Source of the DNA: Eucommia ulmoides
Lineage: Eukaryota; Streptophyta; Magnoliopsida; Garryales; Eucommiaceae
Direction of reading: 5' to 3'
DNA length: 64,000 nucleotides
NCBI GenBank assembly: GCA_016647705.1
Contig: CM028330.1
Coordinates: forward strand, 49,044,897 to 49,108,896
Shown: positions 1 to 64,000 of the stretch, one piece after another
Position numbering within the stretch: the stretch's first letter is position 1
How the letters are laid out: every line of letters starts with the position of its first letter
Notes under the pieces: generated by a model
The model's input: only the letters and a program-made list of their open reading frames with translations
The model's database searches: none
Told to the model about the DNA's origin: nothing
Translations under genes and position numbers: made by a program

Positions 1-124
1 TAAGATAAGTTTTTTGGGCACTTTTTGTGAAAGGACAATGAAGTCCCTTTCAAACTGTAAGTGATTTGACCAACGTCAACCAAAGTTTGGTTGTCCTGTA
101 TTACGAACATTTACCGGGTTGAGA

Positions 125-620
125 ACAAATTAGAGCTAAGCTTGAGTTGCAAGCTGAAGTGCTCAATTAAAATATGATTGCAAGGAATCAACTAATGTTG
201 GGCTGAGGTGTCCAGTTAATTTTTGAGCTTATATGCTCAGTTAAACACTAAGTGAGAGAACTCAGTTGTTTACTGGGCTGAGGTGCCCAGTAAATTGCTA
301 CGCTTACATGCTCAGTTAAACTTTGAGTTAGAGAACTTAGTTGTTTATAGGGTTGAGGTGCCCAGTTAATTTCTAAGCTTATATGTTCAATTAAACTTTG
401 AGTTAGAGAACTTAGTTTTTTGCTAGGCTGAGGTGCCCAATTAATTGTTGAGCTTACATGCTCAGTTAAACTCTAAGTTAAAGAACTTAGTTGTTTGTTG
501 GGTTGAGGTTCCTAGTTAATTGTTGAGTTTACAAACTCAGTCAAACTCTGAGTTAGAGAACTTAGTTGTTTGCTGGGCTAAGGTGCCCAGTTAATTGCTG
601 AGCTTACATGCTCAGTTATC
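125..620. repeat. 75-bp tandem array inside the LTR
   Basis: About six diverged copies of a 75-bp unit follow each other. The phrase GGCTGAGGTGCCCAGTTAAT recurs near 201, 276, 351, 426, 501 and 576, exactly 75 bases apart, and a weaker copy lies near 150. Each unit also holds the alternating phrases GAGCTTACATGCTCAGTTAA and GAGTTAGAGAACTTAGTTG. Such arrays are common in long plant LTRs; no function is visible. Confidence 0.9.
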
Positions 621-1375
621 TGTAGCACACTTATTTTGAGTTGTTAAGTGTTTATAGAAAATGCAAAAGTAGAATAATGCAATGATAGATGGTTGCAAAT
701 TTGAAGGAGAGAAAATTTATTTTTATTCAAAGTGTTTTCTCAAAAGAAAAGAGAATAATTTTAAGATATTGAATTAAAAATAGAAATTCAGAAAAAATGA
801 TTAAGAATTCATACGAAATATTTGCGCAAATGGGAGATGTTCCAAGGTCTAGGGATTGCTACTCCGTCAAGATCTTCACGTTAATAGGCTCCTGGTCTAT
901 TTACTTTGGTTACATGGTAAAGGCCTCCCCAGTTCTAGGCCAAGAATCCCGATTGTAAGACCCCGATTTAGTACGTACATCATTTTAGTCGTATTTTAGA
1001 ACAATTGGGAAAATTCGAGGTGAAATTGGGTCAATTAAAAATTCAAATTAAAAGTTTAGGGGTCAATTTGCAAATTTACAAAATAGTCTATCCAAAAATT
1101 TACATTTAACTTTTGAATTAAAACTTTTGGGAGTGAGATTGTAATTTAGGAAATGTTAAGGGTGAAATTACCATATTAGACTCTTATAAATGGTGAATTG
1201 AACTCAAAAGATGACTTTTAGAAATTAGGGGTGAGGGAAGAGTAATTAAGCAAATAGGTTCTAGAAACATATAGAAATCCATATTTTCTTGTTGACTGTT
1301 GCCGTGAGATCAATCGATGGGCAGAGGATTTGGGAAGTGGACGACGTGGCTTGAAGAGGGAGCATTCTGGTCCAC

Positions 1376-1377
<2 letters not shown>

Positions 1378-1468
<91 letters not shown>
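1378..1468. repeat. (AT)n microsatellite
   Basis: About 90 bases of uninterrupted alternating TA. It produces false IYIYIY frames on both strands. Confidence 0.97.
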
Positions 1469-1471
<3 letters not shown>

Positions 1472-3199
1472 TACCCATAGTGCGTTAAAAGGGAGGAAAA
1501 ATCTGGAATCAAAGACAGAAAATCTAGAGAGAGAGAGGGTTTGGCCAGTGACCTCATGAGTGAGGGTGTGTGTTCCGATCGTTGCCAGAGTGGGTGTCGC
1601 CGTTCGGGCCGGTGGTGTGTGTTGCTACTACTATCATGGGTATGTGGGAATTCGTCAGTGTGTAGGTGATCAGATAAGTGTGTGTGTGTGTCAGTGGAAT
1701 CCAAATAGAAACAGAGAAAAGAGAGAGGTCCGCCGGAGGATGTCGTTTGTCGCCGTCTGTTTAGTAAGTAGGTGTGGGTGTTTAGTCATCGTTTGGTAAG
1801 GGTGTGTGTGTGTGTGTGTGTGTGTGTCTGTGTTTGTATGCCCGACAACATGTGTAAGTTTGTGGGTGTGTTTAGGTATGGATCGCCGGCATGAATGGTG
1901 ATCGTTCGGCGGAGGGTCTCCGTGTTTATCATGTGTGTTTGTTGTTGTGTATGTATGAGTGTGGTAGGTTCGGTCAATAATGTTTGGTGGACGATAGGTG
2001 TTCGGTCGTCGGTGGGTGGGGTCAGTAATTCGGCCGGTCGGAGAGTTAGAGAGAGAAAATGTGGGTTTCAGTTTGGGGGTGTGATCCGTTTAGTTGGGTG
2101 GTATGGGTGTGATTGTTGCCATCCTAGGTTGGTTAAAAGGAAGCGGAAGCAAAAAACGAAGAGAGAGAAAGAGAGCAGTGTATGTGCGTGTGTTGTCGTC
2201 GTCAGTTGTGTGCGTCGATCGTCAGGCGGTCGTGTGCATGTAAGTGTGTCGTTTGGTCGGATGGCATGTGTGCGTGGTGTGTGGGTGATCGCTGGTATAG
2301 GGCAACCGACGGTGAATGAGATCGCCAGAATAGATAGTAGAGAGAGAAAGGGGATGGTCGGCCAGGGCTGTAACAGGAACCAAAACAGGAAACAAAAGCC
2401 AAAACAGAGAAAAAGAAAAAGGAAGAAAAGGAAAAAATGGGGAATTTGCAGAAACCACCCTAGGAAAATCCAAAACCCATTTCGTGGCCGCCAAACGATT
2501 CGGAAAAAGGTGAAATTTCAATCGATTATTAATTTTCGTTAGATTAAATTTTATTTAGCATTACAATTTCTGATCGTAATAATTTCGTAGCGATTAATTA
2601 ATTTTAACAACGTGGTATATAAAATAGTAACGATTCGGAATATAGGGTCTGCATTGCATAATTAGGATATTCTAAATAAGATATTAATTTAGGCTCTGTC
2701 ACTATTAGGTTCGCAGGCACCGACGTCCAGATATAGAATGGTCAGGGTCAGTTTTGCAAAACGAATATCGAGGTAAGTGTATTGTCTTCTTGCCAAACTA
2801 TTTTTAATATATATATATATATATGCGTGTAAAATTGTTTTGATATAAACTGGATGGTTTTAAAATTATGTGGATCAAGCAGGTTTTTGGGTGAGTTGGT
2901 GAAATGGATTTTTGTCGAATTATGTTGATTTTAAAATAAAGTTGAAAATGATTTTCGTTGGATTCGGTGGTTTTAAAAGAGAGTGGAAAATATCTGGTTT
3001 TCTAAAAATAAAGAGTAGAAAAATGATTTTGGTGAAATCAAACGTTTTTTTTTAAAAGAAAGTGAAAAATATGATTTTGGATTAAAATCGATTTTGGAAA
3101 TAGAGGGTGATGTTTGAGATTTGACGATGTTAATTAGATGATATTATTGATTTGTGATTTGATGATGACGTTATTGATTTTGACGATACTATAATATTT

Positions 3200-3390
3200 A
3201 TTTGTTTCGGTAGAGTGATGTTATCCGCTTCGACGGAGTGATGTTTATCTGTTTTGGTAGAGTGATGTTAGATGTTATATTGCGCAGTGATTATCCGCTT
3301 CGACGGAGTGATGGGTGTTCATAGGAAGGCATATCCTATGGGTAGTACGGTACCGTTGCAACTCCCGATCGTGAGGTTAAAACGATCACT
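3200..3390 (+). other. LTR hairpin array plus conserved stem-loop
   Basis: Four short units of the type ATCCGCTTCGACGGAGTGATG precede a structured block. The block has a 7-bp hairpin CATAGGA/TCCTATG (3320-3340), the palindrome ACGGTACCGT (3347-3356), and a stem GATCGT / ACGATC with a 9-base loop (3367-3387). The same order occurs in the other LTR copies of this family. A role in the RNA (packaging, translation or dimerisation) is only inferred. Confidence 0.7.
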
Positions 3391-3973
3391 ATGGCTAGCC
3401 AGTGTGTGTTTTGATAGAGTGGTGGTTTGAGATGTGGTGTTTTACTTATATTGGGTGATTTATTATTTATTACGATGATTGGTATCATTTTATACTAGAT
3501 GGGTTTGAATGGAACTTATACTTATTGGTTTTATTTTCACTGCTTATATTATGGAGAATTTTACTAGCTACGTGTTGTCTATATACTTACGCTTGATCCA
3601 ATTAGATATTGTAGTTATGAATTATTATTATAAAATATTTTTACTAAGAAGATAGTACACTCGCAGGTGAAGCAGATAGGAGTCGGTCCCCTACTGGCAC
3701 TAGATAGAGTCCTACGATGGTGTCGGGTGTAGGTTTTGAGATGAGTTGTCTGGGGTGAACCTGTAAAAGGTTCATGGTATTTATTTTGCTGTTCACATAT
3801 TTGGGGATGGGTGAGTCCCCATAATAGAAAATTTGTATATGCATATTTTTTACGATTATATATTATTGTATGTGTATTATCGTTAAATGAGTTGGTTTGA
3901 CGTTCAGGTGATGTCATGTCGACGTCACGCCGGCCCCACAGTGAAGGGTGTCCGGGGTGGGGTGTGACAATTT

Positions 3974-3986
3974 TGGTATCAGAGCC
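3974..3986 (+). other. Primer binding site, initiator-Met tRNA type
   Basis: TGGTATCAGAGCC four bases after the LTR end, the standard complement of the 3' end of plant initiator methionine tRNA. It fixes the element's orientation as plus and confirms the LTR boundary. Confidence 0.9.
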
Positions 3987-5280
3987 AGGTTATAGGTTCT
4001 GTAGACTTATCAATTATTGTGTCAGTAGAGGACCATAAGATAGGAGGACGTGTCAGTCGTTTAGTCAGTAGGGGACATGAGATAGAGTGTCAATAGGTAA
4101 GTTCAGTACGTGAGTGTTAGTTCTTCCGTTGCATTAATTAGTACATTGGCATCGTGCCTAGTGGGTTGTCTGGCTGGCAAGTAGTGATACGACAAAACGG
4201 TGATATTGTCAGTTGGTGGATTTTAGTGACGTTGTGTTGTTGGTAATGGTAATGAGTGGATCGCAATCGTGGAAGTATAAGTAGTTGAAAATGTGAGATT
4301 TTATTTAAGACACAACTATTTGCATATGATATAACGATGAGATACTTATGGGTAGTACTTAGTAAGTTGTTATTAAAATAGTAGATAGTATAGCAGAACA
4401 CATGTAAGTTGGAAAATGAAATGACATTCAAATGAGTATAACATCGCCTTCTAGGCAATATGAAAGTCATCTTATAATGATATTGAAAGAAAGTTCTATT
4501 AGTTGGAAACTAAAGATGTGAGAAATGGTGACGAGAAGGTAGTACGTTCAAGATTGACGGGAAGGTAGAGCAAAAGTTTATGGAACTCGTAGATATAGAA
4601 AACGTAATAGAAAATGATCTGTAGGAAGTAGCCGAGAATTGTAAGTCTGGGATAAAAATAAGTGCGCATAAAATAAAAAAAAAATAAAAAAACCTCCATT
4701 TGTATGAGGTGGAATCACATCTTAGAAGAATCCAAGTGTGTATTGTTAGGAAGGTGTCACTAGTACCCCAATTAGTTTGATAGTGGGTCCAGGAGGTCAG
4801 AAAAAGGTGTTAAAGAAAGGATATCAAAATTCGGTATGTAGGAGCTAGGCATCAGACAAAACAAGTTCAGGTCGTGGATAATGTAGTAGCTAGGGATTTT
4901 CCCTAAACAAGTTCCGAGTGCTGTCGGGGTACTGGTAATTGTGATTAATAAATGAGGTTGTTGTAAAATAAGTTCTATAAGATTAAGGAAGTGAACGTCT
5001 AGCTCATTAAATTGGTTAGATATAATCATGTTGTGATAATTATAATCTTGGGATTTTAAAAGTGGTCACCATGATGTAGGAGGAAATTTAGTGAATTGAT
5101 TTAAGTCGACGATTGATTACACTTAGTTGAGTTTAAATGATCTCCGTGGTAAGTAATTAACAATTTGTTGAAAATTGAGAATTTGGGTAAGTTAGTTTTC
5201 GATTTAGGAAGTCTCTACAAGAGAAGCTTTTTAGGATTGGCGGGTTAATATTGACGGTTTGTGCAAGGATTTTATGTTAT
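3987..5280 (+). other. Degenerate interior of the Tekay-like element
   Basis: About 1.3 kb between the primer site and the reverse transcriptase traces. Gag and protease would be expected here, but I see no convincing motif in any frame. The stretch is too decayed to annotate further. Confidence 0.55.
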
Positions 5281-5763
5281 AGCAGCCCCGTTGACTCGTT
5301 TGATCGGCAAGGAATCCAAATTTGAGTGGACCGACAAATGTGAACAAATTTCTAGGAGCTGAAACGAAGATTGATATCGGTGCCAATATTGTCTCTCCTG
5401 TCAGAAGGAGGTAATTTTGTAATTTATAGCGACATGTCACACTAAGGGCTGGGATGTGTTCTGATGCAGTATGGTCATGTAATCGCATATGCATCTCGGC
5501 AATTGAAGAATCATGAGTGTAATTACCCGACGCACGATTTGGAGTTGGTAGCAATTGGGTTCGCCCTAAAGATTTGGAAGCACTATCTGTATGGCAAGAC
5601 GTGTGAAATATATACCGACCACCAAAGTTTGAAGTAATTATTTTCTCAGAAGGAATTAAATTTGAGACAGAGGCAGTGGATGGAGTTGATTAAAGATTAC
5701 GATTGCACCATCCACTATCATCCGAGAAAAGCTAATGTTGTAGCAGATGCGTTGAGTCGGAAA
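5281..5763 (+). pseudogene. Reverse transcriptase tail and RNase H remnant (gypsy)
   Basis: The plus strand carries gypsy pol motifs in order. A PLTRLIGK-like motif marks the end of the reverse transcriptase connection region, [13 protein letters not shown] and THDLELVAI are RNase H motifs, IYTDHQSL is the RNase H DHQSL block, and [14 protein letters not shown] and VVADALSRK form the C-terminal block. This order and wording match chromovirus pol. It is a broken fossil with several breaks; no complete domain remains. The frame then runs into LTR sequence. Confidence 0.85.
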
Positions 5764-6815
5764 AATGGTTTTGGTGAAATCAGACGTTTTTTTTTAAAAG
5801 AAAGTGAAAAATATGATTTTGGATTAAAATCGGTTTTGGAAATAGAGGGTGATGTTTGAGATTTAACGATGTTGATTATACGATGTTATTGATTTGTGAT
5901 TTGATGATGACGTTATTGATTTGACAATACTATAGTATTTATCTGCTTCGACAGAGTGATGATTATTTGCTTTGGTAGAGTGATGGTATTGATTTGATGA
6001 TGTGATTGATTTGACGATACCATAGTATTTATCCACTTCGGCAGAGTGGTGTTTATCTACTTCGGCACAGTGATGTTATCCGCTTCGGCGGAGTGATGTT
6101 TATCTGCTTCGGCGGAGTGAGAAAATTGCACAGTGATTATCCGCTTCGGCGGAGTGATGGGTGTTCATAGGAAGACATATCCTACGGGTGGTACGGTACC
6201 GTTGCAACTCCCGATCGTGAGGTTAAAATGATCACTATGGCTAGTCAGTGTGTGTTGTGGTAGAGTGGTGGTTTGAGATATGGTGTTTTACTTATATTGG
6301 GTGATTTATTATTTATTATGATGATTGGTATCATTTTATACTAGATGGGTTTGAATGGAACGTATGCTTATTGGTTTTATTTTCACTACTTATATGATGG
6401 AGAATTTTACTAGCTACGTGTTGTCTATATACTTACGCTTGATCCATTTAGATGTTGTAGTTGTGAATTATTATTATAAAATATTTTTACTAAGAAGACA
6501 GTACACTCGCAGGTGAAGCAGATAGGAGTCGGTCCCCTACTAGCGCTAGATAGAGTCCTACGATTGTGTTGGGTGTAGGTTTTAAGATGAGGTGTCTGGG
6601 GTGAACCTGTAAGAGGTTCATGGTATTTATTTTGCTGTTCACATATTTGGAGACAGGTGAGTCCCCATAATAGAAAATTTGTATATGCATATTTTTTAGG
6701 ATTGTATATTATTGTATGTGTATTATCGTTATATGAGTTGGTTTGGTGTTCAGGTGATGTCATGTCGACGTCATGCTAGCCCCACAGTGAAGGGTGTCTA
6801 GGGTGGGTTATGACA
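5762..6815 (+). repeat. Partial 3' LTR of the Tekay-like element
   Basis: About 1,050 bp closely matching the right third of the 5' LTR, including the A/G-rich stretch, the hairpin array, the conserved block and the terminal GTGTC...TATGACA. It ends against the CCGAT target duplication. Confidence 0.85.
5941..6233 (+). other. Hairpin array with TTCG loops and conserved stem-loop, second copy
   Basis: Seven units start near 5941, 5970, 6031, 6055, 6078, 6102 and 6139, about 24 bases apart where contiguous. The best units read TCCGC-TTCG-GCGGA, a 5-bp stem closed by C-G around TTCG, the UUCG type of very stable RNA tetraloop. The palindrome ACGGTACCGT (6193-6202) and the GATCGT stem-loop (6213-6233) follow. 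In this copy one stem base differs from the 5' LTR but still leaves a G-T (wobble) pair. Confidence 0.7.
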
Positions 6816-6935
6816 CCGATGCTCAGTCTTTTTCTCTCGTGCAGACGGCTTCCTAAAAGGGTTTACGATTAGAATCACTTTCTAAGGGTTTTTTCTCTTA
6901 ATTTCTAAATGACTCGATTAGAAGGAGGAGGGTCC

Positions 6936-6943
6936 TATTTATA
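6936..6943 (-). promoter_or_regulatory. LTR TATA box (minus strand)
   Basis: The minus strand reads CCTATAAATAGGACCC here, a strong plant TATA box about 770 bp inside the LTR start. It is the likely core promoter of the minus-oriented LTR; transcription would run toward lower coordinates. Confidence 0.55.
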
Positions 6944-7319
6944 GGAAAAGATGGGGCGTGAAAATCACTTAGGAAACCCTAAAAACTAGGTCTGGCCACC
7001 TAAACCTAGTCCAAGTTGGACTAGGAAAGGGTAAAATTAGAAGAAATGGGCAAAGAAATCCCTTAGGGTTTCGGGCGTGTGAGGAAAACGGGCCTATTCA
7101 CCGCCTTTCAGTCGGCGACACGTGGCTGCGGGCTACTGGCCCTTTCTCCTCTCTCACGTGCACACACATACACATGGCAGCAGGGGTCTCACTTTTTTTC
7201 TCTCACTCTCTTCTCACTCATACAAACAGAGTAAAGGAAAGAGGCCCACCAATTTTTCACAAGCGCACACACACATTGACAAGGCAAAAGAGGGGACCTA
7301 CTATTGCACATAATTTCCA

Positions 7320-7640
7320 CTCTCTCTCATACATTCTCTCTCGGCTCTCTCTCTCTTTTGTATTATCTCTCTCTCTCTCATCTTCTCTCTTCTTTCTCGT
7401 TTTGACCAGAGGCCCACCCATTTCTCTCTTTCTAATTACTCTCACCCTCTTATTCTCTCTTTCCCCTTTCTCTCGGTTTCTCTCTCTCTTTCTCTCACAA
7501 TTTTCTCTCTCTCTTATCTTTTTCTCACGGTTTTCTTTTTCTCTTCCACTTATTCCCCCCCTTTTTTTTTTCTTTTTTCAATTTTTACCTCCTTTTCTCT
7601 ATTTTGATTTTTATCTCTCTCTATTTTTTGTATTCTCTGG
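7320..7640. repeat. CT-rich (minus-strand GA-rich) low-complexity tract
   Basis: About 320 bases of CTCTCT and TTTCTC sequence inside the LTR upstream of its TATA box. It yields a spurious open frame made of Ser, Leu and Phe. GA or CT tracts are often found upstream of plant LTR promoters. Confidence 0.8.
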
Positions 7641-7711
7641 AAAAATAAAAAACAAAGTTAAATAAAATAAAACATAGAATTTTTGCGGGTGGTTAAAATG
7701 TCGTGTCTACA

Positions 7712-7936
7712 CTAAGGCATAGTTTGAACGGTTCACCAAATCCATAAAAAGGTATATATATTCTCAATGTCAATTAGAACCACACTATTCGCGAAACACT
7801 TCCCTGAAGGAAAATTATCAATTATTATTGTATACGTGGACGATATTATATTGACAGAAGATTACAAGGAGGAGATTAGACAACTAAAACTTTTCTTAAA
7901 TTTTGAGATCAAGGGCCGAGGGAACCTTAAGTACCA
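7712..7936 (+). pseudogene. Ty1/copia reverse transcriptase scrap
   Basis: A plus-strand fragment includes LFAKHFPEGKLSIIIVYVDD, with the YVDD catalytic motif of Copia reverse transcriptase, and downstream wording EIKGRGNLKY like the Copia EIKDLGNLKYF block. It abuts the LTR terminus at 7711 on the left and Tat integrase sequence on the right. It is a small orphan fragment of the same broad Copia group as the element at 40830-50265. Confidence 0.8.
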
Positions 7937-8965
7937 GGCCTCCAACGGTGAAGTATCTTGGACAAATGGCATGATTAAACATTTGTGTCATCCTTGACTT
8001 GTAACCTATTATCCGCATAAGTGCCCTGTATCGCTTTTCTTCAAGCTGGTCCATTTCTTCTTGTATGAATTCTTTATTTTCCACCAAGTTGACCGTATCG
8101 TCTCTTCTGGATAGCATTCCTATCTCTACTGGAATGAAACCTTTAGTTCCATAAGTTATAGAGAAGGGTGTTTCTCCAGTTGTAGATGTTGGGGGGTGGT
8201 ACGATGAGCCCATAGTATACTAGGGAGTTTTTCCACCCACTTTCCTTTGGCAAAATCTAGTCGTTTCTTGAGCACCTCTTTGATGGAACTATTTGTCACC
8301 TCTGCTTTCCTGTTGGCTTGTGGATATGCTGGACTGGATATTCGATGTTGAATCTTTTGCTCAATTTACATCCAAGCTATTTTACCTCCGATAAAAAGTG
8401 TCCTGTTCTCAGAAATGAGAACCACAGGTATGCCAAAATGATAGATGATATTTTTCCAGAGAAAATTATTTACTTCGTTCTCTCATACTGTTGCTAATAC
8501 TTCTGCCTTGATCCACTTGGTGAAATAATCAATTGCCACCAGTAGGTACTTTTTGTTTCTAGGTGCTGGTACAAACAGCCCCAACACATCCATTCTCCAC
8601 TGAGCAAATGGCCATAGGTTAATTATTGAAGTTTGTTGTTGAGCAGCAACTTTAATGTCGTTAGAGAATCGTTGGCATTTGTCACACTTTCTGACGTATT
8701 ATTGTGCATCAGTGCGCATGGTTGGCCGGTAATGCCCTACACTCAGCACTTTGTGTACCAAGGTTATTCCGCCTTGGTGGTTCCCACAAACTCCTTCATG
8801 TATCTCTTGTAGGACATAGTTTGCTTTTTTTGGTCCTAAACAGAGCAACAACGGTTGGAAAAAGGATCGTCGATACAATTTATCATTGGTTAACACGTAC
8901 CTTGACGACTTGTATAGAACCTTCCTAATTGTGTCCTTGTCTTTTGGTAGAACTCTCTCCTTCAA
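7937..8965 (-). pseudogene. Tat integrase remnant
   Basis: The minus strand shows the N-terminal zinc-binding region (HEGVCGNHQGGITLVHKVL, the second H and C area) near 8700-8965. A degraded catalytic core lies between, and a C-terminal block with TGETPFSITYGT and EEKRYRALMRI lies near 7940-8200. The order is normal for integrase following RNase H in gypsy elements. Broken fossil. Confidence 0.8.
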
Positions 8966-9052
8966 GTACTGAACTAAAGAAGTTCTCTAGTCTTCTTCTT
9001 GATCCAGCAGGCCTATGTATGCACATTAGCTAACTAGGGTGACAACAGACGG

Positions 9053-9304
9053 TTAATCAAGTAACTCCACCAGTTCAGATCTCTGATCTAGCCCCAAAGT
9101 AGAGGCTAACACAGACAAGGCATCTGCCTTGGTGTTCTCAACCCTTGGGATGGCCTCAATGTTGCAGCTCTGGAATAAAGAGAACAGCTCTTTCACTTTT
9201 TCAACGTAAAGTCGTAACCTCTCTTCATTAATGATGAACAACCCATTAATTTGATTAACTACCAATTGAGAGTCTAATTTCACCTCCAAATGCTGGGCAC
9301 CCAT
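9053..9304 (-). pseudogene. Second (archaeal-type) RNase H-like domain of Tat
   Basis: An 83-residue minus-strand frame reads HLEVKLDSQLVVNQINGLF and later VENTKADALSVLAS. Both blocks (DSQLVVNQI and ADALSxLAS) are the hallmark of the extra RNase H domain that Tat-lineage elements carry between their ancestral RNase H and integrase. Its presence here supports the lineage call. Fossil. Confidence 0.8.
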
Positions 9305-9629
9305 CTCCTTTGCAAGAGTTAACCCAATAATTACAGCTTCATACTCAACTTCATTATTGAAGGTCTAAAAATAGAGTTGTACCGTTTTTTAAGCCGATCT
9401 CCTTCAGGCGTTTGCAAGACTATTTCTACACCACACCATTCATATTTGAAGCACCATCAACCCACAGCTTCCATAGAGCAATGGATAGAGAAGTCACTTC
9501 CTCATTCAATGGAGAGGTCAGTTCAACAATGAAGTCAACCAGAACTTATCCTTTGATTGCTGCCCTGGGCTTATATTTGATGAAGAACTCGTCAAGTTCT
9601 ACAACCCACTTCATAAGGTGACCAAAAGC

Positions 9630-10824
9630 TTATGGCATGTGCATTACCACCCAGAGCAGGTACGAGGTCAGCACGTTAATCACATGTGCCTGAAAATATG
9701 GTCCACGTTTCCGTGCTACAGTTACCAAAGCGAAAGCCAACTTTTCCAACTCAGTATAACGAGTTTCTGCTGGAAATGATTTGCTGATGTAGTACACCGA
9801 TTTTTTCCCTCCTGCGAGTTCTTGGACTAGTGAATCACTCACTACTACAAGTGTCATTGCCAAATAAAGGTTTAGCTCTTCTCTTGGGTTTACTTTGGCC
9901 AACGTCTCCACTAAGCCCAAGTAATCTTTAATGGATTGAAGAGTTAGCTCACAATCATGATCTCACTGAAAGACTTTATTTCCCTTCAAAATCTTAAAGA
10001 AATGGGCACCTATCAGTAAATTTTGAGATAAATCTGTTCAGCGCTGCTAATCTTCCAGTCAACACCTAGACTTCTCTTATAGCTGCAAGAGATTTTAAAT
10101 TCTTGAAAACCTTTATCTGTCCAGAATCTACCATGATGCCGGTCTGGTTAACAACAAAATCCAGAAACTTGTCAGATGTGACACCAAAAACACATTTTTC
10201 TGGGTTCAGCTTCATATTATACTTTCTTAGAACAGTAAAATACTATGCTAGATGACTAAGGTGATCCTCCTACCTGGGGCTTTTGACGAGCATATCGTCT
10301 ATGTAGACCTTCGTGGTTGCCCCAATTTGATCTTGGAAAATGCGATTTACTAATTGCTAATAAGTGGCTCCTACATTTCTCAAGTTGAATGGCATTACCT
10401 AATAACAATAAGTACCTTTCGGTGTGACGAATGACATTTCTTTCTCGTTCTACTGATCCATACGTATTTGGTTATAGCATGCATATACATCCATCATGGT
10501 CAATCGCTGGTGTCCTACTGCAACATCTACCATCTGATCTATTCTCGGCATCAAATAATAGTCTTTTGGGAATGCTTGATTGAGTTCGGTGAAGTCCACA
10601 CACATTCTCTATTTTCCATTCTTCTTCTTTACTAAAACTGGATTGGCCAGCCACCTTGGGTACATCACCTCCCTGATGTGGCCAATAGAGAGCAATCTTT
10701 TTACTTCGGCTTCAATCACTTGTTCTTTCTCAGGACTAAAAGTCCTTCTTTTTTGCCGGACTGGAGGGTAAGACCTAGAAATATCCAGGCGATGTACCGC
10801 AATGTTTGGACTGATTCCCTTCAT
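9630..10824 (-). pseudogene. Tat reverse transcriptase and first RNase H remnant
   Basis: At the upstream end the frame reads RLLSIGHIREVMYPRWLAN followed by PVLVKKKNGK, the gypsy RT finger motif. The palm region lies between 9950 and 10600 in decayed form. Near 9630-9920 is the first RNase H: KSVYYISKSF and RYTELEKLAFALV. Wording matches Tat elements. Broken, several breaks. Confidence 0.8.
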
Positions 10825-11013
10825 ATCTTCAGTTGCCCAGGAAAAAATGTTCAGGTTCTTTTGGAGCAGCTCGCTAATCTCTTTAACATCAATCTAGCTT
10901 AGTAATCCTCCAATCATAAGCGTCTGTTTCACTTGCTAAGCGGGTTGGATCACACTTGCATGTTCCCTGAAATCGTCAATTTCTCCTACCGAGCTTGTTG
11001 GCGGAACTGCTCT

Positions 11014-11640
11014 CTAAACCTTCTCTGATTGCGATAAGGGCGGACTCCTGCCCTTTATTGCTATGGTAAAACATTGCCTTGAATCCATTTGATCACCTCT
11101 TATTACTGCCACAGAACCATCATTTGCATACTTGACGCACTGGTGGTATGTTGATGCAACAGTCTTCATCACATGCAACCATGGGCGCCCAAGGATTACG
11201 TTATAGGGAAATACTGAGTTTACCACCATGAAATCTGTGGCTTTTATATATCCCCATTCCTCTTTGTTAGAGGTGACAGACAAGGTGATCTTTTCACATG
11301 GTAATATGAGGTTGCCATTGAATCCCACCATAACGGTTTGCGTGGAACTGACGTCCAAACTTGGTATTCTCATCTGCTTCAGAGTACTCACAAAAATGAT
11401 ATTAGCAGAACTACCGTTATCGATAAAGATCTGTTTTACCTGGAAGCTGGAGATCCAGAGAGTAATGACCAGGGTATCCTCATGGGGGTGAACAATCCCT
11501 TTGCAATCCTCCTCTAAAAAAGTAATGATTGGTCCTGGATTTGTTATCACTGCCATTACTTCTCCAAAGCAAAGCTCCAATGCTGCTTTGCGGACCTTCT
11601 TTTTTTCGTTCTCGATTGGACTCTCCAGTGGTTGGCCCAA
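11014..11640 (-). pseudogene. Tat aspartic protease region
   Basis: A 208-residue minus-strand frame holds HEDTLVITLWISSFQVKQIF, then IDNGSSANI (the protease active-site triad is D-N/T-G in this lineage), and VILGRPWLH near the end. This is the gypsy retropepsin placed between gag and reverse transcriptase. It is among the better-kept parts of this fossil. Confidence 0.8.
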
Positions 11641-11699
11641 CAGAATTTATCATGAAGATTACTTCACGATTCTCCTTGGGACCCTCATCTTTTCGCTCT

Positions 11700-13203
11700 T
11701 TTCCGCGATGTTCTTCGTGACGGCCCTCATTTCTAGGCATTTTCTTATCCCTTGGGTGTTCTTGTAGATAATCGCATAACTGACCCATATTAGCTAAACG
11801 CTTTATCTCTTTTTTGAGCTCCCAACAGTCATCCATATCGTGACCATGATCCCTATGGAAATCACAATACTTAAACTTATTCTTCTTGTTGGATTTGGTA
11901 GTCTGCCTGGGAGGCCACTAAATTACTTCAGAAGCGCGTATCTCATGCAAGATTCTAGAGATCAGCATTCGCAAACTAAGTAGGTTTGGCTCTTGATGAG
12001 CTTCTGATTTAGAATTCAAACGCCTAGCTCGATCTTTCGCCTTGTTTCATCCTTCTCGCTCTGTCTTGGGTGCTCTTTGAAAGATCCCCTACCTTCTCTG
12101 GCGAGTTTGACATCCTCCCGTTTCATGTAGGGTTTAGTTTTTTTCCATCAACTCTAACATGATCTAGGGACTCTTCTTGGTTAAGGAGTCTTGAAAGTGG
12201 CTAGGACGTAACCCTGAGGTAAACGCATTAATGATGAGGTTGGTATCGCAACCCTCAATGCATGTCAATCCTCCAGTTTCATGTAAGGTTTAGTTTTTTT
12301 CCATCAACTCTAACATGATCTAGGGACTCTTCTTGGTTAAGGAGTCTTGAAAGTGGCTAGGACGTAACCCTGAGGTAAACGCATTAATGATGAGGTTGGT
12401 ATCGCAACCCTCAATGCATGTCAATTTTCTTGACGCAAGCCGAACAGAAAGTCAGGACCCTTCATTAACCTTTGATAGGTTATGAAATGGTTGATAAACA
12501 TCTTCCCAAACTCCTTGAATGACGTGATAGAGTTTAGAGGGAGTGTATGCAACCATTCGAGGGCTGAACCTTTCAACGTGGTAGCGAAAGCTTTGTAGAG
12601 TGTGGAGTCGCTTGAACCGTAAAGATTCATTACATGCTTGAACTGACGGATATGGTCTACAGGATCTGCTCTCCCATAGTACTTCTCAAACTTTGTGGGA
12701 TTAAACTTTCAAAAAGCGGGATAGCTAGGATATCTGGTGAGACAGTCATCTCAATGTCTTTCAACATTGTGTCCAGTTCATCCAAAGACTGATCTTTTTC
12801 CACTTTACTTCTGATCTATTGATATAAATCAACAGTCTCAGCTTGGATGTAGATTATTCTTTCTTGCTAATGGCTTACATCTTCTTGAGCAGGTCGCTCC
12901 TCATAAGACTGAGGATTAGTATACCCTAGAGACCCTACTTCTTCTCCAACTTCATGGTTAGCTGTTGGGGATTGGGACCTGCTGCCAGCAATTATCCTCG
13001 CTATGTATCTGATCGTATCCACTATCTCAGCCATCTGTGCAGTCAGAGCATCAATCTTTGCATCAGTGTTTAGCACGGTCAGTAGAGGATCAGTCTAAAC
13101 CTCTCCCATGATGTTCCACTGGAGTTTCTGCATCGGACGGTAGCGGTAAGTCATTAATTCAACTCATCACTGCCGCTCTTGTTCGTAGCTGCCTCATAGC
13201 CAT
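11700..13203 (-). pseudogene. Tat gag remnant
   Basis: The likely gag start lies just after the primer site, at 13203 on the minus strand. Downstream are LYKAFATTLKGSALEWLHTL (the retrotransposon gag core, 12421-12630) and KYCDFHRDHGHDMDDCWEL (the C-terminal CCHC-like region, near 11840). A 156-bp tandem duplication lies inside it. Broken fossil. Confidence 0.75.
12112..12423. repeat. 156-bp tandem duplication in the Tat gag region
   Basis: Two almost identical copies of a 156-bp unit follow each other; TTTCATGTARGGTTTAGTTT starts at 12121 and again at 12277. The copies differ at only a few bases, so the duplication is recent compared with the surrounding decay. The length is a multiple of three. 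Confidence 0.9.
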
Positions 13204-13230
13204 GACAAAAAGTTTTTTATGTTAGCGCTT

Positions 13231-13246
13231 CTCGCAGATGGTGCCA
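13231..13246 (-). other. Primer binding site of the Tat element
   Basis: The minus strand reads TGGCACCATCTGCGAG about 15 bases inside the LTR end, a variant of the TGGCGCCGTCTG type seen in Tat elements. It fixes the minus orientation. Confidence 0.6.
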
Positions 13247-13261
13247 AAAAATCTCTAACAT

Positions 13262-13762
13262 GTGTAACAACTCCGCACATGCCAGAAACCTATTCTCCTT
13301 CCTCCTGTTACCTGTAAAATCGTGAGTTTTAATAGGGGACACTGGTGTGGTATCGACCAAAGAACCTCCGATATGAGAATAAGTTAATCTTGTATATGGA
13401 GAAAATTGTACGCAGATTGAATTGTGTAAATTACTAGTGATATCTACCATTTTTATAGACTCTGAGATATGTTGTCGTTACTTTGTAGAGATCGCCAATC
13501 CCTTGATACGCTCCTAATAGCTTGGAAGATAACCAATATCCCCATGACCTCAGGAGAGATTTCTGTAACAGTCCTCATTAATTATGGGCCATTACTGTCA
13601 ATCTGGCTCATCTCCTCAAGTATAGGGGAGTCTTTCTTGTTGAGTTGACCTATTAGTTTTCTTGGTCTTGGACATCATGGGTTTGAATATACCCAAATAT
13701 GGGCCTTGGACATCATGGGTTTGAATATACCCAAATATGAGCATGAGTTTTCCTAAATCAAT
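13262..13762 (-). repeat. 5' LTR of the Tat element
   Basis: About 500 bp. On the minus strand it probably starts TGATTTAGGAAAACTC near 13762, has a TATA-like TCTATAAAAATGG near 13455, and then the U5 wording CGGAGGTTCTTTGGTCGA that is typical of Tat LTRs. Its outer end is inferred; the inner end is fixed by the primer site. Confidence 0.6.
13668..13743. repeat. 38-bp tandem duplication
   Basis: Two near-identical 38-bp units starting TTGGACATCATGGGTTTGAA at 13668 and 13706, within the presumed U3 of the Tat LTR. Confidence 0.9.
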
Positions 13763-13999
13763 AACTTACCCGTTTACATATAAACATGCAAGTTATGAAT
13801 GAGGGCAAAGGAAAATGAATACTCACAAAGGAAAATCCAACCAAAATACTAACACGTGATGTGGATGCATGCATGCAAACATATAAAATCATAGAGAAAT
13901 GCTGAAGAAATAACACCATCAAATAGAATGCTACAAACATAGCAAAATACTAGCATTGGCATTCCAAAATATTAAAAATAAGTTGTTTTAGTACATACC

Positions 14000-14034
14000 G
14001 AGAGAGAGAGAGAGAGAGAGAGAGTTCACATAAT
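14000..14034. repeat. (GA)n microsatellite
   Basis: About 17 uninterrupted GA/AG units. Confidence 0.95.
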
Positions 14035-14107
14035 CCAGGGCCAAAGAACAGATAATGAAATAAAATAGGAAAACAGGAACGAGGACCATCATTGGGAGTC
14101 TTAGGGG

Positions 14108-14528
14108 GGGCCACGGACCCAACTCATCTTCATCATCTGAAGTTTTGTAGAACTCCACCTCCTGATACTTGTTGAGAGCATGGAGCAATGACCAAATCTT
14201 ATGCTTCCTCGCTTCATTTTTCTCCTGAAGCTTATCCCTCTTCCGAGTCATCATGCGAGCACGATAGTCCATACCATGGAGTTCACTCTTCAGACTCATA
14301 ATCTCAGCGTGAGTAATCTCAAAATAGAAACAGAGTTCTAGGAGTTGAGAATTAGTGGTGTAATGGGCCACGTCCAACTGATGGTATAGGGCACTGGTTT
14401 TTTCGAGCATTCTGAGACGGTGGTACTCTTCTAGCTCTGCTTTAGTGTCTTAGATAAGTTCCTTGAACTTAATCTTATTCTCATTCTGTTTTCCCCTCTC
14501 TGCTTCGACTTTCTCATGAGCAGAAGAC
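14108..14528 (-). pseudogene. Short helical antisense frame
   Basis: Minus-strand sequence begins near MSSAHEKVEAERGKQNENK and includes MDYRARMMTRKRDKLQEKN and a DDEDELGPWPPLR tail. It is charged and helical, and separate from the frame upstream. I do not recognise it; its place fits a small second extra frame of the Tat-like element. Confidence 0.35.
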
Positions 14529-14862
14529 ATAGTTGGGAGGATGAGATAAGGCAATGACGAAGATCCAAAGAAAAAGAAAAGATAAAGGGAATCACAGTAG
14601 TTCAAAAAATAGTTAGATGGTCTGTCTTTAAATAAGCAAATTAGGGAAGACAATGACAAAGAAGACGAAACAAATCGTTAAGAAATGTTATGAAAGATAG
14701 AAATGCCTTCATTATGATTAAAGAAATGTCAAGAGATAGATAAATGCATTCGTTACAATTAATGTTGTTTGATTTTTCCAAAACAAGAAGTGGCATCATA
14801 TACTAAAGAAATTTAATCGTTACGAAATGTCATAATTACAAGTATCTGACAAAATACAACAT

Positions 14863-15236
14863 TTAAAATGACAATTGAAATTTTCTAGATGATCTCTGCT
14901 CCACTACCTCTTTTAATTGGACAACAGCAGTCAGTTGAGATTCAAGAAGAGTGGACAAATCTGGAGTAATGGCGGGTTGAGAAGGAGTCAGGTTGTATAC
15001 ATGAGCATCAGTGGTTAGCTCGGGAATGCTTGAAGTAGTATTCATGGTGGCCTCAACTGTGTGCACTACATTACCACCCGAACCATCTACCTGCTCATCT
15101 AGAAAGTCGAAGTTGAGATCAGATAATCTCTCTCTCATGAAACTTTGACAGTACCTATACCCAGATCCTTGCGCATCGCGTCCACTTATTTCCAAATGTC
15201 CTCATTCTCGCGAGTGAACTCAGTCTTTAATTGTAT
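14863..15236 (-). pseudogene. C-terminal part of the antisense frame
   Basis: A 110-residue minus-strand frame has LSDLNFDFLDEQVDGSGG, an acidic and Thr/Pro-rich middle, and SQLTAVVQLKEVVEQRSS near the end. It lies directly on the other side of the solo LTR from 17773-18180. No catalytic motif is visible. Confidence 0.4.
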
Positions 15237-15460
15237 TGTAAGACCCTGATCTTTCTTATAAGTACAATTTGAGTCGCATTTGAGAAAATTTCAAAAATAC
15301 GGAGTAAATTGTGTTATTTGTTATTTAATCTAAAAATTTAAGGGGTTAATTAGCAATTTTCAAAATTTCAAATTGTAAATTTTTGGACTAAAATGTTCAA
15401 ATGGATTAAAAAGGAGAGTTAAAGTAATTAGAGGGGGAGATAGTGTAATTAAAGCGTAAA

Positions 15461-15513
<53 letters not shown>

Positions 15514-17772
15514 ATTTGTATTTGTGCATGTGTGTATCGGTAGATCAGTCGAAGAGAGAGAGAACCGAGATAAGATCTCGAAAAAAAAAAAAAAAGAATC
15601 GAGAAAGGATCGAGAGAAGTCGGTGGCTCAATTGTCTATACACATATCTTCATATGTATATTATATATATACATAATCAGGAAGAGCGACGAAAAATCAA
15701 GATGAAGAGAGAGAGAGAGAGATCCGCCAATGGGGATTGGCCGCCGACCGTGTGGGGTTCACCATCGGTGAGTTTCTGGGTTCGTGTCTCTGTGTGTGTG
15801 GGTGTGTATGTACTGCATATATATTATTGGTGATCATGGGCTGGTGCATGTTTGTATGTGTGTATGTGTGTTTTGTTCTCCGTTCGTCGTTGTCATCGTT
15901 AATTTTGTGTGGTGAGGTGTCGTCGGTTGGTTGAGACGAAATGGAAACAGAAGCGGTGATTGTGGGTATGTGTATTGCATGTGTGATCGTCGCCGTTCGT
16001 TGTCGTGTGCGGTGGGTGTGTGGTCGGCTGCGATTGCGTGTGTTGTGTATGTGTTAGGGTTGTGTATGCATGCTCCGTTCTGATCAGTGTGTGTGAGTCG
16101 ACCTCTGTGTTTGTGCCGACGATTTGCGTAGGTGGGTGCTCTGCCTCATTCCTGCCAATTGTGTGTTTGTGTATATATGAGTGTGTTCTGTCCCATTCCG
16201 TCATTGTGTGTGTGTGTGTTGCTCGTCGTTGACAGGAGGTGGGTGTGTGATCATTGCCAACGTTCGGCCAGCGAGTGTGTATGTGTGTGTTGTATCTGCT
16301 GTTGTGGGTGTGTGTGTATTGATCGCCGACGGTGGGTTGTCGGAAAGAGAGAGAGCTGGTGGGCAGCAAAATTTGATCGGCGGCAGGGAACCAACAAAAC
16401 ATAATAAGAGCAGGAAAAGAAAAAAAAAAGTGGGGGGAGGGAAAGAATAAATTACACAAATAGCCCCAACAAAATTCAAAATTTGTCTCGCAACCAGTGA
16501 ACGATTCGCAGACACTAGCGTCCAGATAAAGTATGGTCAGTGACAGTTTTGCAAACGAATATCGAAGTGAGTGTACTGTCTTCTTGCCAAACTATTTTCT
16601 ATATATATATATGATGACATATATGTTTACTTACACTGTACAATTTCATAAATGATATGGATCAAGCAGGTTTTTGGGGTGAGTTGGTAAAATGAATTTT
16701 CGGATAATTGTGTTGGTTTCTAAAAAGAAGGATTAAAAATAATTTTCGTTGGATATGGGTGTTTTGAAAAGATAGTGGAAAATATATGGTTTTCTAAAAA
16801 TGCTTGGTTTTCTAAAAACAAAGGTGGAAAAATAGTTTTTACTGAAATCGGTGGTATAAAGGTGGAAAACTGGGTTTTTTTTTTTACTGAAATTGGTGGT
16901 ACTTTTAAAAAGGAGAGTGAAAAACGTGATTTTGGAAATTCTCCCCGAAAGGGGTGTGGTTTATATTCTCCCCATAAGGGGTATGGATTTTTGACAATGT
17001 GGTGTGAAAATGAATTTCTCCCCATAAGGGGTGCGGATTTTTCCCATGGGATATAGATAGTTCTTCCCGTAAGGGGTGTGGATTATATTTCTCCCCAAAA
17101 GGGGTGTGGATTATATTTCTCCCCAAAAGGGGTGTGGATATTTCATAGGAAGGCATTCCTACGGATGTTACGGTACCGTTGCAACCCCCGATCGTGAGAT
17201 TAAAACGATCACTATGGCTAGCCAGTGTGTGTTGTGGTGGAGTGGTGGTTCGAGATGTGGTGTTTTTCTTATATTGGGTGATTTATTATTTATTATGGTG
17301 ATTGGTATGATTTTATACTAGATGAATTTGGATGGAACTTATCTATATCGCTTTATTTTCACTGCTTATATACTGGAGATTTTACGAGCTATGTGATGTT
17401 ATACACTTACGCTTGATCCATTTAGATATTGTAAAATGAATTAATATTTTTACTAAGAAGGCAGTACACTCGCAGGTGAAGCAGATAGGAGTCGGTCCCC
17501 TACTGGCGCTAGGTAGAGTCTTACGATGGAGTCGTGTGAAGGTTTAAGATGAGCTGTATATGGCGAATCTGTGAGAGGTTCATGATATTTATTTGTTGTC
17601 CTTATATTTGGGACGGGTGTGTCCTGATAATAGAGAATATGTTTAGCTTATATAGATGATGGTTTATTGATGTATGCATATTGTCGTTAAATAGATGGTT
17701 GGTTGATTAGATGATGTCGTGTTATCGTCACGCCATCCCCGGGATGTCGGGTGTCCGGGACAGGTTGTGACA
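15237..17772 (+). mobile_element. Solo LTR of the Tekay-like family
   Basis: It starts TGTAAGACCCTG at 15237, ends GGTTGTGACA at 17772, and is flanked by a perfect 5-bp duplication TGTAT (15232-15236 and 17773-17777). Its 2,536 bp align along their length with the LTR at 954-3969: the GT-rich stretch, the GCAGACACTAGCGTCCAGAT phrase, the A/G-rich stretch, the hairpin array, and the GAAGGCAGTACACTCGCAGG segment. No interior remains. It arose by LTR-LTR recombination and lies inside the antisense coiled-coil frame. Confidence 0.93.
16941..17210 (+). other. CCCC/GGGG hairpin array and conserved stem-loop in the solo LTR
   Basis: Six units begin near 16941, 16968, 17018, 17063, 17091 and 17119. 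They read CTCCCC-(GAAA, ATAA, GTAA or AAAA)-GGGG, that is short stems with 4-base loops, the first of GNRA type. They occupy the place of the TTCG hairpins of the other LTR copies. Palindrome ACGGTACCGT (17170-17179) and the GATCGT stem-loop (17190-17210) follow as in those copies. Confidence 0.7.
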
Positions 17773-18180
17773 TGTATGGTCTGGTTGAGCTCATCAACTG
17801 TACAAGCTAGGACGGATGATTTGGTCTCTAGTTCGACAATCTTGAGTTTCTCGTTGCTAAGGGCTGCAACCAAAGAGTCATTTTCCTATTAAGCTTGTAA
17901 GAAGGCTTTGGCCTTTGTCGCTGCTTCAACTTTCAAAGCTGCAATTTCAGAGGAGATCTGATCATTTTCAGAAGAGAGTCAATCATTGTCTTTGGACAGG
18001 ATCTCACATCGGTTGTTCGAAGCACTAAGGTCGACCATGACCCTTTCCTGAGATGACCTCTCCAAGGCCAACTTTGTCTCTAAAGAGCCCTTCTGGTTCT
18101 AGAGGGCACAAATATATTCTTCTAGCTTACTTGTTTCAATAAGACGGAACATTAGCTGGGTATCCAATTCCGAGACATCG
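17773..18180 (-). pseudogene. Coiled-coil part of the antisense frame
   Basis: Minus-strand sequence is rich in Glu, Lys, Leu and Ser heptads, for example SSENDQISSEIAALKVEAA and VAALSNEKLKIVELETKSS. It continues the frame from 28265-29330 across the inserted Copia, and is itself cut by the solo LTR at 15237-17772. Broken fossil. Confidence 0.5.
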
Positions 18181-18316
18181 TCGGAGCAGCCGGCTATTGT
18201 AGAGAATAAATGAATGCTCTACAAAATATAATCAATGAATAAGGGTGATAAATTAGGATGGCAAACACTTTGAAACCAATATTGGCAAGATATACCTAAA
18301 GATTGGCACCAACTCT

Positions 18317-18495
18317 TGAAATCGTGTCTTTTTTCTCATATTGATCTCTTGAATAATAGAAGCATATGTATAGAGCTTGATTCTAGGGCATCCCTAGAAT
18401 CAATCCATTACAAAAATCAATTTCCTAATTGCATAATCTAATTTAGGAAAGTGTAATCTCATACAATCAAGCCTACAATCAAGCCTTATTTAACA
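18317..18495 (-). repeat. 3' LTR of the minus-strand Copia
   Basis: 179 bp; on the minus strand it starts TGTTAAATAAGGCTTGATTG and ends ACGATTTCA. The polypurine tract CAACTTGAGGGGGAG (plus coordinates 18496-18510) adjoins it. Confidence 0.9.
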
Positions 18496-18510
18496 CTCCC
18501 CCTCAAGTTG

Positions 18511-19077
18511 GTGCATAGATGTCCCACATGCCCAACTTGTCTAAAAACTTTAAGAATACCCGATTTGAGACTACTTTGGTAAGGATGTCAGTCAACTAAC
18601 CCTCTGATTGAATCTTAAACAATTCCACAATCTTTCCATCCAATTTTTCCTTAATGAAAAATCTATCAACCTCGACGTGCTTTGTTCGGTTATGTTGAAC
18701 TGGATTATGCGTTATATCACATGTTACTTTATTGTCACAAAACAATCGGATAGGTTGCTTAGATAGATAACCCAGATCCTGTAAAAGAAGTCTCAGTCAT
18801 AATGTCTCACAAAGTACATTTGTTAAACCTCTAAATTCAGCTTCTGCACTTGAGCGAGCTACAACATTTTGTTTATTGCTTTTCCATGTCACGAGATTTC
18901 CTCCTAGAAAGGTAAAATATCCAGAAGTAGACCGCGTGTCACCCACATCACCAGCCCAATCAGCATCAATATAAGCTTCTATGCTTTGATGATCTATGTT
19001 TTTAGTGAATAATACTCATTTTTCGAGAATAACTGCATTCATATGTTGTTCTCCAAAATTACGCATAAACTAGAACA
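18511..19077 (-). pseudogene. Copia RNase H remnant
   Basis: Minus-strand sequence upstream of the polypurine tract contains the Copia RNase H region. The plus-strand phrases here mirror the usual blocks around YSDADWAGD, SSAEAEF and VKHVEVDRFFIKE in decayed form. It continues, across the inserted Mutator-type element, into reverse transcriptase at 20836. Fossil. Confidence 0.65.
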
Positions 19078-19086
19078 ATACTCAAG

Positions 19087-20826
19087 GGGGTTTACGCCAA
19101 AGACCTCGTCTGTCCTTTTGCACTAAACCAGATACCTCCTTGAAGTTTTACAAATCCCAGTAATCCCCATTGACTTATTTTTTAGTGCTAAAAAACATAA
19201 ATTCCCCTATGTTATTTTTTTAAAAAAAATTATGTTTTTATTTTTATAAATATTCATTAGTATCCCTTATTTTTAAAATTATACTTTTTAACTAGTTATA
19301 TTCACCACCACCACCACCACCGCACTGGCGGCGCCGCTGCCACCGAACTCAAAACTCAAAACTGAAAATTTTTCAGCCTTCCTCCAAGAACAAGCAAGGC
19401 AAAGATGATTCAAAAAAAGAAAAAAAGAAAAAAAAAGTAGAACACTTTAAGTATTCAAGTCCACACTTCAACTCCATAAGCTAAGAACAATGAATAAATT
19501 ACAGAAGAAGGAAGAAGGTCATTCGATCGTCGATTCGTAAATAGAGAGAGAGAGAGAGAAAAAAAAATTCCAAATCACAGCTCATTTAAGCTGCATCCGC
19601 CACCGACATCACCAACCCTTGCTCATTGAACCAAAATGTCACCGTCTTGCCGTGGGAGATTTGCTCTCGAAATCAGATCTGCGTTGTGAACCACCACAAC
19701 CGTCCAGCCGCTTCTCTCTCTCTCTCCTTTCTCTTCCATGAGTCCATGACCATCTCTGCATCTTTCTTGCAACCACCACTATCACCAAGTAGTCGTGATG
19801 TGCCGTTTGTTCTCCTGCTGCCTTTTGCAAGATCGTTGCGCTATTCAGCCGTCGTCCATCCTTTCCATGCCTTGCAATGTCTTTCCGATGCTGGAAAACA
19901 AACCAGTCGGTTGATTATTCTATAAATTTGTAGGAATTTTTGTGTTTGTGTGTTTTGGGTTTGAGAAGATGATATTGAAATTAACCTAGAAGGATCCATA
20001 AAAAATGGTTTGGGATCAGATGAGGTGCCCATTGGGAACGCCAATTTCGACGATAGAGGTGGAGTTAATGGGCCGAGTGCTGCCAAAGTTCATCTCAAAT
20101 CTAATATCTGAGATCTGAGATTCGTCTTTGACTCCGAGAAGCAACGCTAAAGATTTAGCAAATGGATTTTGGATTTCACGATCGAATTTGTTATTCTTCA
20201 ATGAATGGCTGAACAAGGATTCTCAACAAATCAATTGAACAGGGATTCTTCTCTCTCGACAAATCAACGATCGAACTTCTTCCTTCGACGATGAAGACGA
20301 TGAACCCAATCAACTGCCGACGACCTTCAACGCCTAAGGTCTCTTCGGCTGGGGATGAAAAACGTCCAGTGGTTCGTGATGGGGGACAAAGATCCACCCC
20401 TACCGCTGGAGAGAGAGAGAAAGAAAGGGGGTGGTGGTGGGGGGAAAGAGAGAGGGGGAGTCGTAAGATATTTTTTATTTTATTTATTTATTTCTTAATT
20501 GTTTTATTTTATTTAATAAAATTGTTAAAAATATATATATTTTTTAAAATGGCGATATAAGTGTGAAACAAAAAGATGAATATATATATATATATATATA
20601 TAAATTAAAGGGTCATTTATGTATTTTAATTTCTAATTATTTAATCATTTTTAAATAGTTAAGGGTAAAATTGTCCTTACAAGAAATTTTTTATTATTTT
20701 TTAATCAATAGGGGAGGTAATTTGTCGTTGACCAAAAAGGTAAGGGGCATGACTGGTATTTGCAAAAGGATAAATGATGTATCTGATTTAGTTCAAAAAG
20801 ACAGAGGAGGTAAATGACATATACCC
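19087..20826. mobile_element. Non-autonomous Mutator-like element with gene-like interior
   Basis: It is flanked by a perfect 9-bp target duplication ATACTCAAG (19078-19086 and 20827-20835), the length typical of Mutator. The ends are inverted and diverged: GGGGTTTACGCCAAAGACCT and, read inward from the right, GGGTATATGTCATTTACCTC; both go on to a CTGTC..TTTTG.ACTAAA.CAGATAC block, so the TIRs are at least 50 bp. The 1,740-bp interior has no transposase. It carries a GC-richer, gene-like stretch (19300-20460) with (CCA)n and GA tracts and short frames on both strands, unlike the AT-rich ends. Candidate Pack-MULE; the source gene is unknown. Confidence 0.85.
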
Positions 20827-20835
20827 ATACTCAAG

Positions 20836-21717
20836 GCATACGTCAGATCTGGTCTGGTATGAGATAAGTACAACAATCTCCATACAAGTCTTTGGTATCT
20901 TCCTTTTCCAATTGATACCTAGTTGGGCTCAACATATAACTTTAGACCTTCTTCTACTGGTGTATCAATTGGTCGACATGCTGATACACCGGTCTCTCGC
21001 AATAGATCTAGTGCATATTTTATTTAAGATAAAACTATCCCTTTGTTAGATCAGGATACTTCAATCCCAAGAAAATATTTCAGAGGACATAGATCTTTCA
21101 TTTGAAATTCTTTGGACAAATAATTTTTCAAAGCCATCATTTCATTAGGATCATTCCATGTAACCACTATATCGTCCACATATATAATGAGCGCAGTTAT
21201 CTTACCTTACTTTCTTTTTAGGAAAAGAGTATGATCTGAGTTGTTTTAATGATAGTCAAAGGCTATCATAGATTTTGTAAACCTTCCGAAACCATGCTCT
21301 AGGAGACTGTTTCAACCCATATAATTATTTTTTTACTTTGTAAACCTTTTGGATGTGTCTTTTGGGTATCACGTATCCCGATGGGAGATCCTTGTAGACT
21401 TCTTCAGATAGCTTATCAAGCAAAAAGTCATTCTTCACATCAAATTGTTGTAAGGGTCAATCCAAGTTGGCAACTAAAGACAGCATAACACATACTGTGT
21501 TTATTTTTGTTACAGGTGCAAATGTTTTTGTGTAATCAATCTCGTAGGTTTGAGTGTATCCCTTTGCTATTAGTCTCGCTTTAAAGCATTCAATTGAGCC
21601 ATCAGCCTTGTACTTCACGGTGTAAATCCACCGACATCCAACTGGTTTCTTTCCTGGTGGAAGATCAACTAGTTCCCATGTTTCATTTTTTTCCATAGAT
21701 TTCATTTCCTCATTCAT
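20836..21717 (-). pseudogene. Copia reverse transcriptase remnant
   Basis: The minus strand shows the start of Copia reverse transcriptase: MEKNETWELVDLPPGKKPVG, then CRWIYTVKYKADGSIECFKA and RLIAKGYTQ. The palm follows toward lower coordinates and includes a YVDDIVV-like region near 21170. Wording is typical of Copia. Fossil with several breaks. Confidence 0.85.
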
Positions 21718-22299
21718 AGCTGTGCTCTATCTAGGATCAGATAAGGCCTCCTACACACTGTTAGGAATAGATACAACAGATAATTGATTCACAAATGACA
21801 TATTTGATTCTAACAAACAATGGTTGGACACATAATGACTCGTAGGATATTTTACTTTACTAGAAAGTTTAGGTTCATATGTGGATTTAGGAATGCCTCT
21901 CATGTAGCGTTGTGGTAATTATCTTCTGTGTGGCTCAGGAATATCTTCAGTAAATGATTGGTGTGATATGCCAACTGGGACTGGAGCTACATTTTTTAGA
22001 ACCTCGATTTCTGACTGAGTTGAAGAATGATCCACATCTTCAGTTGTTTGTTGTTTATCACTCATTTGATCTACCATACCACGTATCTCCAATTTACCCA
22101 TTTATTCATTTTCTCCAATCTCTAAGTCATTACCACCGGAATCCAATATCATATCAGTTATCTTCAAACTGTCCACATCTTGGTTATCGTAATCTAGACT
22201 TTGAATTTTCTTTTGGTACTCCTCCTGAAATTCAACTTCGGAGAAGTACATTGTTTCTTCATGGAAAACAACATCTATCGTGATAAATAACGGGCATGT

Positions 22300-23270
22300 T
22301 GGAGGATAATAACACCAATATCCTTTTTAATGAGTGGCATACCTAACAAAAATACATCTCAATGCTTGAGGAGTTAACTTGGTGCGTTGATGCCTGTGTA
22401 GCTATACAAACACCACACATCCAAAGACATGAGAAGGTAAACTTGAGACAGTTGGAGCCACAATCCTATCATTTAGAGTTTGGAACAGTGTTTTGAAATT
22501 GAGGGTGTTGGAAGGTACCCGATTGATTAAATAAGTTGTTGAAGTTAAAGCTTCTCCCCAATAAGACAATGGCATATGGGCTTCAATTAGCAAAGCTCGA
22601 ACAACCTCCAACAAGTGCCGATTTTTTCGTCCGGCGACCCTTTTTTGTTGAGGTATGGTGGAGCAAGTTGTTTGATAGATCATGCCTTGTGCTTCCAAAT
22701 AATGTTGAAATTCAATAATCTAATATTCTCCACCATTGTCACTGCAAAAAACTTGAATCTTTCTATTGTATTGAGTTTCAATCATTTTATGAAACTTTTG
22801 GAATATCGAGTTTACTTCACTTTTGGACTTCATCAAGTAAATCTATGTCATCCTGGTATAATCATCAATAAATGTTACAAACCAACGTGTCCCTCCCAAA
22901 TTATTGACCTTCGATGGACCTCAAACGTCAGAATGAATAATCATAAACGGAATCGGACTTTTATTCAACTTTAATGGAAACGAAGTATGGTGGCTCTTTG
23001 CGAGTTCACAAGTATCATAGTGAAAACTAGAAACATCGACTCCTGTAAATAAATTAGAAAATAACCTTTTGAAATATCCAAAAGAAGCATGTCTAAACCG
23101 GCGATACCTTAGCCATATTTCTTCCCTTTTTTATCTTCGAAACCAACCACTACTAGAGCTTGTCGTAGGCTTTCGACACTTTTTTATTCCAAGTCCAAGT
23201 AATACAGCTTCCCCTGTCTAGTACCACGACCAATCGTTTTTCCAGTTTTGACGTCCTTAAACACACAAAA
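22300..23270 (-). pseudogene. Copia integrase remnant
   Basis: The minus-strand frame reads STIPQQKRVAGRKNRHLLEV (the end of the DDE core, where PQQNGVAERKNRHLLE is usual) and then MPLSYWGEALTSTTYLINRV. The upstream core is recognisable to about 23270. Fossil. Confidence 0.85.
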
Positions 23271-23276
23271 ATCAGG

Positions 23277-23900
23277 CTAAAAAATGACAACACAAGATAA
23301 AGCAGTGGTTATTTGAGAAACTGATAAAAAGTTATAATCTAAAGATAGAACAACTGAGACAAACTCTAAATTTAATGTTTTGGCAAGAGTCAAAGATCCT
23401 TCCGCAATACTTGGGGTCGAAATTCCATTTGCAGTAGAGATAATTTTTTTAATGGAACGATTGAGTGGTAAGACTTGTCTAGAATCATATGTCATGTGAT
23501 CTGTTGCACCAGAATTAATTATCCATGTATTATTCAAAACAGGTATTGAAATGTTTAAAACCTTATCAACATTTTCTGCAGCTACAACTGCTACAGTTGA
23601 GTGCTTTTGGTGATTTTTCTTTACGCGACTAAGATCTCACCATTCTGGATAGCCTACCAGTTCAAAACAACAATTTTCGGTATGACCAGTCTTATGGCAA
23701 TAAGTGCATATGCATGAAGACTTTTCAACAGTGGTTGATCTACCAATGTTGAGTTGTACTCGATCTCATTGACTCAAATTAGATCGATTCCGAGCCACCA
23801 TGGCACTAGGTTCAAATGCTCCAGTACATGAAGAAATTTTTCCACACATTTTTTCCTTTTTTGTTTTAAGAGCTGAAGTGTGAATCTTACGAAACTTTAG
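23277..23900 (-). pseudogene. Copia protease and gag-end remnant
   Basis: NNTWIINSGATDHMTYDSR is the Copia protease active-site block (usually WIIDSGATDHMT), followed by ISTANGISTPSIAEGSL. Upstream lies a CCHC-like zinc knuckle in decayed form near 23650-23710. Fossil. Confidence 0.8.
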
Positions 23901-23924
23901 GGTATTATGTTAAAAAATACAACT

Positions 23925-24094
23925 ATATGGACCAAAGTGAAATAATGGTCAAACTTCAAGGGTTCAAAGTGTCAAAAAGGACTTTCTTAAAATAAGCAAT
24001 CAATAAGAAAGCTTTTGAAACAGTCTGGAAAAAAAAACGACAACCAGGTTTAGGGTTCAAACCAGGTTGAATAATGCAGGCGGTAGATGCACAG
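23925..24094. repeat. Dispersed repeat also present near 33300
   Basis: GGACCAAAGTGAAATAATGG, then a ...GGGTTCAAAGTGTCAAA... phrase and an AAGCTTTT phrase about 70 bases on. The same phrases recur in the same order from 33305 on. It occupies the place of Copia gag here. Not identified. Confidence 0.5.
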
Positions 24095-24551
24095 TGTCAC
24101 GGTCTTAGCTTGTCCAGTGCTTGTTCTCGCACATGGCCACTTGTCTGTGACCCTTTTCATTTGTTTTCTAGACTAGTTTAGCTTAGATTAGCTTAGTTTA
24201 GTTTATTTCTTTCATTTCTTGTAGAAAGACACCATTATGACTCCTCGGGCATAATGATGTCTATTGTGGTCACTTGTATTTTTTTCCGTAAAGTATTATG
24301 TGGGAGGACATGCTCTTGAAGTCATTCAAGCCTTTCACACCTTGTAGCCTTTGATATTAATACAATTGTTATTGTTATTGTAATTGTATTCTTCTCTACA
24401 TTGCCAGCATGTGTTGTTGTAGGGAAACTCGTTGCTATTGAAACCGCTTCCGCTATTTAAGATCCTCTAATCTTCAGGCTTGCTACTAGGCGATCCCCTA
24501 GTTAGCGCCGTACGTTCCACTTTCTAGCCTCAAAAGGCTCGGCCCGTGACA
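24095..24551 (+). repeat. 5' LTR of the gag-only element
   Basis: 457 bp, TGTCACGG...CCGTGACA. Followed by the primer site TGGTATCAGAAC at 24554-24565 (initiator methionine tRNA type). Confidence 0.95.
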
Positions 24552-24553
24552 GT

Positions 24554-24565
24554 TGGTATCAGAAC
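24554..24565 (+). other. Primer binding site of the gag-only element
   Basis: TGGTATCAGAAC two bases after the LTR, matching initiator methionine tRNA except near its end. Confidence 0.85.
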
Positions 24566-24605
24566 AACGGACCGATCCGTTGCCTGACTACGTTGGTGAA
24601 ATACC

Positions 24606-27014
24606 ATGTCGACGAAAGATCGTCTCGACGCGCTTGAACAAAGCGTTTCCCGCATTGACGCTGCTCTAGCTCTTTTGCGAAGCCCCAATGCTAATGAGGA
24701 GGTGACATCTCAGAACCCCCAAATCGATCACCTGATCAAACGGATGGGCCTAGTTACCAAGACATCCGCTGGCCATCATGCTCAGATGGAACAGTCAGTC
24801 ATTGATCTCCGAAGCGAGTTGGACGACTTAAAGAACATTGTGTACCGAGCTCTTGCTAGAGACTCCAAGCAACCTACTTCGAGGGTTTGCCTTCCGGAAC
24901 CTCAATCCTATGGCGGTTCAAGAGACGCCAAGGAGCTTGAAAACTTCCTCTTTGATGTGGAGCAATACTTTCGGGGCACCGGAGTAACCTCCGAGGAAGA
25001 AAAGGTGACAACAGCTTCCATGTATCTTTGTGGTGATGCTAAATTATGGTGGCGAACCAAATATGCAGACATCCGGGAGGGAAGCTGCACTATCAATACT
25101 TGGGAAGACCTTAAAGGTGAACTTAAGGTACAATTCCTTCCTGAAAATGTCGAGTACACGGCTCGACGAAGACTGAGAGAGCTGAAACAGACCAGACAAG
25201 TCCGAGACTATATCAAGAAGTTTATGGCTCTCATGTTGGACATTTGTACAATTTCCCAAGAGGACAAGTTGTTTTGGTTCCTAGATGGCTTGAAAGATTT
25301 TGTACGTCAGGAAATACAAAGACAACGTCCTGCTGATTTATCTGCTGCCGTTGCTGCTGCAGAAAGAGTAACTGATTACTCTCCTGAACCTACCACTAAC
25401 CATGATAAGAGGAAAGACAAGAATGTCACCCATCATGATGGAAGTGGAGGTCAATCATCTCCGGGAAGCCCACCAAGACGTTGGAGCAACCCCAACTCAA
25501 ATTCTAATTCAAGGAGTCCTCCAAGGAGTCCGCGCCGAGGTCAACACTCAAGATCTGGCCGTTCGTTCAACAACTCAGGGGCATCACTGGGTTCGACAAA
25601 CCAGAAGCCTCACTGGGGCAGACAGGCCCATAAAAATCCAACTCCTTGCGTTTTGTGCAACAAGAATCATGATGTATCCGATTGTCCACATAAACATGCT
25701 TTGTCCGCGCTGCAAGCATCGATTCAGGAAGAAAATGAACGTCGGGGAAAATATATTGTAGAGCAGGAGGAGGAAACTTCAGACGCGTCTGATGCTTATC
25801 AAATGAGTACAATTCGTTTGTTGAATGCCATGAAACGACAGCCGGTCGCGAAGAAGAAGGTCATGAAGAAGAACCTCATGTTCGTGGACCTTCGAATTAA
25901 TGGGAGAAATTCTTGTGCTTTAGTTGACACTGGTGCTACACACAATTTTATGTTCGATAAGGAAGCTAATCGGTTGGGCTTACGTGTCAAAAAGCACTCA
26001 GGGAGATTGAAGGCCGTGAATTCTGAAGCGAGTCCCGTGATTGGAGTCGCCAACACGGTACACATGAAGATTGCTCCGTGGGATGGGTTCCTCAACTTCA
26101 CCATTGTTCCCATGGATGATTTTCAAGTGGTATTGGGGATGGAATTCTTTATGGACACTAAGGCGGTCCCAATGCCTTTTGCAGATTCGCTTTGTATGAT
26201 GGGAGATCGATCGTGTGTCATTCCTACAACGCGATATTCAATTAAAGACAGATCCGTTTCGGCTCTGCAGCTTGAGATGGAGGAATATCAAGACGACCTT
26301 CTAGTTCTTAGTGGGGGAGAAACTAACCCACAAGGGCCACCTTTGATTCCAGCAAAAGGGTTGTGTGACTATGTTCGAATTGCTTCTCCAAGCGAAATTC
26401 CAGAGGAGTTTCCCCCTCATCCGGATGGGGAAAAATCTACAGATATCAAGTTCCGATTAGGCCAATCCGCTTTCATGTTAGCCAACAGTGCGAAGACCCA
26501 TTTGCTTTCGATGGGACTATATCCAAAAAGACGGAAGTACCGACTTTGTGTGCCGAGGGTCGGAGATTCGGGGAACAAAGGTACAACAGTTGTAGTGGTG
26601 GATAAAGCTTTGAGTTCTACAACCTTATATCCAGCACTTCAATTCCAATACTCCAAGGACACCGCCACACAGGTTCTCAAGCATGATACTCAGTTGTGGA
26701 ATGCTCCGAGGGGTATTGATTCGCTCTTCAATCTACACAAGTACTTTGATGTCAACTTGGGATCTAGTGAGATTGTCGCAGACCAGCCACTGTATCCTCA
26801 TTCAATGGATAAGCTCTACAAAACCAACATATCTGGAAGACAGCAGAAGACGTTACAACCGAAGACCAAATCAAAAGCAGTATCAGAAGAAGTCTACGAG
26901 GACGTCGACAGCTCAAGTGGGGGAGAATGTCACGGTCTTAACTTGTCCAGTGCTTGTTCTCGCACATGGCCACTTGTCCATGACCCTTTTCATTCGTTTT
27001 CTAGACTAGTTTAG
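24606..27014 (+). CDS. Gag-protease polyprotein, 802 aa
   Basis: This single open frame is the best-preserved coding sequence in the window. About residues 1-85 form a helical N-terminus (DRLDALEQSVSRIDAALALL). The retrotransposon gag core spans about 95-260 (AKLWWRTKYADIREGSCTI and WEDLKGELKVQFLPENVEY). A Ser/Pro/Arg-rich linker follows, then a CxxC-x4-H-x4-C zinc knuckle (CVLCNKNHDVSDC), and then an aspartic protease with VDTGATHNFM and a VVLGMEFF flap-end motif (about 430-520). The last ~280 residues match no polymerase domain, and the tail runs into the 3' LTR. It would build particles that need enzymes from another gypsy element. The start is the first ATG 40 bases after the primer site. 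Confidence 0.9.
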   Translation: MSTKDRLDALEQSVSRIDAALALLRSPNANEEVTSQNPQIDHLIKRMGLVTKTSAGHHAQMEQSVIDLRSELDDLKNIVYRALARDSKQPTSRVCLPEPQSYGGSRDAKELENFLFDVEQYFRGTGVTSEEEKVTTASMYLCGDAKLWWRTKYADIREGSCTINTWEDLKGELKVQFLPENVEYTARRRLRELKQTRQVRDYIKKFMALMLDICTISQEDKLFWFLDGLKDFVRQEIQRQRPADLSAAVAAAERVTDYSPEPTTNHDKRKDKNVTHHDGSGGQSSPGSPPRRWSNPNSNSNSRSPPRSPRRGQHSRSGRSFNNSGASLGSTNQKPHWGRQAHKNPTPCVLCNKNHDVSDCPHKHALSALQASIQEENERRGKYIVEQEEETSDASDAYQMSTIRLLNAMKRQPVAKKKVMKKNLMFVDLRINGRNSCALVDTGATHNFMFDKEANRLGLRVKKHSGRLKAVNSEASPVIGVANTVHMKIAPWDGFLNFTIVPMDDFQVVLGMEFFMDTKAVPMPFADSLCMMGDRSCVIPTTRYSIKDRSVSALQLEMEEYQDDLLVLSGGETNPQGPPLIPAKGLCDYVRIASPSEIPEEFPPHPDGEKSTDIKFRLGQSAFMLANSAKTHLLSMGLYPKRRKYRLCVPRVGDSGNKGTTVVVVDKALSSTTLYPALQFQYSKDTATQVLKHDTQLWNAPRGIDSLFNLHKYFDVNLGSSEIVADQPLYPHSMDKLYKTNISGRQQKTLQPKTKSKAVSEEVYEDVDSSSGGECHGLNLSSACSRTWPLVHDPFHSFSRLV

Positions 27015-27380
27015 CTTAGATTAGCTTAGTTTAGTTTATTTCTTTCATTTCTTGTAGAAAGACACCATTATGACTCCTCGGGCATAATGATGTCTATTGT
27101 GGTCACTTGTATTTTTTTCCGTAAAGTATTATGTGGGAGGACATGCTCTTGAAGTCATTCAAGCCACACCTTGTAGCCTTTGATATTAATACAATTGTTG
27201 TTGTTATTGTAATTGTATTCTTCTCTACATTGCCGGCATGTGTTGTTGTAGGGAAACTCGTTGCTATTGAAACCGCTTCCGCTATTTAAGATTCTCTGAT
27301 CTTCAGGCTTGCTACTAGGCGATCCCCTAGTTAGTGCCGCAAAGTCCACTTTCTATCCTCAAAAGGCTCGGCCCGTGACA
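26928..27380 (+). repeat. 3' LTR of the gag-only element
   Basis: 453 bp, preceded by the polypurine stretch AAGTGGGGGAGAA and followed by the CACAG target duplication. Confidence 0.95.
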
Positions 27381-28019
27381 CACAGAATCGAACGGCAAAT
27401 CGTGACGCCCAGAAATTGTGAGACGGCGGAGAACAGATTTGAGTTTAATCTCACCTGCTCACGCCCAAAAATCGTGAGACGGCGGAGACCAAATCTGAGT
27501 TTGATCTTATCGGTGCAAATCGTGACGCTTAGAAATACCAATTACAGATCTAATTGGTGCCTCCCAATTTGTTGCCCTTCGATCACAAAGCACAACCATG
27601 GTGGGTCTTTTTCGGCCGCTCAAAGCTTCCGATATCACGCTACACTATTCCTTCCAAGCAAATACAAGTCTCCAATTATTATTTTTTTTTTATTTTTTTT
27701 CCTGTGTTAAGCAGAAGCTTTAATGGAGACTATTCCTTCCAAGCGTTAATTGGATCTGAGGTTTTATTTAGGGATTTTGTTTCTTTTCTTTCCCCCATTT
27801 TTTTTCCTTGTAAACCCTAACAACAAAGTGACGACGGCATAGTCATATCTATGTCGATTGGACCATCTTGATTGGTGATAGCTAGTGATCACAGTAGCGT
27901 AGATCAATGGACCTGGACAGCTTGAGTACAACAGTGGCGCAGCGGTTGTTAGATTTGGATGGCAGTGGAGGGATTTTTTTCTCTTTTTTTTTTTTAAGAG
28001 ATTTGGACGGTTTCAATTT
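27381..28019 (-). other. Leader region of the minus-strand Copia
   Basis: About 640 bases between the gag-only element and the Copia primer site. It holds two diverged copies of a phrase like AAATCGTGACGCCCAGAAAT with GTGAGACGGCGGAG, and poly-T stretches. I see no credible protein; it is probably the untranslated leader and lost gag start. Confidence 0.5.
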
Positions 28020-28032
28020 GGTTCTGATGTCA
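28020..28032 (-). other. Primer binding site of the minus-strand Copia
   Basis: The minus strand reads TGACATCAGAACC, a diverged initiator methionine tRNA complement, three bases from the LTR. Confidence 0.75.
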
Positions 28033-28035
28033 TCT

Positions 28036-28086
28036 TGAAATTGTATCTTTTTCTCATATTAATCTAATCTCTTGAATGATACAAGC

Positions 28087-28132
<46 letters not shown>

Positions 28133-28252
28133 CTTGATTTTAAAGCATCCCTAGAATCAAGCCATTACACAAATCAATTCCCTAATTACATAATGTAATT
28201 TAGGAAAGTGTAATCTCATACAATCAAGCTTACAATCAAGCCTTATTTAACA
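28036..28252 (-). repeat. 5' LTR of the minus-strand Copia
   Basis: 217 bp including an (AT)n(GA)n microsatellite at about 28087-28131. Otherwise it matches the 3' LTR at 18317-18495, with TGTTAAATAAGGCTTGATTG at its start. Confidence 0.9.
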
Positions 28253-28264
28253 CAAACGCCGGCT

Positions 28265-29330
28265 CTAAAATAGCTCAACTCGGCTACGAGACCCAATTTT
28301 GGTTCGACCCTTATCCCACGATTGTTCTATTAGGGTACGGATGACGTTATCGAATATCTGTTGACGACTAGACACAGAGGGGCCCACCTTTTTCAAAATT
28401 TGGCATATTTGCTCACGGGAATACTCAAATTTGCTCGGTGAAGTAGTGTGGGTACCGTGGCTAGGTGCTATAGATAGAGATGCATAAAGAAAATGAGGAA
28501 TAGGAACACGAACGGTATTGGTAGCGTGCATAAGACCTTGAATATCAGTGGGAGTACGGACCTGAGTTCTTGGAACAGGCATGAAAATGACTCTACCTCA
28601 TCGTCTTGTGCTCAAAGGTTGATTGTCGTCGGATTCCAATATGACGGTATGAACTGGTTGAGCAAATGTTTGAGCAGCGAACTGGGGGCAACCCTCGGAG
28701 AAAGACTCCTCCTCTTTCCAATAGCAAGGGACATAAGCTTACCCCACTTATTTTGGGACATCTTCGGTTAAAAAAGGATGTAGGTCAACTTCTTATAGGA
28801 GTGAACATCCAGAACCAAGAGTCTTTTCAGCTCGTTCGTAAGTTTTGGAATACAAGGGATCCTTTTGCAAGCCTCGTCACCTAGTCACAAAACAGGCACT
28901 CAAAATTCAACAATTAAGTGAAATTGGAAGCAAAAATGAGAAAGGCAGATGAGTATTACTTGGAAGATTAAAGTGTTTTAGGACTACAAAGGGTAGCCCC
29001 TTCTCTTCTGGGGAGAACTCCCAACTACCACTAAAAAATAAGTAGCAAATCTTTCATTTCTTCACCAAAGACTGAAGTTCGATAAGAAATTGGAGTTTAG
29101 AGGGAACTGGAAAGTAGCATATCTCTGTCTTGTGAAGAAATTTCATGGAAATGAAGCTCCTTACCATTTCAGTGGTAAGGGGGATCTTATTTTCTTGAGA
29201 AAATGCTATAGAGCTCATGATTTGGTGAAAACCATTGGGAACTAATTGAACATGAGTGATCTCTAGTTAGTAAAAGAGATCATGAAGAAATGGAGAAAAA
29301 AGAAGGCGAATGCCGTAATCGAACATCTAA
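28265..29330 (-). pseudogene. N-terminal part of the antisense frame (gypsy-transposon-domain-like)
   Basis: Minus-strand traces include THVQLVPNGFHQIMSSIAFS and ICYFPVPSKLQFLIELQS, then EFSPEEKGLPFVVLKHFNLP. The HxQLxPNxF pattern followed by a W-E-F block resembles the plant family annotated as putative gypsy type transposon domain (PF04195-like). A further 105-residue frame (28265-28582) continues toward the coiled coil. This is pattern recognition only. Broken. Confidence 0.4.
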
Positions 29331-29728
29331 ACAAAAAAACATATTTTATTGGCCCTAGGAGAATAAAGGTGCTCATCTTCATCTGGAACCCTAATGGTAA
29401 TTAAATTAAGAGTTTCATATTTCTTTCAGAGTTCGAGAAGGTTCTATTCTTTAAAGGTTGAGGCACCAAGGCTACCCCAATTTATAGGAAAATTGCTGGA
29501 AGTGAGAGCACCAGCGTGTACGGCTATTTTTAGAATGCGGTGTAGATGATTAACCGACCTCCTGAGAACTGTTCGATAGGCTAGAAGCCATGAGAAAAGA
29601 ATACACTGGTTTGGAGGACTGTTCGATGGGCTAGAAGTCATGGAAAGGTGAGAGGACTTACTGAACTTGAATCATTATACGTGATGGAGATGACCTTTCG
29701 TTTTTCTTTATCGAAAACAACACGCTGG
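29331..29728. other. 3' interior of the Tat-like element; promoter-like sequence on the minus strand
   Basis: No coding. On the minus strand CCTATAAATTGGGG near 29475-29490 could be a TATA box for the antisense frame that starts downstream of it. A short duplicated phrase (CTGTTCGATRGGCTAGAAG) occurs near 29568 and 29621. Confidence 0.4.
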
Positions 29729-29740
29729 TTTGGGGGCAAA
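29729..29740 (+). other. Polypurine tract of the plus-strand Tat-like element
   Basis: TTTGGGGGCAAA immediately before the LTR start TGATAAGGG; TGATA was duplicated when the next element inserted. Confidence 0.55.
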
Positions 29741-29745
29741 TGATA

Positions 29746-30733
29746 TGTAACGACCTGGTTTCCTAGGGCCACCACGCGGTTTTTCCTCTTGGAGTATTAA
29801 AACTAAAATCGGATCGCCAATATTTATTATACAAAAATTTAGGTAATTTTTACAATGCAACGGCAACAATTATAATTATCGAATTCAACGATTCAATTTT
29901 TACAATAGGAAACAATAGTTTACAAATACAATTATTACAAATTAAGTAGCAATTCAATTAAAAATTTTGTTGCCGTCTCGTTCTCACCGGCCTTGCAATC
30001 AAAATTGTGGGTTTGTGAGTCAATGCTAAATAGAACTCCAACTCTTCTAATACGTGCATGTAATACGATAAATAAAACACATAAACATGATTTTCACATA
30101 ATCACAATTATTTCATAAAACTTAACAGTTAAAATTCAACAACAATAACAACATAAATCTCACAATAGAAAAATTAAATACATATATTAAAAGAGTTAGA
30201 AATTCTACCTGAAATTCGAAGCCGAAACCTGAACCGGAATTTATTTCTCGCTCTAACACCACAGTAGTTTCATATATATGCATAAATAAATAAAAAGGGC
30301 TAATGATCATAATTTTTCCATTTCAAAACTACTTAATGACTCCTAATATCCTTATTTATATTATTATTATTATTATTATTATTATATAATAACATCACAT
30401 GTGTTCGTGCATGCAAACTATATATATATATATATATATAGTTTGAGTTGATTCCTTATTTGAGAAATAATCAATTTAATCCACAATTATATTTATTTAT
30501 TTACACAATGTCCCCTCTTAAATAAAGAAAATATTATTATATCCCAAAACTCTTAAAAGTATATTTTAAATAATACATTAGTCTCAAAACTTCTAAAATC
30601 AATTTAAAACAAACATTTAACTCTAAAAAATTATCAAATATTATTTATGCTATAAATTCACAAAGTAGTCTAAAAAATATTAAACTTTTATATAAAATAA
30701 TATTTTCAAAAAAAAAAAAAATAGGGTATTACA
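29746..30733 (-). repeat. 3' LTR of the minus non-autonomous element
   Basis: About 988 bp. On the minus strand: start TGTAATACCC, then an (ATT)n run and AGGTAGAATTTCTAACTCTT, ending TCGTTACA. Its phrases recur in the LTRs of the 35311-55191 element. Confidence 0.88.
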
Positions 30734-30750
30734 ATCTACCCCTTAAATAA
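30734..30750 (-). other. Polypurine tract of the minus non-autonomous element
   Basis: The minus strand reads TTATTTAAGGGGTAGAT directly before the LTR start. The plus-strand relative has TTATTTAAGGGGGCTAGAT at the same place (before 53794). Confidence 0.75.
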
Positions 30751-31204
30751 ATTTTGTCCTCAAAATTTTGTTCAAGCAATAATAATTCAGAATCGCACCG
30801 TGCTAGTCACTCTCGGTTAAATAATAATAATCGAAAGTCACCATCATACTGCTACTATGCTTCTCTGACAAAAATAGTAATAAATAATAATATATCTTTA
30901 AAATATCACGATAATCTTATTGGATTGGGTCTATCTCTATTCCAACAGGCTTACGACCTTAATAATTTTTCCATTTGGCATGACTTTTCAAGTCCACTAC
31001 TATATCCCATAACTAACATTTACCAATTCCGTCCGACAATTCAAGCCAACATGTTCTCAACCAGCGTCTTATCCAACAGATAGCCCAATTCCTTATAGAC
31101 TGTCCCGTGAGACCAAAAATAATCATTTTCAATATCCACATTAAATTTTAATAATATCGTAAGTTTTTTCATAAAATATCAACACAATCCAAACTTCAAA
31201 TAAC

Positions 31205-31460
31205 GGATATTATGAAATATATCCTAATACATGAATACATGACAACCACATAAATATGTCTCAAAATACTCAAATGCGTCTCAATCATATAAATATATCT
31301 CAAAACACGTAAATGCAACTGAACCACATAAATATGTCTTGAACACATACACATGTCACAAATGCGTTACTATGTCTTAACCATCCAAATACGTTTCAAA
31401 CACCTAAATATATGTCAAACTATATAAACCAAATACATCCCAAATCACATAATTACGTCT
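31205..31460 (-). repeat. Tandem array of ACATAAATATGTCTC-like units
   Basis: About nine degenerate units of some 25-30 bases containing CATAAATATGTCTC or AATGCGTCTC variants. The reverse complement of this array appears in the relative at 52860-53130. Confidence 0.75.
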
Positions 31461-31856
31461 TTAAAGTTACGTAACATAACAAATTCAATACTAAATTCAA
31501 TACTCACGTAGATTATATAATGCCCCAATCACATTTTTATGGCACTAATTAAACTCAAAATTCAAATTAACGTTTCCAACTAACTACGGGCTCCTACTAG
31601 TCTCATAATGACCCCACACTCCAACTCTACCTAGCGCTAATTGTGGATCAATATCTATCTGAGTTATTTTTATAGGTGTACTGTCTTCGTGGTATAAAAT
31701 ATTTTTATCAAAATCTACTTCCCAATAAAATATAGCCACACGGGCCAGTATCCGAATCCCAACAAAAATATCCTCATAAAAGAACAATTGAATTTAAATC
31801 AACCAATCAACTCACTTGTATATAATAAAATAACATACTTTCTTGTCAGTCATAGG

Positions 31857-31876
31857 ATCGTTTTACCTCACAATCG
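31857..31876 (-). other. Conserved stem-loop, non-autonomous family copy
   Basis: The minus strand reads GATTGT - 8-base loop - ACGATC, followed by CTATGACTG. It is the same stem-loop as in the Tekay-like LTRs; the C-to-T difference in the stem leaves a G-T pair. It lies downstream (minus sense) of the array at 31895-32390. Confidence 0.75.
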
Positions 31877-31894
31877 GAAGTTACCATATCTACT

Positions 31895-32269
31895 TTATAG
31901 GATTTGTCTGACAGGTAATAACATATATAATATATAATATATCTACCCTGCAAGACTTGCCTGACAGATAACAATATATATAATATATCTACCATGTAGG
32001 ACTTGCTTGACAGGTAATAACATATATAATATATATTATATCCACCCTGCAGGACTTGCCAGACAGGTAACAACATATATAATATATCCACCCTGTAGGA
32101 CTTGCCTGATAAATAATAACATATATAATATATAATATATCCATCCTGCAGGACTTGCCGACAGGTAACAACATATATAATATATCCACCATGTAGGATA
32201 TACCTGACAGGTAACAATAAAGATATAACATATATAATATATCTATCAGGCAGGACTTGCCTAACAGGT

Positions 32270-32328
<59 letters not shown>

Positions 32329-32390
32329 CCACCCTGCAGGACTTACCTGACAGGTAACAACATATATCCACATCTCACAGGACTGACCCT
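31895..32390 (-). repeat. 45-54-bp tandem array with CCTGCAGG junctions
   Basis: About nine units starting AGGACTTGCCTGACAGGTAA, each with an ATATATAATATAT spacer and a CCACCCTGC end, so unit junctions read CCCTGCAGGACTT. Unit length alternates between about 45 and 54 bases, and one unit holds a long (TA)n run (32275-32323). The relative at 52140-52350 has only two long units. Confidence 0.9.
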
Positions 32391-32559
32391 CTTGAAGAGA
32401 AGACAGCTATGGCATAGCAGAATAATAAAAATAATTTTTCCACCTTTCAAATTTTACTTGATCCATTAATCGTTATATAACTTTCTATTTCATCGACATT
32501 TTTTTCCCACAATTTAAAACAAAAACATAATTTGATAATTTATATAAAGACAGTAAACA

Positions 32560-32907
32560 CTATGAAAGGTCATGGGCCAGGCCGGGCTTAGACTAGTGTA
32601 TTACAAAAAAAATGTTGGGCTCTAGCCCGGCCCGGCCCAGTGATCGGGCCTTAATTCTATGCCCAAGTCCAGCCCTATAAGAAAATTTTAAGCCTAAAGC
32701 CCAGCCCACGGGCCCCCGGCCCTATTTTTTTTTTTTTTAAATTTAAAAAATAAATACAAAAAATTCAACACCAAACCAATAAGAAATATTAAAATTACAA
32801 TTTTTAAAGGTAAACCAATATTCCAAACAAACTAAACCAACAAGAAATATTAAAATTACAATTTTTAAATAAAACTAATATTCCAAATATTAGGGTTGTA
32901 TTGTAAC

Positions 32908-32957
<50 letters not shown>

Positions 32958-33153
32958 TTTTTAAATATCCTTCAGGCCGGGCTGGGCCGGCCCTAAAATT
33001 TTTTAATCTTGCCCAAGCCTGGCCCTAATTTTGATCGGGCCCTAATACCTAGGCCCTGGCCCGGCCCGTGGGCTTAAACTCTAAGCCCAAGCCCTAAAAA
33101 AATAGGGCCGGGCCGTTCGGGCTGGGCGGGCCCCCAAGCCCATGACCATCCCT
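32560..33153. mobile_element. hAT-type MITE with GGGCCGGGCC-rich arms
   Basis: 594 bp flanked by a perfect 8-bp duplication AGTAAACA (32552-32559 and 33154-33161), the hAT length. The right end read inward is AGGGATGGTCATGGGC; the left end CTATGAAAGGTCATGGGC is a diverged partner. Both arms are packed with GGCCCGGCC-type phrases while the centre is A/T-rich with an (AT)n run (32910-32952). No coding. Confidence 0.88.
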
Positions 33154-33289
33154 AGTAAACACCTTTAAATTAATATTTCTAATTCAACAATAAATTCTAT
33201 TGCCCAAGGCTAACACGACACTTATCAAGGCTTATTTAATTTATTATTGGTAAGTTGTATTAATCAAACGGTACATAAAATGTTAGTAT

Positions 33290-33640
33290 GTTCAATTTGG
33301 AACTTGTAGGGACCAAAGTGAAGTAATGGTAACAATACATGGGTGCAAAGTGTCAAACCACCAAAAATATACTATCACAAAAAGCTTTTAATCTTGTCCA
33401 ATTCTCTTGAAAAAAAAATCTTAGAATTTCAGGTGGCAGTAGAGAAGTAAAACAACCTCAAACAAGTGTGTAGCTACATAGTAGTACAGTCCAGTGTTTA
33501 AGACACTGTCGCACGAAGCGGTTGCATGCGTGACAAAGAGCTAAACACAATAATTTAAGTTCAAGGATTCAAGAAAATATTCAGATTTTTGAACATAATA
33601 CTACCTAGATTTTTTTATTTTTTATTTTTGTGAGCTAACA
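33290..33640. repeat. Unidentified repeat inside the non-autonomous element
   Basis: It starts near GGGACCAAAGTGAAGTAATGG and shares about 100-170 bases of ordered phrases with 23925-24094. It has no counterpart in the plus-strand relative. Past it, around 33640-33890, a piece of LTR sequence is duplicated before the main 5' LTR. Confidence 0.5.
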
Positions 33641-34196
33641 CTCAGCAGAACTCCAACTCCTCTAATATGTGCATTTAATTAATGCGACAAATAAAACATA
33701 TAAACATGATTTTCACATAATCACAATTATTTCATAAAACGTAAAAGTTAAAATTCAATAATAATAACAACATAAATCTCACAATAAAAAAATTAAATAC
33801 ATATATTAAAAGAGTTAGAAATTCTACTTGAAATTCGAAACTGAAATCTGAACCGGAATATATTTCTCACTCAAACGCCGTATAACTCCAACCCCTCCAA
33901 TACGTGCATTTAATTAATGCGATAAATAAAACACATAAACATGATTTTCACATAATTACAATTATTTCATAAAACTTAAAAGTTAAAATTCAACAACAAT
34001 AACAACATAAATATCACAATAGAAAAATTAAATACATATATTAAAAGAGTTATAAATTCTACTTGAAATCCGAAACCGAAATCTGAACCGGAATATATTT
34101 TTCACTCAAACACCATAGTAGTTTCATATATATGCATAAATAAATAAAAATGGCTAATAATCATAATTTTTCCATTTCAAAGCTACTAAACCACTC

Positions 34197-34200
<4 letters not shown>

Positions 34201-34252
<52 letters not shown>
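34201..34252. repeat. (TTA)n microsatellite
   Basis: About 17 TTA/ATT units within the 5' LTR; a shorter run lies at the same place in the 3' LTR (30357-30385). Confidence 0.95.
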
Positions 34253-34595
34253 ACATTACACGTGTTCATGCATGCAAACTATATATATATATGGTTTGAG
34301 TTAATTTTTTATTTGAGAAGGAATCAATTCAATCCACAATTTTATTTATTTATTTATTTAAACAATGTCTCCTTTTAAATAAAGAAAATATTGATTATAC
34401 TCCAAAACTCTTAAAGGTATATTTTAAATAACACATTGGTCCCAAAACTTCTAAAATCAATTTAAAATAAACATTTAACTCTCAAAAGTTATCAAATATT
34501 ATTTATTCCATAAATTCACAAAACAGTCCAAAAAATATTAAACTTTTATATAAAATAATATTTTCAAAAAAAATATAAATTTTTGGGGTATTACA

Positions 34596-35146
34596 TGATA
34601 AGGGATAATTTTTCTCTATTGATCCTATCCTTTAGAGAGAGCATGGTGACTAGAATGGGCTAAGAATTCAGGCCCAAGAATAGTTCCTACCTAGGCAGAT
34701 AGAAGGAAGTTGGGCGAATGCCCAACGTAGGAGGCACATTGACTAATTCAGATGAGCCCAGTGAAAAGATCCACGGATTAATTTGGGCAGGCTTAATGAA
34801 AAGGCCTATTGTCCAGTTTGGGCAAGGCAATAATCCAATGCAGTGATCCAACCAATGGAAAGTCAAAGAATACGACCAAATCAAACCCATGTTCTCACTA
34901 CATACACTAAGCTCGGAGAGAACTACCCATAACCGAGTGAGGGGGTAGTAGGGACGCCATGTCTTTGAAATCAATGACCACTATCTGACTACCTAAGGTT
35001 TGAGTATAAAAGGAAAATGTATTAAATTATTTGTTTACGCATTGCTTTGTTTATACCAAAAACATATTAACTTATTTTCACGCCGAAGGTTCTTTGGCTG
35101 ACACCATACCTATGCCACTCTTAGCATTTTCAGTTTTGCAGGTTCA
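34596..35146 (+). repeat. 3' LTR of the plus-strand Tat-like element (main part)
   Basis: It starts TGATAAGGGATAATTTTT, has a TATA-like GAGTATAAAAGG near 35006, U5 wording CGAAGGTTCTTTGGCTGA near 35083, and ends near TTTTGCAGGTTCA. The U5 resembles that of the minus Tat LTR at 13262-13762. The right end lies in Mutator-like transposase sequence. Confidence 0.6.
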
Positions 35147-35310
35147 ATGAAGATTTGTGGCAACATTAAACGCTTCCTTATAAAATCTCAACTTGTCGTA
35201 TCCACTATGATAAGCTTCAAATACATTTTTCTTAATCCTCCATGTATCGTGGTAATTAATATCCAACTCATATTTATTTTTAAATTCTTTAACGATATTA
35301 ATGGGACACT
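35147..35310 (-). pseudogene. Mutator-like transposase remnant, downstream piece
   Basis: The minus strand encodes INIVKEFKNKYELDINYHDT then WRIKKNVFEAY, like the (D/N)I...YGVxISYxKAWRAKxxA block of plant Mutator (MULE) transposases, N-terminal to the catalytic domain. The frame continues directly from 55197 across the ACACT target duplication of the inserted element. It then stops at the Tat-like LTR near 35146, so the catalytic core is missing. Confidence 0.7.
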
Positions 35311-35999
35311 TGTAATACCCCAAAAATTTATATTTTTGAAAATATTATTTTATGTAAGTCTAATATTTTTTGGGACTGTTTTGTAAATTTATGATATAAA
35401 TATATATATTTGATAATTTTGGGATGAAATGTTCATTTTAAATCAACGTTTAAAAGTTTTTGGACTATTTTCTATACTTTTAAGAATTTTGGAATATAAT
35501 TAATATTTATCTATTTTAAGGGGAGACATTATGTAAATAGATAAATAAATTAGTGATCAAAATCATTTCTTTCCTATGGAAAGAAACAAAATTTGACCTT
35601 ATGTTTATACACTACAACAAAAACTGCCTATAAGGGCACCTCCGTTGGGACACTATATGGATTGTGCTCTATAAATGTGCTTTTCGGGGCACAAAATTGA
35701 AAGTGTCGCATAAAAGTAAATTTGTTGGGACACTATATGTTATTGTGCCCTATAAATGTATTTTTTGGGACACTATATGTATTGTGTCCTATAATCAAAT
35801 ATTTAAAGGATATAAAGTAGTGCCCCAATAACATTTAATTAGTAATTCAATACATTAATATCCATATATAATATAAAAGGACATAAAATAGTTCCCTAAA
35901 AACATAAATTATATCAGGGCATAATTTTGTGTCCTATTATAATTTAATTACATATATTAAAATAAATTAATTGATATTTGCGCAACTTAACCCCCCCCC

Positions 36000-37290
36000 C
36001 AAAAAAAAAAGGGGTGCCCTCTCTCCTGCTCACACATTTGGTGAAAAAAAAAAAAAACAGTCATTTGGGTTTTGGTTTTCCCCCCCACACCTACAGTCTT
36101 ACTCTAACTCTCTTAGTCTTGATACCCACCCCTAAACCCTTTCGTTTTTCTCATTTTCCTTTTCATCGCTCTATCGCCGATAAAATTACCTTAGACATCT
36201 CAGCCCTCTCTCTCGATCTTAGCCCTCATTGTTAGTGGTGGGGTTTGTTTCATCTCCTCATCACTCTTCTTCCTATCGTCACCAGTGGGAGTCCTATCAA
36301 TTTGCGCAACATAGGCTCGGGGCTTGTCACGTTTCAAAAATAGTCTCAGATTAAGGATTTGAATTGGAATGGTTGTTGAAGGTCATCGGTGGTCGACGAT
36401 GTTCATCAGTGGTCAGCGATGGTCATCGATGGCCAAATCGAGTTGGCGAAATCATTCAGGTATTATATTTCTTCTTCTTATTCTTCTTGTCCGAAACCCT
36501 AATCTCATTTCTCTTAAAATTGATTTATGATTCTAATTTGGGATAAATTAACTTCCAATCGGATCTGATTTGGCTAAATCTAATCTCGATTTCTCTGTTT
36601 TTAACATATTCTCATTCCATCACAGGTATATACATATCTCCATCGCAGGTACACACGATTCTTTCATTCTCTTAATCACTTCATCTCCTCTTCTTTGTTT
36701 GTTGTCGAGATCTTGAAATTTGTGTATTTCTGTGCAATTGAGAGATGTATCCCTGTTATTCCTATTATTATTTATTTTCCTGCAATTTTTTGGTGTGAAT
36801 TCTTGGGAGATAACCTCTGAGATTGAGTTTTAAATCTCAGTATTTGCTTGATCTGTTTTTTTTTTTTTTTTTGTTGATAAATTACACAAGGTTAAATGAT
36901 TTATTTGCTTTTGTTGGTCAAGTATTTCTGATCAAGGGGGAAAATGTAGTTTGCTTTTAATTGAGTTCTTTCAGTTGTTGTTGGTGCTTTAGTCACTAGT
37001 GAGAAGGTTGATGACTTGGGGTAGGGCCTATAAAGAAATATATAGTTTGAAATGAAAACATTCTACAAACTGAGGTTAGTGCAATAATTCTTAGAAGGGC
37101 ATAAACTCTGCTGAGAATATTCCCGAATTTGTGTAGCTTGCATAATAATATTAAAGAGACTTAATACTTCATTTTTGAACTTCAGGATTGTTCTTCAACT
37201 AATACTAGTATATATGAGTTGCAATATGAATAAGTTGGAGAAGTACAGGTTGTATCATAACTTACATTGATTTATAAAATGATTTGATGA
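36000..37290. other. Gene-like interior of the CACTA element
   Basis: CT-rich leader-like sequence with CCTAAACCC and AAACCCTAA phrases, a cluster of short GGTCATCGGTGG-like repeats (36378-36430), then AT-rich intron-like DNA. Short frames of 60-85 residues occur but match nothing I recognise. It may be captured host 5' gene sequence; this is inference. Confidence 0.35.
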
Positions 37291-37303
37291 ATTGTAGGGT
37301 TCA

Positions 37304-39016
37304 TGGTAGTGCGTAAAATACGCCGCTACTTACACTCGTAAGTATACGAGGTCTAAGTTTTAGTATAGTGTGATCATTAAGATCGGGTTATCGTATCCAC
37401 AGAGATTGGTGTCGTTACTATCGAATACCGCGTTTGTCGTGACCTAAGTTTATCTAGGCGAAAAATAAATGTAATTAATTAATTAAACTAATACTAATAT
37501 AACCTAAATTAACTACACTAATATGCTAATATGTTTTAGGGTGAAGAATCGCCTAGGAATTAACGTGTTTACAAATACGTGTTCGATCTCGATTTACTTA
37601 CGTTTACGGTGTTCGACCTATTTGACAACCTCGGTACGTAAACTCCACCGCCATCTCTCCCGAGTGTAAGACGGGGGAATACATGACTTCGAGCCAACGA
37701 AGAAATCCCCCTCAACGTCTTAATGACCCTAGGTCAAATGAGTCTCGCCCAGCTTCATTGATTGCACACAGTCCAACTCCCTCCCGGGTTATTGGATCGT
37801 CGCGTTGTATTTACCCTATCAACAATCTCCGTTCTAAAACTCTCTCGTCACCTCTTCCGAGTGTAAAACGAGGGATATAACGCAACTTTGAGTCAATGAA
37901 AAAGTCCCCCTCAACGTCTTAACGACCCTAGGTAGTGTGTGTCTTACCCAACGTCATCGATTGTCCACGATTCAAACCCCGACCGGGTTATAGAATCGTG
38001 GTTTTTGTTTAGCTTAATCCGAATCCGGGGTTTGTCAAAACCCGTATTCTACATTTATCAATCCAAGCATAATAAACAAACAATATGATAAATACAATCA
38101 AACTACGAAGAACAAACATAAACGCAACACCGAAATCATCCAAACAATGTATTTACAAATATAGTGTTAATCCCTACTACAATCCATATTTAACTCGTGG
38201 CTATAGCTGTATAAACATGAAAGAACGAGCTAAACATACTCACGTGATCCTAAGATAAAGAAATAAAGAAAAACAATCGAAGAACTTATCCTCGTCCGAA
38301 GAGAATCCGCTAAGAACGCTCTACGATCGATTCAACATCTTCTCCACTTCGGGATGTGAGCTCCACACCTAAAACTCCTAACTATACCCTTAGATATAGC
38401 CTAAAGGGCTCAAAAATCCATGGGAGAAAGAGAGTCACCGGCCAAGGGGAAGGAGAGGGGATATTTATAGCAAAAATATCCTAAAAATATCTCAAGACTG
38501 TGCAGGGCAAATCCGCCTAGGCGGTGGAAATTGCGCCTAGGTGGAGTTAGGTCTGTTCGGTCTGATCACCTAAGCGGTGAAGTAGGCGATGGACTGGGAG
38601 AACATTCTGTTGGATTTTCGCCTAGACGAAGAAAACTTCGCCTAGGCGAGCGACTGTCAGTAGCCCATCTGCGTCCTCTATTGGATTTCCGCCTAGGCGA
38701 TAGAATCTTCGCCTAGGCGGTCGTCCGTTAGTAACATTTTTCTCTTCTCAGCATCTTCACCGCTTAGGCGGTGGTCTGGACGCCTAAGCGGTGGGCCTGT
38801 TTTATCTTTATCCTCCGAGCTTGTTTATCCACCGTAACTTCGAACCGCTTCGGTTCGATCTCATCGTTTTAGCTCCAATTTCCTATCTTTTTGCCCCACA
38901 CACCTGATTTATACAAAAAGTATGAAAACTAATTAAAACATAATAAAATAATATATAAACATATTCAAAAACTAACAAATTCCGATTGGAAATAGATAGG
39001 TTTTTCACACCTATCA
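37304..39016 (+). mobile_element. Solo-LTR-like TG...CA element, copy 1
   Basis: It starts TGGTAGTGCGTAAAATACGC, ends TTTTTCACACCTATCA, and has near-perfect flanks GTTCA/ATTCA (4 of 5). 1,713 bp, no coding. Landmarks shared with copies 2 and 3: AAGTTTTAGTATAGTG, GTTATCGTATCCACAGAG, CCTAAGTTTATCTAGGCGA and CTCCCGGGTTATTGGATCG. It has an internal ~200-bp duplication (unit at 37707 and again at 37906) and an array of CGCCTAGGCG palindromes at 38505-38800. TG/CA ends and 5-bp target duplications point to a solo LTR of an unplaced family. Confidence 0.75.
38505..38800. repeat. Array of CGCCTAGGCG-type palindromes
   Basis: About ten occurrences of CCGCCTAGGCGG, TTCGCCTAGGCGA, ACCGCTTAGGCGGT or ACGCCTAAGCGGT, in irregular spacing over 300 bp, many fully self-complementary. 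Copies 2 and 3 of the element have different palindromes at the same place (CCGCNGCGG types). Confidence 0.85.
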
Positions 39017-39367
39017 ATTCAACCTCTGTGGCTCTCTATAGAATGTTTCAGGTTTGCGATTTGGTCTATTTCAGCTACTACTGTTATTTGGTTGGCTCTA
39101 TTTTAGTTCCGATTTGTGTTGCCTATATTGGGTTATATTGGGTTGGCTCTAATTTGCTCTATTTTTTTTTTCCTATATTGGGTTTGTTGTAATTTCTCTT
39201 CATGTATATGTATTTTTTTTTTTTTTGTTAACTTAATCAAGTATTTGCCTTTAAATTATTTTGGTAGGAAGCTGCTTTGAAGGAAACTTCCCATACATTC
39301 AACAGCAATACCTATGTAAATGTATGTCATTTGAGTTTGAAATATCAATGTATTTGATTTCTACTAC

Positions 39368-39476
39368 GGTAGTGTTTGGTTGTAAGAGAATGAAGCATTG
39401 GAATTGAATTTTTTGAGTTTTTTGTATGTGTTCATTTTCTGATTTTGAGGCTTTAATCCATTAAAACCAAACCGCC
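39368..39476 (+). mobile_element. Tourist-like MITE, copy a
   Basis: 109 bp with ends GGTAGTGTTTGGTTGTAAG and, read inward from the right, GGCGGTTTGGTTTTAATGG. TTA follows on the right; the left flank TAC is not a match. It resembles the reverse complement of copy b. Confidence 0.6.
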
Positions 39477-39891
39477 TTAACCATTTTTCATTTTCTTTCA
39501 TTCATCTTCATTTTTTTTTGGATCTTCATTTCCATTGTATTGATAATTTCATTTTCTTTGTCGCTTTTTTAGGTTTCCGATAAAGGAATGAGTCCTGCTT
39601 ATTTACATAAATTTTCGGGATCGTCCAAAATAGGTAACTCCATTTTTCCCAATACAAACAAAAAATTGAAGTTGAGTACACTCAAGCTTTTGGTCTGAAT
39701 AGATCAAAAGTTGCCTTAATCTCAATGTTTTGCAGGCGAATCAAAAGATGTTAGACTAATTTTTAGATGCTTTGGTTGACAGACGATAGAAGTGAGACAT
39801 CTTTAAGACTTCTTATATAGAATTTTGTCAAGCTCTTTCTCTGCTCCAATGTGAGTTGGTTTTCAGTTTATTATGGTTTTGGAAACAATTA

Positions 39892-40005
39892 GGCCGTGTT
39901 TGGTTTCACGGAATTGGAGTTTCGGATTTAGAAAGAACCCATGCAAAAGCTTGAAAAATTCAATGTGTTTATTTATGGTCCAATTCCTTACAACCAAACA
40001 CTGCC
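39892..40005 (-). mobile_element. Tourist-like MITE, copy b, inverted relative to copy a
   Basis: 114 bp with ends GGCCGTGTTTGGTTTCACGG and, read inward from the right, GGCAGTGTTTGGTTGTAAGG, and a perfect TTA duplication (39889-39891 and 40006-40008), the PIF/Harbinger length. No coding. Confidence 0.75.
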
Positions 40006-40829
40006 TTAAATTAATTTTGGTGGATATGATATCCTTGTGATGGAGTAAAAGAAAAGAAGATAACTAGATAACCTTCATGGCCCTACGTATATCTTGCAGT
40101 TATATCTTACACTTTTTTGTTTTGTTTTGTGGAAAATGACGGAATTGACTTACTTTATGTTGGATCAGTCGAGAGAGGAGGCGGAGTATTGCATGGAAAA
40201 TGCATTTAACACATATTTAGTATGTATATTAGTTTTATACTTAAACCTTGTTTTTATATACAAATGGTGGCTTAAATATTGAAAGGAAGTAGTGACCCAT
40301 GACATGTATATTTTTGTGTATCTCTGGGGCTTTGCATTCTCTCTTTTTAATGCAAAAATTTGAGTTCTTTATATATTTTGTATTATGAGGAATGTTTAGT
40401 TTTTATTGTTTAGATTTAGAGTATTTTGATATTTTAAAATAATTTAAATACTTTTGGGCACACTAACAATTGTCTTTAAATGTTAGTTGTTTTTTACAAT
40501 TTTGCGACACATTCTTGTGTCTTAATAGAGATTTTTTCACAACACTTTGTAGTGCCCTGATATATATAATTTAAAAAATATAAAATACTATAGAGGTAAT
40601 ATATAGTGTCCTAATAACTATTTTATAGGACACTTATTAATTCCTTAACAACTTGAAACAAAAAGGGCAATATATAGTGCCCTTACAATCTATTGGGCGG
40701 CTTTTTATGGGACACCAATCCAATTGTCCCAAAAAGCCCAAGTGTCGCAATAGGAACTCTGTCGCGACACTTTTTCATGCCCTGATAGGCCAATTTTGTT
40801 GTAGTGATAATATGTGTGTGTGTGTGTGT

Positions 40830-41037
40830 TGGAATAATTGAATAACATAATTGAATAATTGATTCTTTAATTATTTGATTGATTGTTTGTATATAGGAAG
40901 TCAAATATACATATTAGAAAAATAGTTAATTGTCATTAGTTAGTTACCTTTTTTAGTTCCTAAGTTTTCCTATATGTAGTCTCATATTGTATGATTAATA
41001 AAATAATAAGATTGATTATTGTATTCAAGTTGGCATC
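40830..41037 (+). repeat. 5' LTR of the plus-strand Copia
   Basis: 208 bp; an insertion-like ATAACATAATTGA stretch near the start makes it longer than the 3' LTR. Followed by TGGCATCAGAGCC at 41041-41053, the primer site for initiator methionine tRNA. Confidence 0.9.
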
Positions 41038-41059
41038 AGAGCCTAATCTAAACCCTAGC

Positions 41060-41460
41060 TAGTTACAGCAGCCGCCGGCCCTTTACAAGCCTTCGATGAC
41101 CGTCGCTGGCTCTCTATAGCCGCCAATGACCTTCGCCGGACTCCTACAATAGTCGATGAAACTTCGTCGATGCTTCTTACAGCCAGGCAACAACCGAAGG
41201 CCCTCCTACAGCCGACGACGAACTCCCTCTACAACCGACGAACACTCATGGCCCTCTACAACCAACAACGAAGCATCGTTGGTCATTTACAAGCCGTCAA
41301 TAGCACTCGTCGGTCCACTACAGCCACCGATGAACACTCGCGGCCCTCTACAACCGACGACAAAGCCTCATCAAACCTCCATAAGCTATCGATAGCACTA
41401 GTCGGAACCCTAACAGCCGACAACGACTTCGCGTTGGTCCGTTACAACCATCGATAGTCT
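41060..41460 (+). repeat. Degenerate repeats in the Copia leader
   Basis: About ten imperfect units such as CCCTCTACAACCGACGAACA and TACAGCCGCCGATGACC, roughly 35-40 bases each, GC-rich compared with the neighbourhood. Non-coding leader before gag. Confidence 0.65.
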
Positions 41461-41696
41461 CACCGGAACCCACCCAAATTAGCACATAAAATTGATCTTG
41501 CGAGGTTCATTCAAGTACAGCCTGGTTTTGCAAGGGTTACTCGTTTAAGTGCAGCCTAGTTTCGCGAGATTTGCTCGTTCAAGTGTAACAAAGTATCGCA
41601 TGATTACAGTTCAGGCCTTTATCTCGCAAGATTAGCTTGTTAAAGGTCCACCCGATGATTCTCAACCTTTGATGATATTTCCCCTGCCTTCACCAT

Positions 41697-43693
41697 GTCC
41701 GACGTTACCTCGGAATCCACCCCATGGTCCAGCCAACTTACTGAACCAAGAAATCTCATTTCCAAATCCCACTCCATCTAGATCACCTCTGTTTGACTGA
41801 ATAGAACCAATTTCTTGCGTTGGTCTCAATCGGTGTAAATGTATATTCGTGAAGGAGGACGGATGGGATATATAATCGGTGATACAAAATAGCCTGCCAT
41901 CACATATCTACTGCATACAAATTGGAACGCTGAAAACTCTATGGTTATAACATGGCTCGTGAACTCTATGGATGAAGAAATCAATTCTACCTACATGTGT
42001 GATAGGTATAATTTACCTATCTATTTCTAAACCGAACTTATTAGTTTTTGAGTATTTTATTTTGTTTTATTATGTTTTAATACGTTTTAATTCTTTTTGG
42101 TATAAATCAGGTGTGTAGGGTGAAAAGGCATGAAAACATATCATAAACGATCAAATCAGATCAAGAACGGTGGAAGAACGGTGAGAAAACAAGCATAAGG
42201 GCAAAATTCAGACCAGCAGCCCACCGTCGTGGTGTCCAGACCACCGCCACGATGGTCAATATGCAAAGAAGACCAATATGTTGCTGAATATCCACCACCG
42301 CAGCGGTGAAACAATAGAAAGGTCTTTGATCCCACCGCCGAGGCCATAACCAAACCGACTTACCCACCGCCGCAGCAGTCACTCTACACACATACTTTAG
42401 ATATTTATTTAGATATTTTGGCTCCCTATATCTTCCTCCTCTCCTCTAATTCATCCATTATAGAGATCCTAGGGTTAGAATAGGGTTGAGAGGTTTTTGG
42501 GGAATGCTCCACCAAATCCGAAGGAGAAGAACACGTTATGAAGAAGGAGAAACGATCTCGGAATGGTTTTAGCGCCAAATCTTCAGACTACGGCTAGTTT
42601 CTCTCATTTCTTTCTTTATTTATTAACTTCAAATTATGGTTTGAGCATATTTAGCTCATTTATCATTGTATATACAGTTATATCCGTTAACTAAACGGAT
42701 ATTGTCTAGGGATTACTATAACTTATAAATATGTGATTTTGAAATCAGTGTTTCGTTAATAGTTGTTCTTCGTTATTTGATTGTGTTTGTCATTTCTCCT
42801 TGTTTATTATGCTTGTTATGATATACTGAAAATACAAGGTTTGACACTCGGGAGAGGTAACCCCGAATTCAGACTAAGGTAAACACAACACGATGATCTA
42901 ATAACCCGGGAAGAAATTAGAAAGTGTGCAATCAATGACATTTGGGCAAGACTCATGTGACCTAGTGTCATTAAGATGTTGAGGGGACTTTTTTGTTGAC
43001 GGGAAGTCGCATATTCATTCATCTTACACTCGAGAGAGGTGGCGAGTGAGTTTACGATACAGAGATTGTCAGATAAGTCAAACATCGTTAACGTAAACTA
43101 AACGAGATCAAACACATTTACGTAAATGAAGTTAATCCCTAGATAATCTATTTCCTTAAACGTCTCAAAATATTAATAGAGTTTAATTAGATAAATTAGT
43201 ATTTTAGTATTAGTATATTATTAATTATAAATTTCATTTTTTATCGCCTAAATAAAATTAGGTTATGATACTTACGGTACTTAACAATATTCTCAACCAA
43301 TCCATGTGGAAACGATAACCCTTACCTTTCCCACTCTACTAAAACTTGACCCGTACATTTGCGTGAAAGTGGCGACGTGAAATTCCGCCACCAATGTGCT
43401 ATCGCACAGCAAAGGAACTTTGGGACAATGTCAGTCAGATGTACTCTAACCTGGGAAACCAATCTCAAAAATATGAGTTGACTTTAAAACTCTGTGATGT
43501 TTGTCAAGGCAAAAACGGTGTCACTATGTATTTCAATTCATTGAAGAGAATATGGCAAAATCAGGATATGTTCGATAATCATGAATGGCATTTAACTGAG
43601 GATTATAACCACTATAAAAAGTTGGTGGATGATAATCATGTCTTTAAGTTCCTTGTAGGGCTGAAACCGGAACTTGAAGAAGTTAGGGGATGA
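41697..43693 (+). pseudogene. Copia gag remnant, split by a TG...CA element
   Basis: The first part starts MSDVTSESTPWSS and includes VITWLVNSMDEEINSTYM. After the insertion at 42000-43393 it goes on as CYRTAKELWDNVSQMYSNLG and CQGKNGVTMYFNSLKRIW, typical of the Copia gag (UBN2-like) family. The host codons resume directly after the ATGTG duplication. Fossil. Confidence 0.85.
42000..43393 (-). mobile_element. Solo-LTR-like TG...CA element, copy 2 (reverse)
   Basis: 1,394 bp with perfect 5-bp duplications ATGTG (41995-41999 and 43394-43398). On the minus strand it starts TGGTGGCGGAATTTCACGTC and ends TAAATTATACCTATCA. It shares all landmarks of copy 1. Its palindrome region (about 42215-42375) has ACCACCGCCACGATGGT, CCACCGCAGCGGTG and CACCGCCGCAGC phrases. 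No coding. Confidence 0.85.
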
Positions 43694-44013
43694 ATCATTG
43701 GTCGTCAGCCTCTTCCCTCAATCAATGAGGTTTTCTCGGAGGTCCGAAGAAAGGAGACCCATCGAAACATTATGCTCAACAAGTCGCAAATTATCAATCC
43801 TATAGCTGCTCCAATTAACTACTCTGCTTTGGCTGCAGCCAATGCCAACTCCAACAAGTTTCAATGCCAAGTAGGAACGCCTTCGTATATGGTGTGACTA
43901 CTGCAACAAGCCCCGTCATACACGAGAAACATGTTGGAAAATCCATGGGAAACCAACAAATTTGAAGAGTAACAAGTCGGGAGAAAACTCTAACCGATCC
44001 TATCCTTCTACGC

Positions 44014-44496
44014 ATGAAGCTACAACCACTCCATTCAACAAAAGAACAGATTGATCAACTTCTGAAACTGTTGGCTGCCAATCTATCATTCGGTACTTCT
44101 AATGCTTCCTTAGCTCAAACAGGTAGCAACTCTAGAGCTTTTTCTTATTCCTTAAATTCAGTACCTTGGATTATTGATTCAGGTGCTTCTGATCATATGA
44201 TAAGTTTTTATCACATTTTCAATACCTATTCACCGTGTTCTGGTAATGAAAGAATTAGGATTGCAAACAGAAGTTTCTCACCCATTGCAAGAAAATGCCA
44301 AATAAAAATCTCAGATAGTATTAATCTAAAAACCATCATTCACGTTCCTAAAATTACTTTTAACCTTTTATCTATAAGTAAATTATTGCGAGATTCTAAC
44401 TGTCATGCTATATTCTCTGAATCTCAATGTTTATTTCAGGACCAGCACTCGGGAAAGACGATTGGCAGTGCTAGACTGGTGGATGGGCTTTATTAG
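44014..44496 (+). pseudogene. Copia protease region
   Basis: The 160-residue frame has WIIDSGASDHMISFYH, the Copia protease active site, then ISLKTI-like and HVPKITFNLLSISKLLRDSN, the usual end of the protease / start of the pre-integrase region. Fossil, fairly well kept. Confidence 0.85.
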
Positions 44497-44544
44497 TTCA
44501 ATGATAACTCCTTAAGGAATAAAACAACTCACGGCCCCAGTGGT

Positions 44545-46957
44545 ATGAGTTCAACGTCTGTTCGTGATAAAATCATGCTTTGGCACCTCAGACGAAGACA
44601 TCCAAGTTTTCAATATCTTAAACATTTATTTCTGATTTTATTTAAGAATGTGGATTGCTCTTCTTTTTATTGTGAAAGTTGTTTGTTTGCAAAAAGTCAG
44701 CGTACTTCTTATATTTCAAAACCATATTGTGCATCCAAATTGGTAGAGCGAATATTGAGTCACTACTTTCACCGCAAGTGTATAGGTCAAGTTTTAATAT
44801 AGAGTTGAAAGAGTAAGGGTTGTCGTATCCATAGGAATTGGATTAGATCGTCATTGAGTACCGTGTTTGTCATAACCTAATTTTATCTAGGCGACATAAA
44901 TTATATTTTTGTTAATAAAATATACTACACTAAATTAATTAATTAATATATAATACTAATATGACGTTTATGGGAGTAAATTTTCTAGGGATTAAGTTCA
45001 TCCATTTAAACATGTTCGTTTCAATCTAGTTTACATTAACGACATTCATCCTATCCGATAATCTCAGTATCGTAAACTTATGCACTCCCTATCCCAAGTG
45101 TAAAGTGAATGAATATATGACTTCGCGTTAACGCTGAAGTCCCCATCTAGCATTTTTTAGAACACATAGTCACATGAGTTTTTCCCCAACCTCATGGATT
45201 GCACACTTTCTAACACCCTCCCGGGTCGTTAGATCGTCGTGTTGTGTTTAACCCTAGTCCGAATTCGAGGTTACCTCTCCCAAGTGTCAAACCCTATATT
45301 CTCAATATATCTTAACAAGCATATAAGAGTGGAAGAACAGTAAACCCAATTGAACATGGATAAAAAACCGATAACAAAACAAAGATCAAACCAAATAACG
45401 TTTTTATAAACAAAATCGCTCCCTAGACAATATATGATTAGCTACACATGGCCATAGCTCAATATAAAACAATGAACAAACTAAACAACATCAAATACCA
45501 ACAAGGGTTTAAGAATAAAAGAGAGAAACAAAAGAGATTAGCCTTTATCCGAAGATGTGACGACTCCACGTCCGTGATTTCCACTCCGAGCTTGATTTCT
45601 CCTCTTCAAATGGATTATCTCTCATTGTTGGTATGCCTTGGAGATTCAAGGGACTTCAAAAAATGTCCTAGGTGTATTGGGGAAATAGATGATGAAAATA
45701 TCAAGAAAATATCCCAAAATATCACTTTTGTCTGCTGTCGGACCGCTGCAGCGGTGGAAAGGCAATAGATTTATGCCCATCCTATATTTTGACCATTGTG
45801 GTTTCGTTTGATATTTTGGCTGTAACTTTCTCTTCCAAACTCTGATTGAGGTGATTTAAAAATCTATGGAAATCTAAGACAGAGATATACAACTTTCATA
45901 TTTTAAGTTTTTCCAAAATCGAATGGAATCGTGTTCAAAATTGGCCTTTAAGTTACTGCACCTGTACCGACTTTGTCTATTTTCACCCATTTATTCAAAA
46001 ACAAATAAAACAATACAAAAACACATTAAATTAATAAAAGTGCTTTAAAACACACAAATATTTAACTCTAAAAGTACTTGTTTTATTGGTAAATAAACCA
46101 CTCATCACAAACCTTTCTACTTAATTCACAGCGATGTATATGGTCCATCAAAAATCACAACACTATCTGGAAAAAGATGGTTTGTGACATTTATTGATAA
46201 TCACACATGTTTATGTTGGACATATTTGATGCGTGCAAAATATGATGTAGAAGATTTATTTAATGATTTTTGCATTATGCTCGAAAATCAATTTCAAATG
46301 AAACCTAGCATTCTTCGCACAAATAATAGAACAGAATATTTTAACGAATGTTTAGGCAGTTTTTTGAAAACAAATGGAATTCTACATCAATCCACATGTG
46401 GTGACACGCCCCAACAAAATGGCATCGCTGAACGAAAAAAATAAACACTTACTCAAAGTCGCACGTGCACTCATATTTTCTATGCATATTACAAAATACT
46501 TGTAGGACGATACTCTTTTAACAGTTGCGTATTTAATAAATCGCATGCCTACACGTATTCTAAACTGCACTACACCATTTGATAATTTCAAAATACATTT
46601 TTGAGCTTCTAGGATATCAGCTGACTTGCCCCTTAAAGTATTTGGCTGCACCTCCTATGTTCATATTCCCAGCCAATTTCCGTCTAAACTTGCTCCTAGA
46701 GCAGAAAAATGTGTTTTCATCAGTTATACACCAAATCAAAAGGGTATAAGTGTTACAATCCACGAAAAAAGACAATTCATGTCAGTATGGATGTCACGTT
46801 TTTGGAACATGTTTCTTTCTTTGACAAAAATCTCTTTCAGGAGGAGAATATAATGGAAAGGAATTTTTGGGTTACTAATAATCCTCTCCCTACCACAGTC
46901 TTAGAAATTTTTACTCAAAATCAGTCAAAAACAAGTGATGAAAATATTGAAAAATAA
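44545..46957 (+). pseudogene. Copia pre-integrase and integrase remnant, split by a TG...CA element
   Basis: LWHLRRRHPSFQYLKHLF and CESCLFAKSQRTSY (44545-44740) are the zinc-binding pre-integrase block. After the insertion at 44741-46107 come VTFIDNHTCLCWTYLM, LRTNNRTEYFNECLGSFL and GDTPQQNGIAERK, the integrase core, then LKVFGCTSYVHIP. Fossil with several breaks. Confidence 0.85.
44741..46107 (+). mobile_element. Solo-LTR-like TG...CA element, copy 3
   Basis: 1,367 bp, starting TGGTAGAGCGAATATTGAGT and ending AAACCACTCATCA, with flanks CAAAT (44736-44740) and CAAAC (46108-46112), 4 of 5 the same. It shares the landmarks of copies 1 and 2. Its palindrome region is reduced to GGACCGCTGCAGCGGTGG near 45740. 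No real coding. Confidence 0.8.
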
Positions 46958-47034
46958 AAAGGGATCCCTACTAATATACTAGTACCAAGCATAATTCCCT
47001 CACGATTAGATTAAGAAATATCACTGTTGATCCT

Positions 47035-49176
47035 AAGATTTTGATAGACAATTAAAGGTTGATGTTTTTGGTGAAACTATCAGTTTAATTAAGTGTTTCA
47101 ATTTATTAGTTCCAAACGATGAAGATATGACGACAAAAATGTTGAAGGATTAAGAGGTTGAAGAATTTGAAGAACCTAGGGAAAACAACTCAAATTAATT
47201 TTAACTCTTAATATCCCAATTAGAATCACACATGACACAAAATTATTTTTGAATAATTTTTATAAATATGTGTGTTTTTTTAATAGGATCCGAATTAGCT
47301 AAATTATTTGCTCTTATGTGTAAATTGAAAAGAAATATTTATAATTGATTAAAATTGAATTTAAGTATTTAGTGGAGCTGACCAAGAAAAGAAATTGGTT
47401 AAAGGAGAAAAAACGTCACTAAAAATGGATTAAAAACGAATTTAGAAGAGATTCCAGCATCTATAATTCGACAAGTAAGTCGACCGGAGCATAGAAGGAA
47501 AAACATTTGTATCTCCCGGTCGATAGGTAAGTCAACCTGTGCTTAAATATGAACTCTCTGTATCCATAAGTCGACAGAGCGGTCGACCTGTGATAAGAAA
47601 TAGAACTCTTTGAATCGTTAGGTCGACAGATAGGTCGACCGATGGGCACAGAATTTTTGGCTTGGCTACATCTTGAATCGATCGGTCAACAGGTGATCTT
47701 GGTCGGTCGACTTATGAGACTATTTCAGGATATTATGGAATTCCAGATTTTATTTTGAAAGTAGTTGTTACTAGCCATTTTTTTGTTAGGATTCACGAGA
47801 GATTTTAGGGATTTAATGTTATTTGAGATATGCAACATATATTATGATATCCCTATAGATTTGGTTCCTTAAGTTTGAATATTTTTCAATTTGGTATATA
47901 TAATTCTTTCCATCCTATTTAATTATGATTGAGAAATATTTAGGGGACTTAATTGAGAAGTTTAAAAACTATAATTAAGTGATTTGAACCAGATTAAAGT
48001 CTTAATGATATAAGGGGTCTATAAGAACAATTAAGTGTCATAACAAGTGGGAACTAGCCGTTAAAGAGCTTATTTTATTCCCATTTATATAGACCTACGT
48101 TTTTCATATGAGAGAGAAAAAAAATAATTATACTGAGCTTTTCTAAGAAAAATCATATTGAATGAATTGTGAGAGTTTTTCTAAGAGTTATTCTTGAGAA
48201 TTATTTACTGTAGATCATTGCTGCTACCGAATCTAAAGTGACATTGTTATAATTATTCTTTCGGTGGATTCCGAGTGAGATCTTTCCAAATTATTTTCTA
48301 TTTAGTATTGCTTGATTATATTAGGAATTTGATCTCTAGAAATTGTTTTCTGATTTTTTATTGAAAAATATTTTTGAAATAATTTCTTGAATAAATCTGA
48401 TTACGTACTCAATTACGTGCTACCTATTTTTTTGTTTGAAATCAGATTTTAAATATCTCACTTTTCTATCACTAGTTTTGAGATATTAATTGAGTTCTAA
48501 TTTATCTAGGATAGTAGAAACTCCGAGTGAGAAAAATTACTTATCAATTTGTAATTGGTGAGTTGAGTAACGGATTGAATACTACTGGAAGTATTTAATC
48601 TAAGGGTAGCTGGTTTCAGTATCTTCATATAAAGAGATTGAGGTAGTAATTCTTCTTGAATTGAATTGATTTGTGAGCAATTTTGTAACGGTTCAATCCT
48701 TACCAAATAAAAGGATATTTTGAGTGTTTGTGAGGTTTTGATTCTTTAGCCTTAGTTTAAAAAAAAAAAAACGTTATTCTTGAGCCTGTAAAAAGTAGAT
48801 GTTATTCTTGAGTCTGAAAAAAAGAATTTGTAAAGGTTGATTCTGAGCCTATGAAAATAATCTTTGTGAGAGTTTGGTTCCTAACTTTAAAGGGATATTA
48901 AGATTAGGGGGTGCAACTCTCCGTGGGGCTCAGATGATTGGATTAGCCAAGAGTAGCTTGGTAAACCAGTATAAATTTCTGGTGTGTTGCTATCTTTACA
49001 TTATTTATTTTTGTTGTTTGGTGTGCACCTAGTTGATTTTATATTTTCGCTGTGATATAAAAATAATACTTAATTTAGGATTAAAATTAATTATTTGGAT
49101 TATTAAAATATTTTTTCTCTAATAATTTTTTACCTACCCAATTCACCCCTCTCTTGGGTAGCTCATTAGACCAACA
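47035..49176 (+). mobile_element. SIRE-like solo LTR
   Basis: 2,142 bp, starting TGTTGATCCTAAGATTTTGA and ending GGGTAGCTCATTAGACCAACA, flanked by ATCAC / ACCAC (4 of 5). The ends match those of the LTRs at 57778-58971 and 61910-63057 in wording. It contains an array of GTCGAC-type palindromes at 47455-47720. It interrupts the plus-strand Copia. Confidence 0.8.
47455..47720. repeat. GGTCGACC palindrome array in the solo LTR
   Basis: Repeated AAGTCGACCGG, CCCGGTCGATAGGTAAGTCAA, GTCGACAGAGCGGTCGACCTG, GGTCGACAGATAGGTCGACC and GGTCGGTCGACTTATG phrases, about 60-75 bases apart. Confidence 0.8.
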
Positions 49177-49218
49177 ACCACGATCACTTTAAAACTCTGT
49201 GATGTATTTGTAGGCCCA

Positions 49219-50087
49219 TTGAAGTATTTTATTGGAATAGAATTCACTAGATCAAAGGAAGGCATATTTGTATGTCAAAGGAAGTATGTACTCGACCTAC
49301 TAAATGAAACAGGGCTACTCGGGTACAAAGTTGCAGAAACTCCAAGCGAATCGAATGAGAAACTACAACTGGACAAACCTGAAGCAGTGGTAAATCGAGA
49401 ACAATATCAAAGACTAGTGGGGTGGTTAATCTACTTATCACATACCTGTCCTGATATAGCTTTTGCAGTAAGTATGGTCAGCTAATTTATACACTCATCG
49501 GGACAAGAACACTTTGAAGTTGCCTATAAAATCCTGAGGTACTTGAAGGGTACACCCGAAAAATAAATTTTGTATAAAAAATGTAGCCACCAACTGGTAG
49601 AGGTATATACTAATGTAGATTAGGCTGGGAGCATCACGAACAAGATATCAATATCCGAGTATTGTACTTTCGTTGGAGGAAACCTAGTTACATGGCGGAG
49701 CAAAAAAAACAAAATGTCATTGCCAAAAGTAGTGCAGAAGTGGAGTACAGATCCATAGCTCACGACATCTGTGAAGTGTTATGGATTAACAAATTACTAG
49801 AAAAGTTGAAGATGTCCAATCCAGTACCTATGAAAGTCTACTGTGACAACAAATCAACCATTGCAATCGCTCACAATCTGGTGCTACATGGTCGGACAAA
49901 ACATATAGAAGTGGACAAGCATTTCATTAAGGAAAATATTGAGAGTGAACAAATACGTATGCCGTATGTACCAACTACCGAACAGATCGCATATATTCTA
50001 ACAAAAGGGTCATCGAAAAAGAGATTCGATTATCTAGTTTGCAAGCTGATAATAGAAAATATCTTCATACCAGCTCGAGGGGGAGTA
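49219..50087 (+). pseudogene. Copia reverse transcriptase tail and RNase H remnant
   Basis: It starts KYFIGIEFTRSKEGIFVCQ, then YVLDLLNETGLLG, YQRLVGWLIYLSHTCPDIAF, SSAEVEYRSIAHDICEVLW, MKVYCDNKSTIAIAHN and TKHIEVDKHFIKENIE. These are the end of Copia reverse transcriptase and the full series of RNase H blocks. It ends just before the polypurine tract. The YVDD part of the polymerase is not present here. Fossil. Confidence 0.9.
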
Positions 50088-50088
50088 T

Positions 50089-50265
50089 TGGAATAATTAG
50101 ATAATTGATTATTTGATTACTTGTTTGTATATAGGAAGTCAAATATACAGATTAGGAAAATTATTAATTATCATTAGTTAGTTACCTTTTTTAGTTCCTA
50201 AATTTTCCAATATGTAGTCACATATTGTATGATTAATAAAATAATACAATTAATTATTGTATTCA
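50089..50265 (+). repeat. 3' LTR of the plus-strand Copia
   Basis: 177 bp, TGGAATAATTAG...GTATTCA, preceded by GAGGGGGAGTAT. Confidence 0.9.
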
Positions 50266-50266
50266 A

Positions 50267-50267
<1 letters not shown>

Positions 50268-50316
<49 letters not shown>

Positions 50317-50357
50317 GACACATGTCATGCAATAATAATAATAATAATAATAATAAT
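50268..50357. repeat. (GT)n(AT)n and (AAT)n microsatellites
   Basis: A GT run, then an AT run, then AAT repeats at 50333-50357, inside the split 5' LTR. The 3' LTR has matching AT and trinucleotide runs at 54083-54203. Confidence 0.95.
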
Positions 50358-51451
50358 GATAAGTGATCAAACGAATTGATTATATATAGAGAGAGATGGA
50401 AAGAAGATTATGGGAATATATGTTTCTTGAGCGAGAATTACAGTGGGATATAATATTCCTAAAATTTTATTTTTGGGGTTGCTAACCTATGATCATGTAT
50501 ACATATATTTCGATTGTTTTGAGAATTCAGGTTCGAATTCTGGTTTCGGATTTCAGGTAGAATTTCTAACTCTTTTAATATTTGTGTTTAATCTTTCTCT
50601 TGATTATGTGATTCATGTTAAAGTTTTTGTTTATATGAAGATTATGTAAGATACATGTTTATGTGTTTATTTAGAATTTAATTAGATACACGTATTAAAG
50701 AGGTTAAACTTCTACTGAGTGGTGGCTCACAACCCCACAGTTTTGAATGCAGGGTCGAACGACAACATGAATTTTATTTGGATTTCTATTTATAAAAATT
50801 GTATTTATTATTTATCGTTATAATCGGTGAATTCGATAATTATAATTATCACCGTCGTATTTGTAAAAATTCTCAGTTTTATTAATAATTAAATATTTGT
50901 ATATTTGGTTTTAGAATTGGAGAAATTTCTCATAGTTATAATATAAAAGATAATATTGGTTATTTTATTTGAATTTTAATGGGAACGCCATTGTTACGCT
51001 ACTTCAAACGCTAAGCCTCGCTTATGCACCGAGAAAGATCATCGATAGGAAAGCTCTCTTACGCACCAACGACAACCCCTTCCCTTTACCTTTCCCGTCC
51101 CCTACCTCAGTCCTTTGCTGGCTTGAATTCCAATGGAAATACCACTGGTTGGATGGTTGGTGGTGTTTGGTAGTAAGAATTTGGAGTAATGCAAGTGGAA
51201 TTTGGAAATTCTTTAATAAATTATAGTTGAATTTATAATTTGAATTATAATTGTATTTGAATTTAAAATAATTGTATCTAATATTTATTGTTTTAAAATT
51301 GACTCGATAAATTGAATATAATTATTGACGTTATATTGTAAAATTTCTCAGACTTTTAATTAGGAAAAATGTTGATTACTTGATTTTAGCGTTAATTTCT
51401 CCAAGGAGAAAAACTGCATGACATCCCTTGGAAACCTGGCTATTATAAAGC

Positions 51452-51462
51452 GGTATCAGAGC
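51452..51462 (+). other. Primer binding site of the plus non-autonomous element
   Basis: GGTATCAGAGC four bases after the LTR end; initiator methionine tRNA type. Confidence 0.75.
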
Positions 51463-52139
51463 GAGTTTGCGACCACCCTAGGTTTGGGTTATGGTACCCA
51501 TTACTCATAATAAATAAATTAATATTTAAAAATAATAATTTTCGTATAACTTACTAACGTAAAAAAATAAAAATAAATAAATAAATAAATAAAAATTGAT
51601 TAATGCAATTTTGCATTAATCTGTCAACGTGGGTGGTAATATCATTCTTTGTGTTATATTACATACTATTTGTGTTTGGAATTATCATACGATTTTGTTC
51701 TGATATGATTGCTTGCAGTATTATTAGTTTATTGTGCTACGATATTACCAACTTTGTATTAAAACATATTATATGTTTTTTGTGGTTTCACACTTTGCAC
51801 CCATGTATTGTTACCATTATTTCACTTGGGTCGCTACAGTTTCAATTTGAATATATTAACATCTTAGGTGGTGTGTATTAATACAACTTATCAATATTAA
51901 GTTAAATAAGTTTTGGTGAGTGTCATGTTAGTTGTGGACTATAGAATTTGTTATTGAATTAAAAGGACCGATTTAAAGGTGTTTATGGTCTTCTATATAA
52001 ATAGTCAAATTATATTTTTGTATTAAATTGTGGAAAAAAAAAGTAATGATGAAAATGAAAAATTTTACGATGATTAATGGATCGAGTGAATTTTTAAGTG
52101 TGGAGATTGATTTTTATTATCCTGCTATGTCATAATTGT

Positions 52140-52390
52140 CTCGTTAGGAGGGCATGTCCTGCAAGATATTGTTGATTTAACAGGAGAAGTTGAATATGGA
52201 ATTGAGTAATAATATGGTGTGTGGAGACCTGTCACGATGACAAGTCCTGTAAGTGATAAAAATATGTTGTTGATTAGACATGAGAAGTTGAATATAGAAT
52301 TGATTATGATATGTTGTGTTGAGACCTGTTAGGGGGGCAAGTCCTGTAAGTGGTTGATATGATAACTCTCAATCGTGAGGTAAAACGATC
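52140..52390 (+). other. Repeat pair and conserved stem-loop, non-autonomous family copy
   Basis: Two units of about 100 bases (from TTGAATATGGAATTGA at 52191 and TTGAATATAGAATTGA at 52285), each with a GAGACCTGT...AAGTCCTGTAAG segment. They are followed by the stem AATCGT / ACGATC with an 8-base loop (52371-52390) and CTATGACTAG. All but the outermost pair of the stem are kept. Confidence 0.7.
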
Positions 52391-52859
52391 CTATGACTAG
52401 TAAGGAAGTTGGTATTTTATTATATAAACGTAAGTTGACCAGTCGATTTAAATTTGATTGTTCTATTATGATGATATTTTGTTAAAATTTTGATATTGAC
52501 AAGTGAGTTGGTTATATTTTGTTGGGATTTTGATATTGCCAAGTAAGTGACTATATTTTGTTGGGATTTTGATACTGCCCAATGTGGTTATATTTTGTTT
52601 TGGAAAGTGGATTTTGATAAAAAAAAAATAAATAATAATTGATCCATAAAATATTTTATATTATGAAGACAGTACACTGATAAAATATTCAGATAGATAT
52701 TGATACACTACTAACAATAGGTGGAGTCAGAATTTGGGATAATTGTCGGAATTTGGGGTAATTGTTGAAATTTTGGGGGATTATGTGTAATATTTTTATA
52801 TACATGTTACGTGAGTATTGACCATTGTGACGTATCTGACTTTTCTAATTTAACACACA

Positions 52860-53130
52860 TTTATTTGTTTTGAGATATATTTATGTAGTTGAGATATATT
52901 TATGTGTTTACGACATAGTTACATAGTTCCAGATATATTTATGCGGTTTAGAATATAGTTATGTATTTCGAGACGTATTTATGTGATTAATACATACTTA
53001 TGTGTTTTGAGACGGATTTATGTGGTTAAGACACATTTATGTGTTTTGAGATGTATTTATGTGGTTAAGACGCACTTATATGTTTTGGGACGTACTTATG
53101 TATTTGAGGGGTATTTATGTGTTTTCAAAC
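52860..53130 (+). repeat. Tandem array of TTTATGTG..GAGACGTA-like units
   Basis: About ten degenerate units of 25-30 bases such as GAGATGTATTTATGTGGTTA and AGACGCACTTATATGTTTTG. Reverse-complement match to the array at 31205-31460. Confidence 0.8.
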
Positions 53131-53793
53131 GTATTTCAGAAAATTCGTTATTGGAAGTTTGGATTGTGTTGATATTTATAGAAAAGTTTACGAGATTATT
53201 GAAATTTTAATGTGGATATTGGAGATAATTATTTTTAGTCGCACGGGACAGTCCACGAGAAATTTGGGCTATCTATCAGTAAAAATGTTGGTTGTTGCGA
53301 TATGTTGGTTTAAATGTTGGATGAAATTGATAAACGCTGGTTATGGGATATGGAAATAGAGTTGAAAAGTCATGCCAAGTGGAAAAATTACTGAGGTCAT
53401 GGACCTGTTGGAATTGAGATAGACCCAATCCAGCCGTGATATTTTAAAGATATATTGTTATTTAATGTTATTTTTATCAAAGTAGTGCAGCGAAAGCATT
53501 TAGAAATATAAGATTCTTTAACAATTGACTATCTGTGCTAAGTGTTACCGACCAAAGTGCAGTATGTACGTATGTTGTTGGATATAATGTGGGCCACCGC
53601 ATATGTAAATATGGCGAAGTGTGGAATGGATTTTGTCGGTTATGAATTGAGGGTGACTTTCGATAATGGAAGCCTACATAGAGAACAATTGTCCTAGAAT
53701 CGAATGTGACTAACATGACTCTGCGGTGCGATAGTGAATTATTATTGTTTTGAACAAAATTTCAAGGACAAAAATTATTTAAGGGGGCTAGAT

Positions 53794-54076
53794 TGTAATA
53801 CTCCGAAAATTTATATTTTTGAAAATATTATTTTATATAAGTCTAATATTTTTAGGGATTGATTTGTAAATTTGTGGTATAAATATATATATTTGATAAT
53901 TTTGGGATTAAATGTTAATTTTAAATCGACGTTTAAAAGTTTTGGGACTATTTTGTATACGTTTAAGAAATTTGAAATATAATTAATATTTTTCTATTTT
54001 AAAGGGGACATTGTGTAAATAAATAAATAAATTATTGATCAAAATCATTTTCTTCATATAGAAGGAAACAAAATTT

Positions 54077-54154
<78 letters not shown>

Positions 54155-55191
54155 CACGTGTCATGCAATAATAATAATAAGAAGAAGAAGAAGAAGAAGA
54201 TGATGATGAATGATAAGAGATCAAACAAATTGATTATATATATATACAGAGATGGAAAGAAAATTATGGAAAATATATGTTTCTTGAGCGAGAATTACAG
54301 TGGGATATAATATTCCTAAAATTTCATGTTTTGGGTTGCTAACCTATGATCATGTATACATATATTTCGATTGTTCTGAGAATCCCGGTTTGAATTTCGG
54401 TTTCAGATTTCAGGTAGAATTTCTAACTCTTTTAATATTTGTATTTAATCTCTCTCTTGATTATGTAATTCATGTTAAAGTTTTCGTTTATGTGAAGATT
54501 ATGTGAGATACACGTTTATGTATTTATTTGAAATTTAATTAGATACACGTATTAAAGTGGTTGAAATTCTACTGAGCGTTGGCTCACAACCCCATAATTT
54601 TAATTGCAGGGCCGATGAGAATGAACGGCGACAGGAATTTTATTTGGATTTCTATTTGTAAAAATTATATTTATTATTTATCGTTGTAATCGGTGAATTC
54701 GATAATTATAATTATTGCCGTCATATTTATAAAAATTCTCAATTTTATTATTAATTAAATATTGGTATATTCGGTTTTAGAATTGGAGAAATTTCTCAGA
54801 TTTGTAATATAAAAATAAAATATTGGTTATTTTATCAGAATTATAATGGAAACGCCACTGTTGGGAGTGTAATGAAAATGCCACTGGTTGGATGGTTGGT
54901 GGTGTTTGGTAGTAAGGATTTGGAGTCATGCAAGTGGAATTTGGAAATTCTTTAATAAATTATAATTGAATTTATAATTGTATTTCAATTATAGTTGTAT
55001 TTGAATTTACAATAATTGTATCTAATATTTACTATGTTAAAATTGATTAGATAAATTGAATATAATTATCGACGTCGCATTGTAAAATTTCTCAGACTTT
55101 TAATTAGGGAAAATGTTGATTACTCGGTTTTAGCGTTAATTTCTCCAAGGAGAGAAACCGCATGACAACCCTGGAAAACCAGATTGTTACA
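53794..55191 (+). repeat. 3' LTR of the plus non-autonomous element
   Basis: 1,398 bp, TGTAATACTCCGAAAATTTA...GATTGTTACA, with a long AT run at 54083-54152 and GAA/GAT runs to 54209. Confidence 0.9.
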
Positions 55192-55196
55192 ACACT

Positions 55197-55401
55197 TTAG
55201 TGGTTGGACATTTAACATATTTTTAATACAACTAAATACAATTTTGCAATTCATTCTACGATTCTTCCTAGTTCGGAAGGCAGCACCACATCTGTGAACA
55301 TTTTTAAGTTTCTTAATGTAAAAACATTCATTCTTACTATCGACGCTAGCACGTCTGAACCAATCACAGCCACGATCGAACTTGTATGCACAAAATAACA
55401 C
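55197..55401 (-). pseudogene. Mutator-like transposase remnant, upstream piece
   Basis: The minus strand encodes FDRGCDWFRRASVDSKNECF, YIKKLKNVHRCGAAFRTRKN and RRMNCKIVFSCIKNM. This matches the zinc-finger-like CxW...F.I......H.C....R......S block that begins plant Mutator (MULE) transposases. It reads on into 35310-35147 across the inserted element. Such proteins bind the TIRs through this domain. No intact catalytic domain exists in the window. Confidence 0.75.
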
Positions 55402-56030
55402 TACCCGAGAAGGTTAGTTTATTATAGTAATCAAATATAAACCCAATCTCAATGGAGTATTTTACTAAGTTGTCCCTAAAATAATTATCTACTCCATTAA
55501 TAATTGGTCCTTTATAACGTAAATAATGTCAGTCAATGGACATTGTTGTTAATTTTGTTGGACAAAAAAGTACTAACACATTTTTTTTAATTATTGTTTT
55601 CTGAATTTTTACCATAATAACCGTTGTCAAGTCCATCTAATCTCACCAATTTACTCCAATTTTATAGATAATCAATACAATCTAATCTTAGACATTTTGC
55701 AAGTTTCTTAAGATTGCAGAATGATTTATCTCCCAAATAACAATTAGGATGGTTGGATATTGAATAAGACAATTGAAAATTTCCCAAACACAACCTCGTA
55801 TACTTATCATACACATGGACGTACAATCCTCAAGTGTCAAGGCACTGTCAATACCGAAAATTTGTGTAGTTCCCATATGTTTACACACAAGCATAACGCT
55901 CATCCAATTTTTCATTACCTGTTCAACAAATACGTTGTATTGATTATCAATAACATATTTAAATGATTATAGATGTGATATGTATTGATTATGATTAATG
56001 TCCACTTTATTATTTGAAAAAAATAAAATA
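55402..56030. other. Flank of the Mutator-like remnant
   Basis: AT-rich, no clear product. A minus-strand 75-residue frame at 55688-55915 lies where the transposase N-terminus would be, but shows no motif I recognise. Confidence 0.4.
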
Positions 56031-56601
56031 AAATCGTGTACAGTTGTTTACATATTATGACATTAGTGCGATTATTGTTATACATTAATTAATCATACTA
56101 ATTGTACATTATACACTATTCGAAGTGAACACAAATTCAATAGTCATATACAGTAACTTTTGCCGCATGAATTATGGATTTGTAAAACCTATTTAGAGTA
56201 CACACATAACATCCTGAGAATGAGTGTGAAGTCATGGTGAATTTGATAATAGTTTTTATATAGTAACATTTGTTTTAGAAGTAGTAACAACACATATTCA
56301 CTATCAATAAAACAAAATCAAATCCCATTTTTATCCAAAATCAGTCCAACTAATACCATTATTGTTGTACAGTAACTAATCATATTAATTGTACACTCTA
56401 CACAATTTGAATGCAATTTGATAGTTCATGTATAGTAACTTTTGTTGCATGAATTATTAGTTTGTAACACCTATTTAACGTAGCGCATATAATACTTGAG
56501 AATGAGTGTGAAGTCATGGATAATTTTATAATAGTTACTATGAAGTAGCATTTGTTCTAGAAGTAGTAACAATACATATTCGATATCAATAAAGCAAAAT
56601 C
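56031..56601. repeat. 282-bp tandem duplication
   Basis: Two diverged copies, period 282: GCATGAATTAT at 56165 and 56447; CAAAATC at 56313 and 56595. Both contain GAGAATGAGTGTGAAGTCATGG and GTAGTAACAAYACATATTC phrases. Non-coding. Confidence 0.85.
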
Positions 56602-56710
56602 TATTCCTTTTTTTTTTTTTGCAAAATAATCGTAAATATAGGGTATTAATAGCAAGAAGATTACTGCATTTGAATAAAAAGCATCGCCTGACACCAAATC
56701 GCCATCGCAA

Positions 56711-56866
56711 ATGTCGTCGGACACTAAACATAGTCTCAATTCTCTGCCCAAAAACCTTATCGCTGAATTCGAAGAATATATTGCCAGAACCTCTCTACTG
56801 CCATCGAAACTTATTTATCTCTACTGTAATCCTACTGCTATTGAAGCCTTGTACCGAATGTATTGA
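56711..56866 (+). pseudogene. Possible F-box-like fragment, 51 codons
   Basis: Starts MSSDTKHSLNSLPKNLIAEF then EEYIARTSLLPSKLIYLYCN, ending EALYRMY. The SLPKNLIAE...A...S pattern resembles the first half of plant F-box motifs (LP.DL..EIL..va). It is short and followed by AT-rich DNA. It could be a broken host fragment or chance. Confidence 0.3.
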
Positions 56867-57052
56867 AAAACTAAACTTTCTGCTTTGAAATGGAATATGT
56901 ATTAAATGAGAAAATAAAATCAACCCAAAACCTTCCAATTTTTTTCTCCAAAATCGTGGGATTTGAAGAATTCAAAATTTTAAAATGCCTATGATCATCC
57001 GCGCGCGTGTGCATCGAATGTGGAGTTTTCTTGAAACAAAAATAAAGTTTAA

Positions 57053-57503
57053 TGGTATGTTTGGTTGGAAGGGTGGGAAAGGAAAAGGAAAAAGGAAATG
57101 AAAAAGATTTTTTTTTTTTTTTTCATTTGTAGAGGGAAAATCATTTTCCTTAGTATGTTTGGTTGAAGGGATATAGAAGGAGGAGAAATAATATTTTGTG
57201 TGTATTAAAAAAAAAAAGAAAAAAAATAATATGCATTATCTTAATTTACTATTTTACCTTTACTACAGATGAAATATGTATTTGTTATATAAAATAAAGG
57301 GACAAAATGGTAATTTTAGAATTTTTTTCCCTTCCAACTTTTCATTTTCACCCCAAATTTGGGGGAAAAAAGGGTGGGAAAGGCATATTTCACCTTCATT
57401 TTCATTTTCTTCTTCCTTTTCACCTCCAATGAAACATACTACCCACCCAATTATTCACCACATTTTTCAATCCATTTCATTTTCCACGCTATCAAACACA
57501 TCC
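57053..57503. mobile_element. Possible Tourist-like MITE
   Basis: 451 bp with ends TGGTATGTTTGGTTGGAAGG and, read inward from the right, GGATGTGTTTGATAGCGTGG, and TAA on both sides (57050-57052 and 57504-57506). Arms are GGAAAGG/CCTTTTCC-rich and the centre is AT-rich. The inverted ends are imperfect. Confidence 0.45.
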
Positions 57504-57777
57504 TAAGGGTTTTCTTGTGTTAGGCTATGGCTCATGTGGCCCATTAAAAAAAAATTCTTAAAAATTGATGATTCTCTTAAATATCCTAAATTAAATTGTA
57601 AGGATGGTTACCATTTAATCCTAAATGGGTGTTGAAACAACAAATCAAACCCAATTGTTATTTTTAACCAATCAGCTCTATTGTCATTTCATGGACTAAT
57701 TTACCCATACTAATGAATGGTTACCTTCTATATATGCATTGTCACCCTAAAAACACAGAAAAAATATAATAATAAAT

Positions 57778-58971
57778 TGTTGAATCCAAAGTTTTGATAA
57801 GCAATTAAGTGTTGATGTTTTATGGAATTAATGGTTTTAATAAGTGTTTCATATTTAAAGTTCAATGTATTTGATTAAGAAGAGGAATCGTCAAAGAAAA
57901 TGTAACGGGTGCAAGATGAAAATGATGAAGACGTGAAGAGTTTTAAAGACATTGAAGAAAATTAGGTAAAAATAACTTTTTACCTATATGCTCTTAATGT
58001 AACCCAAATTAGGATCACGCAAGACTTTTTTTAAAATGAATTAATCTTATGTGTGTCTTATTATGTGCTTAATATGTGAAATGGTTTTGGTAAATGTCCT
58101 TAGTGAAAATAGGTTTTAAATCATAAATTGATAAGTTTTTCAATCAATTAGGTCAATGGGCAAAAGGGGTAGGTTGACTTATCGAAAAAGTGTGTTTTAG
58201 AAGAAGAATGGGATACATTCTAATCTAATCGGTCAACCAAGAAAAAAAGTCGGTCAACTGATGGAAACATTGATCAAAGTAAGTAAAAAGAGTAGACCTC
58301 TAATCACATCGGTCAACCAACAAGTTTGGGTCGGTTAACCGAATTAAACAATAGCTGAATTGGAAAAATTAGAAAGGGCTATTGATCCTATCAATCAACC
58401 AACATTGAGGGTCGATCAACCAACAGGGTTAGGCCAACAGCTGGAAATGGCCTTTGGCATGAAGTGGTCGACCAAGGCATATGGCCGGCCAACTGACTGA
58501 TTCAGTCAAAATTTTGACTGTTTTAGTTTCTTAGTTAAATCATCTCATTTTTTATGATTCCAATAGAGACTTTTGAGGGATTTGGGTGTATTTCAAATAT
58601 ATACAAGATATATTTTATGATTCATATTTAATTGGTCTATTTAATTAAATATTCTTTTAATTAAAGAGCTTTAATACTTCCTATTTTGAAGGATTTCGAA
58701 TTAAAAAAGTTTTAAGGACCGAAATGAGTTTTTCCAAAAGTATTTTTAAATTAAACATCTATATATTTTAAATATATAGGATATATCATTGTGTACTGCA
58801 TTGTCATCTTTCCGTGTGTTTGGGTGTGCACTTAGAATTAAATATATTTTCGCTGCGTAACAAGATAATAATTGATTTAGGGAAATTGATTATTCATGTT
58901 TAAGAGTTTAATTGTTTAAATTTTGTAACTATCCAATTCAACCTCCCCTTGGGTAGCTCTTTGGGCCAACA
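57778..58971 (+). repeat. 5' LTR of the SIRE-like element
   Basis: 1,194 bp. GGTCAACC / GGTCGACC-type repeats lie at 58140-58510. Ends GGGCCAACA. Confidence 0.9.
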
Positions 58972-58973
58972 AT

Positions 58974-58988
58974 TGGTATCATAGCTGG
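58974..58988 (+). other. Primer binding site of the SIRE-like element
   Basis: TGGTATCATAGCTGG two bases after the LTR; initiator methionine tRNA type with one mismatch in the core. Confidence 0.8.
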
Positions 58989-59070
58989 TTTTAGGTCAAT
59001 TAGGCTTACCATACTAGCTAAACACGATCACATCAAGTGCACTGAGGATAATGTTGTATGTTAATCTATT

Positions 59071-60242
59071 GTGTGTCACTATGTTGTAAGCGAATCTCCT
59101 GCTTATTCTAATAATCAATGTTCTGTTAGTGAGAATGATAAAGATTTTGATAATGAGGCTGCTAACAAGGTTATTGAGGAATTGATTGCACTCACATATG
59201 TTTTTGGTAAAGAAAATTTAAACTATTCTCAGAAAATCGTGATTCTTAAAAATAAAAAATTTAGTAACACTAAATCTTTTCGAAAAAAGAATTTAGATAA
59301 ATATTTTTAAACTGTTGAATTTTTAAATGCTCTATCTAAAATTGGTAAGTTGTTTGAAAAAATAGACTCTTTTGAAAAACAAAATGCCGTTTTGAAAAGT
59401 AATATTTCAAATTTTCAGCACAGTGATTTTAAACAGAAAATATTGAAACTTTAAATGAGGTTTTAAATATTAAATTGGATAATGCACAATGTGAACTTGA
59501 TAGAGCTCATTTAAAAGTTCATTATGTTGAAAATGATTGTTGAATTTTTAAGAATGATCTTGAATTTATGCATAAGAAGAATTTTGGTCTTCAGGTGAAC
59601 GTTAGTTCGTTGGAACGGTCACTTGAAAAGACTCAAAAGGAACTTAATGAGGTAGTAAATAAATTCAAGGATATTGAGAAAATCAAGATTATTGAAAAAC
59701 CAATAATCCCTAAAGTAGTTTCTCAATATCATTATCAATATCGTGCTCTCGTACGGAAAGTTGATTATCCTAAGAAGCATTTACATAATTTTAGATGCTA
59801 TTGTGGAAAATTTGGCCGTCTTAAAAAATGGTCTTATCAATTGCATAGTTACGCTAGTGGATCTAAAAATAACTTAATACCTAGAAAAGAAAAATTCCAT
59901 GCAGGTATGAATAAAAGATTTACTGAGCCAATGAGAATGAATGTAAATAATTTGCAAAAGAAAGATGCAAGGCTCGCTGAATCAAAGATGATGAATGGAA
60001 ACAATATACAAATGTGTAAAATGGATAATATCGGAAAGCCACGAGTTCAGCAAAATGATTATCATTGGGAGAGAATGCAACCTCAAAATCCGCAGAAATT
60101 GATTTACAGAGTTATTACATATCACAACAAAATAAATCAACCAGTAGTGTCCAAAATGGACAAAGATGTTGTTGAGACGAATCAACTGATTACCCCCAAG
60201 AATGACATACCAACTAAATCAGTTGTTTCAAACGATTATTAG
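59071..60242 (+). pseudogene. SIRE-like gag remnant
   Basis: Plus-strand frames encode a helical, Lys/Glu/Asn-rich protein (ELNEVVNKFKDIEKIKIIEK). They are followed by FRCYCGKFGRLKKWSYQLH, a zinc-knuckle-like segment as in SIRE gag (C..CGKxGHxKxxCxxL). Fossil, several breaks. Confidence 0.7.
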
Positions 60243-61909
60243 GAATGATGTTGACAATTACAATGAGGTAACAAACAAAGTCGTCTCCAAGGATATTAGA
60301 AGTACTTCTAACCCTTTGCAATTTAAATTCATTAAATTTTTTAAAGAGGGAGGTGTCCGACTTGCCAGTTAGGTAAGTTGGTATGGTTTTTAACACTATA
60401 GTAAAAGATGTGCTTATAAATATTGCATGGTGATTGTCTTAGAAATATTGCATGGTTTTTAACACTATAGTTAGGTTGTCTTAGAAATATTGCATGGTGA
60501 TTCTAAGAATCATATTTAGTTAAAATGTATTAACATGTTTTTATGATTCGCTAATATCAAGTATTAATCATGTATTTGATTATATGAAATATGTTACGTG
60601 ATTTAAATTGATTAAATTGTTTTATTCTCACTAATATGGTTTTATGACTTGTTCATTATTTCATATGCATATAGCAAGACCATTTGTACAATGTGCTCTT
60701 ATTCATGCAATTTTTTTTTTTTACAAATGTGTGGAGTTGAGCTGATTTTTTATTCATCTTGAAATTGTATCTTGATTTGTTATAATGCATGATATCATAA
60801 TCTAGTTGATATATTAAAATTCTTTAAATGATTAAAGAATTATTTAATTGATTCATTTATATGATTTAAATTGATTATGGCCTTGATAAAAAAATTCATG
60901 GCTAATATTGGTTTATGAAATCATGTTAATTCTTTTCGATACCATCTGCATGATCTCTGAATATGTATGGTATATCAGTCGGTGCTTATTATTATTAGAA
61001 TATTGATATTGTTGCACGTGGATATCCTTATAGGCACTAAATGTGTAACATTCATCTAATGTCTCATGTTTTTTAAATAATTATTATATTGAAAGGGAGC
61101 TGAAATTTTATGAGATAAATATGCATTTATCCATATTTAATGTGTAAATTATGTTGATAGTTTCATAAATCATCATGATTGAGATATGCTTCTTATCTTT
61201 GTGCTTTATTGTTGAAATGAGTTTGAGTATATTTAAAGTGGAATTATTAATTGGTATCGTGAAATAAAAGATGTGGACTTATTTAAAATTATATGATTTT
61301 ATACTATATTGAAATGTTTTGATAATCTCATAAATTGTCTCAAAATGATTCATATTAATCTTAAAAAATTGTTCTCTTCATGATCCCCACTTTTTTATGT
61401 GACAAATGGAGAGAAAATCTGATATTTTCATTCTAATATTATTAGGGGAGAGAATATGATATTAAGGAGGAGAAGTTATTTATATGTTCTCCTAGCATGA
61501 ATTCATGATTATAATTAGAAATGAGGAGAAATAATGTTTTATGCTCAAATTGAAAATCCTTCTGGTTAATGTTTATATTTCTCATTAATGTGCTTAAACG
61601 AGTTGAAAAAACCCATCATCGGATTTAGAGGGAGCGTGGATGTTTTCATTCTAATATAATTAGGGGAGAGAATATGATATTAAGGGGGAGAAGTTATTTA
61701 TGTATTCTTCTAGCATGAATTCATGAGTATAATTAGAAAGGGGAAAAAATAATATTTTATGCTTAAATTCAAAATCCTTCTGATTAATGTTTGTGTTTCT
61801 CATTAATGATGCTTAAGCGAGTTGAAAAACCTCGTCCTCGGATTTAGTGGTTACATTATATTCTTGAAAAAATATCAAAGTTAATTGTCATCATAAAAAA
61901 TAGAAAAAT
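60243..61909 (+). other. Non-coding 3' interior of the SIRE-like element
   Basis: 1.7 kb with no pol motif. A short phrase GAAATATTGCATGGT repeats near 60400-60500, and a 218-bp tandem pair occupies 61425-61858. Confidence 0.65.
61425..61858 (+). repeat. 218-bp tandem pair with purine tracts
   Basis: TTTTCATTCTAATAT recurs at 61425 and 61643. Each copy has AGGGGAGAGAATATGATATT and an AAGGRGGAGAAG tract, polypurine-tract-like, so two candidate tracts lie before the 3' LTR. Confidence 0.85.
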
Positions 61910-63057
61910 TATTGAATCCAATGTTTCGATGAACAATTAAGTGCTTATGTTTTTATGGAACTAATGATTTCACTAAGTGTTTCAGATTTAAAGTTTCATT
62001 TAATTGATTAAGAAGATGAATCGTCGAAGAAAATATAACGGGTGTAAGATGAAAATGATGAAGACGTGAAGTGTTTTGAGGATGTTGAAGAAAACTAGGT
62101 GAAAACAACTATTTACCTATATGCTCCTAGTGCAACCCAAATTAGATCACTCACGACACTTAAAATGAATTAATCTTATGTGTGTCTTATTATGTGCTTA
62201 ATATGTGAAATGATTTTGGTAAATGACCTAAGTGAAATATGGGTTTTAAAGCATAGATTGATAAGTTTTGGGGTCAATTCAGTCAACTGGCAAAAGGGGT
62301 CGGTCGACTTATTAAAATAGTGTGTTTTGAAAGAAGAATGGGAGACATTTTGATCCAATCGGTCAACCGAGAAAATGAGTCGGTCAACCAATGGAAATAG
62401 TGATCAAAGTAAGTAAAATGAGTAAGCCTTTGATCATATCGGTCAATCGAATGAAACAATAGCCGAATTGGAAAAATTGGAAAGGGCTATTGATCCTATC
62501 GATCAACCGATAGAGTTAAGGCTAACGACTAGAAATTACCTTTGGCATGGGGCAGTCGACCGAGGCATATGGTCGGTCAACCGACTTATTCAGTCAAAAT
62601 TTTGACTGTTTCAGTTTATTGGAAAAATCATCTCATTTTTTATGATTCCAAGAGATCTTTTTGAGAGATTTGGGTGTATTTCAAATATATGCAAGATATA
62701 TTTCATAATTCCTATTTAATTGGTTTATTTAATTAAATATTCTTTTAATTAAAGAGTTTTAATACTTCCTATTTTGATGGATTTCGAATTGAAAAAGTTT
62801 TAAGGACCGAAATAAGATTTTCCAAAAGTATTTTTAAACGAAACATATTTATTTTGAATATATGATATATATCGTTGTTTACTGCATTGTTATTTTTCTG
62901 TGTGATTGGGTGTGCATCTAGAATTAAATACATTTCCGCTATGTAACAAGATAATAATTTATTTAGAAAAAATGATTATTTGTGTTAAGAGTTTAATTGT
63001 TTAAATTTTATAACTATCCAATTCACCTCCCCTCTTGAGTAACTCTTTGGGCCAACA
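61910..63057 (+). repeat. 3' LTR of the SIRE-like element
   Basis: 1,148 bp, parallel to the 5' LTR over its whole length, including GGTCGACC-type repeats at 62270-62590. Confidence 0.9.
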
Positions 63058-63062
63058 TAAAC

Positions 63063-64000
63063 TATCAATGAAATTGATAACAAAACCTGCAATTTCTCTC
63101 AATTGAGATTATTGTTCAATGATTTTTTACACCACAATGATCTATAAATCAAGATTTTCAAAATGAGATATTAATAATTTTCTTTTTTGGAATTCTAGAT
63201 TAAGATGCATGTGAACTTTATATATAACATTAATTGTGATATTAATATATCATATAACATCACTACAACTTGTGTGCCCTGTGAGTGCTGAATATAACAT
63301 CCATTGCAATAGAAACTGACATCTTGATATATATATCAAATAACAAACATATATCAATTTGTTATGTTTAAATATAACATCAACTAATGATGATAATAGG
63401 ATAAGTTATATAAACGTGTTGAATGTGACATGACTTACTAATAAATGTGATTTGGATGTTGCATATAACACTCACATGTGTTTTGGTAATATATAAAACC
63501 GTGTTCAATCTAACACGAATGTGAAAATTGAAATTTCTGAAAGTAATATGTTAAATATAATACGAATATGAAAACTAATGAAAAATAGTGAATGCGCTCG
63601 AATATCTTATTCAGACGAATCTAAATATATAATTAGATTGTGATAAAAATTGCATAAAAAAAAATTGATAAATTGATTTTATTATGAAAATCGTTACATA
63701 TGGGAACAACGATTAAATATGGAAAATTCCAATTTTATAGAGTTTAGAAGCGCAAATCTGTCATGGAAAATCTAACATTTTTGAATTTAGGACTGGACGG
63801 TTTAAAAAAACTACACTCCAGGATTGTTTCGTTCATTTTAAAACAATTGAGATTAATTAGTAATATCATGCTTAGTTTGGATCCAGTAATTTTTCTTAAA
63901 TTGTATTCTATACCTTTCAAATTTCATATTTATATTTAATTAATTAAATATTTTATTTATTATTTTTTACATTTACAAAACTAATATTAATGTTAATTAA
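63063..64000. other. AT-rich tail; possible start of another CACTA element
   Basis: No coding. CACTACAACTTGTGTGCCCT at 63264 resembles a CACTA terminus, followed by repeated ATATAACATC / TATAACAC phrases over 250 bases that could be subterminal repeats. The other end is not in the window, so this is unproven. Confidence 0.3.

Follow-up and report, generated by a model that had tools for sequence, protein, structure and literature searches.

A conserved sequence block in a candidate spliceosomal intron of Tekay-like LTRs and its counterpart in a non-autonomous retrotransposon family of Eucommia ulmoides

A close described parallel to the elements analysed here is the BARE1/BARE2 pair of barley, in which the autonomous partner makes both spliced and unspliced RNA, the spliced RNA serving Gag translation, and the parasitic BARE2 is without splice signals and stays unspliced, as far as the accessible part of the source goes (PMC3735527). 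Our elements resemble this pair in being apparent plant LTR partners (a Tekay-like family, A, and a non-autonomous family, B/C) and in that the donor of the B/C type is weakened, as BARE2 is without splice signals. They differ from it in that BARE1 is a Ty1/copia element and its 104-nt intron lies at the end of gag, outside the LTR (PMC3735527, same part). According to the available sections of a recent review, plant LTR retrotransposons are generally intron-free; Ogre and EVADE have functional introns, a likeness to the intron proposed here, which make subgenomic RNAs and for which those sections describe neither an LTR location nor an occurrence in Tekay/Del elements (PMC12786077). In rice, the non-autonomous LTR family Dasheng has RIRE2 as its putative autonomous partner, much as we suppose a partner for B/C, and the accessible text on this pair does not mention a captured intron-like LTR segment (PMC5473765).

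Del/Tekay elements have long LTRs with conserved ends, the range given in the available part of one survey being 1143-4831 bp, and the U5 end of our element A1 carries GGG at -8 to -10, as type A does (PMC4029996). That paper covers att sites and CpG islands, and the words 'hairpin' and 'secondary structure' are absent from its text. For Retrosat2, an element of another plant with an LTR of more than 3 kb, a short U3 (R from nt 244) and an R of about 2 kb are predicted, so that much LTR sequence would be transcribed leader; an LTR intron is not mentioned in the portion of that source at hand (PMC3485330). No description of an intron within a Tekay/Del LTR was found in the literature searched, which consisted of main texts, mostly outside subscription journals and partly in excerpt.

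The window is a 64,000-nucleotide stretch of E. ulmoides contig CM028330.1 (GCA_016647705.1), and its features are collected in Table 1. The LTRs of A1 and A2 (3016 and 2536 bp) have the length typical of Tekay/Del chromoviruses. An RNase H fragment of A1 (Pfam E 6.8e-21) is the sole RT/RNase H-type piece identified, and the label Tekay-like rests on the naming in the original prediction, on LTR length and on the LTR ends. The interior of L142, another A element, matches SH3_Tf2-1 in Pfam (E 9.8e-27), rve at E 7.5e-6 (26.6 bits, below the cut-off of 32.6) and Chromo at E 8.7e-4 (19.6 bits, below the cut-off of 25.1); a third frame matched no family. B and C have the make-up of LARDs or other non-autonomous LTR retrotransposons, with an LTR pair, a TSD, a PPT before the LTR start and, in C, a PBS with one mismatch to what we take to be the initiator-tRNA motif; B is without its own 5' LTR end and PBS. 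Judged by frame length, the longest stop-to-stop frame in the interior of C is 94 aa.

The window holds further repeats. A copia-like element at 40853-50268 sits between the two parts of the C 5' LTR; its end repeats share 89% identity over 178 bp, and it has a PBS-like site at 41031 and Pol_BBD at 43966-44496. A short Ty3-type element at 24095-27380 has LTRs of about 457 bp with 96% identity and an open frame of 804 codons, in which Pfam found domains for gag and aspartic protease and none for reverse transcriptase. An LTR element at 57756-63057, with about 1.2 kb of end repeats at 83% identity and a PBS-like site at 58974, gave no match to the block profiles described below, and a 75-bp tandem repeat of 5.6 copies lies at 199-618.

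Table 1. Features of the window (positions in the window; a slash marks a proposed exon-intron border)
Feature	Position	Strand	Remarks
A1, Tekay-like element	954-6815	+	TSD CCGAT
A1 5' LTR	954-3969	+	begins TGTAAGACCCC, finishes GTGTGACA; PBS at 3974
A1 3' LTR, 5' part deleted	5760-6815	+	joined to RNase H remnant (frame 5446-5637)
A2, solo LTR	15237-17772	+	TSD TGTAT
B, non-autonomous element	29746-34595	-	TSD TATCA
C, non-autonomous element	35311-55191	+	TSD ACACT
C 5' LTR	35311-35609 and 50298 to ~51447	+	split by nested insertions
C PBS	51451	+	
C 3' LTR	from 53794	+	
Proposed intron, A1 5' LTR	2773-3666	+	donor ATCGAG/GTAAGT, acceptor CTCGCAG/GTG
Matching unit, A2 solo LTR	16567-17475	+	donor CGAA/GTGAGT; exon AG changed to AA
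Block 1 (stem-loop motif), A1 5' LTR	3367-3387	+	
Block 1, A1 3' LTR	6213-6233	+	
Block 1, A2 solo LTR	17190-17210	+	
Block 1, interior of B	31856-31875	-	
Block 1, interior of C	52371-52390	+	outer pair A.C
24-bp dyad-symmetric tandem array, A1	3197-3317	+	just upstream of block 1
Further block-adjacent tandem arrays	5935-6163, 16942-17141		
A1 region of ~400 bp homologous to B and C	3318-3720	+	holds blocks 1 and 2
Unit in C homologous to part of D-family LTR	51981-52731	+	left edge at donor position, donor weakened
Same unit in B	31694-32558	-	left edge 32558; last aligned base 31694

The stem-loop motif that gave rise to this work, block 1, lies in A1 within a unit that has the appearance of a spliceosomal intron in Tekay-like LTRs. 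This proposed intron is 894 nt long and T-rich (0.40 versus 0.29 and 0.33), and the block is placed 594 nt past the donor and 279 nt ahead of the acceptor's end. Among 32 distinct A loci, we observed GT...AG borders with a conserved donor, as in spliceosomal introns: donor-like sites (up to 7 mismatches in 24) occur in 27 loci, with GT in 27/27 and AGGTRAGT in 22/27, and acceptor-like sites (up to 7 mismatches in 22) occur in 31, with AG in 27/31 and CAG in 23, intact GT and AG being partly built into these counts because a site was picked for its resemblance to the motif. The best splice-like site in reversed sequences had 8-11 mismatches. For at least one locus with a missing site, L074, too little sequence was covered by the search. 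The acceptor context varies by family (CGCAG/G, YNAG/TACC and TTCAG/A), and a putative branch point was recognised by resemblance only. The block itself was considered as the donor (GAG/GTAAA), a candidate that was abandoned once the stronger donor upstream was found.

LTR copies made from spliced RNA would be expected to lack the intron exactly. A pattern of 25 bases built to span the predicted exon-exon junction (ATCGAG/GTGAAGCAG), searched with up to 3 mismatches, matched one place genome-wide, L175, and none in the control. This copy is without the equivalent of window positions 2773-3666, to within 2-3 bases that are common to both borders. It corresponds to positions 1697-1821 of the A1 LTR up to the junction (78% identity) and 2712-3016 from the junction (75%), and from the junction onward it is 83% identical to A2. 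These flanking alignments are independent of the pattern that we had designed ourselves. Of 13 other copies compared, 11 align across both sides, eight of these from the left up to +3. L175 was the one intronless LTR copy found; at the level of genomic sequence, this single retrocopy displays precise removal of the proposed intron.

The original prediction had described five copies of the stem-loop in two families of LTR elements. All five are present in the window, and the phrase that follows the second arm reads CTATGGCT in 3/3 copies of the A type and CTATGACT in 2/2 copies of B/C. The minus-strand copy exists, with its stem at 31856-31875 rather than at 31857-31876. Two copies had been said to carry stem changes; we found three, since the copy at 52371 reads AATCGT in its first arm and ACGATC in its second, an A.C break that had gone unmentioned. 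All changes in the three altered copies are transitions, at positions where the other copies have CpG. The copies at 3367 and 6213 sit in the two LTRs, 5' and 3', of a single element and are not independent, so the five sites represent four insertions in two families. With two copies from one element and one with a broken outer pair, the picture of five independent, structurally selected hairpins was not borne out. The hairpin by itself is weak evidence, since a hairpin pattern allowing 2 mismatches and a loop of 9 bases, and so leaving aside B and C with their 8-base loops, gave 4 window matches against 1.1 expected, a number reached by 3/100 shuffles. There were no matches in Rfam at the gathering threshold, no tRNA genes by ARAGORN and no matches to a degenerate form of the block in viral contigs. 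The block's 16 fixed bases had 73 prokaryotic matches in the genome contig set, which are uninformative because about 120 are estimated by chance.

Homology between the families extends well beyond the hairpin. The three LTR copies are recovered by a profile built from the pair of non-autonomous ones (E 3.6e-8, 1.5e-6 and 1.4e-4); in the reversed window the best match of four profiles had E 8.2 and the B/C downstream profile found nothing, which argues that the homology between A and BC is not due to chance. The sequence around the block, supposed earlier to be otherwise very different in the two families, is in fact similar over about 400 bp (BC profile against A1 3322-3720, E 3.7e-15), and the B/C downstream profile also covers 6168-6560 (E 1.8e-13) and 17181-17532 (E 4.3e-10). 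In A1 the shared region reaches about 54 nt past the proposed acceptor. It has two peaks, block 1 (the stem-loop motif together with CTATGRCTAG) and, some 200-300 bp downstream of it, block 2 (around 3640-3710 in A1). Identity over the aligned region is 0.58-0.60 between A and BC, against 0.79 between B and C, in keeping with an old block rather than a recent copy between families; A1 and A2 share 0.91.

Across the genomic copies sampled, the primary sequence of the block is strongly conserved. At 10 A loci the non-CpG arm columns do not differ at all, with 5-20% differences in the flanks. At 30 loci of the BC pattern they differ from the majority by 1.9%, compared with 15-41% in the flanks of the same copies, a figure that describes a mixture, since about eight of the 30 were later read as LTRs of a third family (D). 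In A loci the well-conserved stretch corresponds to about 3318-3720 and is bordered by the variable tandem array and a variable tail; this sample comprised 38 loci, six places being represented twice, and 28 of the 32 distinct loci had been picked by the exact core. The genome of 946.7 Mb contains 8,522 A-type places at up to 3 mismatches and none in the reversed control.

The block lies inside the LTR in Tekay-like copies and is internal in C, about 0.9 kb past the PBS. Family D was found by a DNA search with a piece of the L132 LTR, 40 of 3,935 candidates being scored. In its elements L166, L168 and L171 integrase lies upstream, the U3 of the LTR is similar to the U3 of C, and the LTR contains block 1, block 2 or both at about 1.1-1.6 kb from its start, the core being absent from L168. 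Since D elements carry integrase together with a block in the LTR, block-in-LTR is the arrangement of pol-bearing elements, and block-in-interior was seen in the B/C type. When 29 BC-pattern loci were compared with D LTRs, 16 began their homology at positions 848-858 of the D166 LTR, which is the donor, eight looked like D-type LTRs with homology running through, and five began elsewhere. At this edge the D LTR reads GAGGTGA/GTGTATTG, that is, AG/GTGAGT; the first donor in the 11 BC copies displayed has no GTRAG at the edge and takes forms such as GTGTTT. On the right, 15 loci stop at D166 1511-1521, four of them at a tandem junction, among the matches listed (up to nine for each locus), and most D166 alignments stop just short of the AG; against D171 or D172, several continue to 1600-1670, 40-75 nt beyond the AG. 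In C an acceptor-like TATTCAG ends at 52692 and similarity to one D copy continues to 52731. In these alignments the left edge of homology is sharp and the right edge is not. A block-independent sample, 12 loci picked by LTR end plus PBS, contained five loci with a C-type leader and seven without; in three of the five the unit is present and its left edge falls no more than about 10 nt from the position seen before, and two run out of sequence.

It had also been suggested that the non-autonomous family borrows the machinery of a Tekay-like partner. This dependence of B/C is supported indirectly, by a similar PPT and LTR start, by a similar PBS and by the pol-bearing elements, which combine a BC-like U3 with block 1, block 2 or both in their LTR. 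The PPT plus LTR start of L142 scored 41 against B (best of 300 shuffles, 23), 51 against the second PPT of L132 (24) and, more weakly, 26 against C (22); the first PPT of L132 matches A (46 versus 24) and does not exceed shuffles against B or C. A PBS-like site could be located at a small number of B/C-type loci (C, L114, L120, L138 and L141), 0.9-1.6 kb ahead of the block; downstream of the block, 14/30 loci have a C-type PPT or LTR start at a distance of 0.4-1.5 kb. In L132 itself the block is preceded by pol, a PPT and an LTR start of Tekay-like type and followed by a PPT and an LTR start of the B/C type, an arrangement that may have come about through nesting.

Some loci have a composite structure of another kind. 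In block orientation, positions of about 1110-1390 in L132 (about 280 bp) have 90% identical copies at four other genomic places, perhaps an unrelated small repeat. L143, L150, L152 and L154 have C-type internal sequence up to the PPT and then a PBS, with LTR-end matches in three of the four, and are apparently tandem elements sharing an LTR. L128, with internal 3' sequence ahead of the LTR and a PBS behind it, is likewise read as a tandem element.

On this evidence we think that the block is probably a conserved primary-sequence motif within a spliceosomal intron of Tekay-like LTRs, acting as a cis element of the unspliced genomic RNA. Transcripts begun upstream in the LTR would either be spliced, with loss of the intron, or remain unspliced, and the full LTR could be rebuilt from the unspliced RNA only, so that a block confined to the intron would mark the genomic, replication-competent RNA, much as retroviral packaging signals do through their place downstream of the major splice donor. 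The spliced LTR RNA would be a messenger without the block, the genomic RNA a molecule with it. With a weakened donor, RNA of the non-autonomous family would tend to remain unspliced and to retain the motif. Splicing in RNA is inferred, as would be any role of the block in packaging, export or expression; the packaging or leader function proposed originally is compatible with an intron-like unit.

The unit is doubled head to tail in 7/29 loci (L114, L115, L117, L118, L120, L125 and L138). At the junction in L118, L120 and L138, ..ATAAA is joined to GTGAG and the acceptor end is absent, as in read-through of an intron lariat; L117 has an extra G, and L114, L115 and L125 have a different junction. 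A more elaborate reading, which we regard as unlikely as a whole, would place an identity signal for genomic RNA inside the LTR intron of Tekay-like elements, so that unspliced RNA alone has it. A gene-less family would have captured this intron and lost its strong donor, its RNA would then always bear the signal and parasitise the particles of the partner, and the ATAAA-GTGAG junctions, where the putative branch region meets GTGAG directly, would be traces of lariat reverse transcription. The same doubling, together with the common left edge, would fit one capture from a Tekay LTR plus amplification, the unit in the non-autonomous family being a relic by shared descent that is now functionless there; the non-CpG core columns, far less variable than the flanks of the same copies in the BC and D-type mixture, make this doubtful.

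Another tentative possibility, with a modest claim on the data, is that the block works at the DNA level or as an intron-mediated element, binding a host factor and boosting LTR transcription, with the dyad arrays as enhancer repeats, a role that has been proposed in Sirevirus LTRs. Immediately ahead of the block, A1, A2 and BC all carry tandem arrays, which differ in sequence and have a period of 28 bp in A2, 46/99 in B and 97 in C. Those of A1 and A2 are dyad-symmetric with different sequences (TTCG loops in A1, CCCC-NNNN-GGGG in A2) and recall the repeated motifs of Sireviruses, in whose LTRs palindromic repeats precede a conserved promoter, according to the accessible text of PMC2829016. 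The conservation of the loop, described below, would also suit a protein-binding site. Against this stands the block of BC, which is internal, outside the LTR, and still conserved. Covariation within the A1 array (11 units) was considered and rejected (48/55 cells paired versus a shuffled mean of 47.3, p 0.44), and the folding z-scores of the arrays are inconsistent (-2.83, -0.78, -0.23, -0.01 and -1.23).

A shift of the LTR boundary, in which a PBS newly arisen ahead of the block would have made internal leader out of what had been LTR, agrees with the similar distances from LTR start to block (2413 bp in A1, 1953 in A2, 2372 in C) and is nonetheless improbable, since similarity between BC and D stops at about D166 1515 or D171/D172 1600-1670, short of the LTR end near 1860, and remnants of an old PBS in C or B are at chance level.

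The original prediction had taken G-T wobble pairs in changed stems as a sign of selection on an RNA structure, a proposal that genomic copies did not support. At the inner CpGs, a C>T change on the read strand leaves a wobble pair in the stem, and a G>A change disrupts the pair. In the comparison that the prediction itself had named, pair-breaking stem changes in genomic copies are about as common as pair-keeping ones: at the inner two CpGs the ratio of keeping to breaking was 20:18 in A copies (p 0.87; 100 listed of 2,400) and 21:18 in the BC type (p 0.75; all 51 matches). The 2,400 A-type places are those that match when the stem is left free, and the 100 listed come from one contig and include 51 of wild type. 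Compensatory doubles numbered 2 against 2.8 expected in A and 5 against 5.8 in BC, shuffling the arms between copies left pairing unchanged, and 0/6 helix pairs changed on both sides among the window copies, so compensatory covariation of the kind seen in structured RNAs was not found. The five copies fold about as well as shuffles (z-scores -0.11, 1.64, -0.62, -0.98 and 1.01), and the stem is absent from the minimum-energy fold of C. A pattern that fixes the arms and allows any loop matches 1,738 places, and 24 of 100 listed loops differ; per-site change in loop versus arms of the listed copies was 5/600 versus 3/600 at A/T sites and 20/300 versus 5/100 at non-CpG G/C sites, and the loop is conserved as much as the arms. 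Stem changes probably arose mostly in dead copies and so cannot show selection in the source elements; the wobble-pair argument is removed all the same.

Selection on pairing was thus not detectable. A stem-loop maintained by pairing is very improbable, for all that helix 2 forms in 96.7% of cells in the five window copies and that genome-wide totals (1,684 for wild type plus keepers, 1,633 for wild type plus breakers, the wild types being included in both) leave a small keeper surplus of 51 in its favour: besides the even ratios, the missing compensatory excess, the unremarkable folding and the conserved loop, the aligned D-type copies L132, L166, L171 and L172 carry pair-breaking changes and L168 is without the core.

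If RNA confirms the LTR intron, an abundant lineage of plant retrotransposons would have an intron in its LTR, with splicing choosing between messenger and genome. The parasitic family would then, if the reading is true, show which part is needed in cis, and packaging studies of plant Ty3-type elements would gain a test target of 28-40 bp.
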